NCBI GenBank assembly: GCA_016946835.1
Contig: JACVTC010000034.1
Span: 186,001-250,000 of the forward strand
DNA length: 64,000 bases
Direction of reading: 5' to 3'
From: Neocallimastix lanati (nom. inval.)
Lineage: Eukaryota; Neocallimastigomycota; Neocallimastigomycetes; Neocallimastigales; Neocallimastigaceae
Translations under genes and position numbers: made by a program
Notes under the pieces: generated by a model
Told to the model about the DNA's origin: nothing
Database searches by the model: none
Seen by the model: the letters and a program-made list of their open reading frames with translations, nothing else
In this document: positions 1 through 64,000 of the stretch, piece by piece
Layout: each line of letters begins with the position of its first letter
Numbering within the stretch: the first letter of the stretch is position 1

Positions 1-274
1 ATTTTATTTTATTTCAATATGTATTATTATAATTATAATAATTATAATACTTTAATTCATATAAAATTTATATAATTCTATATATTAGAATATATAATTA
101 ATATATTACCTATTTCTTATAAATTAAATTATTTATATTAGAAATAGAAAACTCTCTTGTAAATTTTTAGGAATTAGAATTATTATTTAATTGTACGAAT
201 ATTATAATTTTATTAATAAAATTTACTAAACTACCATTATTTTAAAAACCCACTGCTTATATAAATTATTGCAC
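1..274. other. AT-rich spacer, no gene seen
   Basis: The stretch is almost entirely A/T with no coding frame and no recognised element. It ends where a small inverted-repeat element begins. Confidence 0.6.
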
Positions 275-377
275 ATAAAAGTCCCGTATATCACTTAATA
301 GATCATTAAATTATCATATGATTTATAAGCTGATCTAAAAATAACGTGAGATAAAATATGATATGCGGGACTTTTAT
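275..377. mobile_element. Small MITE-like inverted-repeat element
   Basis: A 19-bp terminal inverted repeat brackets about 100 bp. The left arm at 275-293 reads ATAAAAGTCCCGTATATCA and the right arm at 359-377 is its reverse complement with one mismatch. The arms hold the only GC-rich words in the first 380 bases. There is no coding capacity. The MULE to its right has inserted at its right edge, because that element's target duplication (371-379) includes the last bases of the right arm. The superfamily is unknown, and no target duplication of the small element itself could be recognised. Confidence 0.55.
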
Positions 378-802
378 ATGGGAGTATTGCATTTCGACAT
401 AATTTATGTTTGATCATTTATTCATGTATTACAATGTGGCTTGTAAAAATAAATGAATAGGAATAGGGTTAAATTTATTTTTATTTTTATTTTTATTTTT
501 TTTTTTTTAATTTTAAAAACATTTACAGTAAAAAATATATATATATAATAAAGTAAATAAAAAATAAAAAAAAAAAAAATAAAAAAAATAAATAATAAAG
601 TAAAATATAAAATATAAAAAAAAGAATAAATAATAAAGTAAATTATAAAATATAAAATATATAAAAAAAAGTAAAATATAAAATAAAAAATAAAAAAAAA
701 AAAAAAAGAATAAAATAAAATATAAGATAAAAAAAAATAGATTAAAACAAAAAAAATTAAAATATAAAAAATAAAACTTTAAATTTAAAATATTTATAAT
801 AA

Positions 803-2188
803 ATGGATGATCAATTAGAAAAAAGTGAAACTAATAATGAAAAAAACCAAATCATTGTAAATAGAAAATATAAATTTAATTTATGGTATATAACGAATAA
901 TACAAAAATATTCCAATGTACAAAATATAAAACAGTTAAAAAATGTAAATTATTCTAAATGATAATAATAAAGTAATAAAATATGAAAACAAACATACTC
1001 ATCCAGGAAAAGAATATGATGCATCTGTATCAATAATAAAACATAAAATGAAAAATGAAATTAGAAAAACCTCAATCCCATTTGATATAAATCCAAAACA
1101 TATATAATGAAATATTTGAAGAAATTGGATTGATATGCCCTGAATATAATTCAATTAAATCCCAAATATCAAGATATATTAAAAAACAACTACCTCCTGA
1201 TATATCTGAATATTATATAAACGAAAGAGATGAAAATTTTATGATATACAAAAATTCTAATATTATAATTTTTCAATCATCATTCCCCATTCCAAACAGA
1301 ATTGTCTATAAAATACAACGAACATATGTTTGCTGATAGTACATTTTATATTGCACCAATATTTGGTTATCAAGTGTTTATAACAAGAGTATTTGCTCCA
1401 GAAATAAATAATTTTTATACTACATCACTATCTATATTAAATAATAAAGAACAAGCAACCTATGAATTGTTATTTGAAGAATTAAAAAAGAATGAAAGTA
1501 ATTATAATAATAATATTATAAGTAATTATAATAATAATATTATAGTTATACCAAAAATTTTGCATTGTGATTTTGAAAAAAGTATATCCAATGCTTCCAT
1601 TAAAATATTTCATAATATTACTATTAAATATTGTGTATGGCATTATAAAAGATCGTTTGAAGTTCAAAAAAATAAATTATGTTATAATGAAGTTGAAAAT
1701 AATCATAAAATTTATTTGTTATATAAAGCTATTACAAATTTTCCTTTTATAAATCCTGAATATATATATGATATTTATAATTATATTAAAATTATATGTC
1801 AAATATATAATTATTTCAATTTTTTAAATTTTTTGGAATATTTTAATAAGACTTATTTATATAAATATGATATTCAATATTGAAATTATTATAACGATGT
1901 AAACCACATAACAAATAATGCTTCAGAATCTTTTAACAATTACTTAAAAAAATTGTTTTACAAAAAACCTTCTTTCTATGAATTGATTTATCATTTAAAA
2001 AGAGAAGAATCTTTATCTTACAATAATTACAAAAGGAAAATTGAAGGAGTTTGGAAAAAAAAAAAGAATATTAACAAAAACTGATGAAATCAATGATTTT
2101 ATTAAAAAATACAAAAAAAAAAGGAATCCGATTAATTGATAAAAAATGTGAAAAAATGATATCATTGATTTATGGTATAAATGTTTAA
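803..2188 (+). pseudogene. MULE transposase with N-terminal FLYWCH finger, copy 1 (broken)
   Basis: The reading starts at the ATG at 803, matching the intact-looking starts in the other copies. The FLYWCH-type zinc finger keeps both early cysteines in the YKTVKKC region. The MULE/DDE part keeps a first Asp in ADSTF (ADGTF elsewhere), a second Asp in HCDFEKS, a C-x2-H motif (CVWHYK) and NNASESF near the third acidic residue. Breaks: loss of about 8 bp near 945, a frameshift near 1105, loss of about 27-30 bp near 1205 relative to copy 2, a frameshift in the CCCC run near 1287, a TGG-to-TGA stop at 1881-1883, and further frameshifts near 2060-2120. It cannot encode an active transposase. Function is assigned from family motifs. 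Confidence 0.85.
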
Positions 2189-2254
2189 TAGAATTAAATA
2201 CACTCTAAATATATGAATAATAATTAATTAGAATATATATAGTTTAAATTATAT

Positions 2255-2425
2255 TTATATCAATATCAATATATTTTATTAATATCAATATCAATATATT
2301 TTATTAATATCAATGTCAAAATATTTCATTAATATCAATATCAAAATATTTCATTAATATCAATATCAAAATATTTCATTAATATCAATATCAAAATATT
2401 TCATTAATATCAATATCAATATTTA
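2255..2425. repeat. Tandem repeat of about 25 bp in the MULE 3' region
   Basis: Units built from TTAATATCAATATCAAAATA recur about seven times between the transposase stop and the right end. The same array is present with fewer units in MULE copy 2 (about 50850-50960), so it belongs to the element and varies in copy number. Confidence 0.8.
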
Positions 2426-2842
2426 AATTTTATTAATATTATAATAAATTTTATTTTATTATTAAATTAATTTAATAATAAAATATATAATTTTATTTAT
2501 TTTATTTGAATAAAATAAAATGGAAAGGTTTTATTATTAAAATATTTAATAATAAAATATAATAATAAAATAAAATTAAAAAAAAAATAAAAATAAAATA
2601 AAATTCTCAACAGAAAACTTATTCTTTTTTTGTTTTTATTTTATTTTTTTTTAATGCTAAAATACATTTATTCTTTTATTTATTCTTTTTTTTGTTTTTA
2701 TTTTATTTTTTTAATGCTAAAAAACAATAAATAAAAATATACGTTGAAAATAGTGGCGTATTACATATATTATACACATTGTACAAAATTTTATGATGAT
2801 TATACATAAATTATGTCGAAATGCTTCACATTCCTTTTATAT

Positions 2843-5800
2843 GCTATCTATTTTTAATAGTATAATTAAATATTTTATTAATGTTAATATCTTTTCCTAA
2901 AATTATTAACCAAGTTAACTTCTCCATATTAAATAAAAATATGAAGAATGATTTATGATTAGGATTATTTACATATAAAAATTAGTATTGAATAATATAA
3001 ATATATCTAATAATAATATTTAATATAATATATTATAAATATTAATATAATAAATAATATCAATTATATATATATCTAATTATAATTAAAATAACTTCAA
3101 CTGTTAACATTTATTTTTAATATATAGAAAGAATGATGTATTTTTAATATAAACTTTAAAATAAATAAGAATATTTAAGTTATATATATAATAATATTCT
3201 TATATATATTTAGAAGAAATTGACTATTTAATTTAATATATTTAATATATTTCATATTATAATAAATAATATATATATGAATATTGAATAATATATGAAT
3301 AAGAAATTATTTCAAATATTATTATTGACAAAAGAGATATAAATTTAATATTTAATAATTATTATTAAATATACAGAATATGCTAACTACACATATTTGT
3401 TTTATATCAAATAGATTTATATAATATCATATATTCTATACAAACATATAAAATTAATGAAAAAATAAAATTTATGTGTTATAAAGTTTATGTAAATATG
3501 TAATTATGAAAATAATTGATAAATTTATTAATGTTTTATCTTAAATATATTTATGTATTAATAAAAAATACAAACTTAAGTCCATTTCCAAGTATAATTT
3601 ATTATCTTTTAATATGAATATAATTGTTAATGATAAAAAAAAAAATAAAAAATCAAGCAACAGTCTTTATGAAGAAGAAATAATACAATTATATATAATA
3701 ATACAATTATATATATTTCAACGTAAATGAATATTTTCTTTATAGAAAATGTATTTATTTAAATTTTTCATTTTCATCAAATGTAGTTTATCATTTATGA
3801 AAAATCAAAAAATAGTAAAAATTATTCATTAATAAATACTTATTTAGAAAAAATATTATAATTTTAGAAAAATAAAAAATATTCATATAGACAAGTTTTA
3901 TATTTAATTATTTATTATTTATTATTTACTATTTATTATTTACTATTTACTACTTAAAAACTATTCAATTATTGAATATTAATTATTTATTATTCCATTA
4001 TTTATTTATTATTCCATTATTTATTTATTATTCCATTATTTATTTATTATTCCATTATTTATTTATTATTCCATTATTTATTTATTATTCCATTATTTAT
4101 TAATAAATACTCTTTTTATTATTTATTATTTATTATTTATTATTTATTATTCAATTATTTATTATTTATTATTTATTATTATTCATTTATTTATTATTTA
4201 TTATTTATTATTTATTATTTATTATTTATTATTTATTATTTATTATTTATTATTTATTATTTATTATTTATTATTTATTATTTATTATTTATTATTTATT
4301 ATTTATTATTTATTATTTATTATTTATTATTTATTATTTATTATTTATTATTTATTATTTATTATTTATTATTTATTATTTATTATTTATTATTTATTAT
4401 TTATTATTTATTATTTATTATTTATTATTTATTATTTATTATTTATTATTTATTATTTATTATTTATTATTTATTATTTATTATTTATTATTTATTATTT
4501 ATTATTTATTATTTATTATTTAATTATTTAATTATTTATTATTTATTATTTAATTATTTATTATTTATTATTTATTATTTATTATTTATTATTTATTATT
4601 TATTATTTATTATTTATTATTTATTATTTATTATTTATTATTTATTATTTATTATTTATTATTTATTATTTATTATTTAATTATTTATTATTTATTATTT
4701 ATTATTTATTATTTATTATTTATTATTTATTATTTATTATTTATTATTTATTATTTATTATTTATTATTTATTATTTATTATTTAATTATTTAATTATTT
4801 ATTATTCAATTACTGATTATTACTTATTGATGCTTATTTTTTGTACCAAATTAAAAAAAATGTAAACCATTTCAGTTAATTAAATTTTAATAATGAGTAA
4901 TTTTTTTATTAATTAAATATTTTTATTTTATTATTTTTTATTTTTATTAATGTTTTTCTACTTAATATTAATATAAAAAATATTTATTATTTGTGGCGTA
5001 GTAAAAAATATCTCCATTTTATATTAATTAGAATATTAAAAAGATAGTAAAATTTTGATTTTTTTTGAAAAAGATATTGGCTTTATTTAATGGGAAATTG
5101 TCTCCTCTTCTCCCCATTTGTGATTGATGGTGGTATGGCTTCTTCATTGCTTTTTTTTTTTTTTTTTTTTATTAGAGATTTTTAAGGATAAGAGGAAAGA
5201 TTAAGATTGAAAGAATTTTTTTATTTTTTTAAAGTCATTATTTAATAATAATTCATAAATAATATATAAATTTTAATATTTTGTAGAAGTGCTTAATCTA
5301 TTAAAAAAAAAAAAAAATGAATGAATATAATATTTTATTAGTAACAATTATAAATCTTATAACCCTTAATTACAAACAATTAAATCATTCAATTCAATTA
5401 ATAAAATAATAATAAAAAAAAAGCTTAATAAAGAATGAAATTAAAAAGAACAAGTAAATAAAAAAAAATTCTTTTTTTGTTTTATTTTAGTATTTTAAAA
5501 TGTTGTATTAATTTTTTGTTTTTTTTTTTTTCTTTTTTCATCTATTTTAGAAGACTTTTTTTTTTTCTCATTTTCATTTAATTACAATTAAATTAAAGTG
5601 GGAAATTTTGAATTATGAGTAATTCAAGAACATTTTATTTATATTTATTTATTTATTTATATTTATATTTATTTATTTATTTATATTTATATTTATTTAT
5701 TTCTTTTTAGTTCTTTTTAGTTATAAATGGGGCAATTAATGTTTAGTAATTATAATTAACCTCTCTTTAAAAATTCATATAGAATATATATACAAGTAAA

Positions 5801-6317
5801 TATATAAAAGGTTAGTGGATTGATAGAATTTTTATTATTTGTTCATTCAAATATTAATATTTTTATATATTTGCCAATTTTTTATCATTCCTCAACCACT
5901 TTGAAAAAAAAAACCCATCACAGATTTTAACTATCATCCATTAAAATAAAAAATTTTTTTTTTAACTTAATTTATTAATTAATTAATACCATAAATATTA
6001 ATAATTAATAATTATAATAATTTATAATTAATAATTAATAATTAATATTTAAAATTAATATTTATTATTTAAAATTAATATTTAATATTTAATATTATTT
6101 TTGTTGAAATGAAATGAACATAAATGGAAATTATCTTTCTCTAATTCAGCCTTTGACCATGACAATGAAAAAAAAATTAAATAAATAATTAAATAAATGG
6201 AATAATTAAATAATAAATAAATAATTGAATAAATAAATAAAATTTCTTAATAAAATAATAAATAAATAAATAAATAAAAAATAAATAAATAAAAAAGAAT
6301 GAAATAATAAATTTAAT

Positions 6318-6353
<36 letters not shown>

Positions 6354-6691
6354 AATCTTCGTATCTGTCATTTTCTAATTCTTCTAAGAGGTATCATGAA
6401 ATTGAATGGCATGAATATATCTTTTGTAATTGAATTGAAATTAATTTTCTATCATTTCATTAGTATTATTTTATTGTATACTTTGAAGATTAAATAAAAA
6501 TTTATAATATCAGTTTATTATATCAGTTTATAATAACAGTTTAAAATTTAAAATTAAATTAAATTTTTTTAATCATTTTTTTAAATTTTTAATTTTTTAA
6601 TTTTTAATTTAGATATATATATATATTAATATATATAAATTTATATATTTATTTTTATATTTTCATAAATAGATAAAATCATTTGGCTATT

Positions 6692-6723
<32 letters not shown>

Positions 6724-6872
6724 ATCAAAAAAGGGAAAAAGAATTAAAAAGAAAAAAATTTTTTTAACTTATTTTTATATAAAAGTAATGATTTTTTCTC
6801 GAAAAAAAAAATTTTTTTTTTATTCATTATTCCTCATTAATTTAATATTTATTTTGTTTTAGGAAAAAAAAA
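2843..6872. other. AT-rich intergenic spacer
   Basis: There is no supportable gene. The contents are simple AT repeats, the heptamer satellite listed separately, TTTA runs near 5640-5700 and 6695-6720, and long poly(T) or poly(A) tracts near 5150, 5300 and 6320. A slightly less AT-biased patch at about 5090-5150 has no open frame worth calling. The last few hundred bases should hold the promoter and 5' leader of the GH43 gene, but no motif stands out. Confidence 0.6.
3905..4805. repeat. TATTATT heptamer satellite with AATAAATACTCTTTTT insert
   Basis: About 900 bp consist mostly of the 7-bp unit TATTATT with occasional six- or eight-base variants. Near 4100 the run carries AATAAATACTCTTTTTATTA, which is the reverse complement of the spacer word in the satellite at 56.9-61.9 kb. 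It is therefore the same repeat family in the opposite orientation. Confidence 0.9.
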
Positions 6873-7853
6873 ATGGTTACTATTGAAAAGAGACCTTTAG
6901 TTACTGATACTTACACCGCTGATCCATCTGCTCATGTCTTCAACGGTAAAATCTACATTTACCCATCCCATGATCGTGATATTGAAACCATCGATAACGA
7001 TAACGGTGATCAATATGATATGAAGGATTACCACGTCTATGAAATGGACGATGAAAACACTCTTCCACGTGACTGTGGTAAGGTTTTAGATATTAAGGAC
7101 ATCCCATGGGTTTCCAAGCAACTCTGGGCTCCAGATTGTGTTGAAAAGGATGGAAAGTACTACTTCTTCTATCCAGCTCGTGATAAGGAAGGTTTCTTCC
7201 GTATTGGTGTTGCTATTGGTGATAAGCCAGGAGGTCCATTCAAGCCAGAACCAAACTACATTCAAGGTACCTACAGTATTGATCCATGTATCTTCCCAGA
7301 CACAGACAAGAACTTCTACCTTACCTTCGGTGGTATTTGGGGTGGTCAACTCGACAAGTACCGTAACAATGTTTACGATGAAAAGAACGAAGAACCAACC
7401 GGTGAAACTCCAGCTGTTTGCGCTAAGATTGCCAAGATGAACCCAGACATGAAGACTCTTGCCGAAGCTCCACGTGATATTGTTATTTTAGATGAAAACG
7501 GTAAGCCACTTACCGGTAAGGATCACGACAGACGTTACTTCGAAGATCCATGGCTCTACAAGAAGGGTGATACCTACTACTTCACCTACTCCACTGGTGA
7601 TACTCACTTCTTATGTTGGTCTACCAGTAAGAACGTTTACGGTCCATATACCTACGGTGGTAAGATCTTAACCCCAGTTCTTGGTTGGACTACTCACCAC
7701 TCTATTCTTGAATACCACGGTAAGTGGTGGTTGTTTTACCACGACTGTGAAATTTCCAAGGGTGTTAACCACAAACGTAACGTTAAGTTCAGAGAACTTA
7801 AGTACGATGACAAGGGTGGAATTATTACCATGGATGGTACTTTAGGTGCTTAA
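6873..7853 (+). CDS. Glycoside hydrolase family 43 enzyme (beta-xylosidase/arabinofuranosidase type)
   Basis: The product is 326 aa and hydrolyses, by family, terminal xylose or arabinose links of plant polysaccharides with inversion. One five-bladed beta-propeller fills the protein. Candidate catalytic residues are visible: base Asp17 in the ADPSA motif, pKa-tuning Asp137 in SIDP, and general acid Glu224 in YFEDPW. The HHSILEYHGKWWLFYH stretch near 275-290 is typical of the family. The start follows an A-rich leader and leaves about 16 residues before the catalytic Asp, as usual. No signal peptide, dockerin or carbohydrate-binding module is seen, so it may act inside the cell on imported oligosaccharides. 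Codon use is far more GC-rich than the flanks. There is no intron. Subfamily and substrate cannot be fixed from sequence alone. Horizontal transfer from rumen bacteria is a reasonable inference, not shown here. Confidence 0.9.
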   Translation: MVTIEKRPLVTDTYTADPSAHVFNGKIYIYPSHDRDIETIDNDNGDQYDMKDYHVYEMDDENTLPRDCGKVLDIKDIPWVSKQLWAPDCVEKDGKYYFFYPARDKEGFFRIGVAIGDKPGGPFKPEPNYIQGTYSIDPCIFPDTDKNFYLTFGGIWGGQLDKYRNNVYDEKNEEPTGETPAVCAKIAKMNPDMKTLAEAPRDIVILDENGKPLTGKDHDRRYFEDPWLYKKGDTYYFTYSTGDTHFLCWSTSKNVYGPYTYGGKILTPVLGWTTHHSILEYHGKWWLFYHDCEISKGVNHKRNVKFRELKYDDKGGIITMDGTLGA

Positions 7854-8693
7854 ATGATATAATCATAGACCTTTATATAAAAAAAAAGAATTCTTTTTTT
7901 TTTTTTTTTATTTTTAAAATTATCAATATATCATCATATATTGGTAAAAATGATCTTATTAAAAATTTCCTTATAGTAAATAAATACTATTTTTATTTTT
8001 TTCTTTTACTACTTTTCTTTATGAATACAAGTAAATAAAATAACTTTATTTAATATAGAATTAAAAGTAGAGAAACAAGTAAATAAATATCTTTTTTAAA
8101 CGCATATAAATTATGAAAAAAAAAAGATAATATTAAAAATTTGATGCAAATATGTAAATAATAATAAAAAAAAAAATACTTTTGAACAAAAAAAAAAAAA
8201 AAAAAGGGTAAATAAATAATTCTTTACTTTTTATCTTTTTTTTTTTTAATAATATAATGAAAGTATAAACAAGAATATAAACATGTAATCTATCCCAATG
8301 TTCAATATATCATTGGTATTTTGAAATAAAATACAAAATAAAGCAAAATATTAAAAAATAAATATAATTTTTTTGTTTATTATTTATTATTTATTAATAA
8401 ATACTCTTTTTATTATTTATTATTTATTATTTATTATTTATTATTTATTATTTATTATTTATTATTTATTATTTATTATTTATTATTTATTATTTATTAT
8501 TTATTATTTATTATTTATTATTTATTATTTATTATTTATTATTTATTTATTTATTATTTATTATTTATTATTTATTATTCAATTATTATTATTTAATTAT
8601 TTATTATTTATTATTTATTATTTATTATTTATTATTTATTATTTATTATTTATTATTTATTATTTATTATTTATTATTTATTATTTAAATTTA

Positions 8694-8724
<31 letters not shown>

Positions 8725-9034
8725 TATAGAACATATATTTAGCCCATGCAAATAGATGTATATATGATAATATTCATGTATTTTGCACATACATTAGATA
8801 TGAATGTCAAAAAACATGCATATTTGTTATTTGGCGAATAGTCTAATATATAACTAATTATTTGTATCATCGAATCCAATAAATTTTTACATTCTATTAA
8901 GTAATGGTTGGGAGACTTTAGTGGACACTACAACAATTAATTATTAATTTAATTAGTTTTACTATTTAAATGTTTGATCTTCTATATTTTATTAAATATT
9001 TAAAAAACAATTTAATAATAAATAAATATCTAAA
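7854..9034. other. Intergenic spacer downstream of GH43
   Basis: No gene was found. The stretch holds the GH43 3' untranslated region, poly(A) and poly(T) tracts, the heptamer run at 8374-8692, a TA dinucleotide run at about 8702-8728, and a unique but non-coding patch at about 8730-8990. Confidence 0.6.
8374..8728. repeat. TATTATT heptamer satellite plus (TA)n
   Basis: The stretch begins with TTATTAATAAATACTCTTTT, the same spacer word as in the other satellite loci. It continues as about 40 heptamers and ends in AAATTTAAAAAAAA followed by a TA run. The open frame across it is a by-product of the 7-bp period. Confidence 0.9.
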
Positions 9035-9039
9035 TATCT

Positions 9040-9338
9040 AAATAATAAATAATAAATAATAAATAATAAATAATAAATAATAAATAATAAATAATAAATA
9101 ATAAATAATAAATAATAAATAATAAATAATAAATAATAAATAATAAATAATAAATAATAAATAATAAATAATAAATAATAAATAATAAATAATAAATAAT
9201 AAATAATAAATAAATAAATAATAAATAATAAATAAATAAATAATAAATAAATAATAATTAAATAAATAATAAATAATAAATAATAAATAATAAATAATAA
9301 ATAATAAATAATAAATAATAAATAATAAATAAATAAAT
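9040..9338. repeat. AATAAAT-type heptamer satellite (opposite orientation)
   Basis: About 300 bp of AATAAAT units lie immediately next to the left LTR of the copia-type element. This is the reverse-complement orientation of the arrays at 3.9 and 8.4 kb. Confidence 0.9.
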
Positions 9339-9340
9339 AA

Positions 9341-9612
9341 TATTAAATATAATACTTAAAATGATATTTATATTTTATTATGGGTTTATTTATTTATTTT
9401 ATTTCTTTTTATTGTTTTTACTTTAAGAAAGGCCTTCTTCATTTAAAAATATGTCATTACATGTTATTTATAATTATTTTCTAAAGTAATCTAACATTAT
9501 TAGTAACATTTAATATTACCACTGTATTATATTATCGAATATAAATATTTTACACTTTATAAATGTAGTATAAAGTACAATGTAATTAAACACATCATTG
9601 TGATATTTAACA
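9341..9612 (-). repeat. 3' LTR of the decayed copia element
   Basis: It aligns over its whole length with 12589-12864, sharing for example TTACATGTTATTTATAATTA and GTAATTAAA, with many substitutions and small gaps. The outer boundary lies against the heptamer satellite and is uncertain by a few bases. Confidence 0.75.
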
Positions 9613-9729
9613 TTAAGATTTGAAATTTTTTATTTATTCTTAAATTTGAAATTATTTTAAAAAATTTTATTCAAATTTTTATTAATAAAATTTTTTTTTT
9701 TCACATTTTTATTCAAAAAATTATTTTTT

Positions 9730-10041
9730 GTGATTTTTATACGGCTTATACTATTATTATCGTTCTTTCTATTAAAAATAGCCTTATTTACTTTTTCTAT
9801 TATCATGTAGAATATTGGCATGGCTTTCATTTGATATCATTTTTATACTTTCTTCAATATTTGAATTTTTGAGTATTTCCTTTTGATTTTCATTAATATA
9901 ATACTTCATTAATTTTATCTTCATTTATTTTATCTTTATTGATTTTTCTGTTTTTCTGAATTATTATATAACATGTTTTCATGTTTTCATTATTGTATTC
10001 ATCCATTAAATCTATATTATCTTCAAAATTAACTTTATTAT

Positions 10042-10087
<46 letters not shown>

Positions 10088-11411
10088 CATTCATTTCAAA
10101 TTCATTATGATAAATGGATTGATTAAATTTATATATAAATGCTGTTCCCCCTCAATTTATTTATCTGAATGATTTGAGGTATGAAAAAAAAATTTACTAA
10201 GTGAGTCATATGTACTTTTATTGAAGTATACATCACTAACTATAATTATTGATTTTGAAGTAATGTTGAGGACACGATAACCAGGGGAGTCTGATGAATA
10301 TCCAAAGAAAATATCTGGTTTTGAATTATTACCTTCCTTTGTATTCTAATTTCAAGTATTTTTTCATTAAGTTTATGAAACTCAATAAATTTCTGTACTG
10401 TCGCAGATTTTATGTTTCAGTAAATAAATCCATCTTTTTCGACGGTAGTAGTCATCAATAAATGTTATATTATAATATTTGTATCCACTAAATGATGGTG
10501 GAAGGCTTAAGTGGGCCGACGATATCGAAATACACGATTTGTAATGGTGAAGTACCTTTGTTGGTTGTTTTGTCGAATGGTTTTTTTTTTTTTTTTTTTT
10601 CTTGAGTTAACTAATTTTGCAATCTTCACAATTTATATTATCATTCTTTTCTTCCTTAATGTTGTTGTTTTCAAAAAAAAAATTTTTTTTTAAACATTTT
10701 GATTGTTATAGTGACCTAATTTAGCATGCCATAGTTTTAAATCTACATTATTTATATTATTATCAATATCTTTTATTGGGCTTGTATTTAAAGTAAAAAA
10801 AGGTTTTCATCATTTGTATAGATGGTCGTCATTAGTTTATTATTTTTTAAAAATTTGGAGTCTTTCTTTATTATTTCACATTTCCATTACAAATTTAAAG
10901 CCTTTTTTCACAAAGGTAATGTCAGTGGAAATTAAATTATTTTGTAAGTTTTAGGGCATAAAACACTTCTCCAATAGAAAAATAATTATTTTTATACATT
11001 CTTTTGTACATATCCTTTTTGTATATTCTATCGGATTGTCTATTTGGGTATGTAATCCCTCTATTAGAAACTTCTTCAATGTTTGATAGTATTTTTGTAT
11101 TTTTAGATAAGTTGATTCCTGTTCCACTATCCATGATCCATGACTCTTTGTTATCATCTTTCTTTACTATTATTTTCTTCTTTTACTATTTCTGCATTTA
11201 CTTTTTTATACCTTTATGTTCCTAAGAGTTATTGGAACTATTATTAAAATTATTTTTTTCAATATTAGTTGTTATATTGAAGCAGAAGTCGAACGAAGGA
11301 ATCTGAATCTGAATCTGAATTGTTATGTTTTTTTATAATTAACGTTATATTATTTAAAGTTTCTTTCACTACCTTTCCTGTTTAAAAATATTCTTTTATT
11401 TTTATTTCTTG

Positions 11412-11463
<52 letters not shown>

Positions 11464-11677
11464 GTTTTTCTTTTTTTCCCCTATAGTTATTATTTGGTAA
11501 ATTTGTTAAGTTAAAAAGACAATTATCAGTAGTTTGCCCATTTTTATGACAATAGTGGCAGTATTTAGTAGGAAATTTTTTTTTTTTTTTATTGAAAATA
11601 TTTGAAAGTTTCCCATTTCGGATTCTGTTAATTTGATCTTTCCGGCTGATATACTTCTTTGATTTCTACTCTTTTAA

Positions 11678-11716
<39 letters not shown>

Positions 11717-12138
11717 ATTATGGTACTTAGTTTTGTTATGTCTTCTTTTAAATCTTTAAATGTCTTTTCAGCATATAGAAAATGTGAATGAATATGCAAT
11801 ACCGACTTTATTTAATTCATCTAAAATATATAAAGCTTTTTATTTCTTCACTTTATTCTGGTTTATTTGGTATTTTTTTTCCTTGTTATTACATTCTGTA
11901 AAATAACGAGTGAAGATTATCTAAATACAGCTTAAAAGTCATCTTTTTTTTCAATTTTTAAATTTCTTTATTTTCAATTTCAATTTCAAATAGTTTGAAT
12001 GGGCCTGTTTCTGAAAATTTTTCTTGTAATTCATTTATCATTTAAGTATGCACTTGTGCAATTATTTAATAGACTTTTTGTATATTTCGTCGAGGCTGCT
12101 CAATATTATAATCCTAACTGTACTTTCATATTTTAAAT

Positions 12139-12186
<48 letters not shown>

Positions 12187-12468
12187 TGATGTTTATATAT
12201 TTAATATTCATTGATATATAATCACCCAATTCTTCATAATCAAAGGAATAGTTTTAAGTCTAAATACCATTTATAAAAGTTTTCAATTGTAATTTTAAAG
12301 TTTTGAATATGAAATTTAATTAATTATTATTTGTTTAAATATTTAGAGATTCTACCTTAACAGGAGCATCATTCATTGTTGTGCTTGATGCATTTGTTGT
12401 CTTGCTGTTTTCATTGAGGTTTTTTGAAGAACTTTCCCGTAGTTGTTGCATTTTCTGATTTAGTCATT
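9730..12468 (-). pseudogene. Copia-type gag-protease-integrase remnants
   Basis: Read 5' to 3' on the minus strand, the remnants are in copia order. A gag start lies at about 12468 (MTKSENATT). A zinc knuckle at 11519-11560 reads CHYCHKNGQTTDNC, so the CX2CX4HX4C histidine has become Gln. Protease follows with SWIMDSGTG around 11112-11150. The GAG-pre-integrase motif LWHAKLGH lies at about 10695-10740. Integrase core pieces FDIVGPLKPS and FIDDYYR lie at about 10430-10535, followed by FFGYSSDSPGYRVL near 10260-10315. Stops, frameshifts and poly(A/T) expansions interrupt every part. The domain order identifies the Ty1/copia group. Confidence 0.8.
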
Positions 12469-12579
12469 TTTAATGTAACTGCTAATATTTCTTTATTTTA
12501 ATATTTAATGAATGTTTAATATTTTAATATATTGAATTTTGATATTAACCAATGTTAATGAATTATTGAGTCATTGAAA

Positions 12580-12588
12580 CTCATAATC
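12580..12588 (-). promoter_or_regulatory. Primer-binding site, half initiator tRNA-Met type
   Basis: On the minus strand GATTATGAG abuts the 5' LTR and is complementary to CTCATAATC, the anticodon-loop region of an initiator tRNA-Met. The bases beyond it resemble those after the primer site at 58581, with an A/T difference at the anticodon position. Confidence 0.55.
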
Positions 12589-12864
12589 GGTTAAATATAA
12601 TACTTAAAAACAGAAATGATATTTATATTTTATTATGTGTTTATTTATTTATTTTATTGTTTTTTTATTGCTTTTATTTTAAGAAAGACCTTCATTTAAG
12701 AATATGCCATTACATGTTATTTATAATTATTTTCAATAGTAGTCTAACATTATTGATAACATTTAATGCTACCACTATATTATATTATCCAATAAAAATA
12801 TTTTACATTTAATAATGTAGTATTAAGTACAACGTAATTAAATAAATAACTGTGATATTTAACA
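12589..12864 (-). repeat. 5' LTR of the decayed copia element
   Basis: It is the partner of 9341-9612. The minus strand starts TGTTAAATATCACA. The end next to the primer site reads ATTTAACC where a terminal CA would be expected. Confidence 0.75.
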
Positions 12865-13279
12865 CATTAATATATTAATAAATAGTAAATAATAAATAAA
12901 TAAATAAATAATAATTTATTAGTCAATATAGAAAAAAATTTTTTTTTTTTTTTTTTTTTTTTTTGATTATCATTATATATCATTATTATCTTATTTATGA
13001 ACTATAAATAAAAAGAATTTTCATTCTTTTTTTTTTTTTTTTTTATATATATATTTTATTTATTATAAATCAACATAAATTTATTTAATTAAAAGGTAAA
13101 ATAATATTTTAATTAGAGATATAGGATAAAATAAAAATTTTTAATTAATAATAATTTTATTTTATATTATTGAATAATATTTTTTTTTAATCTTATTTTT
13201 TCTTTTTAAATTATTATTAAATATTTTATTTTGTATTTTATTATTAAAATTTAGTTAAATATTTATAAAAAAAAAAAAA
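12865..13279. other. Spacer and probable promoter region of the sulfhydrylase gene
   Basis: AT-only sequence with three long poly(T) runs and a poly(A) leader directly before the start codon. No specific control site was recognised. Confidence 0.5.
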
Positions 13280-14567
<1,288 letters not shown>

Positions 14568-14898
14568 ATAAATTAATAATTTAGAAATATATTAAATCTT
14601 ATTATTATATATATATAAATATTTTTTTTTTAAAAAAAAAAAGGAAAAATTAGAATTAGAATTAAAATAATAATTATATACAATGTATTATATTATACTA
14701 TTTATTACAAGTAATATGATATAATATCTCATTTAATTACTATCTTTTTCATATTTTTCATTATATAAATTTAACATAATTTAAGTAAATAAATAAATTA
14801 CTGAAATACTAATAATAATTATATGTACTATGAGAAGAAAAAAAAAAAAAAAACTTTAAATATTTAAATTTTAAAATTAAAGAAATTTACATGTAAAT

Positions 14899-14937
<39 letters not shown>

Positions 14938-15772
14938 ATTTAAAAAGAAATACATTAATAAAATAAAATATATTATTATTTTATTTATTATAAAATATTA
15001 TATTATAACATTTAATTATTTTTATTATTTTATTTATATTAATATTTTATTAGTTTTAATTGATGTAATTATTTTTCTAATGCTGTTAAAAAATTTTTAT
15101 TTTCTATTTTGATATTATTTATCAGAATTAAAAATTTTAATAAAAAAAAAAAAAAAAAAAAACGGTTTATTAGATTATTGTTAACGTGTATAAATATGTA
15201 AATAAATAAATAATATATACGGATAGCAATCACTAAATTAAACTATAAAATGTACATAAATAAATAAAAGAAAAAAGAAAAAAGAAAAGGGATCAATTTA
15301 TTTAATCATTTAATTATATGTTTTATATTTAAACAGAGATACATTGAATAAAAAAAAAAAAAAAAAAAAAATAAAAATAAAAATAATTATATATATATTA
15401 ATATTATGGTAAATTGAATACAATTATAATATTTATAATTAGAAAAAAAATGTACACAAAACAAAGCAAAACAAAAAAATAAAGATCAATAATACAAAAT
15501 TAAAAAATTTTATAATTTAATAATTTTATAATTTTATAATTTTATTAGTTATTTCACTTAATAAATTATAATATTTTAATATTAATTACTAATAACTATT
15601 TTTATATAAGTTAATATTTCTTTTTTTAAAGTTATAATAATTCATATAATATATTTCAAAATGTTAATGATAAATTTAATTAATTTAAAAAAAAAATTTT
15701 TTTATTACTTAATTTTAAATAAATGTAAAATTATAATAATAGATTAATTATGAATTGAAATTTTACCACCAA

Positions 15773-15828
<56 letters not shown>

Positions 15829-15928
15829 TATATAAAAGATTTTGAATTTTGAATTAAGGCTATTAACTGTAATAATATTTTTTTTATATACTTTTAAATT
15901 TTATGTTATTTTTTTTTAATTAATAGAT
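14568..15928. other. Intergenic spacer between convergent genes
   Basis: No gene was found. The sulfhydrylase ends here from the left and the giant minus-strand gene ends from the right, so both 3' untranslated regions and terminators should lie here. Poly(A) runs occur near 14900, 15140 and 15350, and a TA dinucleotide run at about 15779-15821. Confidence 0.6.
15779..15821. repeat. (TA)n microsatellite
   Basis: About 21 uninterrupted TA units lie some 110 bp past the stop codon of the giant minus-strand gene. Confidence 0.95.
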
Positions 15929-18900
15929 TTACCAACATGTACCATAATTGGATTGACATCCAGAACTCTTTTCACAGTACTTTTTGGAAGTACCACAGTA
16001 ACCATACTTACTACAGCATTCACCATGAAGACATTTGCCATACTTTTCACCACATTTTCCATTTAAAGATTTTCTAATAGTTCTCATAGTGGTGGTCTCA
16101 GTAATAGTCTTCTTAGTTTTGCAGTTTCCAAATTCTGATTGACAACCTTCACTTATATTACAGTATTTACTAGAAATTCCACACCAACCATATTTACTAC
16201 AACATTCACCTTCTGGACATTTACCATACTTACTACCACATCTTCCATTAGTATTAATAACTTCATTACATTTTCCAAATTCAGATTGACATCCTTGGTT
16301 TACATCACAGTATTTTTGACTCTTTCCACACCAACCATACTTACTACAACAGTATCCCTTTGCACATTTACCATATCCTTTACCACATCTATCAGTACTT
16401 CCTTCAGTTTTTCCTGTACTATTACATTGACCAAATTCGGATTGACATCCCTGGTTTACATCACAGTACACTTCACTCTTTCCACACCATCCGTACTTAC
16501 TACAACAATATCCCTTCTTACAAACTCCGAATCCTTTACCGCATCTATCATTTTCAGATACCTTTGCAGTCTTTAGACTTTCTTCATCATCTTCAGATTC
16601 ATTATCGTCTCCAGTTGGAATTCCGGCAATTTCGGCATCAGATTGCTTTCCATTTCCGTTGTTTTTATTACATTCACCAAATTCAGATTGACATCCTTGG
16701 TTTACATCACAGTACTTTTCACTCTTTCCACACCATCCGTGCTTACTACAACAATATCCCTTCTTACAAACTCCGAATCCTTTACCGCATCTATCATTTT
16801 CAGACATCTTTGCAGTCTTTGGACTTTCTTCATCATCTTCAGATTCATTATCATCTTCAGTTGGAATTTCGGCAATTTCGGCATCAGATTGCTTTCCATT
16901 TCCGTTGTTTTTATTACATTCACCAAATTCAGATTGACATCCTTGGTTTACATCACAGTACTTTTCACTCTTTCCACACCATCCGTACTTACTACAACAA
17001 TATCCCTTCTTACAAACTCCGAATCCTTTACCGCATCTATCATTTTCAGATACTTTTGCAGTCTTTGGACTTTCTTCATCATCTTCAGATTCATTATCAT
17101 CTTCAACTGGGGCTCCAGTAATTTCATCATCGTCATCAGATATTTCATCATCTTCAACTATACCATTACATTTTCCATATTTGGATTGACATCCTTGGTT
17201 TACATCACAGTACTTCTCACTCTTTCCACACCATCCGTACTTACTACAACAGTATCCTTCAGCACATTTACCATATCCTTCACCACATTTATCAGTATTG
17301 TTATTCGTTTCTCTTGAAGTACTAGTTTTCGTACTAGTTTGAGTTTTATTTGTAGTAGTAGTCACAGTAGCAGTAGCAGATTGATAGTCGGTAGCAGTAG
17401 CAGATTGTGAGTCAGTAGCAGTAACAGATTGTGAGTCTGTTACAGTAGCAGATTGAGAGTCAGTAGAAGTAGCAGATTGTGAGTCAGTTACAGTAGCAGA
17501 TTGAGAGTCAGTAGCAGTAGAACTACCAGTTACAGTAGCATATTGAGAGTCAGAAGCAGTAGCAGATTGTGAGTCAGTTACAGTAGCAGATTGTGAGTCA
17601 GTTACAGTAGCAGATTGAGAGTCAGTAGCAGTAGCACTACCAGTTACAGTAGCAGATTGTGAGTCAGTAGCAGTAGTACTATCAATTACATTAGTAGTAG
17701 TAATTGTAAATTCACGTGGTGTTTCTTCTTCACCATTATTTTCTTCTTCTCCATCGTTATTCTCTTCTTCTTCTTCTTCATTTTCTTCTTCTTCTTCTTC
17801 ATTTTCTTCTTCTTCTTCCTCATTTTCTTCTTCTTCTTCATTCTCTTCTTCTTCTTCTTCATTCTCTTCTTCTTCTTCCTCATTTTCTTCTTCATCATTT
17901 TCTTCTTCATTTTCTTCTTCATTTTCTTCTTCATTGTCTTCCTCATTTTCTTCTTCATCATTTTCTTCCTCATTCTCTTCTTTTTCTTTTTCATTTTCTT
18001 CTTTATCATTTTCTTCTTCTTCTTCTTCTTCTTCTTCATTCTCTTCTTCTTCTTCCTCATTTTCTTCTTCATCATTTTCTTCTTCATTTTCTTCTTCATT
18101 GTCTTCCTCATTTTCTTCTTCATCATTTTCTTCCTCATTCTCTTCTTCTTCTTTTTCATTTTCTTCTTTATCATTTTCTTCTTCTTCTTCTTCTTCTTCT
18201 TCATTTTCTTCTTCTTCTTCCTCATTTTCTTCTTCATCATTTTCTTCTTCATTTTCTTCTTCATTGTCTTCCTCATTTTCTTCTTCATCATTTTCTTCCT
18301 CATTCTCTTCTTCTTCTTTTTCATTTTCTTCTTTTTCATTTTCTTCTTTATCATTTTCTTCTTCTTCTTCTTCTTCTTCTTCTTCTTCTTCATTTTCTTC
18401 TTCTTCTTCCTCATTCTCTTCTTCTTCTTCTTCATTTTCTTCTTCCTCATTTTCTTCTTCTTCATTTTCTTCTTCCTCATTTTCTTCTTCTTCTTCTTCA
18501 TTCTCTTCTTCTTCTTCTTCATTCTCTTGTTCTTTTTCTTCCTCATTTTCTTCTTCTTCTTCATTTTCTTCTTCTTCTTCCTCATTTTCTTCTTCTTCTT
18601 CATTCTCTTCTTCTACTTCCTCATTTTCTTCTACTTCCTCATTTTCTTCTTCTTCTTCCTCATTTTCTTCTTCTTCTTCATTCTCTTCTTCTACTTCCTC
18701 ATTTTCTTCTTCTTCTTCCTCATTCTCTTCTTCTACTTCCTCATTTTCTTCTTCTTCTTCCTCATTCTCTTTTTCTACCTCTTCATTCTCTTCTTCTTCT
18801 TCTTCTTCTTCATCATTCTCTTCTTCTTCTTTTTCTTCATTTTCTTCTTCATCATTCTCTTCTTCTTCTTCTTCTTCTTCATTTTCTTCTTCATCATTCT

Positions 18901-21900
18901 CTTCTTCTTCTTCTTCTTCATTTTCTTCTTCATTCACTTCTTCCTCATTTTCTTCTTCCTCTTCATTTTCTTCCTCATTCTCTTCTTCTTCTTCTTCTTC
19001 ATTTTCTTCTTCATTTTCTTCTTCATCATTTTCTTCTTCTTCTTCTTTTTCTTCTTCTTCTTCAACAGTTTCTTCTTCTTCTTCATTTTCTACTTCTTCT
19101 TCTTCATTTTCTACTTCTTCTTCTTTATTTTCTTCTTCTTCTTCCTCTTCATTCTCTTCTTCTTCTTCATTCTCTTCTTCTTCTTCATTCTCTTCAATTT
19201 CTTCTTCTTCTTCTTCATTTTCTTCTTCTTCTTCTTCATTTTCTTCTTCCTCATTTTCTTCTTCTTCTTCTTCTTCTTCCTCATTTTCTTCCTCATCATT
19301 TTCTTCCTCTTCTTCTTCTTCTTCATTTTCTTCCTCTTCTTTTTTTTCTTCTTCATTTTCTTCTTCTTCTTCCTCTTCATTCTCTTCTTCTTCTTCATTC
19401 TCTTCATTTTCTTCTTCTTCTTCTTCATTTTCTTCTTCTTCTTCCTCATTCTCTTCTTCTTCTTCATTTTCTTCTTCCTCATTTTCTTCTTCTTCTTCTT
19501 CTTCTTTCTCATTTTCTTCCTCATCATTTTCTTCCTCTTCTTCTTCTTCTTCTTCATTTTCTTCCTCTTCATTTTCTACTTCTTCTTCCTCTTCATTTTC
19601 TACTTCTTCTTCCTCTTCATTTTCTACTTCTTCTTCCTCTTCATTTTCTACTTCTTCTTCCTCTTCATTTTCTACTTCTTCTTCCTCTTCATTTTCTACT
19701 TCTTCTTCCTCTTCATTCTCTTCTTCATTTTCTTCTTCTTCTTCATTCTCTTCTTCCTCTTTCACTTCTTCTTCTTCTTCTTCTTCCTCATTTTCTTCTT
19801 CTCCTTCAATATCTCTTTCTTCCGCTTCAATTGCTTCTTCTTCATTTTCTTCTTCATCATTTTCTTCTTCTTCATTACAACCAGCACACTCTTCTTCTTC
19901 AATATTTTCTTCTTCTTCATTTTCTTCTTCATTTTCTTCCTCTTCATTCTCTTCTTCATTTTCTTCTTTTACTTCTTCATTTTCTTCTTTCTCATTTTCT
20001 TCTTCTTCTTCTTCATTTTCTTCTTCTTCATTCTCTTCTTCCTCATTTTCCTCTTCTTCTTCATTCTCTTCTTCTTCATTACAACCAACACACTCTTCTT
20101 CTTCATTTTCTTCCTCTTCATTCTCTTCTTCTTCTTCATTCTCTTCATTTTTTTCTTCTTCTTCATTTTCTTCTTCCTCATTTTCTTCTTCTTCTTCATT
20201 TTCTTCTTCATTTTCTTCTTCTTCTTCATTTTCTTCATTTTTTTCTTCTTCTTCATTTTCTTCTTTCTCATTTTCTTCTTCTTCTTCTTCGTTTTCTTCT
20301 TCTTCTTCTTCCTCATTTTCTTCCTCATCATTTTCTTCCTCTTCTTCTTCTTCTTCTTCTTCAACAGCTTCTTCTTCTTCATTTTCTTCTTCCTCATTTT
20401 CTTCTTCTTCTTCATTCTCTTCTTCTTCATTCTCTTCTTCTTCTTCTTCATTTTCTTCTTCTTCATTTTCTTCTTCCTCATTTTCTTCTTCTTCTTCATT
20501 CTCTTCTTCTTCATTCTCTTCTTCTTCTTCTTCTTCATCATTTTCTTCTTTCTCATTTTCTTCTTCTTCTTCTTCATTTTCTTCTTCTTCATTCTCTTCT
20601 TCTTCATTTTCTTCTTCTTCTTCCTCATTCATTTCTTCTTCTTCTTCTTCATTACAACCAACACACTTTTCTTCTTCATTTTCTTCCTCTTCATTCTCTT
20701 CTTCTTCTTCATTCTCTTCATTTTTTTCTTCTTCTTCTTCATTTTCTTCTTCCTCATTTTCTTCTTCATTTTCTTCTTCTTCTTCATTCTCTTCAATTTC
20801 TTTTTCTTCTTCTTCATTTTCTTCTTTCTCATTTTCTTCTTCTTCTTCTTCGTTTTCTTCTTCTTCTTTTTCCTCATTTTCTTCCTCATCATTTTCTTCC
20901 TCTTCTTCTTCTTCTTCTTCTTCAACAGCTTCTTCTTCTTCATTTTCTTCTTCCTCATTTTCTTCTTCTTCTTCTTCATTCTCTTCTTCTTCTTCTTCAT
21001 TCTCTTGTTCTTCTTCTTCCTCCTCTTCATTCTCTTGTTCTTCTTCTTCTTCTTCATTTTCTTCTTCATCATTCTCTTCTTCTTCTTCTTCTTCATTTTC
21101 TTCTTCATTCACTTCTTCCTCATTCTCTTCTTCCTCTTCATTTTCTTCCTCATTCTCTTCTTCTTCTTCTTCTTCATTCTCTTCTTCATTTTCTTCTTCC
21201 TCATTTTCTTCTTCTTCTTCAACAGTTTCTTCTTCTTCTTCTTCAACAGCTTCTTCTTCTTCATTTTCTTCTTCTTCTTCTTCTTCTTCATTTTCTTCTT
21301 CTTCTTCTTCTTCCTCTTCATTCTCTTGTTCTTCTTCTTCTTCATTTTCTTCTTCTTCTTCATTCTCTTCTTCTTCTTCATCATTTTCTTCTTCATCATT
21401 CTCTTCTTCTTCTTCCTTATTCTCTTCTTCTTCTTCTTCTTCTTCTTTATTTTCTTCTTCTTCTTCTTCTTCTTCATCATTTTCTTCTTTATCATTTTCT
21501 TCTTCTCCTTCAATATCTCTTTCTTCCGTTTCAATTACTTCTTCTTCATTTTCTTCTTCATCATTTTCTTCTTCATCATTCTCTTCTTCATCATTCTCTT
21601 CTTCTTCTTCTTCTTCATTTTCTTCTTCATTACAACCAGCACACTCTTCTTCAATATTTTCTTCTTCTTCATTTTCTTCTTCATTTTCTTCTTCATTTTC
21701 TTCTTCTTCCTCTTCATTCTCTTCTTCATTTTCTTCTTTTACTTCTTCATTTTCTTCTTTCTCATTTTCTTCTTCTTCTTCTTCATTTTCTTCTTCTTCA
21801 TTCTCTTCTTCTTCATTACAACCAACACACTCTTCTTCTTCATTTTCTTCTTCTTCTTCCTCTTCATTCTCTTCTTCTTCTTCATTTTCTTCCTCATCAT

Positions 21901-24900
21901 TTTCTTCTTCATTCTCTTTTTCTTCTTCTTCATTTTCCTCATCATTTTCTTCTTCTTCTTCCTCATTCTCTTCTTCTTCTTCCTCATTTTCTTCTTCTTC
22001 ATTTTCTTCTTCTTCTTCAACAGTTTCTTCTTCTTCTTCTTCAACAGCTTCTTCTTCTTCATTTTCTTCTTCTTCTTCAACAGTTTCTTCTTCTTCATTT
22101 TCTACTTCTTCTTCTTCATTTTCTTCTTCTTCTTCTTCATTTTCTTCTTCTTCTTCCTCTTCATTCTCTTCTTCTTCTTCATTCTCTTCATTTTCTTCTT
22201 CTTCTTCTTCATTTTCTTCTTCATCATTTTCTTCTTCATTTTCTTCTTCATTGTCTTCCTCATTTTCTTCTTCATCATTTTCTTCCTCATTCTCTTCTTC
22301 TTCTTCCTTTTCATTCTCTTCTTCTTCTTCTTCTTCATTTTCTTCTTCATTTTCTTCTTCTTCTTCTTCTTCTTCATTCTCTTCTTCTTCCTCATTTTCT
22401 TCCTCATCATTTTCTTCTTCATTTTCTTCTTCTTCTTCCTTTTCATTCTCTTCTTCTTCTTCTTCTTCATTTTCTTCTTCATCATTTTCTTCTTCTTCTT
22501 CCTCATTCTCTTCTTCTACTTCCTCATTTTCTTCTTCTTCTTCCTCATTCTCTTCTTCTACTTCCTCATTTTCTTCTTCTTCTTCCTCATTCTCTTTTTC
22601 TACCTCTTCATTCTCTTCTTCTTCTTCTTCTTCTTCATCATTCTCTTCTTCTTCTTTTTCTTCATTTTCTTCTTCATCATTCTCTTCTTCTTCTTCTTCA
22701 TTTTCTTCTTCATCATTCTCTTCTTCTTCTTCATTTTCTTCTTCATTCACTTCTTCCTCATTTTCTTCTTCCTCTTCATTTTCTTCCTCATTCTCTTCTT
22801 CTTCTTCTTCTTCATTTTCTTCTTCATTTTCTTCTTCATCATTTTCTTCTTCTTCTTCTTTTTCTTCTTCTTCTTCAACAGTTTCTTCTTCTTCTTCTTC
22901 AACAGCTTCTTCTTCTTCATTTTCTACTTCTTCTTCTTTATTTTCTTCTTCTTCTTCCTCTTCATTCTCTTCTTCTTCTTCATTCTCTTCTTCTTCTTCA
23001 TTCTCTTCAATTTCTTCTTCTTCTTCTTCATTTTCTTCTTCCTCATTTTCTTCTTCTTCTTCTTCTTCTTCCTCATTTTCTTCCTCATCATTTTCTTCCT
23101 CTTCTTCTTCTTCTTCATTTTCTTCCTCTTCTTCTTCTTCTTCATTTTCTTCCTCTTCTTTTTTTTCTTCTTCATTTTCTTCTTCTTCTTCCTCTTCATT
23201 CTCTTCTTCTTCTTCATTCTCTTCTTCTTCTTCATTCTCTTCAATTTCTTCTTTTTCTTCTTCATTTTCTTCTTCTTCTTCTTCATTTTCTTCTTCCTCA
23301 TTTTCTTCTTCTTCTTCTTCATTTTCTTCTTCCTCATTTTCTTCTTCTTCTTCTTCATTTTCTTCTTCCTCATTTTCTTCTTCTTCTTTCTCATTTTCTT
23401 CCTCATCATTTTCTTCCTCTTCTTCTTCTTCTTCTTCATTTTCTTCTTCCTCATTTTCTTCTTCTTCTTCTTCATTTTCTTCTTCCTCATTTTCTTCTTC
23501 TTCTTCTTCATTTTCTTCTTCCTCATTTTCTTCTTCTTCTTTCTCATTTTCTTCCTCATCATTTTCTTCCTCTTCTTCTTCTTCTTCTTCATTTTCTTCC
23601 TCTTCATTTTCTACTTCTTCTTCCTCTTCATTTTCTACTTCTTCTTCCTCTTCATTTTCTACTTCTTCTTCCTCTTCATTTTCTACTTCTTCTTCCTCTT
23701 CATTTTCTTCTTCTTCATTTTCTTCTTCATTCTCTTCTTCTTCTTCTTCATTCTCTTCTTCTTCTTCTTCTTCATTCTCTTCTTCTTCTTCTTCTTCTTC
23801 CTCTTCATTCTCTTGTTCTTCTTCCTCTTCATTTTCTTCTTCTTCTTCTTTTTCTTCCTCATCATTTTCTTCTTCATTTTCTTCTTCTTCTTCCTTTTCA
23901 TTCTCTTCTTCTTCTTCTTCTTCATTTTCTTCTTCATTTTCTTTTTCATTGTCTTCCTCATTTTCTTCTTCATCATTTTCTTCCTCATTCTCTTCTTCTT
24001 CTTTTTCATTTTCTTCTTCTTCATTTTCTTCTTCTTCATTTTCTTCTTCCTCATTTTCTTCTTCTTCTTCTTCTTCATCATTTTCTTCTTCTTCATTTTC
24101 TTCTTCCTCATTCTCTTCTTCTTCTTCTTCTTCCTCTTCATTTTCTTCCTCATTTTCTTCTTCCTCATTTTCTTCTTCCTTATTCTCTTCTTCTTCTTCT
24201 TCTTCCTCTTCATTTTCTTCCTCATTTTCTTCTTCCTCATTTTCTTCTTCTTCTTCTTCTTCCTCATTTTCTTCTTCTTCATTTTCTTCTTCATTCTCTT
24301 CTTCTTCTTCTTCATTCTCTTCTTCTTCTTCTTCTTCTTCTTCATTCTCTTCTTCTTCTTCTTCTTCTTCCTCTTCATTCTCTTGTTCTTCTTCCTCTTC
24401 ATTTTCTTCTTCTTCTTCTTTTTCTTCCTCATCATTTTCTTCTTCATTTTCTTCTTCTTCTTCCTTTTCATTCTCTTCTTCTTCTTCTTCTTCATTTTCT
24501 TCTTCATTTTCTTTTTCATTGTCTTCCTCATTTTCTTCTTCATCATTTTCTTCCTCATTCTCTTCTTCTTCTTTTTCATTTTCTTCTTCTTCATTTTCTT
24601 CTTCTTCATTTTCTTCTTCCTCATTTTCTTCTTCTTCTTCTTCTTCATCATTTTCTTCTTCTTCATTTTCTTCTTCCTCATTCTCTTCTTCTTCTTCTTC
24701 TTCCTCTTCATTTTCTTCCTCATTTTCTTCTTCCTCATTTTCTTCTTCCTTATTCTCTTCTTCTTCTTCTTCTTCCTCTTCATTTTCTTCCTCATTTTCT
24801 TCTTCCTCATTTTCTTCTTCTTCTTCTTCTTCCTCATTTTCTTCTTCTTCTTCTTCTTCATTTTCTTCTTCTTCTTCTTCTTCTTCATTTTCTTCTTCTT

Positions 24901-27113
24901 CTTCATTTTCTTCTTCTTCTTCATTCTCTTCTTCTTCTTCTTCATTTTCTTCTTCTTCATTTTCTTCTTCTTCCTCATTTACTTCTTCCTCATTCTCTTC
25001 TTCTTCTTCTTCTTCCTCTTCATTTTCTTCCTCATTTTCTTCTTCCTCATTTTCTTCTTCTTCTTCCTCTTCATTCTCTTTTTCTTCATTTTCTTCTTCT
25101 TCTTTATTCACTTCTTCATCATTTTCTTCTTCTTCTTCTTCTTCTTCATTTTCTACTTCTTCTTTCTCATTTTCTTCTTCTTCTTCATTTTCTTCTTCTT
25201 CTTCATTTTCTTCTTCCTCATTTTCTTCTTCTTCTTCTTCTTCATTTTCTTCTTCATCATTTTCTTCTTCATCATTTTCTTCTTCTTCATTTTCTTGTTC
25301 TTCATTTTCTTCTTCCTCATTTTCTTCTTCTTCTTCTTCATTCTCTTCTTCTTCTTCTTCATTTTCTTCTTCTTCTTCCTCATTTTCTTCTTCTTCTTCA
25401 TTCTCTTCTTCTTCTTCAACAGCTTCTTCTTCTTCATTTTCTTCTTCTTCTTCTTCTTCCTCATTTTCTTCTTCTTCATTTTCTTCTTCCTCATTCTCTT
25501 CTTCTTCTTCTTCTTCCTCTTCATTTTCTTCCTCATTTTCTTCTTCCTCATTTTCTTCTTCCTTATTCTCTTCTTCTTCTTCTTCTTCCTCTTCATTTTC
25601 TTCCTCATTTTCTTCTTCCTCATTTTCTTCTTCTTCTTCTTCTTCCTCATTTTCTTCTTCTTCTTCTTCTTCATTTTCTTCTTCTTCTTCTTCTTCTTCA
25701 TTTTCTTCTTCTTCTTCATTTTCTTCTTCTTCTTCATTCTCTTCTTCTTCTTCTTCATTTTCTTCTTCTTCATTTTCTTCTTCTTCCTCATTTACTTCTT
25801 CCTCATTCTCTTCTTCTTCTTCTTCTTCCTCTTCATTTTCTTCCTCATTTTCTTCTTCCTCATTTTCTTCTTCTTCTTCCTCTTCATTCTCTTTTTCTTC
25901 ATTTTCTTCTTCTTCTTTATTCACTTCTTCATCATTTTCTTCTTCTTCTTCTTCTTCTTCATTTTCTACTTCTTCTTTCTCATTTTCTTCTTCTTCTTCA
26001 TTTTCTTCTTCTTCTTCATTTTCTTCTTCCTCATTTTCTTCTTCTTCTTCTTCTTCATTTTCTTCTTCATCATTTTCTTCTTCATCATTTTCTTCTTCCT
26101 CATTTTCTTCTTCCTCATTTTCTTCTTCCTCATTCTCTTCTTCTTCTTCTTCTTCCTCTTCATTTTCTTCCTCATTTTCTTCTTCCTCATTTTCTTCATT
26201 TTCTTCTTCATTTTCTTCTTCTTCTTCATTCTCCTCTTCTTCTTCTTCTTCTTCATTCTCTTCTTCTTCCTCTTCATTCTCTTCTTCTTCTTCTTCTTCT
26301 TCCTCTTCATTCTCTTCTTCTTCCTCATTCTCTTCTTCTTCTTCTTCATTTTCTTCTTCTTCTTCCTCTTCATTCTCTTCTTCTTCTTCTTCTTCCTCAT
26401 TTTCTTCTTCTTCTTCCTCATTTAGTTCTTCCTCATTCTCTTCTTCTTGTTCTTCTTCCTCTTCATTTTCTTCCTCATTTTCTTCTTCTTCTTCTTCTTC
26501 TTCATTCTTTTCTTCCTCATTTTCTTCTTCTTCTTCCTCTTCATTCTCTTCTTCTTCTTCTTCTTCTTCTTCTTCATTCTTTTCTTCCTCATTTTCTTCT
26601 TCTTCTTCCTCTTCATTCTCTTCTTCTTCTTCTTCTTCTTCTTCATTTTCTTCTTCTTCCTCATTTTCTTCCTCATCATTTTCTTCTTCATTTTCTTCTT
26701 CTTCATCTTCTTCATTTTCTTCTTCTTCTTCCTCTTCATTCTCTTCTTCTTCATTTTCTTCTTCCTCATTTTCTTCTTCTTCTTCATTCTCTTCTTCTTC
26801 ATTCTCTTCTTCTTCTTCTTCTTCTTCTTCATTTTCTTCTTCCTCATTTTCTTCCTCATCATTTTCTTCTTCTTCTTCTTCTTCTTCATTTTCTTCTTCT
26901 TCATTTTCTTCTTCCTCATTTTCTTCTTCCTCATTTTCTACTTCCTCATTCTCTTCTTCTTCTTCTTCTTCCTCTTCATTTTCTTCCTCATTTTCTTCTT
27001 CCTCATTTTCTTCTTCCTCATTTTCTTCATTTTCTTCTTCATTTTCTTCTTCTTCTTCATTCTCCTCTTCTTCTTCTTCTTCTTCATTCTCTTCTTCTTC
27101 CTCTTCATTCTCT

Positions 27114-27145
<32 letters not shown>

Positions 27146-30100
27146 CTCATTCTCTTCTTCTTCTTCATTCTCTTCTTCCTCATTTTCTTCTTCTTCTTCT
27201 TCTTCTTCATTCTCTTCTTCCTCATTTTCTTCTTCTTCTTCTTCTTCTTCATTCTTTTCTTCCTCATTTTCTTCTTCTTCTTCCTCTTCATTCTCTTCTT
27301 CTTCTTCTTCTTCTTCTTCTTCATTCTTTTCTTCCTCATTTTCTTCTTCTTCTTCCTCTTCATTCTCTTCTTCTTCTTCTTCTTCTTCTTCATTTTCTTC
27401 TTCTTCCTCATTTTCTTCCTCATCATTTTCTTCTTCATTTTCTTCTTCTTCATCTTCTTCATTTTCTTCTTCTTCTTCATTTTCTTCTTCTTCTTCATTT
27501 TCTTCTTCATTTTCTTCTTCATTCTCTTCTTCTTCCTCATTCTCTTGTTCTTCTTCCTCTTCATTTTCTTCTTCTTCTTCATTCTCTTCTTCTTCTTCTT
27601 CATTTTCTTCTTCTTCTTCTTCTTCTTCTTCATTTTCTTCTTTTTCTTCTTCTTTTTCATTTTCTTCTTCATTTTCTTCTTCTTCTTCTTCTTCCTCATT
27701 CTCTTCTTCTTCCTCATTCTCTTCTTCTTCTTCATTCTCCTCTTCTTCTTCTTCTTCTTCTTCATTTTCTTCTTCTTCTTCTTCTTCATTTTCTTCTTCT
27801 TCTTCCTCTTCATTCTCTTCTTCTTCTTCTTCTTCCTCTTCATTTTCTTCTTCTTCTTCTTCTTCTTCATTCTCTTCTTCTTCTTCTTCTTCTTCCTCTT
27901 CATTCTCTTCTTCTTCCTCATTCTCTTCTTCTTCTTCTTCTTCCTCTTCATTCTCTTCTTCTTCTTCTTCTTCCTCTTCATTTTCTTCTTCTTCTTCTTC
28001 TTCTTCATTCTCTTCTTCTTCTTCTTCTTCTTCCTCTTCATTCTCTTCTTCTTCCTCATTCTCTTCTTCTTCTTCTTCTTCCTCTTCATTCTCTTCTTCT
28101 TCCTCATTCTCTTCTTCTTCTTCCTCTTCATTTTCTTCTTCTTCTTCTTTTTCTTCTTCTTCTTCATTTTCTTCTTCATTTTCTTCTTCTTCTTCTTCTT
28201 CTTCATTTTCTTCTTCATTTTCTTCTTCTTCTTCTTCTTCATTCTCTTCTTCCTCATTTTCTTCTTCTTCTTCTTCATTTTCTTCTTCTTCTTCTTCTTT
28301 ATTTTCTTCTTCTTCCTCTTCATTCTCTTCTTCTTCTTCTTCTTCCTCTTCATTTTCTTTCTCATTTTCATTCTCTTCTTCTTCTTCATTCTCTTCTTCT
28401 TCTTCTTCTTCCTCTTCATTTTCTTCTTCTTCTTTTTCTTCTTCTTCTTCATTTTCTTCTTCTTCTTCTTTTTCTTCTTCTTCTTCATTTTCTTCTTCAT
28501 TTTCTTCTTCTTCTTCTTCTTCTTCATTCTCTTCTTCCTCATTTTCTTCTTCTTCTTCCTCTTCATTCTCTTGTTCTTCTTCCTCTTCATTTTCTTCTTC
28601 TTCTTCTTTTTCTTCTTCTTCTTCATTTTCTTCTTCATTTTCTTCTTCATTCTCTTCTTCTTCTTCTTCATTCTCTTCTTCTTCATTTTCTTCTTCTTCT
28701 TCTTCTTTATTTTCTTCTTCTTCCTCTTCATTCTCTTCTTCTTCTTCTTCTTCCTCTTCATTTTCTTTCTCATTTTCTTCTTCCTCATTTTCTTCTTCCT
28801 TATTCTCTTCTTCTTCTTCTTCTTCCTCTTCATTTTCTTCTTCTTCATTTTCTTCTTCTTCTTCTTTTTCTTCTTCTTCTTCATTTTCTTCTTCTTCTTC
28901 TTTTTCTTCTTCTTCTTCATTTTCTTCTTCATTTTCTTCTTCTTCTTCTTCTTCTTCATTCTCTTCTTCCTCATTTTCTTCTTCTTCTTCCTCTTCATTC
29001 TCTTGTTCTTCTTCCTCTTCATTTTCTTCTTCTTCTTCTTCTTCTTCATTCTCTTCTTCTTCTTCCTCTTCATTCTCTTCTTCTTCCTCATTCTCTTCTT
29101 CTTCTTCTTCTTCATTTTCTTCTTCTTCTTCCTCTTCATTCTCGTCTTCTTCCTCATTCTCTTCTTCTTCCTCATTTTCTTCCTCATCATTTTCTTCTTC
29201 TTCTTCTTCTTCTTCTTCTTCTTCATTTTCTTCTTCATTTTCTTCTTCCTCATTCTCTTCTTCTTCTTCATTCTCCTCTTCTTCTTCTTCATCATTCTCT
29301 TCTTCTTCCTCATTTTCTTCCTCATCATTTTCTTCTTCATTTTCTTCTTCTTCTTCCTTTTCATTCTCTTCTTCTTCTTCTTCTTCATTTTCTTCTTCTT
29401 CTTCTTCTTCTTCATTTTCTTCTTCATTTTCTTCTTCTTCTTCTTCTTCTTCATTCTCTTCTTCCTCATTTTCTTCTTCTTCTTCCTCTTCATTCTCTTG
29501 TTCTTCTTCCTCTTCATTTTCTTCTTCTTCTTCTTTTTCTTCTTCTTCTTCATTTTCTTCTTCATTTTCTTCTTCATTCTCTTCTTCTTCTTCTTCATTC
29601 TCTTCTTCTTCATTTTCTTCTTCTTCTTCTTCTTTATTCTCTTCTTCTTCTTCTTCATTCTCTTCTTCTTCTTCTTCTTCCTCTTCATTTTCTTCTTCTT
29701 CTTCTTCTTCTTCATTCTCTTCTTCTTCATTTTCTTCTTCTTCTTCTTTTTCTTCTTCTTCTTCATTTTCTTCTTCATTTTCTTCTTCTTCTTCTTCTTC
29801 TTCATTCTCTTCTTCTTCTTCCTCTTCATTCTCTTCTTCTTCCTCATTCTCTTCTTCTTCTTCTTCTTCATTTTCTTCTTCTTCTTCCTCTTCATTCTCG
29901 TCTTCTTCCTCATTCTCTTCTTCTTCCTCATTTTCTTCCTCATCATTTTCTTCTTCTTCTTCTTCTTCTTCTTCTTCTTCATTTTCTTCTTCATTTTCTT
30001 CTTCCTCATTCTCTTCTTCTTCTTCATTCTCCTCTTCTTCTTCTTCATCATTCTCTTCTTCTTCCTCATTTTCTTCCTCATCATTTTCTTCTTCATTTTC

Positions 30101-31206
30101 TTCTTCTTCTTCCTTTTCATTCTCTTCTTCTTCTTCTTCTTCATTTTCTTCTTCATTTTCTTCTTCTTCTTCTTCTTCTTCATTCTCTTCTTCTTCTTCC
30201 TCTTCATTCTCTTCTTCTTCTTCCTCTTCATTCTCGTCTTCTTCCTCATTCTCTTCTTCTTCCTCATTTTCTTCCTCATCATTTTCTTCTTCTTCTTCTT
30301 CTTCTTCATTTTCTTCTTCATTTTCTTCTTCTTCTTCTTTTTCTTCTTCTTCTTCATTTTCTTCTTCTTTTTCTTTTTCTTCTTCTTCTTCATTTTCTTC
30401 TTCATTTTCTTCTTCTTCTTCTTCTTCTTCATTCTCTTCTTCTTCTTCCTCTTCATTCTCTTCTTCTTCCTCATTCTCTTCTTCTTCTTCTTCCTCATTT
30501 TCTTCCTCATCATTTTCTTCTTCTTCTTCTTCTTCTTCTTCTTCTTCATTTTCTTCTTCATTTTCTTCTTCCTCATTCTCTTCTTCTTCTTCATTCTCCT
30601 CTTCTTCTTCTTCATCATTCTCTTCTTCTTCCTCATTTTCTTCCTCATCATTTTCTTCTTCATTTTCTTCTTCTTCTTCCTTTTCATTCTCTTCTTCTTC
30701 TTCTTCTTCATTTTCTTCTTCATTTTCTTCTTCTTCTTCTTCCTCTTCATTCTCTTCTTCTTCTTCCTCTTCATTCTCGTCTTCTTCCTCATTCTCTTCT
30801 TCTTCCTCATTTTCTTCCTCATCATTTTCTTCTTCTTCTTCTTCTTCTTCATTTTCTTCTTCATTTTCTTCTTCTTCTTCTTCTTCTTCATTCTCTTCTT
30901 CTTCTTCATTCTCCTCTTCTTCTTCTTCATTCTCTTCTTCTTCTTCTTCATTCTCTTCTTCTTCTTCTTCATTCTCTTCTTCTTCTTCTTCTTCTTCATT
31001 CTCTTCTTCTTCTTCTTCTTCTTCATTCTCTTCTTCTTCCTCATTTTCTTCCTCATCATTTTCTTCTTCATTTTCTTCTTCTTCTTCCTTTTCATTCTCT
31101 TCTTCTTCTTCTTCTTCATTTTCTTCATTTTCTTCTTCTTCTTCTTCAACAGCTTCTTCTTCTTCATTTTCTTCTTCCTCATTCTCTTCTTCATTTTCTT
31201 CTTCTT
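15929..31206 (-). CDS. Terminal exon of a giant Glu/Asn-rich, multi-hevein chitin-binding protein
   Basis: This minus-strand exon runs from an AG acceptor at 31207-31209 to the TAA at 15929-15931: two bases closing a split codon, then 5,091 sense codons. The frame at 31204 equals that of the C-terminal domains. The complementary serine-type frame stays in phase across the array and shows no codon that would put a stop in this frame. Order: about 4,480 residues of Glu/Asn repeat with occasional Asp, Lys, Val, Gln and five C-x2-C islands; a Ser/Thr-rich stalk of repeated SATVTDSQ (about 17340-17700), probably O-glycosylated; seven hevein domains to the last residue, Trp. There is no ATG at the exon's 5' end and no signal peptide, which fits an internal exon fed by the micro-exons upstream. 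By family it should bind chitin or GlcNAc at the cell wall or outside the cell. The exon call is strong; the junction is inferred. Confidence 0.85.
15932..17300 (-). other. Seven tandem hevein-type chitin-binding domains (ChtBD1)
   Basis: Each copy of about 42 residues follows the eight-cysteine hevein plan: CG-x4-G-x-C-x5-CCS-x2-G-[WY]-CG-x4-YC-x6-GCQS-x3-G-x-C. Aromatic residues sit at the sugar-binding positions (KYGWCG and the Tyr before C). Domains 2-4 are nearly identical and separated by acidic linkers carrying SEDDEES, pointing to recent duplication. Domain 3 has SKHGWCG instead of SKYGWCG. Domains 6 and 7 are more divergent. The last domain ends in CW and stop. Confidence 0.95.
17740..31206 (-). 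repeat. 13.5-kb GAA/AAT coding repeat (Glu/Asn array)
   Basis: On the plus strand this is an almost pure pyrimidine tract of TTC triplets broken by ATT or CTC about every 3-9 triplets; the coding strand is GAA-rich. Higher-order duplications are visible. The word TCTTGTTCTT with its surroundings recurs at 23811 and 24381 (570 bp, 190 codons). TCTTTATTCA recurs at 25101 and 25914 (813 bp, 271 codons). Frame is kept throughout, so the array has expanded in whole codons. Assembly collapse or expansion is possible in such sequence. Confidence 0.9.
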
Positions 31207-31361
31207 CTATTTTATCAATTAATTTTAATAAAATATTTATTATAAAAAAATATATTAATTATTCATAAATTTCTAATAAATAAATTTATATTTATTACTA
31301 ATAAAAAAATTATAAATATTTCAATAAAAAATTAAAATATAATAATATAATTTTATTTTAC

Positions 31362-34300
31362 CCTTTTCGCAATCATTTTCTTTGAATAAAATCATTTATT
31401 AATTAATGATACATTACAAATAATAATGGATATAATATCAACAATGAATAAATAAATTATTAATTAAATTAAAATATATATAAGTATATTTTTATTCATT
31501 TATATAATTGAAATATTTTTATTTTCGAATATATATTAATTAAAATATTTTGAAATATATTTAAAATTTTATTTAATAATTATTTTTCCATTAAATAATA
31601 ATATTTATAAATATTAATATTAAAGATATTAATAATTATTTTTAATGCTATTATTATTTTTTGTTTATTTATTTTAATTAAGCAATAATATTTATTTACC
31701 ATTAAAATAGTTTTCACATCCATTCCATTCTTTTATTATAAATAAATAAATAATTAATTAATTAATTAATTATAAAAAAGGAAACAAGTTAATATATTTT
31801 TAGAAAAGCTTCTTTGTAATATATTTAAAATATAAAAATACCATTCAATTATATTTAATATTTTTACCTTCTGTACAAACTATTATTTTTTAAAAAAAAA
31901 TATTTAATCATATAAATTATTTTATTATTATAAAATAATAGAGTTTTATTTTATATATTAATAGAATATATTTGTTAAAAACATCAATATTTTAATTATT
32001 TATTAAAGAATTTCAATATTATTATGTCTTAATATAAAATATTTAATTATTATTTTTATAATTTTAATTTATTATTATATTCATTCAATAAATAGCTTAC
32101 CTTTTCATTTTATTTTATTTATGTTTTTTATTATTATAATTATTATTATTTTTCAAGTTTATTAATATTAATTATAAAAATATATATTAATAACAAATAG
32201 TTTAATTATTTAAATTCTTATATTTTTATCCATTAAAATAAACTAAATATATATAAAGATAATTATATATTTCAATAATAAAATTATAATTTCAAAAAAA
32301 TATTTTATATCTAAATAATTAAATAAATATACATATTTTTTTTTAAATATTGATGATAAAAGAAAAAACTTTCATTAATGTAAAGAAATTTTTAAATTTT
32401 TTCTTTACATTAATGAATCTTATATAATTTTTAATTAATACATATTTGTATATTTTTTAACTTTATTACTAATTTTTACATTTTTATATTTTCATATTTT
32501 TTTCTTTAAATTTATATTATTATTATTATATTATTAGGTATTTTGGAATAGGAATTACTATTACTTTTATTATTATTTTTTTTTATTTTTGACGATTAAT
32601 CCTTAATTTTAATATATATTAATAATACTTACAAGTTTCGCAGTAATTTGGTTTTATTGTTATTCTGGAATTATTATCTGTTATATTTTATTCATTTAAG
32701 TTTTTTTTTTATTTTTATTGATTCAAAATTTAATATATATAAATGTTTTAATTTTTATATTTTATCAAATTAAACAATATATATAATATAATATATATAT
32801 ATTATATTTATTAACATAAAAAATACATTTATTTTTTGTAATAAAAATTATAAAAATTATAAAAATTTTAAATATTATTTTTTGGATTCATTTTATATTT
32901 ATCATACTATTATTTATTTATACCTTTATTAAATGATTTAAGACCTAAAAATTATTTGTTAAAATATATTTTAAAATTTGTAGATATAATGATAAATAAT
33001 ATTGATAATTTATAAATCATATAGAGAAGAAATTAAAATAAAATAAATGTTTAATAATTTTATCATATTATATCACATTATATTATATTATATTATCATA
33101 TTATTATGATTAATTTATTATTAAAATTTTATTTACCTTCTTCACAAGCTTATAATTTAAATTAGAAATGTAAAAATATTAAATTATAAAAAAAAATTAT
33201 ATATTTTTATTTTCGATACATATATGTTAAAATAAATTTTTTAAATAATTAAATTTTTTTTTTTAAATTATTTAATATTTTTAATCGAGTTGTATATTTT
33301 TTTATAAATTTTTAAAATATATATTTTTTTTATATGTTTCATTTAATTTAATAAAAAATTTTTATTAAAATAAAAAAAATTATTTTCTTATTGTTAATCC
33401 TTATAAATATAAAACTTTAAAAAGAATTTTTTTTTATTTTATTTTGTATATATATATATATATTTAATTACCAGATTTACAACCTATTCACATTTTAAAA
33501 GTGAATTTTTTTTAAAATATATAAAGAAATATTTATTAATTTAATATATAAAATTCTAATTGAATTTAATATAAATATTTTAATTAAAAAAATAAAAAAT
33601 TATTTATTATAATTACATGTTTGACAATTATTATCCGTTTCTATTAATGATAATTTATAAATTATAAAAAATAATAAAAATAAATAGTAAATTAATTAAA
33701 AAAATATTATTAATAAAATATTTTTAATGCTTAAAAATTATTTTTTTATATTTCTAATATTTTTATATGAAATCATTAATAATTATATATATATATAATA
33801 TATATATATATATTTATTTTAAAAAGAAAAAAAATTTATAGTAAAATTACTTACCACAAATATCTAAATAATTAAATATTTAAAAATTCAACAAAGTAGA
33901 AGCAAAAAAATAAATTTTTAATTTATAAATAATAATAATAATAATAATTATAATAATAATAATAATTATAATAATAATAATAATAATAATAAAATATTAT
34001 GATTATTTAATTATATGAATTATTTATGTAATATAAATTTGATATATTGATAAAAATATTATTTAAAATTTTAATTTTGATGAATTTATAATACTTTTAA
34101 ATAAATAAATATATATACATATATATATTATTTTTTTAATACTTACCAGAGCATTCTTTAAATAATATTTTAAGAATTATATTATATAATTTATGAAAAA
34201 AAAAATGTTCGTATCAATTTAAATATCAAAATTCAATAAATTTTAACATTTATAATATATAATTTAATATTATTTAATTTAATTAGTTTTTAAAATAATT

Positions 34301-35320
34301 ATTTAAATATATTATTCATATTAATTTTTTTATTTATTCATTTAAATATATTATTCATATTAATTTTTTTTTATTTAATAATTATTATTATTTAAAAACT
34401 TTAATTTTACTTACGATTAACACAATCATTATATCCTTTACATTAATATAAATATTAATTATTTTTAAAATATTGAATTAAGTTAGTAAAAAAAATAATT
34501 CTATTTTAATTTTTTATAGCTTTAATTAATATTATATATATATTTATTTATTTATAATAATATTATAATATACTTACCACTTTTGTTATCTTATAAGAAA
34601 AAATATTTTTTTTATAGATAAAATATTTAAAATATGAATTTATATATATTTAATTTTATTAATTTTGATAATTTTCTAATATTCAGTATTTACCTACTAT
34701 TAAAGTAAATTTAATTTATGATATAATATTAATTTTATAAAAATCAATTTTAAAGATTTGAATATTTGATTTATTTATATTTAATAACGTTTAAATTAAC
34801 ATTTCAATATGATAATTTATACTTACATCCTATTTATATTTATATTGTATTGTATTGAATAAATTTAAATATAAATATAATTAGTAAATGTATATTTTAT
34901 GAATTATTAATTATAATAAATTTATATAAATATATATATCTTTTATAATATATTAATATTTAAAGTTTTATGATATATTTTATTGACATTTTTTATTTGG
35001 GAATAATTAAAATTATCATAAAAATAAGTAAAAATTAAATATATATAAGATATTATTAAAATATTCTATAAACTTATAAAATAAATTTAACTTTATAATT
35101 ATCTTTACTTCTATTTAAATATACCATTTTATTTAAAAAAAAAATAAAATAAAATAATTTTATTTTAAATTATTTTATTTTTTTTAAAATAAATTAGATA
35201 TATTTTATGTACAATTTAATTTAAATATTATTAATATTTTTTAAGCACTTTTATTAAAAAAAAATTTTTTTATTATTAATTCATATAATTTCATTATTTC
35301 ATATTTACCATCCGTTCCAA
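31362..35320 (-). other. Micro-exon cluster A: Cys-bearing exons of 3-45 nt next to the giant exon
   Basis: Fourteen candidate exons on the minus strand, each after AG and before GT, given as lowest coordinate and length: 31362 (18), 31700 (30), 31868 (12), 32633 (45), 33137 (12), 33472 (12), 33617 (24), 33855 (9), 34147 (9), 34415 (21), 34578 (12), 34694 (3), 34827 (3), 35309 (12). Every length is a multiple of three and every intron splits a codon after base 1. Translation in that phase has no stop and puts one internal Cys codon in each of the ten exons from 31362 to 34415, for example WNGCENYFN, NYCET, NNCQT, YNDCVN. The last exon donates G, and G plus AA opens the Glu/Asn frame at 31206. 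One anomaly, a 2-nt site at 35109-35110, would break the frame if used. Splicing is inferred, not shown. Confidence 0.75.
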
Positions 35321-35464
35321 CTATTTATATAAAATAAATTTTTAAATAAAAATTAAAAATATATATTATTATTTAAAATATTTATTAAGATATAATTTAT
35401 AAATAAATTAATTATAATAAATTTAAATGCATTTATAATGTATTTACTATATATTTATACTTAC

Positions 35465-38400
35465 ATACTATTTATGAGTAACAATAAATAAAATATATAA
35501 ATTAATATATAATTTTTTTAAATTTTTTTTTAAAATGTATTTTAATTATTATAATTTAAATAATTTTATTAACAAAGTAATATATATTTATTTATACTTA
35601 CTGACTATTTTATACAGAATTATTAATTATATAATATTAAAATTTATTAAATATTTTAAATATATTTTTTAATACTCATATATAATTATTTAATATATTT
35701 TTAAATTTATATTTATATATATGCTCACGTTCTTTTCATTTGAAACAATTAGCAATATAAAATTAAAAATATAAAATTATCAAACATTAATTATATATAT
35801 TTATATATAAATATATGTTTATTAAATTAATTTTAATAATTTCAAAAATTTTTAATAATATCCAGGCATAAATTTATACATACCAACTATTTTATATGAA
35901 ATATTTTGTAGTATAAAATTAATAATAAATAAATATTTTGTTATTTACAATTACATCCAAAAAATTTTAATAATAAAAATTAAATATATATTTATACATA
36001 CCACCTATTTATATGAAATAATTTTGTAGTATAAAATTAATAATAATTAAATATTTAACATATTTATAATAAACATTAGTTATTTTCAATTAATTTCAAA
36101 AATATATAAAAATATAAATTTATACTTACTTTCTATTTATACAAAATAATTTGTAGTATAATATTAATAATATTTAAATATTTAAAATATTTATATTAAA
36201 TATATGTTTATTTACAATTTATTTTAATTTTCTTTTTTTTTTACAATATATTTAAATATATATTTAAACTTACTATCTATTTATATGAAATAATTTGTAG
36301 TATAATATTAATAATAATCAAATTATATAAATGATTTATAACAAATAGAGTTTATTAATAATTAATTTTATAATATTTTATATATATATTAAACTATATA
36401 TTTATACTTACTATCTATTTATATGAAATAATTTATAATATTAATTTATAATAATTAAATATTTTAAGGATTAAATACTTTAATGATTAATAATCTATAT
36501 ATTATTTTACAATTAATTTTAAAAAATTTTAATAATATATTTAAACATAAATTTATACTTACAGGCTATTTATGCAAAATATTTTGTATCATAATTTTTT
36601 AATAATCAAATATTTAGAATATAAATAATAAATAAATGCAATATACAATTAATTTCAAAATTTTTTAATAATATCTTTTAGGATAAATTTATACTTACGG
36701 CCTATTTATATAAAAGAATTTATAATACAAAATTTATAATAATCAAATATTTGAATGATTGATAATAAGTATATATTATTTACATATTAATTTTAATAAT
36801 ATTTAATAATAACTAAACATAAAATTCATATTTACCCCCTATTGATATGAAATAATTTGTATTTTAAAAATTACAATTATTTAATATTTATAATATTTAT
36901 AATAAATATATGTTATTTACAATTAATTTTTAAAAAATTTTATTAATACATTTAATTATATTATTTATACTTACTAACTATTTGTATGAAACAGTTTAAA
37001 AAATTTACAATAATTAAATTTTTGAATAATTGATAATAGATATTAATTATTTATAATTAGTTTTAAAAACTATTAATAAAATATTTAATTATATATTTAT
37101 ACTTACCGCCTATTTACATGTAATATTTTGCAGCATAAAATTAATAATAATCAAATATTTGAATGATTGAAAATAAATATATGTAATATATATTATACAA
37201 TTAATTCCAAAAAAAATTATTATATATTTAATTATATATTTACTTACACGCTGTTTATAATAAAATAATTTGTAGTATAGTATTAATAAAAACAAATATT
37301 GAAAATATTTTTGATAAATATATGTTATTTATTATAAATTTTTAATTTTTTAATATAATATTAAAGTATATTATTTATACTTACGGCCTATTTATATAAA
37401 AGAATTTATAATACAAAATTTATAATAATCAAATATTTGAATGATTGATAATAAGTATATATTATTTACATATTAATTTTAATAATATTTAATAATAACT
37501 AAACATAAAATTCATATTTACCCCCTATTGATATGAAATAATTTGTATTATAAAATTTACAATTATTCAATATTTAAAATATTTATAATAAATATATGTT
37601 GTCTAAAATTAGTTTTTAAAAAAATTTTAATGATACATTTAAATATATATTTATACTTACTGCCTATTTAGATAAAGTAATTTGTAGTTAAAATTTTATA
37701 ATTATTAAATATTAAAAATATTTATAATAAATATATGTTATTTTCAATTATTTTTAAAATTTTTTAATAACAATTAAACAAAAAATTAATCTTACCATCT
37801 TTTTATATGAAATAATTTGTAATATAATATTATTAATATTATTAAAATATTTGTTATTTACAATTTCAAATGTTATTTTTAATATAATTAATTATTTATT
37901 TATATTTACTGCCTATTTATTTATATAATTTATAGTAAAAAAAAAATTATAATAATTAATATATAAAAAAATTATTATAAATATATGATATTTAAAATTA
38001 ATTTCAAAAAATTTTAAATTTTTATAAATATTTTAAAGTATATTATTTATACTTTATAATCTAATTATATGAAACAATTTATATTATAAAATTTATAATA
38101 ATTAAATATTTGAACGATTGATAATAAATATTATTATAAAATTAATTTTAAAAAATTCTAATAATCCATTTAAATATATATTTAAAACCTACAGTCTATT
38201 TAGATAAAATAATTTGTAGTATAAATTGTATAATTATTAAATATTAAAAATATTTATAATAAATATATGTTAATACAATTAGTTTCAAAAATTTTTTAAA
38301 GTATACTTAATATATATATATTTAAACTTACTTCCTATTTATATAAAACAATTTGTAGTATAAATTGTATAATTATTAAATATTAAAAATATTTATAATA

Positions 38401-41400
38401 AATATATGTTAATACAATTAGTTTCAAAAAAATTTTATAATATACTTATATATATATTTATACTTACTAACTATTATATGAAATAATTTATAATAAAAAT
38501 TTGATAATTAAATATTTTAATTTAATTAATAATAAATATATGTTAATACAATTAGTTTCAAAAATTTTTTAAAGTATACTTAATATATGTATTTAAACTT
38601 ACGGCCTATTTATATAAAACAATTTGTAGTATAAATTGTATAATTATTAAATATTAAAAATATTTATAATAAATATATGTTAATACAATTAGTTTTAAAA
38701 TTTTTTATAATATACTTATATATATATTTATACTTATACTTACTAGCTATTATATGAAATAATTTATAATAAAAATTTGATAATAATTAAATATTTTAAT
38801 TTAATTGATAATAAATATATGTTTATTGACAATAGCATTTCAAAAATTTTTAATATCATTTTAGTATAAACTTATACTTACCTACTATTTATTTAAATAT
38901 TTTTTTATAAAAATTATAATAATTACATATTTAAAATATTTATAATAAATATAGGTTATTTATTATTATTTTCAAAAAAAAAATATTAATAATAAATTTA
39001 ATTATATATTTATACTTACGGCCTATTTATATAATTAAATTTTTGAATAAATATTATAATAATTAAATATTTTAAAAAATTTATTATAAATATTTTTTAT
39101 TTATCATTAATTTCAATAAATTATTTATATTAAATTAGAATATATTTATACTTACTATCTATTAATATGAAATAATTTTTAGATAATTAAATATTGAAGA
39201 TATGTATAATAAATATATGTTATTTATGATTATATTTGACAATTTTTAATAATAAAGTTAAATAAACATTTATACTTACTAATAGCTATTTAAATTTAAA
39301 TAGTATAATTAATAATAATATAAAATATATAATAATTAAATATTTAAATGATTGATAAAAAATTTAGGTTATTTACAATTAATTTCAAAAAAGTACTAAT
39401 AATAAATTTAATTATATATTTATACTTACGCCCTATTTATATGAAATAATTTGTAATAGAATATTAATAATAATAATCAAATTATATAAATGATTTTTAA
39501 TGAAATGATTTATAATATAAATTTTATAATAGTTAAATATTTAAATGATTAATTATAAATATATATAATTTCAAAAAAAATTTTATTAATCTACTTAAAT
39601 AAATATACTTACATGCTATTTATATATTATTATTAATATAAAATTTATAATTAAATGTTTGAATTATTGATAATAAATATATGTTATTAAAAATTCATTT
39701 AAAAAATTTTTTAATAATAAAATTAAATATATATTTGTACTTACGAGCTATTTACATTAAACCAGTTATATTATAAAATTATTAATAATTAAATATTCGA
39801 ATGGTTGATAAATGAGTATAATTTACAAATTAATTTCAAAAAAAACTAATAATAAATTTAATTTTATATTTATACTTACTCCCTGTTTATATAAAACAAT
39901 TTATAATGCAAAATTTATAATAATCGAATATATATGAATGATTAATAATAAATATATGTCATTTACTTTTATTTTATAATAATTAAATATTTTAAGGATT
40001 AAATACTTTAATGATTAATAATCTATATATTATTTTACAATTAATTTTAAAAAATTTTAATAATATATTTAAGCATAAATTTATACTTACATCCTATTTA
40101 TATAAAAGAATTTATAAAACAAAATTTATAATAATCAAATATTTGAATGATTGATAATAAGTATATGTTATTTACATATTAATTTCAATAATATTTAATA
40201 ATAACTAAACATAAATTCATATTTACCCCCTACTGATATGAAATAATTTGTATTATAAAATTTACAATTATTCAATATTTAAAATATTCATAATAAATAT
40301 ATGTTGTCTAAAATTAGTTTTTAAAAAAATTTTAATGATACATTTAAATATATATTTATACTTACTGCCTATTTAGATAAAGTAATTTGTAGTTAAAATT
40401 TAATATATTTATAATAAATATATGTTGTCTAAAATTAGTTTTTAAAAAAATTTTAATAATACATTTAAATTTATATTTATACTTACCGTCTATTTAAATA
40501 AAATGATTTGGAATATAAAATATATGTTAATTAATTATATGAATAATTGAAAATAGATATATGTTATTTACAAATTATTCAAAAAATTTTAATAATATCT
40601 AAATATATATTTATACTTACGGACTATTTATATGGAATAATTTGTATTATAAAATTTATTATAATCGAATATTTGCATGATTGATAATTAATATATGCTA
40701 TCTATAAATCAGTTTTCTTCAAAAAAAATTTTAATGATCTATTTAAATATATATTCATACTTACCGTCTATTTAAATAAAATGATTTGTAATATAAAATA
40801 TATATTAATTAATTATATGAATAATTGAAAATAGTTATATGTTATTTACAAATTATTCAAAAAATTTTAATAATATCTAAATGTATATTTATACTTACAG
40901 GCTATTTAAATAAAATGATTTGTAATATAAAATATATATTAATTAATTATATGAATAATTGAAAATAGTTATATGTTATTTACAAATTATTCAAAAAATT
41001 TTAATAATATCTAAATGTATATTTATACTTACAGGCTATTTATATGAAATAATTTGTGTTATAAAATTTATAATAATTAAATATTTGGATGATTGATAAT
41101 AATTAATAAATAAATATTTGATTGATTGATAGTAAGTACATATTTTTTACAATTAATTTCAAAAATTATTAATAATAACTAAACATAAATTTATACTTAC
41201 TCCCTATTTATATGAAATAATTTGTGGTATATAATTAATAATATTTAAATATTTATAATATTTATAATAAATGTATGGTTTTTTCAAATTAATTTCAATA
41301 ATATTTAATTTAATAACTTAACATAAATTGATATTTACAGGCTATTTATATAAAATAATTTGTAGTATAAATTTTATAATATTTAAATATTTAAAAATAT

Positions 41401-41876
41401 TTATAATAAATTTATGTTATTTACAATAACGTTCAAAAAAATTTTATAGTATATTTAAATATATATTTATACTTACGATCTATTTATATAAAATATTTTT
41501 TTATATAAAATTTTATAATAATTATTTATTTAAAGTATTTATAATAAGTATTATTCAACAAATATTTTTAGTTTTTTTTTTATTATTATTATTTTTTAAT
41601 AATATATTTAAATATATAATTATACTTACGAACTATTTAAATAAATGAATTTAAACAAATAAATTTTAAAATACATTTAATATATTTAATATATAATTAA
41701 TCTGAATGTATTAAAAATGTATTGAACATTATTTAATAATACTTATATATATCTACCTTCTAAATAAGCAAATAAAATAGAAAATATATATAGTTAGCCC
41801 AAATATAATAAATACATTTAATATAATAATTTAAATAATGATTAAATATTTTTAATTATGTTGTTTTACTTACCGA
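35465..41876 (-). other. Micro-exon cluster B: array of 46 exons, 45 of them exactly 3 nt
   Basis: Minus-strand triplets between (T/C/A)AG and GTAAGT-like donors, as lowest coordinate and triplet: 41874 TCG, 41757 AAG, 41630 TTC, 41477 ATC, 41339 CCT, 41201 GGA, 41033 CCT, 40899 CCT, 40765 ACG, 40621 TCC, 40487 ACG, 40366 GCA, 40227 GGG, 40091 GAT, 39880 GGA, 39745 CTC, 39613 CAT, 39430 GGC, 39280 CTATTA, 39156 ATA, 39020 GCC, 38882 TAG, 38744 CTA, 38603 GCC, 38468 TTA, 38332 GAA, 38193 ACT, 37910 GCA, 37796 ATG, 37661 GCA, 37522 GGG, 37385 GCC, 37248 CGT, 37107 GCG, 36975 TTA, 36836 GGG, 36699 GCC, 36563 CCT, 36412 ATA, 36274 ATA, 36130 AAA, 36002 GTG, 35884 TTG, 35729 AAC, 35602 TCA, 35465 TAT. 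A decayed unit sits near 38057 (donor GT lost). Flanks are conserved while the triplet varies. Confidence 0.75.
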
Positions 41877-42162
41877 CTACATATATGTAAAATAGTTTAT
41901 AATATAAAATTATAAATTTTATGATATATATAATAACCATTTTTAATATTAAATAATAAATTTTATGTTTTTTAAAGTGTTTAAAAAATAATAATATTAA
42001 ATGTAATTTTTATTAAATTATTAAATATATTTTATAATAAAAGCATTATATATAGTGTTAATAAAAAATATAATTAAAAATGATAAAATTTATAATATTA
42101 TTATATTAAATATAATATTATTAATAATAATAAATAAAATTTTATAATTAAGAAAGACTTAC

Positions 42163-43121
42163 AAAAACTCTTGCAGGCTTTATTTTTATTATTATTTTAC
42201 AATATTTTTCAAATATTTTATAAAATTACAAATAAATTATTTAAAAAGAAATGTTAAATATTAATAAGTAGATTATTATTATAATAAAAAAGGCAACTTT
42301 AACATTTTCTAACAATAATTTAATTATAATAATATATTTTATTATATCAATATATTATAAATGATATTTACACTCGGTACATGTATCCACCCCTATTCAT
42401 AAATATTGTATTAATAATATTTACATATATATATTTAAATATATAGTAATATTGTAAAAAAAGGCAATAACTTTAATATATATAATTATTTTAAATTTAT
42501 TATATACTAAATGTATATATATATATATATATATATTTATCCAATTTACCAGCAGAACAAACTAAAGAAATATTATAAATATATTAGTTTTTTTTTTTTT
42601 AGTATTTCAGTATAAAATTTATAAACTCAAAAATTAAATACAAATATAATTTATTAAACCTAATATTTCATATTTCTTTGTAGTTAATTTTTTAAATGAT
42701 TTATTTTTAACCATTTAAAAAATTAGCTATATCTATAACAAAAATAAAAAATATCTTTATAATTTTTATCTCTAAACTACAAAGTAAAAAAAAAAAAAAT
42801 CACTGATATATTTTTTTAAAATATATTATTTTTTCATACCTTCCTTAAAATCTAAATTATTGTATTTTTATTTAAATAAAAAAAGGAATAAAATTAAAAA
42901 ATATATTGAAATAATAAATATATTAACATTAAATATTTATTATTTATGCATAAAATAATATCGATATGTTATTTAATGATAAATTTTAGTTATTTAAGTC
43001 ATATTCATATTTTTAAAATAATAATAATAATAATAAATAATAATTTATTAAATTATTTTTATATTTAAAATAAATAAAAAAATGAAATTTGAAATTTTAA
43101 TTATAGGTAATTTACTCTGGG
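42163..43121 (-). other. Micro-exon cluster C: 5' exons of 6-21 nt
   Basis: Five candidate exons in the same phase: 43116 (6 nt, CCCAGA), 42840 (12), 42550 (12), 42372 (21) and 42163 (15). Joined in order they read without a stop, roughly QNFKE, VCSA, GVDTCTE, SCKSF, and hand on T to the first triplet exon. Three of the five carry one Cys. Donors are GTAAAT, GTATGA, GTAAAT, GTAAAT and GTAAGT. No initiator ATG or signal-peptide exon could be assigned upstream, so this is not the true 5' end of the gene. Confidence 0.6.
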
Positions 43122-44850
43122 CTTTTACAAAATTTATTAAAAATTCTTGAAATAAAACAATATATAGTATTCTATATTTTTATTAAGAAATTATAAATTA
43201 AATTTAAATAATTTAGAAAATTATGTAAAACATTATATCTTTAACAACTAAATTATGCATTAATATATATATATTACTTAAAATATTTCAGTAGCATTTT
43301 ATTATAATATTAAAAGTATTAAAAGAAACGTTGAATAAAAATGAAAAAAAAAGAATATATTTCCATTTTATATATATTTATATATTTTTTTTAAGGTTAA
43401 AATTTAATTGAAATATAATTCATAATAAAGTATTATAGTGAATTACTGATGCATTAATTAAATAATAAATTTTAATTTTTTTTTTTTTTTTTTTTTTTTT
43501 TTGAGAAAAAATTATATATGAGTTTCGATTAATTAATTTTGAATTAATTAAAAAGATTTTCAATTAATCATAAAAATATGTGGCAATGTCAATTTTATAT
43601 ATTTATATTTCATCATTTGTACAAAAAAAAAAAAAAACGTTAACTCCATATTAATTAAAAAACTTTATTTTTCTCTTTTTAAGATTTAAATTAATAAATC
43701 GACATTTTCACTTCCAAATTTTTTAATTTTAAAACTAATATATATATATATTTAATAATTTCAAAATCAAATTATTTTTAATAATTTTGTTTTAATTAAA
43801 ATAAAAAAAAAATTTAAATATTAATTTAAATATATTTAATTTATTCTAATAATAATTAATAATAATGAGTGATATACAACTCAAAAGTTCGATGTACTTT
43901 TGTTGAGATTTATTTATTAAATTTATTATTTTATTATTTATTTATTTATTTATTTAATTTTATTTAAAAACTACATATATTTAAAAAGGCTATTTAACAA
44001 CTTTCTTATACTTTTAATTACAAACTAACTTAACATTTCTAAACACAATATAATTTTTAATCTTAACACAACACTTCTCTTAATTCAGAGAAATGCTTTA
44101 TTTTTATGTTATTTAGTTATAATTAACTATTTAATTAATTGCTCTTGTTATTAGAACAAACTATTAATAATTATTATTTAAGGAAATGTTTAATAGCTAT
44201 ATAAATAGAAAATATAAAATAATAAGAATATAATTAAAACATTGATTTATGCTATAAAATTTATTATTAATTATAAATATAATTAATATATAGAAATCAA
44301 GCCACATATTGAAATTGTTGTAAAATCATTAGATTTAAATTTGATTTATGACATTAATTTATGTTTGAATAATAAAAACTATTTTATATTAATTAAGGTT
44401 TGAATATTTCATTTTATATCATGAGTTAATAACCATGTTAAAATTTACCACTAAACATTTAATTTTATCCTTATATGGATAATAATTTATATAATAATAA
44501 GATAATAATGATTAATAATAATATATTATTTTATTATTTAATTAATTTTATCTTTGTATGGAATAATATTTTGTGATTTAAAAAAATTTTTTTTTAATTT
44601 TATTAATAAAAATTTATTTATTTATTTAATTAAAAAGTTTATTATTAAATGATACTATAAAGAAAAATAGTAAAGCAAAGCATATAGTTGTAAGTGACAA
44701 TTTAAAACTAATAATTATAAGTAAATAAATAACTAATAAAATTTAATTATAAAGATTATTATTATTCTTTTTTTAAACAAAAATATTATGAATTTTAATT
44801 TTTTTTTTTTTTTTTTTTTTTTGTTTGTTTGTTTGTTTGTTTCCAATGTT

Positions 44851-44972
44851 TACTGTACTTGGTTTCAGCCCCCCTAAATGGCAGTGAAAATATTGAGGTT
44901 ATCACACACTTCCATTTTGGAAGAATTGTCACTACTGGACGGTCTTACTGAGTGTTCAGTATAATTATATTT
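44851..44972. other. GC-richer 120-bp block of unknown nature
   Basis: A sharply bounded block of roughly 45% GC in otherwise near-pure AT. It has no open frame. Its ends, TACTGTACTTGG on the left and GAGTGTTCAGTA on the right, are weakly inverted with a TA at each edge. It might therefore be a tiny Tc1/mariner-type MITE or a structured RNA. Confidence 0.3.
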
Positions 44973-45150
44973 TATTGTTGAGAATTTTTCTATATCAAGA
45001 AATTAAACCATAATTCAAAAATATTACTTTTATGACTTCCATTATTAATTAACTAGAATTTCAAATTTTTATAATTTTCAATTATAATGTTTATTTCATC
45101 AATTTTTTCTACTATTTTTAGTTATTTTTTTATGTTATTATAATAATATT

Positions 45151-45284
45151 ATTAAAATTAGATATAAATGGAAAGATAAAAAAATACTGAGAAACAGATA
45201 ATGATTTTACTAAAATTATTAAAATTAGATATAAATGGAAAGATAAAAAAATACTGAGAAACAGATAATGATTTTACTAAAAAT
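45151..45284. repeat. 67-bp tandem duplication
   Basis: ATTAAAATTAGATATAAATG and the following bases occur twice in a row with period 67, apparently without change, which suggests a recent duplication. Confidence 0.9.
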
Positions 45285-45479
45285 TAAGTTAAGTAACAAT
45301 TAAAAAAAAAAAATTAAAAAATAACGAAATTTATATTTTAGTTTAAATATTATAAAGTTATTAATTTTAAATAAAACTTTTATTGTAAAAATTATAAATT
45401 AATATTATTATTATTATTTTATATTATATAAAAGAGAGAATTTTTATAATAAAAAGAAAAGAGGAAAAAAAATATATAA

Positions 45480-45934
45480 TAAATAAATAAATTAATAAAT
45501 TAATAAATTAATAAATTGATAAATAAATAAATAATAATAATAAATAAGAGTATAATAAAAATATTATATTTATATACAATAATATTATATGACTTTAATA
45601 ATAAAAATAGTATTTAAATATTTATTTTTCAATATATAACATTATTTTATTAATAATATAAATATAAATATGAACATGAATATGAATATGAATATAAATA
45701 TGAATATAAATATAAATATGAACATGAATAGTATTAAATATTTTTGTAGGAAGAAAAATAAAATGAAAAATAAAATGAAAAATGAAATTAAAAACAATAT
45801 AAAAGTTAAATTAATTATTAATTACAAATACTAAATATTTTTTTTTTTTGTTTGGTGATGAATAATTAAAAATATTATTTATTTATTTATCTATTTATTT
45901 ATTTATCTATTTATTTATTTATTTATTTATCTAT

Positions 45935-45965
<31 letters not shown>
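45480..45965. repeat. Cluster of short tandem repeats
   Basis: In order: AATAAATTAATAAATT-type repeats (45480-45540), ATATGAATATGAACATGA-type 6- and 12-mers (45657-45730), and ATTT with interspersed ATCTATTT (45875-45967). Confidence 0.85.
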
Positions 45966-46410
45966 TTTTTCAATACACCGTAATGTATTAAAATCAATTT
46001 ATAATATAATTTATAGTTATTCTATATATTCTGTATTCTATTATTTTCTTTGAAGCATTCTTAAAACTTTAAATCCATTCTGTAATATTTATAATTAAAA
46101 AAAAAAAAAATCTTTGGTTTAAATTTTGTGTAACTATTCCTATTTGCAAAATGTCAACAATTTAACAAATACTGGAAATTATGTAATATTTTCAAAAAAA
46201 TTTATAAAAGATCTTTGCATTTTATTGGCTAATAGTCGACTAAAATCACACATTCATTTTAAAGTTTTGATACTTCCTTATTTGGAATTTTTTAACTAAA
46301 AGTAATATATTTATATATATATATATAAACATGGTTAGGGGTTATGAATATTAGTAATAGTAATAAAAATAATAAATTATATAAAAAATTAATATAATTG
46401 TGTTGAAAAA

Positions 46411-46615
46411 TGTTAGAAAATTAGTATTTTTAGTTTATAAATTTAATTAACATTTTAATTAATATTTTTATTTTATTACAACTTTTATTTTAATTTTAAA
46501 TATTAAATAGTTTATTATAAATAAATAGAATATATTATATTAATATATAGTTAAATAAGCCTTTTGCTTCAAATAAATAAAGTTAATAAATAAATAAATA
46601 TTGAGATTTTTAGCA
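46411..46615 (+). repeat. 5' LTR (internally deleted)
   Basis: It runs from TGTTAG to TTAGCA and is followed at once by the primer-binding site GATTAAGAGTCTCAT at 46616. Relative to the 363-bp LTR it lacks the segment between TATATAGTT and AATAAGCC. Confidence 0.88.
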
Positions 46616-48588
46616 GATTAAGAGTCTCATTTGACTCGATAAGTTTGTATAGAAATTTAGAATACTTAGTTAATTAGGAAATTTAGTAATTTAGTAATTT
46701 AATAACTTAGTAACTTATTAATTTAGTAATTTAGTAATTTAGCATTTAGCAATTTAGTAATTTAGTAATTTAGTAATTTAGCAACATAGTATAATTAGGA
46801 TATTTAAGATTAACAACACTTAAATATACATATAAGTAAATAAGAAACACATCAGAATTAGGAAATTAGTATTTGAATGTTTCTTATATAATTTAGTAAT
46901 TAGTATTTAGAAATAGTAATTAGTAATATATTAATACATTTATAAAATGACCGGAACAACTAGAATAGTTCTTAATAGGATGGAATATGTCCTAACAGAA
47001 GATAACTACGATGAATGGTATGAAGACTTTATCCTCGAACTCCAAGGCGTTGGATTAAGTGAATACGTAGAAAAAAACATAGATGATATAGTAAAAGAAG
47101 TAGAGAAGAAATATACAACCAAAGATAAAAAGGGAAATGATATCTTATCTGAAGAAGGTGAAAACAAAATTAAGGAACATAAAATAAACAACTTCAAAGT
47201 TATGAGTTTTTTAAGAAAATCTGTTGATGCAAAAATAAAATTCTTTATTAGAAGTAAGGAAGAAGAAAAAAATTCAGCATACTTAATATTAAAGGTACTC
47301 AAGAAGAAATACCACGAAGAAGAATTCAATGAAATATCAAAACTCTACAGAAGATTAGAAAATATGAGGGCCGGAAGCGATAAAGAAACTTTAGAATACA
47401 TCGAAGAATTTTTAGAAATCACGCAAAAGTTAGGAAAATTAAATAATAAACTTAGCAATAGGGAAAAATTAAACCACTTGTTTAAAGGACTACCAGAGAA
47501 ACAATTAAATTTCTTAGAAATAAGATACAGTATCTCAGAAGACGTCAATGAAATATTAGAAGATATGAAGAAGTAAATTAGAAATAGTAGAACCTTTATC
47601 CTAGGAAAAAATAAAGAAAAAGAAAAAGAAATATCACAAATATCTAAAGGAAAAAATAAGAATAAAAATAAAGACAAAGGCAATAATTACGAAAGTTGTG
47701 ATGAAGACGATATCTGCGAGAAATTCAATAATAAAAGAAGTATAAATAATAAGAAAAAGCGCTGTTATTTATGTGATAGTGAAAACCATTTAGTTTACAA
47801 CTGCCCCTTTAACCCTAAGAATCCTCATAACAATATTAAACACATAGCAGAACAATTCCAAAAATTAAATATTTCAGTTGATGAGATAAATGACATTGAA
47901 TTATGTTACGACAGTGATTCGGATAGCGATAGTAGTATAGTTAAGATAAAAGAAATAAATTTAATTGAAACTGAAAATAGTATAATGGAAACAAATTTAA
48001 TTGAACCTGAAAATAGTATCAAAGAAATAAATTTATATGAAATAAGCACCACTTCAGAAGAAGAAAAAGAAGATAATAATGATAATCAATATTTAATATT
48101 TAAAACTATAGATGATACAAGAAAATTCAATTATGACACAAATCATTGTAATAAAAATAATAACACACCGAATAAAACAGAAAACACAAATATTTTTCAA
48201 AAAGAAAATAATATTAATTATGATTTAAATAATTATTTTATTAATGGAATTTATGATAGCAATGAATATAATAACAGTAACTATAAGAATTTAGGTATAA
48301 ATAGTAACATACGCAATAATGAAATAGCAAGTATGAATAATAATATACATAATAATGAAATAGCAAGTATGAATAAAAATAATATTTCGAATAATTACCA
48401 AAATTATGAAAATGAAAATCCTGTTACGACAGATAAATATATAATTGAATCATTTCAAGATAAAATAAATAAAACAAATCGTAAATTGAACAAATTATTG
48501 AAATGTTTGAGTGAAATTGAAGAAAAGAACAATAACATCCAGAAAATTATTAAAGAATATTTACAAATTATGAGATTTGATAATATTT
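46411..48588 (+). mobile_element. LTR retrotransposon, gag-only family, 3'-truncated copy
   Basis: It shares its LTR, primer site, leader and gag with the complete element at 58218-61437. It starts at TGTTAGAAAATTAG (46411). Its 5' LTR is only 205 bp because about 158 bp of the middle are missing. Similarity stops at 48587, inside the C-terminal part of gag, so the rest of the internal region and the 3' LTR are absent. Many differences from the intact copy are C-to-T or G-to-A. Confidence 0.88.
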
Positions 48589-48590
48589 AA
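46947..48590 (+). pseudogene. Copia-type gag with nonsense mutation
   Basis: The ATG sits in the same context as the intact gag (MTGTTR). Codon 210 is TAA at 47574-47576 where the intact copy has CAA. The frame is otherwise open from there to 48590 and keeps the zinc knuckle CYLCDSENHLVYNC. At 48588 the reading ends early because the element is truncated. One point mutation thus separates a 209-aa product from a frame of about 547 codons. Confidence 0.88.
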
Positions 48591-48855
48591 TTTTTTTATT
48601 TTTTATTTTATATTTTTATTTTTTTTTTTTTTTTTTATTTTTTTACTTTTTATTATCAAATATATATATATTAAATTATGAAATTATTATATAATAAAGT
48701 ATTTATTTAATTATTATTTAATTATTTATTTATATAAAAAAATTTATATATAATACGCCATCTCAAAAAGTATGTGGCTTATATATATTAACGTGCGGTT
48801 CCGAAACGCGCTCTCCCCACATAAATCTATTTTAATGCTTTTTAATTTATTTTAT
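48589..48855. other. Low-complexity spacer with a relic MULE-type terminus
   Basis: Poly(T) and AT sequence come first, then a GC-rich word ending CTCTCCCC at 48811-48818. On the minus strand this reads GGGGAGAGCGCGTTTCGG, similar to the GGGAGAG...CATTTCG ends of other elements here. No partner end was located. Confidence 0.45.
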
Positions 48856-48864
48856 GTAAATTAT

Positions 48865-51384
48865 GGGAGTATTGCATTTCGACATAATTTATGTTTGATC
48901 ATTTATTCATATTTATTCATGTATTACAATGTGGCTTGTAAAAATAAATGAATAGGAATAGGGTTAAATTTATTTTTATTTTTATTTTTATTTTTTTTTT
49001 TTTTTTTTAATTTTAAAAACATTTACAGTAAAAAAAATATATATATATATAATAAAGTAAATAAAAAATAAATAAAAAATAAAAAAAATAAAGAATAAAG
49101 TAAAATAAAAAATAAAAAAAAAATAAATAAAAGTAAATTATAAAATATAACATATATAAAAAAAAGTAAAATATAAAATAAAAAAATAAATAATAAAGTA
49201 AAATAAAAAATAAAAAAAAAAAAAAAAAAAAAAAAAGAATAAAATAAAATATAAGATAAAAAAAAATAGATTAAAACAAAAAAAATTAAAATATAAAAAA
49301 TAAAACTTTTAATTTAAAATATTTATAATAAATGGATGATCAATTAGAAATAAGTGAAACTAATAAAGAAAAAAACCAAATCATTGTAAATAGAAAATAT
49401 AAATTTAATTTATGGTATATAACGAATAATACAAAAATATTCCAATATACTAAATGTAAAACAGTTAAAAAATATAAATCTTACATTATTCTAAATGATA
49501 ATAATAAAGTAATAAAATATGAAAACAAACATACTCATCCAGGAAAAGAATATGAAGCATCTGTATCAATAGTAAAACATAAAATGAAAAATGAAATAAG
49601 AAAAACCTCAATCCCATTTGATATAAATCCAAAACATATATAATGAAATATTTGAAGAAATTGGATTGATATGCCCTGAATATATTTCAATTAAATCCCA
49701 AATATCAAGATATATTAAAAAACAACTACCTCCTGATATATATCAAAATTTAATGAAATTCCAGATAAATCTGAATATTATATAAACGAAAGAGATGAAA
49801 ATTTTATGATATACAAAAATTCTAATATTATAATTTTTCAATCATCATTCCCCATTCCAAACAGAATTGTCTATAAAATACAACGAACATATGTTTGCTG
49901 ATGGTACATTTTATATTGCACCAATATTTGGTTATCAAGTGTTTATAACAAGAGTATTTGCTCCAGAAATAAATAGTTTTTATACTACATCACTATCTAT
50001 ATTAAATAATAAAGAACAAGCAACCTATGAATTGTTATTTGAAGAATTAAAAAAGAATGAAAGTAATTATAATAATAATATTATAAGTAATTATATTAAT
50101 AATATTATAAGTAATTATTATAATAATATTATAGTTATACCAAAAATTTTGCTTTGTGATTTTGAAAAGAGTATATCCAATGCTTCCATTAAAATATTTC
50201 ATAATATTACTATTAAATATTGTGTATGGCATTATAAAAGATCGTTTGAAGTTCAAAAAAATAAATTTTGTTATAATGAAGTTGAAAATAATCATAAAAT
50301 TTATTTGTTATATAAAGCTATTACAAATTTTCCTTTTATAAATCCTGAATATATATTTGATATTTATAATTATATTAAAATTATATGTCAAATATATAAT
50401 TATTTCAATTTTTTAAATTTTTTGGAATATTTTAATAAGACTTATTTATATAAATATGATATTCAATATTGGAATTATTATAACGATGTAAACCACATAA
50501 CAAATAATGCTTCAGAATCTTTTAACAATTACTTAAAAAAATTGTTTTACAAAAAACCTTCTTTCTATGAATTGATTTATCATTTAAAAAGAGAAGAATC
50601 TTTATCTTACAATAATTACAAAAGGAAAATTGAAGGAGTTTGGAAAAAAAAAAAAAGAATATTAACAAAAACTGATGAAATCAATGATTTCATTAAAAAA
50701 TACAAAAAAAAAGGAATCCGATTAATTGATAAAAAATGTGAAAAAATGATATCATTGATTTATGGTATAAATGTTTAATAGAATTAAATACACTCTAAAT
50801 ATATGAATAATAATTAATTAGAATATATATAGTTTAAATTATATTTATATCAATATCAATATATTTTATTAATATCAATGTCAAAATATTTCATTAATAT
50901 CAATATCAAAATATTTCATTAATATCAATATCAAAATATTTTATTAATATCAATATCAATATTTAAATTTTATTAATAATAAATATTTAATATTATAATA
51001 AATTTTATTTTATTATTTAATTAATTTAATAATAAAATATATAATTTTATTTATTTTATTTGAATAAAATAAAATGGAAAGGTTTTATTATTAAAATATT
51101 TAATAATAAAATATAATAATAAAATAAAATTAAAAAAAAATAAAAATAAAATAAAATTCTCAACAGAAAATTTATTCTTTTTTTGTTTTTATTTTATTTT
51201 TTTAATGCTAAAATACATTTATTCATTTATTTATTCTTTTTTTTGTTTTTATTTTATTTTTTTAATGCTAAAAAACAATAAATAAAAATATAAATTGAAA
51301 ATAGTGGCGTATTACATATATTATACACATTGTACAAAATTTTATGATGATTATACATAAATTATGTCGAAATGCTTCACATTC
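48865..51384 (+). mobile_element. Mutator-like DNA transposon (MULE copy 2), defective
   Basis: The ends are the same as in copy 1: GGGAGTATTGCATTTCGACA at the left and its GAATGTGAAGCATTTCG counterpart inverted at the right. The 9-bp duplication GTAAATTAT flanks it at 48856-48864 and 51385-51393. It differs from copy 1's, so the two are independent insertions rather than one duplicated segment. Length is 2,520 bp. Confidence 0.9.
49332..50778 (+). pseudogene. FLYWCH/MULE transposase, copy 2 (three frameshifts)
   Basis: The N-terminal part (49332-49643) holds a FLYWCH-type finger, but the two cysteines seen in copies 1 and 4 are both Tyr (FQYTK, KKYKS). The MULE domain up to 50778 is intact: ADGTF with the first Asp, LCDFEKS with the second, CVWHYK for the C-x2-H motif, NNASESF with the third acidic residue. 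Frameshifts lie near 49636 (HIYNEIF continues in another frame), near 49740, and in the CCCC run near 49853. The first and third are also in copy 1. The apparent start of the long C-terminal frame is only the frameshift point. Confidence 0.87.
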
Positions 51385-51659
51385 GTAAATTATATCACAT
51401 TAATAAATCACATGATGTATTATATAAAGGGAATGAATGTGGTGGGGAGAGGTCCAAATCGCCAAATTTTTCACGTGATATATCAAATTTTGAGGCTTTT
51501 TAAATTAATAGTTATATGATACTATTTTGTTGTATTATTAATTTGTAATTTTTTTCATAAAATTTATTAAGTGAATAATTAAATAAATTATAATGGTTAG
51601 ATAAAAATAAATATTTTTTTACAAAAAAAAAAAATAAAATAAAATATTCAAACAATTAA

Positions 51660-52560
51660 AAGGTTTATTTTAAAAAAAAAAATATTAATAAAATACTTTA
51701 ACAATTATATAGATTTATTTATTTAAAAAAAATATTAATAAAATATTTTAACAATTATATAGATTTATTTATTTAAAAAAAAATATTAATAAAATACTTT
51801 AACAATTATATAGATTTATTTATTTAAAAAAATATTAATAAAATACTTTAACAATTATATAGATTTATTTATTTAAAAAATATTAATAAAATATTTAAAC
51901 AACTATTAATAAAATATTTTAACAATTATATAGATTTATTTATTTAAAAAAAAATATTAATAAAATACTTTAACAATTATATAGATTTATTTATTTAAAA
52001 AAAATATTAATAAAATACTTTAACAATTATATAGATTTATTTATTTAAAAAAATATTAATAAAATACTTTAACAATTATATAGATTTATTTATTTAAAAA
52101 ATATTAATAAAATATTTAAACAACTATTAATAAAATACTTTAGCAATTATATAGATTTATTTATTTAAAAAAAATATTAATAAAATATTTTAACAATTAT
52201 ATAGATTTATTTATTTAAAAAAAAATATTAATAAAATACTTTAACAATTATATAGATTTATTTATTTAAAAAAAATATTAATAAAATACTTTAACAATTA
52301 TATAGATTTATTTATTTAAAAAAATATTAATAAAATACTTTAACAATTATATAGATTTATTTATTTAAAAAATATTAATAAAATATTTAAACAACTATTA
52401 ATAAAATACTTTAGCAATTATATAGATTTATTTATTTAAAAAAAATATTAATAAAATACTTTAACAATTATATAGATTTATTTATTTAAAAAAAATATGA
52501 ATAAAATACTTTAACAATTATATAGATTTATTTATTTTAAAAAAAAATTAATAAAATATT
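51660..52560. repeat. 50-bp satellite with higher-order structure
   Basis: The monomer is AATATTAATAAAATACTTTA plus ACAATTATATAGATTTATTT and a short A-rich link (49-52 bp), about 17 copies. A variant junction, TTTAAACAACTATTAATAAA, occurs at about 51893, 52111 and 52388. It divides the array into blocks of four to five monomers (about 218 and 277 bp), a higher-order repeat. Confidence 0.9.
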
Positions 52561-52904
52561 TAAACAATTATTAATAAAATTAATTATAAACATTAATAAT
52601 AAAATATAAAAATATAAAAATATATTATTGATATTAATAATAAAGTATAAAAATATAGGATTATTTATTTTAAAAAAAATATTAATAAAATATTTAAACA
52701 ATTATTAATAAAATAAATTATAATAATAAAATTATAGAATATTTATTTAAACTACATAAATTTTATCAAGTATATAAACATTTTAACTTTTTAATAATTT
52801 TAATTAATAAATTTAATTATAAGTTTTTGTATGAAAGAATTTTAATGATTTTTTCTTTTGGAAATTCCTCTGTCATTTCATAATTATTTATTATTAAATA
52901 ATAT

Positions 52905-54325
52905 TTATAAAATATTATTTAAATTAGTTAAACATTCAAACCACAATTTAGTAAGATCACTTCTATCATATTTAATATTAATTAACTTGGCTTCTTTATT
53001 TTTGTATTTATCAATTAAGATATTAATTTCATCAGTTTTTGTTTTTATTTTTTTTTTCATTCTCCAAATTCCTTTTATTTTCATTTGGTAATCATAATAT
53101 GATAAATGTTCCTGTTCTTTTAATTTATTTATTAATTCATAAAAATTTGGTTTCATTGGAAATAGTTTATTTAAAGAATTATTGAGTGATTCTGAAGCAT
53201 TATTGGTTATATGTTCAATATTATTATAATAATTCCAACTTTTCATATCGTAACCAATTAAATATGTTTCATAAAAATATTCTAAAAATTTTAAAAATTG
53301 ACAAGAATTTTTTTCAATGGATTTAGTTTTAATTAATGAAAAAATATCCATTATGTATTCAGGGTTGATAAATGGTAAGTTTGAAATTCCTTTGTAATAA
53401 TTAAATATTTTTTCATCATCGTTCACTTCATTACGGCACAATTCATTTTTTTTAATTTCTAATAAATTTTTATAATGCCAAATACAGTATTTAATATTTA
53501 TATTAGGAAATATTTTTTTAACTGCTTTAGATATGCCTTTTTCAAAATCGCAATGTACATTTTTTGGTTCAGTTATAATATTATTATTAGAATTTTGTTT
53601 TAATTTATTGAATAACATTTTATATGTTTTTTGCTTTTTATTTCTTAATATTGCATAAGAAGTAGTATAAAAACTATTCAATTCTTTAACGTAAGTTCTA
53701 GTAATAAACACTTGTTGACTAAATTTAGGTGCGATATAAAAAGTACCATCCACAAATATATCATTAAATATTTCTTAAATAATTTTGCTTGAAAAGGGGA
53801 TTGAAAAATTACTAAATCAGAATTTTTGAATATCATAAAATCTTCATTTCGTTCAGTTTTATAATATTCAGTTTCATTAGGAATTTCATTAAAAGTTGTT
53901 ACATTGGATGGTAGTTTTTTATTAATACTTCTTAATATTAGAGTTTTAACTGAAATATATTCTGGACACGGATATATAAATCCCATTTCTTTAGAAATTT
54001 CATTATATGGACTTTTTCGTTTTATATCAAAAGGATTTGAATGTTTTTTAATTTCATCTTTAATTTTATGTTTCATTACAGATAGGGATACACTGTATTC
54101 GTTTCCAGGATGATTATGTAAACTCTCATATTTTAAGATTTCTTTCTCATTATTTAAAATAATAAGAGATTTACATTTATTATTTTTTTTATATTTGGTA
54201 CATTTATAAACTCTTGAATTATCTATCCTTGAATGTGAAAAATTAAATTTATATTGTTTATTAATAATGATTTGTTCTTCTCCTTTATTAGACTCACTTA
54301 TATAAATAGTTATGTTTTCTTCCAT
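52905..54325 (-). pseudogene. FLYWCH/MULE transposase, copy 3 (single frameshift)
   Basis: The start is the ATG at 54325 (MEENITIYISESN). The FLYWCH-type finger spans about residues 20-70 with CTKYKKNNKC and HNH. The MULE domain lies at 52905-53753: VDGTF (first Asp), HCDFEKG (second Asp), CIWHYK (C-x2-H), NNASESL (third acidic residue region). A single-base shift between about 53762 and 53790 separates the halves. The frame of the second half reads back through FNDIFVDGTF to a TAA just upstream. Of the four copies only this one is a single base from an uninterrupted frame, so it was active recently or the break is a sequence error. Confidence 0.87.
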
Positions 54326-54679
54326 TTATAAATTTTAATATATAGTTTTTAATTATATCTTTTAAATTATTATATTAATTATCTAAATATTATTTTTTAA
54401 TATTAATTCTGAACAATTAAATATTCAATTTTTTTTAAAAGATAAAAAGTATTTTAATTATTTCTTTTTCTTTTAATTTTTTTTAAAAAAAAAACAGATA
54501 CATAAAGAAAAATAAATTATTTATTTAATGTATATAAAAAAAATTTAATTATTTATTTATTCTAAATTAATATTAATTATTTTTTTTAATATATACTAAT
54601 ACAGAATTTATGAATTAATTAATTATTTTATTTATATTATAATCTAATTAAATTATTAACTTTTAAGTCTTTTTAAAAC

Positions 54680-55080
54680 AACAAATATATATAGCATTTT
54701 TTAGCCTATAAAGTAGAACTGTGCTTTCTACTGGTTGTTATGTGGCAGACTTAATAATCATCTGGTGTCCAGCCAACCCCTGCTGGTATCTATTCTTGAT
54801 CTGATTTTCCCGATAGGGTTTGGAGAAAGGGTAAAGGGGTTATAATGGCACAATTTCAGGTAAGTATTAATTCCGCTCCTACCATTATTGGATTGCCACG
54901 TATTTAATTTCTATATTTGATCACCCATGGCATCCTAGTGTAGTTGTATAGCCTATACTGTGAGGGTTACGAGTTCAATTTCTATAGGATAACACGGATG
55001 TTATTTGGCAAGACATGTCTACTGGAGCTACCTCTGCTTAGGAATTTTGAGCGCCGACGTCGTACTGATATAGTATAAGA
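54680..55080. other. GC-rich non-coding island inside MULE copy 3
   Basis: About 400 bp of mixed composition (roughly 40% GC) stand out from their AT flanks between the transposase start and the right end of the element. No long frame is present. It contains a consensus splice-donor word CAGGTAAGTAT at about 54858-54868 and a tRNA-like segment. Capture of a host fragment, as in Pack-MULEs, is one explanation. Confidence 0.5.
54929..54993 (+). ncRNA. tRNA-like segment with Pol III A and B boxes (tRNA relic or SINE head)
   Basis: An A-box-like TAGTGTAGTTGT lies at 54937-54948 and a B-box-like GAGTTCAATTTC at 54971-54982, about the spacing of a tRNA gene. ATCCTA and TAGGAT at the two ends can pair. 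Between them CTGTGAG could be an anticodon loop with GTG (His), but the anticodon stem pairs poorly. It is probably a decayed tRNA or the head of a tRNA-derived SINE, not a working tRNA. Confidence 0.35.
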
Positions 55081-56503
55081 TATATATACCAAAGTATATA
55101 TGTTCTTTACAAGCCCATATATATAATATGTGATAGACATGTGAATTCATATGTGTAAAAAACCTATTTATATATCTCTACAAAACGGTTGCTGTAATAT
55201 ATAAATAGTAATTGAAATGTGAACAACAAATTTTAATTTTTGAAATTTCAATTTACAGCTATAATTTAAGTCTTATAAAAATATTATTTTGTAATTTTTA
55301 TTATTATTTAATATTTTATTTATAAATTATATATAAAATAAAAGGTTTAATTCTATTATTAAGATGTTATAATAACAACTAAAGTTTTAGTTATAATATG
55401 AAAAATTAATATTTTAAATAATATTAATTTAAATATAAATTTATAAAATAAAATTTTTTAATAATAAAATATAAAAATATTATATTGATATTAATAATAA
55501 AATATAAAAATATAAAAATATAAAAATATAATATTAATAGAAAAATATAAAAATATAATATCAATAATAAAATATAAAAAATAAAAATATAATATAAATA
55601 TTAATAATAAAATATAAAAAATAAGGCTATAAGGAAAATAATTATTTATCATTTTCCTTATAACATGATTGTCAAAAAAAAAAAAATTATATAAAAATAT
55701 TTTATTTTTTATTGACCTTTTTAATTTTTATTTATTTATTTATTTACTTATTTATTTATACATTTATTTCTTTTTTACTTAAAATTATATTAAATTTTAT
55801 GGCGTAATAATATAAATTTTAAAAGCCACAAATAAATAGATGGCTTATTAAAATTTCAAAAAAAAATTGGCGAAATGGACCACATTCAATGTGGTGCATT
55901 TCGACATAATTTATGTATAATCAGTATATATATTTGTACAATTCGTATAAATGATGTAATGTGCCACAACGTTCAACGTATATTTTTATTTATTGTATTT
56001 TAGCATTAAAAAAATAAAATAAAAACTAAAAAAATAATAAATAAAAGAATAAATAAGTTTTCTGTTAAGAATTTTATTTTATTTTTATTTATTTTCAATT
56101 ATTTAATTAATTTTCATTTTATTATTATATTTTATTATTAAATATTTTAATAAAAAAACCTTTTCATTTTATTTTATTTAAATAAAATAAATGAAATTTT
56201 AAAATTTATTTTAATATTAAATATTTATTATTAAAAAAATTTAAATATTGATATTGATATTAATAAAATATAATGATATTGATATTAATATAATTTAAAC
56301 TATATATATTCTAGTTAATTATTACTTATAAATTTAGTGCTTGTTTAATTATTTTTTTTTTTTTATTTTACTTTATTATTTATTTTTTTTTACTATAAAT
56401 GTTAATAAAATTAAATTATAAAAAAAAAATTTAACCCTATCCTATTCATATATTTTTATAAGCCACATTGTAATATATGAATAAATGATTATACATAAAT
56501 TAT

Positions 56504-56787
56504 GGGAGAGTTGCATTTCGCCAGGTTGCATTTCGACAAGTTAGTATTAAAATGTTGCATTTCCCCAAGTTGCATTTCCCCAAGTTGCTTTTCGCCAGGT
56601 TGCATTTCGACAAGTATAGTATTGATATAAATAAATGAATAAATAAATAAATATTAATTCAAAATATATTTTTTTTAAAATTGTTTTTATGTGATATTAA
56701 TAATATTTCATTTTATTTATTGATTTATTTATTTATTTAATAATTTTCAATTTGGCGAAATGCAACTTGGCGAAATGCCCCACACCC
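56504..56787. mobile_element. MITE with tandem-repeat termini, copy 1
   Basis: 284 bp with a perfect 9-bp duplication, ATAAATTAT (56495-56503 and 56788-56796). The left terminus is an array of near-repeats of about 15 bp, TTGCATTTCGCCAGG, with CATTTCGACAAG and CATTTCCCCAAG variants. The right terminus carries the same motif inverted (CTTGGCGAAATGC). The core is AT-only and non-coding. The ends start GGG(A/T)G(A/T)G, like the MULEs here. Confidence 0.85.
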
Positions 56788-56907
56788 ATAAATTATGTCG
56801 AAATGAAATACTCCATATAAAGGTTATAGTTTAGTGTATGATTTTACTCTCTGTTAACCTTTTATACAATTACTGTATAATAAATTTATTATAATATTAA
56901 TAAAGCT

Positions 56908-58217
56908 AATAAATAATAAATAATAAATAACAATAAATAAATAATAAATAATAAATAATAAATAATAAAAAGAGTATTTATTAATAAATAATAAATAATA
57001 AATAATAAAAAGAGTATTTATTAATAAATAATAAATAATAAATTAATAAATAATAAAAAGAGTATTTATTAATAAATAATAAATAATAAAAAGAGTATTT
57101 ATTAATAAATAATGAATAATAAAAAGAGTATTTATTAATAAATAATAAATAATAAATAATAAAAAGAGTATTTATTAATAAATAATAAATAATAAATAAT
57201 AAATAATAATAAATAAGAGTATTTATTAATAAATAATAAAAAGAGTATTTATTAATAAATAATAAATAATAAATAATAAAAAGAGTATTTATTAATAAAT
57301 AATAAATAATAAATAATAAAAAGAGTATTTATTAATAAATAATAAATAATAAATAATAAAAAGAGTATTTATTAATAAATAATAAATAATAAAAAGAGTA
57401 TTTATTAATAAATAATAAATAATAAATAATAAAAAGAGTATTTATTAATAAATAATAAATAATAAATAATAAAAAGAGTATTTATTAATAAATAATAAAT
57501 AATAAAAAGAGTATTTATTAATAAATAATAAATAATAAATAATAAAAAGAGTATTTATTAATAAATAATAAATAATAAATAATAAAAAGAGTATTTATTA
57601 ATAAATAATAAATAATAAATAATAAAAAGAGTATTTATTAATAAATAATAAATAATAAATTAATAAATAATAAAAAGAGTATTTATTAATAAATAATAAA
57701 TAATAAATAATAAAAAGAGTATTTATTAATAAATAATAAATAATAAATAATAAAAAGAGTATTTATTAATAAATAATAAATAATAAAAAGAGTATTTATT
57801 AATAAATAATAAATAATAAATAATAAAAAGAGTATTTATTAATAAATAATAAATAATAAATAATAAAAAGAGTATTTATTAATAAATAATAAATAATAAA
57901 TAATAAAAAGAGTATTTATTAATAAATAATAAATAATAAATTAATAAATAATAAAAAGAGTATTTATTAATAAATAATAAATAATAAAAAGAGTATTTAT
58001 TAATAAATAATAAATTAATAAATAATAAAAAGAGTATTTATTAATAAATAATAAATAATAAAAAGAGTATTTATTAATAAATAATAAATAATAAAAAGAG
58101 TATTTATTAATAAATAATAAATAATAAATAATAAATAATAAAAAGAGTATTTATTAATAAATAATAAATAATAAATAATAAAAAGAGTATTTATTAATAA
58201 ATAATAAATAATAAATT
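56908..58217. repeat. Composite heptamer satellite, left part
   Basis: Units of 33, 40 or 47 bp. Each holds AAAAAGAGTATTTATTAATA followed by two to four AATAAAT heptamers. Every unit contains the 16-bp perfect palindrome TATTTATTAATAAATA. The array is interrupted at 58217 by the LTR element and resumes at 61443. Confidence 0.95.
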
Positions 58218-58580
58218 TGTTAGAAAATTAGTATTTTTAGTTTATAAATTTAATTAACATTTTAATTAATATTTTTATTTTATTACAACTTTTATTATAA
58301 TTTTAAATATTAAATAGTTTATTATAAATAAATAGGATATATTATATTAATATATAGTTTATATAGTCTATGAATATAGTATTAAAAAAAATTTTTATTT
58401 TTATAAGCCTCTTTTATATAGTTAATATTAAAACATGTATTTAATGTATTAAAATATGTATGATCCATCAAATGTATTTTGTATGTATAAATAACATTAA
58501 ATTATGTATTCTTAAAAAATAAGCCTTTTGCTTCAAATAAATAAAGTTAATAAATAAACAAATATTGAGATTTTTTAACA
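58218..58580 (+). repeat. 5' LTR
   Basis: 363 bp from TGTTAGAAAA to TTTTTTAACA with TGTTA/TAACA inverted ends. Confidence 0.93.
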
Positions 58581-58595
58581 GATTAAGAGTCTCAT
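58581..58595 (+). promoter_or_regulatory. Primer-binding site, half tRNA-Lys(CUU) type
   Basis: GATTAAGAGTCTCAT directly follows the LTR. From recall of animal tRNA-Lys(CUU), whose anticodon arm reads ATGAGACTCTTAATC, it is the exact complement over 15 nt. It does not match a tRNA 3' CCA end. That points to priming by a tRNA half cut in the anticodon arm, as known for copia. The fungal tRNA should be compared directly. Confidence 0.6.
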
Positions 58596-58629
58596 TTGAC
58601 TCGATAAGTTTGTGTGGAAATTTAGAATA

Positions 58630-58815
58630 CTTAGTTAATTAGGAAATTTAGTAATTTAGTAATTTAGTAACTTAGTAACTTATTAACTTAGCAATTTAGT
58701 AATTTAGTAATTTAGTAATTTAGTAATTTAGTAACTTAGTAACTTATTAACTTAGTAATTTAGCAACTTAGTAATTTAGTAATTTAGCAATTTAGTAATT
58801 TAGTAATTTAGCAAC
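58630..58815 (+). repeat. Leader minisatellite TTTAGTAA
   Basis: TTTAGTAA-type octamers repeat many times between primer site and gag. The same array with a different unit number is in the other copy (about 46675-46790). Confidence 0.85.
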
Positions 58816-59016
58816 ATAGTATAATTAGGATATTTAAGATTAACAATACTTAAATATACACATAAGTAAATAAGAAACACATCAGAATTAGGAAATTAGT
58901 ATTTGAATGTTTCTTATACAATTTAGTAATTAGTATTTAGAAATAGTAATTAGCAATTTATAATTAATAAACAAATTCATTAAATAATATTAAAAATATA
59001 TTATTACATTTAAGAA

Positions 59017-60978
59017 ATGACCGGAACAACTAGAACAGTTCTTAACAGGATGGAATATGTCCTAACAGAAGATAACTACGATGAATGGTATGAAGACTTT
59101 ATCCTCGAACTCCAAGGCGCTGGATTAAGTGAATACGTAGAAAAAAACATAGATGATATAGTAAAAGAAGTAGAGAAGAAATATACATCCAAAGATAAGA
59201 AGGGAAATGATATCTTATCTGAAGAAGGCGAAAACAAAATTAAGGAACATAAAATGAACAACTTCAAAGTTTTGAGTTTTTTAAGAAAATCTGTTGATGC
59301 AAAAATAAAATCCTTTATTAGAAGTAAGGAAGAAGAAAAAAATTCAGCATACTTAATATTAAAGGTACTAAAGAAGAAATACCACGAAGAAGAATTCAAT
59401 GAAATACCAAAACTCTACAGAAGATTAGAAAATATGAGGGCCGAAAGCGATAAAGAAACTTTAGAATACATCGAAGAATTTTTAGAAATCACGCAAAAGT
59501 TAGGAAAATTAAATAATAAACTTAGCAATAGGGAAAAATTAAACTACTTGTTTAAAGGACTACCAGAGAAACAATTAAATTTCTTAGAAATAAGATACAG
59601 TATCTCAGAAGACGTCGATGAAATATTAGAAGATATGAAGAAGCAAATTAGAAATCGTAGAATCTTTATCCCAGGAAAAAATAAAGAAGAAGAAGAAGAA
59701 ATATCACAAATATCCAAAGGAAAAAATAAGAATAAAAATAAAGACAAAGGCAATAATTACGAAAGTTGTGATGAAGACGATATCTGCGAGAAATTCAATA
59801 ATAAAAGAAGTATAAATAATAAGAAAAAGCGTTGTTATTTATGTGATAGTGAAAATCATTTAGTTTACAACTGCCCCTTTAACCCTAAGAATCCTCATAA
59901 CAATATTAAACACATAGCAGAACAATTCCAAAAATTAAATATTTCAGTTGATGAAATAAACGATATTGAATTATGTTACGACAGTGATTCGGATAGCGAT
60001 AGTAGTATAGTTAAAATAAAAGAAATAAATTTAATTGAAACTGAAAATAGTATAATGGAAACAAATTTAATTGAACCTGAAAATAGTATCAAAGAAATAA
60101 ATTTATGTGAAATAAGCACCACTTCAGAAGAAGAAAAAGAAGATAATAATGATAATCAATATTCAGAATTTAAAACTATAGATGATATAAGAAAATTCAA
60201 TTATGACACAAATTATTGTAATAACAGTAGTGAAAACAATAAATTTAAAAATAATAACACACCGAATAAAACAGAAAACACAAATATTTTTCAAAAGGAA
60301 AATAATATTATTTATGATTTAAATAATTATATTATTAATGGTATTTATAATAGCAATGAATATAATAACGGTAACTATAAGAATTTAGGTATAAATAATA
60401 ACATACATAATAATGAAATAGAAAGTATGAATAAAAATAATATTTTGAATAATTACCAAAATTATGAAAATGAAAATCCTGTTACGATAGATAAATATGT
60501 AATTGAATCATTTCAAGATAAAATAAACAAAACAAATTGTAAATTGAATAAATTATTGAAATGTTTGAGTGAAATTGAAGAAAAGAACAATAACATCCAG
60601 AAAATTATTAAAGAATATTTACAAATTATGAGATTTGATAATACTTATTATGAAAATTATGAAAAATATATGAAAATAATTAATCAATATAACAATATTT
60701 TGAATGTTAATTACGATAATCCAGGAAATGAAATTGAAAAAAGTGTAAACAAAAATAGTCTAGGCAAAAAAACTGGTGAAAATTATAAATATATGAAGAA
60801 AAACATTTTTTCAGAAAAAAAAATTTTTAATAATAAAAATTTGTCAAAAATTGATCAAAAATTAAAAATTAATACGAATGAGCAAAATTTGAAATTTAAT
60901 TATAATGTACATGCGTTTGAATTTAAATCTGATTCGTTAGCTGAGAAAAATTTAGGTTGTACTACTACAGATAAATAA
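59017..60978 (+). CDS. Copia-type Gag protein with zinc knuckle and long C-terminal extension
   Basis: 653 aa, the only protein of the element. Residues 1-215 resemble the helical gag domain of Ty1/copia elements (YDEWYEDFILELQ near the start, LENMRA and LFKGLPEKQLNFL later). The zinc knuckle is C273, C276, H281, C286 (CX2CX4HX4C), preceded by a Lys-rich stretch, and should bind the packaged RNA. An acidic, Asn-rich, low-complexity segment follows. Residues about 500-545 (KLNKLLKCLSEIEEKNNNI) look like a coiled coil. No DSG protease motif follows the knuckle. The ATG at 59017 is the first after the leader. Its role is to form the virus-like particle. The truncated copy at 46947 encodes the same N-terminal 547 residues. 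Confidence 0.9.
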   Translation: MTGTTRTVLNRMEYVLTEDNYDEWYEDFILELQGAGLSEYVEKNIDDIVKEVEKKYTSKDKKGNDILSEEGENKIKEHKMNNFKVLSFLRKSVDAKIKSFIRSKEEEKNSAYLILKVLKKKYHEEEFNEIPKLYRRLENMRAESDKETLEYIEEFLEITQKLGKLNNKLSNREKLNYLFKGLPEKQLNFLEIRYSISEDVDEILEDMKKQIRNRRIFIPGKNKEEEEEISQISKGKNKNKNKDKGNNYESCDEDDICEKFNNKRSINNKKKRCYLCDSENHLVYNCPFNPKNPHNNIKHIAEQFQKLNISVDEINDIELCYDSDSDSDSSIVKIKEINLIETENSIMETNLIEPENSIKEINLCEISTTSEEEKEDNNDNQYSEFKTIDDIRKFNYDTNYCNNSSENNKFKNNNTPNKTENTNIFQKENNIIYDLNNYIINGIYNSNEYNNGNYKNLGINNNIHNNEIESMNKNNILNNYQNYENENPVTIDKYVIESFQDKINKTNCKLNKLLKCLSEIEEKNNNIQKIIKEYLQIMRFDNTYYENYEKYMKIINQYNNILNVNYDNPGNEIEKSVNKNSLGKKTGENYKYMKKNIFSEKKIFNNKNLSKIDQKLKINTNEQNLKFNYNVHAFEFKSDSLAEKNLGCTTTDK

Positions 60979-61065
60979 GAATTATTAGCAAATTAGTAAA
61001 GATTTAAAAATATTAAAAAAATAACAAATTTTCTTAGTAAACAAAGATTTTACAATACTTTGTTT

Positions 61066-61074
61066 AGGGGGGAA
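61066..61074 (+). promoter_or_regulatory. Polypurine tract
   Basis: AGGGGGGAA sits immediately before the 3' LTR, as expected for plus-strand DNA priming in copia elements. Confidence 0.9.
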
Positions 61075-61437
61075 TGTTAGAAAATTAGTATTTTTAGTTT
61101 ATAAATTTAATTAACATTTTAATTAATATTTTTATTTTATTACAACTTTTATTATAATTTTAAATATTAAATAGTTTATTATAAATAAATAGGATATATT
61201 ATATTAATATATAGTTTATATAGTCTATGAATATAGTATTAAAAAAAATTTTTATTTTTATAAGCCTCTTTTATATAGTTAATATTAAAACATGTATTTA
61301 ATGTATTAAAATATGTATGATCCATCAAATGTATTTTGTATGTATAAATAACATTAAATTATGTATTCTTAAAAAATAAGCCTTTTGCTTCAAATAAATA
61401 AAGTTAATAAATAAACAAATATTGAGATTTTTTAACA
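61075..61437 (+). repeat. 3' LTR
   Basis: 363 bp, read as identical to 58218-58580. Confidence 0.93.
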
Positions 61438-61442
61438 AAATT

Positions 61443-61855
61443 AATAAATAATAAAAAGAGTATTTATTAATAAATAATAAATAATAAATAATAAATAATA
61501 AAAAGAGTATTTATTAATAAATAATGAATAATAAAAAGAGTATTTATTAATAAATAATAAATAATAAATAATAAAAAGAGTATTTATTAATAAATAATAA
61601 ATAATAAAAAGAGTATTTATTAATAAATAATAAATAATAAATAATAAAAAGAGTATTTATTAATAAATAATAAATAATAAAAAGAGTATTTATTAATAAA
61701 TAATAAATAATAAATAATAAAAAGAGTATTTATTAATAAATAATAAATAATAAATAATAAAAAGAGTATTTATTAATAAATAATAAATAATAAATTAATA
61801 AATAATAAAAAGAGTATTTATTAATAAATAATAAATAATAAATAATAAATAATAA
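61443..61855. repeat. Composite heptamer satellite, right part
   Basis: It continues the array at 56908-58217 with the same 33-, 40- and 47-bp units. The join across the LTR element, one AAATT removed, restores a normal AATAATAAATTAATAAATAA stretch. Confidence 0.95.
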
Positions 61856-62720
61856 TTTTTTTTTTTTTTTTTTTAGAGTAGGAATAAACTTTATTAAATA
61901 GATGAAAATAAAATACATGAATTTTTTTACATAATATTTGTTAGAAAGGGGGTGTGTCATTTCGAAAATTTTTATTACATAAATTTGTATTTTGTTGTGG
62001 GGAGTGCATTTCGAAAATTTTTATTACATAAATTTGTATTTTGTTGTATGGCTTAAATAATTTTAATTTTAAGCCACTTAATTTTATTAAAAATTTAATG
62101 AATAATAATTAATTAATTAAATAAATAAAATTACAATTCTCAAAAATTTTCAAACACGTAATCTTACGTGGGGCGTATATCTAATTGTATCATAAATTTA
62201 TGGCTTTTTTCTACATTTTTTAAAAAGCCATATTTTCACAATATGGCGTGAATAATAAATGTGGTGATATTTTATGACGAAAATTTATAAGCCACCAAGA
62301 ATTTGGCGAAATTTAACTGGACGAAATTCAACTTTTGGCGAAATACAACACTTCAATAAATAATAATTAGGTTAGGTATTTCTATTTAACATTGAAAAAT
62401 AAAATAAAAAATAAATAAACATTTTATTTTTTAATGCTTAAAAAATAAAATAAAAATAAGAAATAAGAAAACTTTTTTTTTAAACATTGAAAAATAAAAT
62501 AAAAATAAGAAATAAGAAAACTTTTTTTTTAAACATTGAAAAATAAAATAAAAATAAATTAACATTTTATTTTTTAATGCTTAAAAAAAAAAAAAAAAAA
62601 AAAAAAATAAGAAATAAGAAGACGAAATTCAACTTTTGGCGAAATACAACACTTCAATAAATAATAATTAGGTTAGGTATTTCTATTTAACATTGAAAAA
62701 TAAAATAAAAATAAATAAAC
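61856..62720. other. Cluster of MULE-type termini and a 301-bp direct duplication
   Basis: Two direct copies of CATTTCGAAAATTTTTATTA, each with about 30 further identical bases, follow GGGTGTGT and GGGGAGTG starts near 61948 and 61999. Inverted-type ends (GGCGAAATACAACACTTC) lie at 62335-62353 and again at about 62636-62654. About 90 bp starting GACGAAATTCAACTTTTGGC recur at 62320 and 62621. No protein frame is present. These are probably nested or repeatedly broken non-autonomous elements, and boundaries are unclear. Confidence 0.55.
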
Positions 62721-63113
62721 GGGTGTGGGGCATTTCGCCAAATTGCATTTCGCCAGATTGCATTTCGCCAATTTTTTTGAAAGCATGTGGCGTATTAAAA
62801 AAATGTGGCATTTCGCCAAATTGCAATTCGCCAAGTTGCATTTCGCCAAATTGAAAATTATTAAATATAAATAATAATCAATAAATAAAATTAAATATTA
62901 TTAATATCACATAAAAACAATTTTAAAAAAAAATATATTTTGAATTAATATTTATTTATTTATTCATTTATTTATATCAATACTATACTTGTCGAAATGC
63001 AACCTGGCGAAAAGCAACTTGGGGAAATGCAACTTGGGGAAATGTAACATTTTAATACTAACTTGTCGAAATACAACCTGGCGAAATGCAATTTGGGGAA
63101 ATGCAACTCTCCC
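62721..63113. mobile_element. MITE with tandem-repeat termini, copy 2 (opposite orientation)
   Basis: 393 bp flanked by the 9-bp duplication TAAATAAAC (62712-62720 and 63114-63122). The left end GGGTGTGGGGCATTTCGCCA is followed by further tandem CATTTCGCCA units. The right end has inverted units (GTCGAAATGCAACCTGGCGA) ending in CTCTCCC. The core matches the 56504 copy in reverse complement, with an extra terminal block of about 110 bp. Confidence 0.87.
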
Positions 63114-63122
63114 TAAATAAAC

Positions 63123-63477
63123 ATTTTATTTTTTAATGCTTAAAAAATAAAATAAAAATAAGAAATAAGAAAACTTTTTTTTTAAACATTGAAAAATAAA
63201 ATAAAAATAAATAAAAATTAAATTTTTAAGCATTAAAAAATAAAAAAAATAAAAAAAAAATAAAAAATAAAAAATAAAAAAAAAAATAAAAATAAAAATA
63301 AATAAATAAAATAGTAAATAAAGAAATAATAAATAATTAATAATTAAATAATTATTTAAATAATTATATAATTAATTAAAAAAAAGGTTTATTATTTTAA
63401 ATATTACAAAAAAAAAAGTTTCAAAGCATTTAAAAGTATATTTATTAAAATATTTTATTGAAAAATTTTAATTATTA
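63123..63477 (+). other. A-rich leader of MULE copy 4
   Basis: Runs of AAAATA-type sequence like the leaders of copies 1 and 2; no gene. Confidence 0.5.
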
Positions 63478-64000
63478 ATGAAAGACAATATAGAAATTGA
63501 AATAAGTGAAAAAAATCGAAAAAATGAACAAATTATTATTAATAAAAAACACAAATTTAATTTTTCATTTCAAAGGAAAGATAAATCAAAAATTTATAGA
63601 TGCACTGAATATAAGACATTAAATAAATGTAAATCTTTAATTATTTTAAATGATAAAAAGGAGGTTTTAAAATATGAAAGTTTACATAACCATCTCGAAA
63701 AAGAAATTGATGTGTCTATATCAGTAGCAAAGCATAAAATTAAGGAAGAAATTAAGAAAAAATCAATTCTTATGGATATAAAACCTAAACATATATTTAA
63801 TGCCGTTTCTCAAGAAATGGGACTTATATGTCCCGAATATAGTACAATTAGATCCCAAATAATAAGAAATATAAATAAACAATTTCCTCCAAACATAAAA
63901 AGTTTTGATGATATTCCCATTGAATCAGAATATTATAAAACGAAAAGAAATGAAAATTTTATGATATTTAAAAATACTGATCTAATAATCTTTCAATCAC
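63478..64000 (+). CDS. FLYWCH/MULE transposase, copy 4 (N-terminal part, runs off the window)
   Basis: An uninterrupted frame of 174 codons from the ATG at 63478 to the window end. FLYWCH-type finger ligands are visible as CTEYKTLNKC and HNH (residues about 40-75). The linker up to the FQS motif aligns with the other copies and has none of their frameshifts: KHIFNAVSQEMGL and PPNIKSFDDIPIE read straight through. The catalytic MULE domain lies beyond the window. This is the best candidate here for an intact transposase source, and the reference used to locate the breaks in copies 1-3. Confidence 0.82.
   Translation, partial: MKDNIEIEISEKNRKNEQIIINKKHKFNFSFQRKDKSKIYRCTEYKTLNKCKSLIILNDKKEVLKYESLHNHLEKEIDVSISVAKHKIKEEIKKKSILMDIKPKHIFNAVSQEMGLICPEYSTIRSQIIRNINKQFPPNIKSFDDIPIESEYYKTKRNENFMIFKNTDLIIFQS

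Follow-up and report, generated by a model that had tools for sequence, protein, structure and literature searches.

Introduction

The micro-exon genes (MEGs) of schistosomes are made up of numerous short exons, most with lengths divisible by three, together with a signal peptide, and their automated annotation is difficult (PMC10526429). According to that report, most of the exons are 15 bp, the minimum is given as 6 bp (3 in the abstract), the introns extend from 100 to almost 5000 bp, and the longest protein has 189 residues. The bicycle genes of aphids are insect genes that average about 17 exons, and in nearly all of their internal exons the first base lies at codon position 2. Strong positive selection on them is reported, and megacycle is described as having more than 100 microexons (PMC9168663). 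The 1-nt exon of Arabidopsis APC11 is spliced, and intron definition with the removal of introns one after another has been proposed (PMC4674806). The 3-bp exon of Drosophila homothorax and the 1-nt exon of Fusarium CYP621A are also spliced, according to the abstract on each.

Microexon genes are already known, and rows of single codons are apparently not in print. The first-pass annotation of the present locus had held that runs of this many single-codon exons are, to its knowledge, undescribed, and our own search of ranked literature listings (few subscription journals, bioRxiv not included) likewise found no paper on rows of 3-nt exons.

Gene Model

The minus strand of the 64,000-nt stretch analyzed here (the window) carries a gene of 67 short exons followed by a 15.3-kb last exon. 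It is best explained as a functional, spliced gene of a rumen fungus of the Neocallimastix type. The joined reading is 5266 amino acids long without a stop and enters the Glu/Asn exon in register, as had been claimed. We put the probability that the gene structure and splicing are as read at roughly 95%. The features are listed below with the basis for each assignment where one is given; P0001 and P0002 are public proteins, and all coordinates are those of the window.

43278-43297, minus: exon 1 (20 nt), start codon, MLLKYF plus 2 nt; P0001 residues 9-15
43116-43171, minus: exon 2 (56 nt), remainder of the putative signal peptide, ILYIVLFQEFLINFVKA-QN; P0001, P0002
42163-42851, minus: exons 3-6 (12, 12, 21, and 15 nt), FKEVCSAGVDTCTESCKSF, first Cys motif; P0001, P0002, five-paralogue alignment
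35465-41876, minus: single-codon array, an unbroken row of 46 exons of ≤6 nt (44 single codons and two exons of 6 nt); ungapped P0001 match
40227-40232, minus: 6-nt exon TAGGGG, the CAG acceptor being used and not the TAG three bases on; P0001 HGIGGW
39280-39285, minus: 6-nt exon CTATTA, two codons
38040-38065, minus: degenerate unit whose 5' splice site is damaged, absent from P0001 with the frame kept; ungapped match without the unit
35309-35320, minus: exon 53, TTGGAACGGATG, FGTDG motif (compare FGTDG/FGEDG in C104b and C643a)
34694-34829, minus: exons 54 and 55, two more 3-nt exons, GAT and TAG
31362-34589, minus: exons 56-67 (9-45 nt), second Cys domain, NKSGYNDCVNQCSDIC...CCKSACEE...CETFC...WNGC...NDCEK
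15929-31206, minus: last exon to the stop codon, with Glu/Asn stalk, Ser/Thr region, and hevein-type domains
17723-31206, minus: Glu/Asn stalk, 93% E+N over residues 175-4690
15929-17287, minus: seven C-terminal chitin-recognition domains (hevein, CBM18-type), the first beginning near 17287

The first-pass annotation had counted about 65 exons, 45 of them of 3 nt. The array itself stands, and the final counts are 67 and 46, with two further exons of 6 nt. Exons of ≤6 nt form an uninterrupted row of 46, and the longest row of exactly 3 nt has 27. All lengths had been taken as multiples of three and all introns as phase 1; this is correct for 65 of the 67 short exons (the exceptions are the first two, of 20 and 56 nt) and for 66 of the 67 introns, the first being phase 2. 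The introns are of the GT-AG type and are 104-753 nt long (median 135), and those within the single-codon array are 111-280 nt (median 134).

The start of the gene, previously placed at 43121, is at 43297. The CCCAGA at 43121, considered as a 6-nt exon, was shown by P0001 to be the end of the 56-nt exon 43171-43116, which also rules out a 2-nt exon upstream of CCCAGA as the start. An ATG and donor resembling exon 1 are present in the paralogous loci C104b, C445, C643a, and C235, and the pattern of the exon 2 3'-end occurs at 7 places with ≤1 mismatch. A unit at 40229 that had been read as 3 nt is used in P0001 as the 6-nt TAGGGG.

A Public Protein that Matches the Joined Exons

P0001 is a database protein of 248 amino acids from a 1132-nt JGI contig. 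It was found by query alignment of five joined readings, among the 8000 candidates sharing the most words. The first, uncorrected join was identical to it at 153 of 158 positions. With the corrected join, 180 of residues 1-182 are identical without a gap over the entire array, a part that spans 12 kb of the genome, and the earlier claim that about 143 residues are built almost one codon per exon is borne out. Residues touched by exons of ≤6 nt are identical in 51 of 52 cases. From its length, we infer that the contig is cDNA. Since P0001 matches the spliced reading, all of the single-codon exons are apparently joined in the cell, in the one sequence and one isoform that P0001 represents. The lower limit of exon size is tested hard by this gene, in which 46 consecutive exons of no more than two codons have been correctly joined at least once. 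Skipping of the array and its retention, the outcomes named beforehand as adverse, are both contradicted by this single sequence.

The P0001 contig is known just by its length and its protein, and P0001 could in principle come from an intronless retrocopy in another strain rather than from a transcript. A search of the present genome at the protein level (E up to 1), however, gave three matches, two to exon 2 and one to a 45-nt exon, and no intronless copy. We consider a retrocopy highly improbable, and because it would derive from an identically spliced mRNA, the splicing claim holds regardless.

A different use of the same splice sites was also considered, in which the 3-nt cores are recursive-splicing points, the triplets are mostly omitted or randomly included, and the array serves for the stepwise excision of a long intron. 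With its three intervening bases, the core AG-NNN-GTAAGT is similar to a ratchet point, and sequential removal is likely in any case. Ratchet points (zero-nucleotide recursive splice sites) are not known to leave exon sequence in the mRNA, but the codons of the array are retained in P0001. In addition, the last codons encode a motif partly common to distant paralogues (VGEIFG, VGEIYG, and VELIFG). Recursive splicing with the triplets mostly omitted or randomly included is thus very unlikely, and the codons are best read as exons.

A protein database search with P0001 as the query returned P0001 itself as the sole match. A later search added P0002, the N. californiae record LY90DRAFT_232629, in which 45 of 45 residues at the start are identical and are followed by 20 residues encoded by the intron that comes after exon 6. 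For N. californiae, the public model errs exactly where the array starts, which illustrates why such genes stay unnoticed.

Splice-Site Patterns of the Array

The array unit has the form TAG-NNN-GTAAGTAT. With up to two mismatches, TAGNNNGTAAGTATAAAT occurs 43 times in the window, and 40 of these occurrences are minus-strand sites within 34815-41635; 1.10 are expected by chance, and the largest number among 100 shuffles was 5. Across the whole genome, a longer form of the pattern gave 169 matches versus 0 for its reversal, and a second form gave 153 versus 2.

A frame-blind splice-site search, using weights set by hand after inspection of the array, returned 52 internal exons at this locus, 51 of which are divisible by three (43 of 43 at a stricter first setting). 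The search took one false 2-nt exon and missed the first six and last eight exons of the final model, which were placed by hand and from P0001. The exons divisible by three at other loci were 64/64 for C445, 32/33 for C643a, 24/26 for C104b, 20/22 for C104a, 18/19 for C235, 12/12 for C135, 11/11 for C90, and 10/11 for C112. The models were poorer on C643b (11/13), and this search found zero internal exons in C31 and C741. When near-identical copies are counted, the distance from GTAAGT to the nearest upstream AG is a multiple of three in 207 of 245 cases.

Freedom from stop codons is weak evidence for the join. About three random stops had been expected, whereas shuffling the order of 45 triplets gave a mean of 0.99, with none in 32% of the shuffles. 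Models that forbid in-frame stops were excluded as evidence on this point. No Rfam family was found at gathering scores in the 31-44 kb region.

The array is called as tandem repeats by TRF (period 134, 67% matches), and its introns resemble one another across units. Both would be consistent with a diverged minisatellite inside one long intron, with the AG-NNN-GT cores incidental and skipped in the transcript. Such a repeat does not account for the array residues in P0001 or for the GC content, which is 51% in the 3-nt exons versus 8.7% in the introns. In 224 cores, selected from 301 for agreement with the consensus at ≥17 of 22 letters, the triplet enclosed by the splice sites is far more variable than the adjacent positions, although part of this contrast is built in because the cores were picked by consensus letters. 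Splice sites are also kept while introns change: in well-aligned units, the splice-site changes are 2/171, 0/117, and 1/72, versus 4.3, 4.4, and 5.6% in the flanking introns, at p values of only 0.046, 0.014, and 0.17, respectively. An incidental minisatellite is very improbable, at a few chances in a hundred or below, and we retain the spliced single-codon exons.

Paralogues and Divergence

At least four further genes of this kind are present in the genome; in one of them, the 3-nt exons number about 60. Alignment of five joined heads gave 25 invariant columns, nine of which are Cys; four of the five heads come from models forbidding in-frame stops, and one row was shortened. The DNA likeness among C268, C445, and C643a is only about 67%. 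C445 has a repeat period of 404 bp in 15.9 copies with 88% matches.

Relative to C104b, the triplets show approximately 5 times more change than composition-matched introns, and the splice sites are hardly altered. The base-composition control gave 12 changes versus 2.9 expected and 15 versus 2.5, a total of 27 versus 5.4 in the well-aligned units only. The excess is also found in the larger exons, only in the 3' part. Relative to C104a, there were 8 changes versus 5.8 expected (p 0.23) and no triplet excess, and a proposed faster change in exons than in introns, for both pairs of paralogues, did not survive the base-composition control in the case of C104a.

The triplet differences between C268 and C104b may have arisen not by selection but by mutation, from fast GC-rich sites in an AT-driven genome, or by short codon-swapping gene conversion. 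Intron G/C sites diverge about 4 times faster than A/T sites (15-17% versus about 4%), and this bias accounts for the effect relative to C104a, but the excess relative to C104b persists after the composition control. No conversion tract is visible around the 8 units with 2-3 changes, because divergence is no higher in the 20 nt closest to them than in the 60 nt beyond (6.5 versus 7.6%); a tract of a few bases would escape this comparison. We regard a nonselective origin as a serious possibility, at somewhat worse than even odds.

The Predicted Protein and a Proposed Mechanism

Seven stretches at the C-terminal end match PF00187 (Chitin_bind_1) at 167 bits (cutoff 27.8, E 8e-50). P0001 has a hydrophobic N-terminal start, MLLKYFKILYIVLFQEFLINFVKA, called by eye as a signal peptide. 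A Pfam scan of the five heads returned zero families up to E 1. Two weak matches of the heads in a PDB search (E 0.035 and 0.094, diguanylate cyclases) were taken as chance, and the structure predicted for P0001 by itself was of poor quality, with a mean pLDDT of 50. Judged by its sequence, the presumably secreted protein begins with a putative signal peptide and a small Cys-rich head, continues as a very long acidic stalk, and ends in seven chitin-binding domains. We slightly favor an arrangement in which the chitin-binding end anchors the protein to the fungal wall and a fast-changing head is presented on the stalk, serving as an adhesin or a rumen recognition surface.

The short introns (median 134-135 nt) would be recognized singly, by intron definition, and, as there is no room for two spliceosomes on a 3-nt exon, neighboring introns would be removed one after another. 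The linker that separates the two Cys motifs may lengthen or shorten as (intron + codon) units are duplicated in tandem. Each unit adds 3 nt and is in phase 1, so its gain, loss, or skipping leaves the frame intact. For a gene family, this means that protein length could change in steps of a single residue through duplication of one intron and its codon, a frame-safe route that is apparently not described in the papers found. Tentatively, the arrays may be a diversification device in which such cassettes are duplicated, lost, skipped, or mutated. Because the cassettes are harmless to the frame, the linker of the surface-displayed head could differ by single codons, both in its length and in its sequence. 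Such differences would arise among paralogues through evolution and possibly among transcripts through alternative splicing. Since gut fungi grow in culture, the order and fidelity of splicing are testable.

Comparison with Known Systems

The schistosome MEGs share their short exons and multiples of three (65 of 67 here) with the present gene, and the parallel drawn by the first-pass annotation holds for architecture, not as membership. What differs is that 46 exons each consist of exactly one codon, in a gene for a fungal chitin-binding protein of 5266 residues. MEGs are found in flatworms, whereas the sole named database match here is a fungus, Neocallimastix californiae. As in the bicycle genes, the internal exons here begin at the second codon position, with phase 1 in 66 of 67 introns, but no rows of single-codon exons were found in the text consulted on the bicycle genes (PMC9168663). 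The seven PF00187 stretches are shared with fungal CBM18 (hevein-type) proteins, but in this protein they are fused to a Glu/Asn stalk of giant length and to a head that is encoded by micro-exons and has no Pfam match. In contrast to zero-nucleotide recursive splice sites, the codons here are retained in P0001. APC11, homothorax, and CYP621A each have one tiny exon per gene in the text consulted, and the present gene has dozens consecutively.

Gene Model and Encoded Protein

The minus strand of the window carries a gene (C268) that is built largely from micro-exons, is found joined in one public sequence, and has a family of paralogues in the same genome. The exons of the final model are as follows.

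43297-43278, minus strand: exon 1, 20 nt
43171-43116, minus strand: exon 2, 56 nt
between exon 2 and the last exon, minus strand: 65 exons of 3-45 nt
31206-15929, minus strand: last exon

The first-pass annotation had counted about 65 exons, 45 of them of 3 nt, with every length a multiple of three and every intron in phase 1. The final model contains 67 exons before the last, 46 of 3 nt and two of 6 nt. A run of 46 consecutive exons of 6 nt or less (the array, 41876-35465) includes the longest uninterrupted row of exons exactly 3 nt long, which numbers 27. All 67 introns are GT-AG, with lengths of 104-753 nt (median 135); the first is in phase 2 and the remaining 66 are in phase 1. The rule of three also needs amending, for exons 1 and 2. 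A splice-site search blind to frame joined 52 internal exons, 51 of them divisible by three.

The join enters the Glu/Asn exon in register as originally read, and encodes 5266 residues before the first stop. These comprise, in order, a signal peptide (assigned by eye), a Cys motif, a linker, a second Cys domain, a stalk (residues 175-4690, 93% Glu plus Asn), a Ser/Thr region, and seven chitin-recognition domains. On the plus strand opposite the stalk (17619-31268) two frames are open for more than 4500 codons, and ORF lists are misleading there. The argument that about three stops would be expected by chance does not hold: shuffling the triplet order of the array gave 0.99 stops on average and none in 32% of the shuffles, so that stop-freedom is weak evidence. 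Stop counts at the other loci prove nothing, since those models forbade stops.

From 43.3 to 31.2 kb, where GC content is about 9%, the core TAG-NNN-GTAAGTATAAAT recurs on the minus strand, with array introns of 111-280 nt between cores. With up to two mismatches allowed, the window holds 43 copies against 1.1 expected, and 40 of these lie where the AG-NNN-GT micro-exons had been reported. In a set of 224 cores drawn from 12 stretches, variation is far greater at the three bases enclosed by AG and GT than in their flanks. This contrast is partly built in, because the cores, near-identical copies included, were picked from 301 for agreement with the consensus at 17 or more of its 22 letters.

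Public Protein Records

The alignment of five joined heads (the N-terminal parts assembled from short exons) served as the query in a search that scored 8000 candidates and found a single protein, P0001, of 248 residues on a 1132-nt JGI contig. In comparison with the first join, 153 of 158 positions are identical. Of the initial 182 residues of the corrected model, 180 match P0001 with no gaps; this model had been fitted to P0001 at two places, the gene start and the unit at 40229, which P0001 showed to be used as six bases. The match draws on about 12 kb of genome, and identity extends to 51 of the 52 residues touched by exons of 6 nt or less, the decisive evidence that the array is joined almost one codon per exon. 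A degenerate unit at about 38.05 kb is absent from P0001. When the genome (199.0 Mb, 762 contigs) was searched at the protein level for an intronless copy, three matches came back, every one a single exon. We infer that the contig behind P0001 is a cDNA.

The Neocallimastix californiae record LY90DRAFT_232629 (P0002) is identical to the start of C268 over 45 of 45 residues, and its next 20 are the exact translation of the window's intron after exon 6. The public N. californiae model is thus wrong from the start of the array. This agreement also places the window's genome in N. californiae or something very near it. The public N. californiae assembly, distinct from the one that contains the window, is described as 193.0 Mb in 1819 scaffolds (PMC12341934).

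Paralogous Loci

The 3' end of exon 2 was found with at most one mismatch at seven places (C268, C104, C235, C445, C643, C112, and C741) and with three mismatches at five more, of which C135 accounts for three. The reversed control pattern gave zero matches. The three exon-2-like starts on C135 lie within about 17 kb. One stretch of this contig (L044, G000:C135:1578301-1583300) has a related start, a hydrophobic leader, and nine consecutive exons of 3 or 6 nt, a row that seems to lead into a different protein body.

In the frame-blind search, the exons divisible by three were 64/64 in C445, 27/27 in C571, 32/33 in C643a, 24/26 in C104b, 20/22 in each of C104a, C351, and C431, 18/19 in C235, 12/12 in C135, 11/11 in C90, 11/13 in C643b, 10/11 in C112, and 6/6 in C70; no internal exons were found in C31 and C741. 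The counts for C445 and C571 (99.8% DNA identity) are not independent, nor are those for C104a, C351, and C431 (99.5-99.98%). In C445 the 3-nt exons number 60; most of them are ATG-ATT-TTG, arranged in a 404-bp triple unit present in 15.9 copies (88% matches) and translated as DDF repeats.

The 3'-end pattern found no exon 2 in C104a and its near-copies, and of the 46 matches listed, the nine longest show no close pairing with C268 upstream of the array middle; these genes therefore look truncated. In one of their units (stretches L021, L022, and L026-L029), a tract of roughly ten G stands in place of the window's GGG.

Full heads with an array were modelled at C268, C104b, C445, C643a, and C235. 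Their alignment keeps 25 columns invariant, including nine Cys; four of the five models forbid stops and enforce frame, but impose no Cys. DNA likeness, compared for C268, C104b, C445, and C643a, is only about 67% among C268, C445, and C643a, and C268 and C104b are close.

Constraint and Change of the Triplets

Triplet units aligned to C268 were kept where their flanks differed by less than 15%: 19/19 in C104a, 13/21 in the 3' part of C104b, and 8/21 in its 5' part. In the same order, splice sites changed at 2/171, 0/117, and 1/72 positions, against 4.3, 4.4, and 5.6% in the flanking introns (p = 0.046, 0.014, and 0.17), and triplets at 8/57, 12/39, and 15/24 (25/57 in the 3' part of C104b without the flank filter). 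In these comparisons G/C sites change at about four times the rate of A/T sites, so the expected change was recomputed by base. For C104b, the triplet changes were then 12 versus 2.9 expected in the 3' part (p = 6e-5) and 15 versus 2.5 in the 5' part (p = 7e-8); those in the larger exons were 34 versus 15 and 7 versus 5.4. C104a shows no excess after correction (triplets, 8 versus 5.8; larger exons, 16 versus 17.9). Since the triplet excess survives, diversifying selection in the intact pair C268/C104b is likely but not proved. Around eight strongly changed triplets, local divergence was not raised (near flanks 6.5%, far 7.6%).

Other Features of the Window

6846-7853, plus strand: glycosyl hydrolase family 43 gene
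1269-1883, 49834-50778, 52905-53774, 53678-54325: MULE transposase-like frames and FLYWCH domain, the first two frames slightly below the MULE family cut-off
46935-47576, 59014-60978: Gag-like frames, Copia/Ty5-type elements
3897-4806, 8376-8687, 9013-9342: heptamer arrays TTTATTA / TAATAAA, about 129, 45, and 47 copies

The kilobase 7001-8000, which overlaps the glycosyl hydrolase gene, has 38% GC and its neighbours 12-14%, so this gene may have been transferred.

Proposed Mechanism, Function, and Known Relatives

The short introns would be recognised individually and then removed in succession. Both steps have been proposed for a 1-nt exon (PMC4674806) and for plant microexons (PMC8831610). 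A unit that amounts to a single phase-1 codon can be duplicated, lost, or skipped with the frame intact; the degenerate unit at 38.05 kb that P0001 lacks is an example. The chitin-binding end would hold the protein in the fungal wall, with the acidic stalk displaying the variable head away from it; we rate this as slightly more likely than not.

Isolated 1-nt and 3-nt exons are already known in the literature; our searches on Neocallimastix microexons, microexon rows, and 3-nt or single-codon exons found no such rows. C268 is a gene of the micro-exon kind in a fungus. By architecture, the two closest systems are the schistosome micro-exon genes (PMC10526429) and the aphid bicycle genes (PMC9168663); the feature peculiar to genes of the C268 type is one codon per exon, tens of times in succession, with probable growth by duplication.
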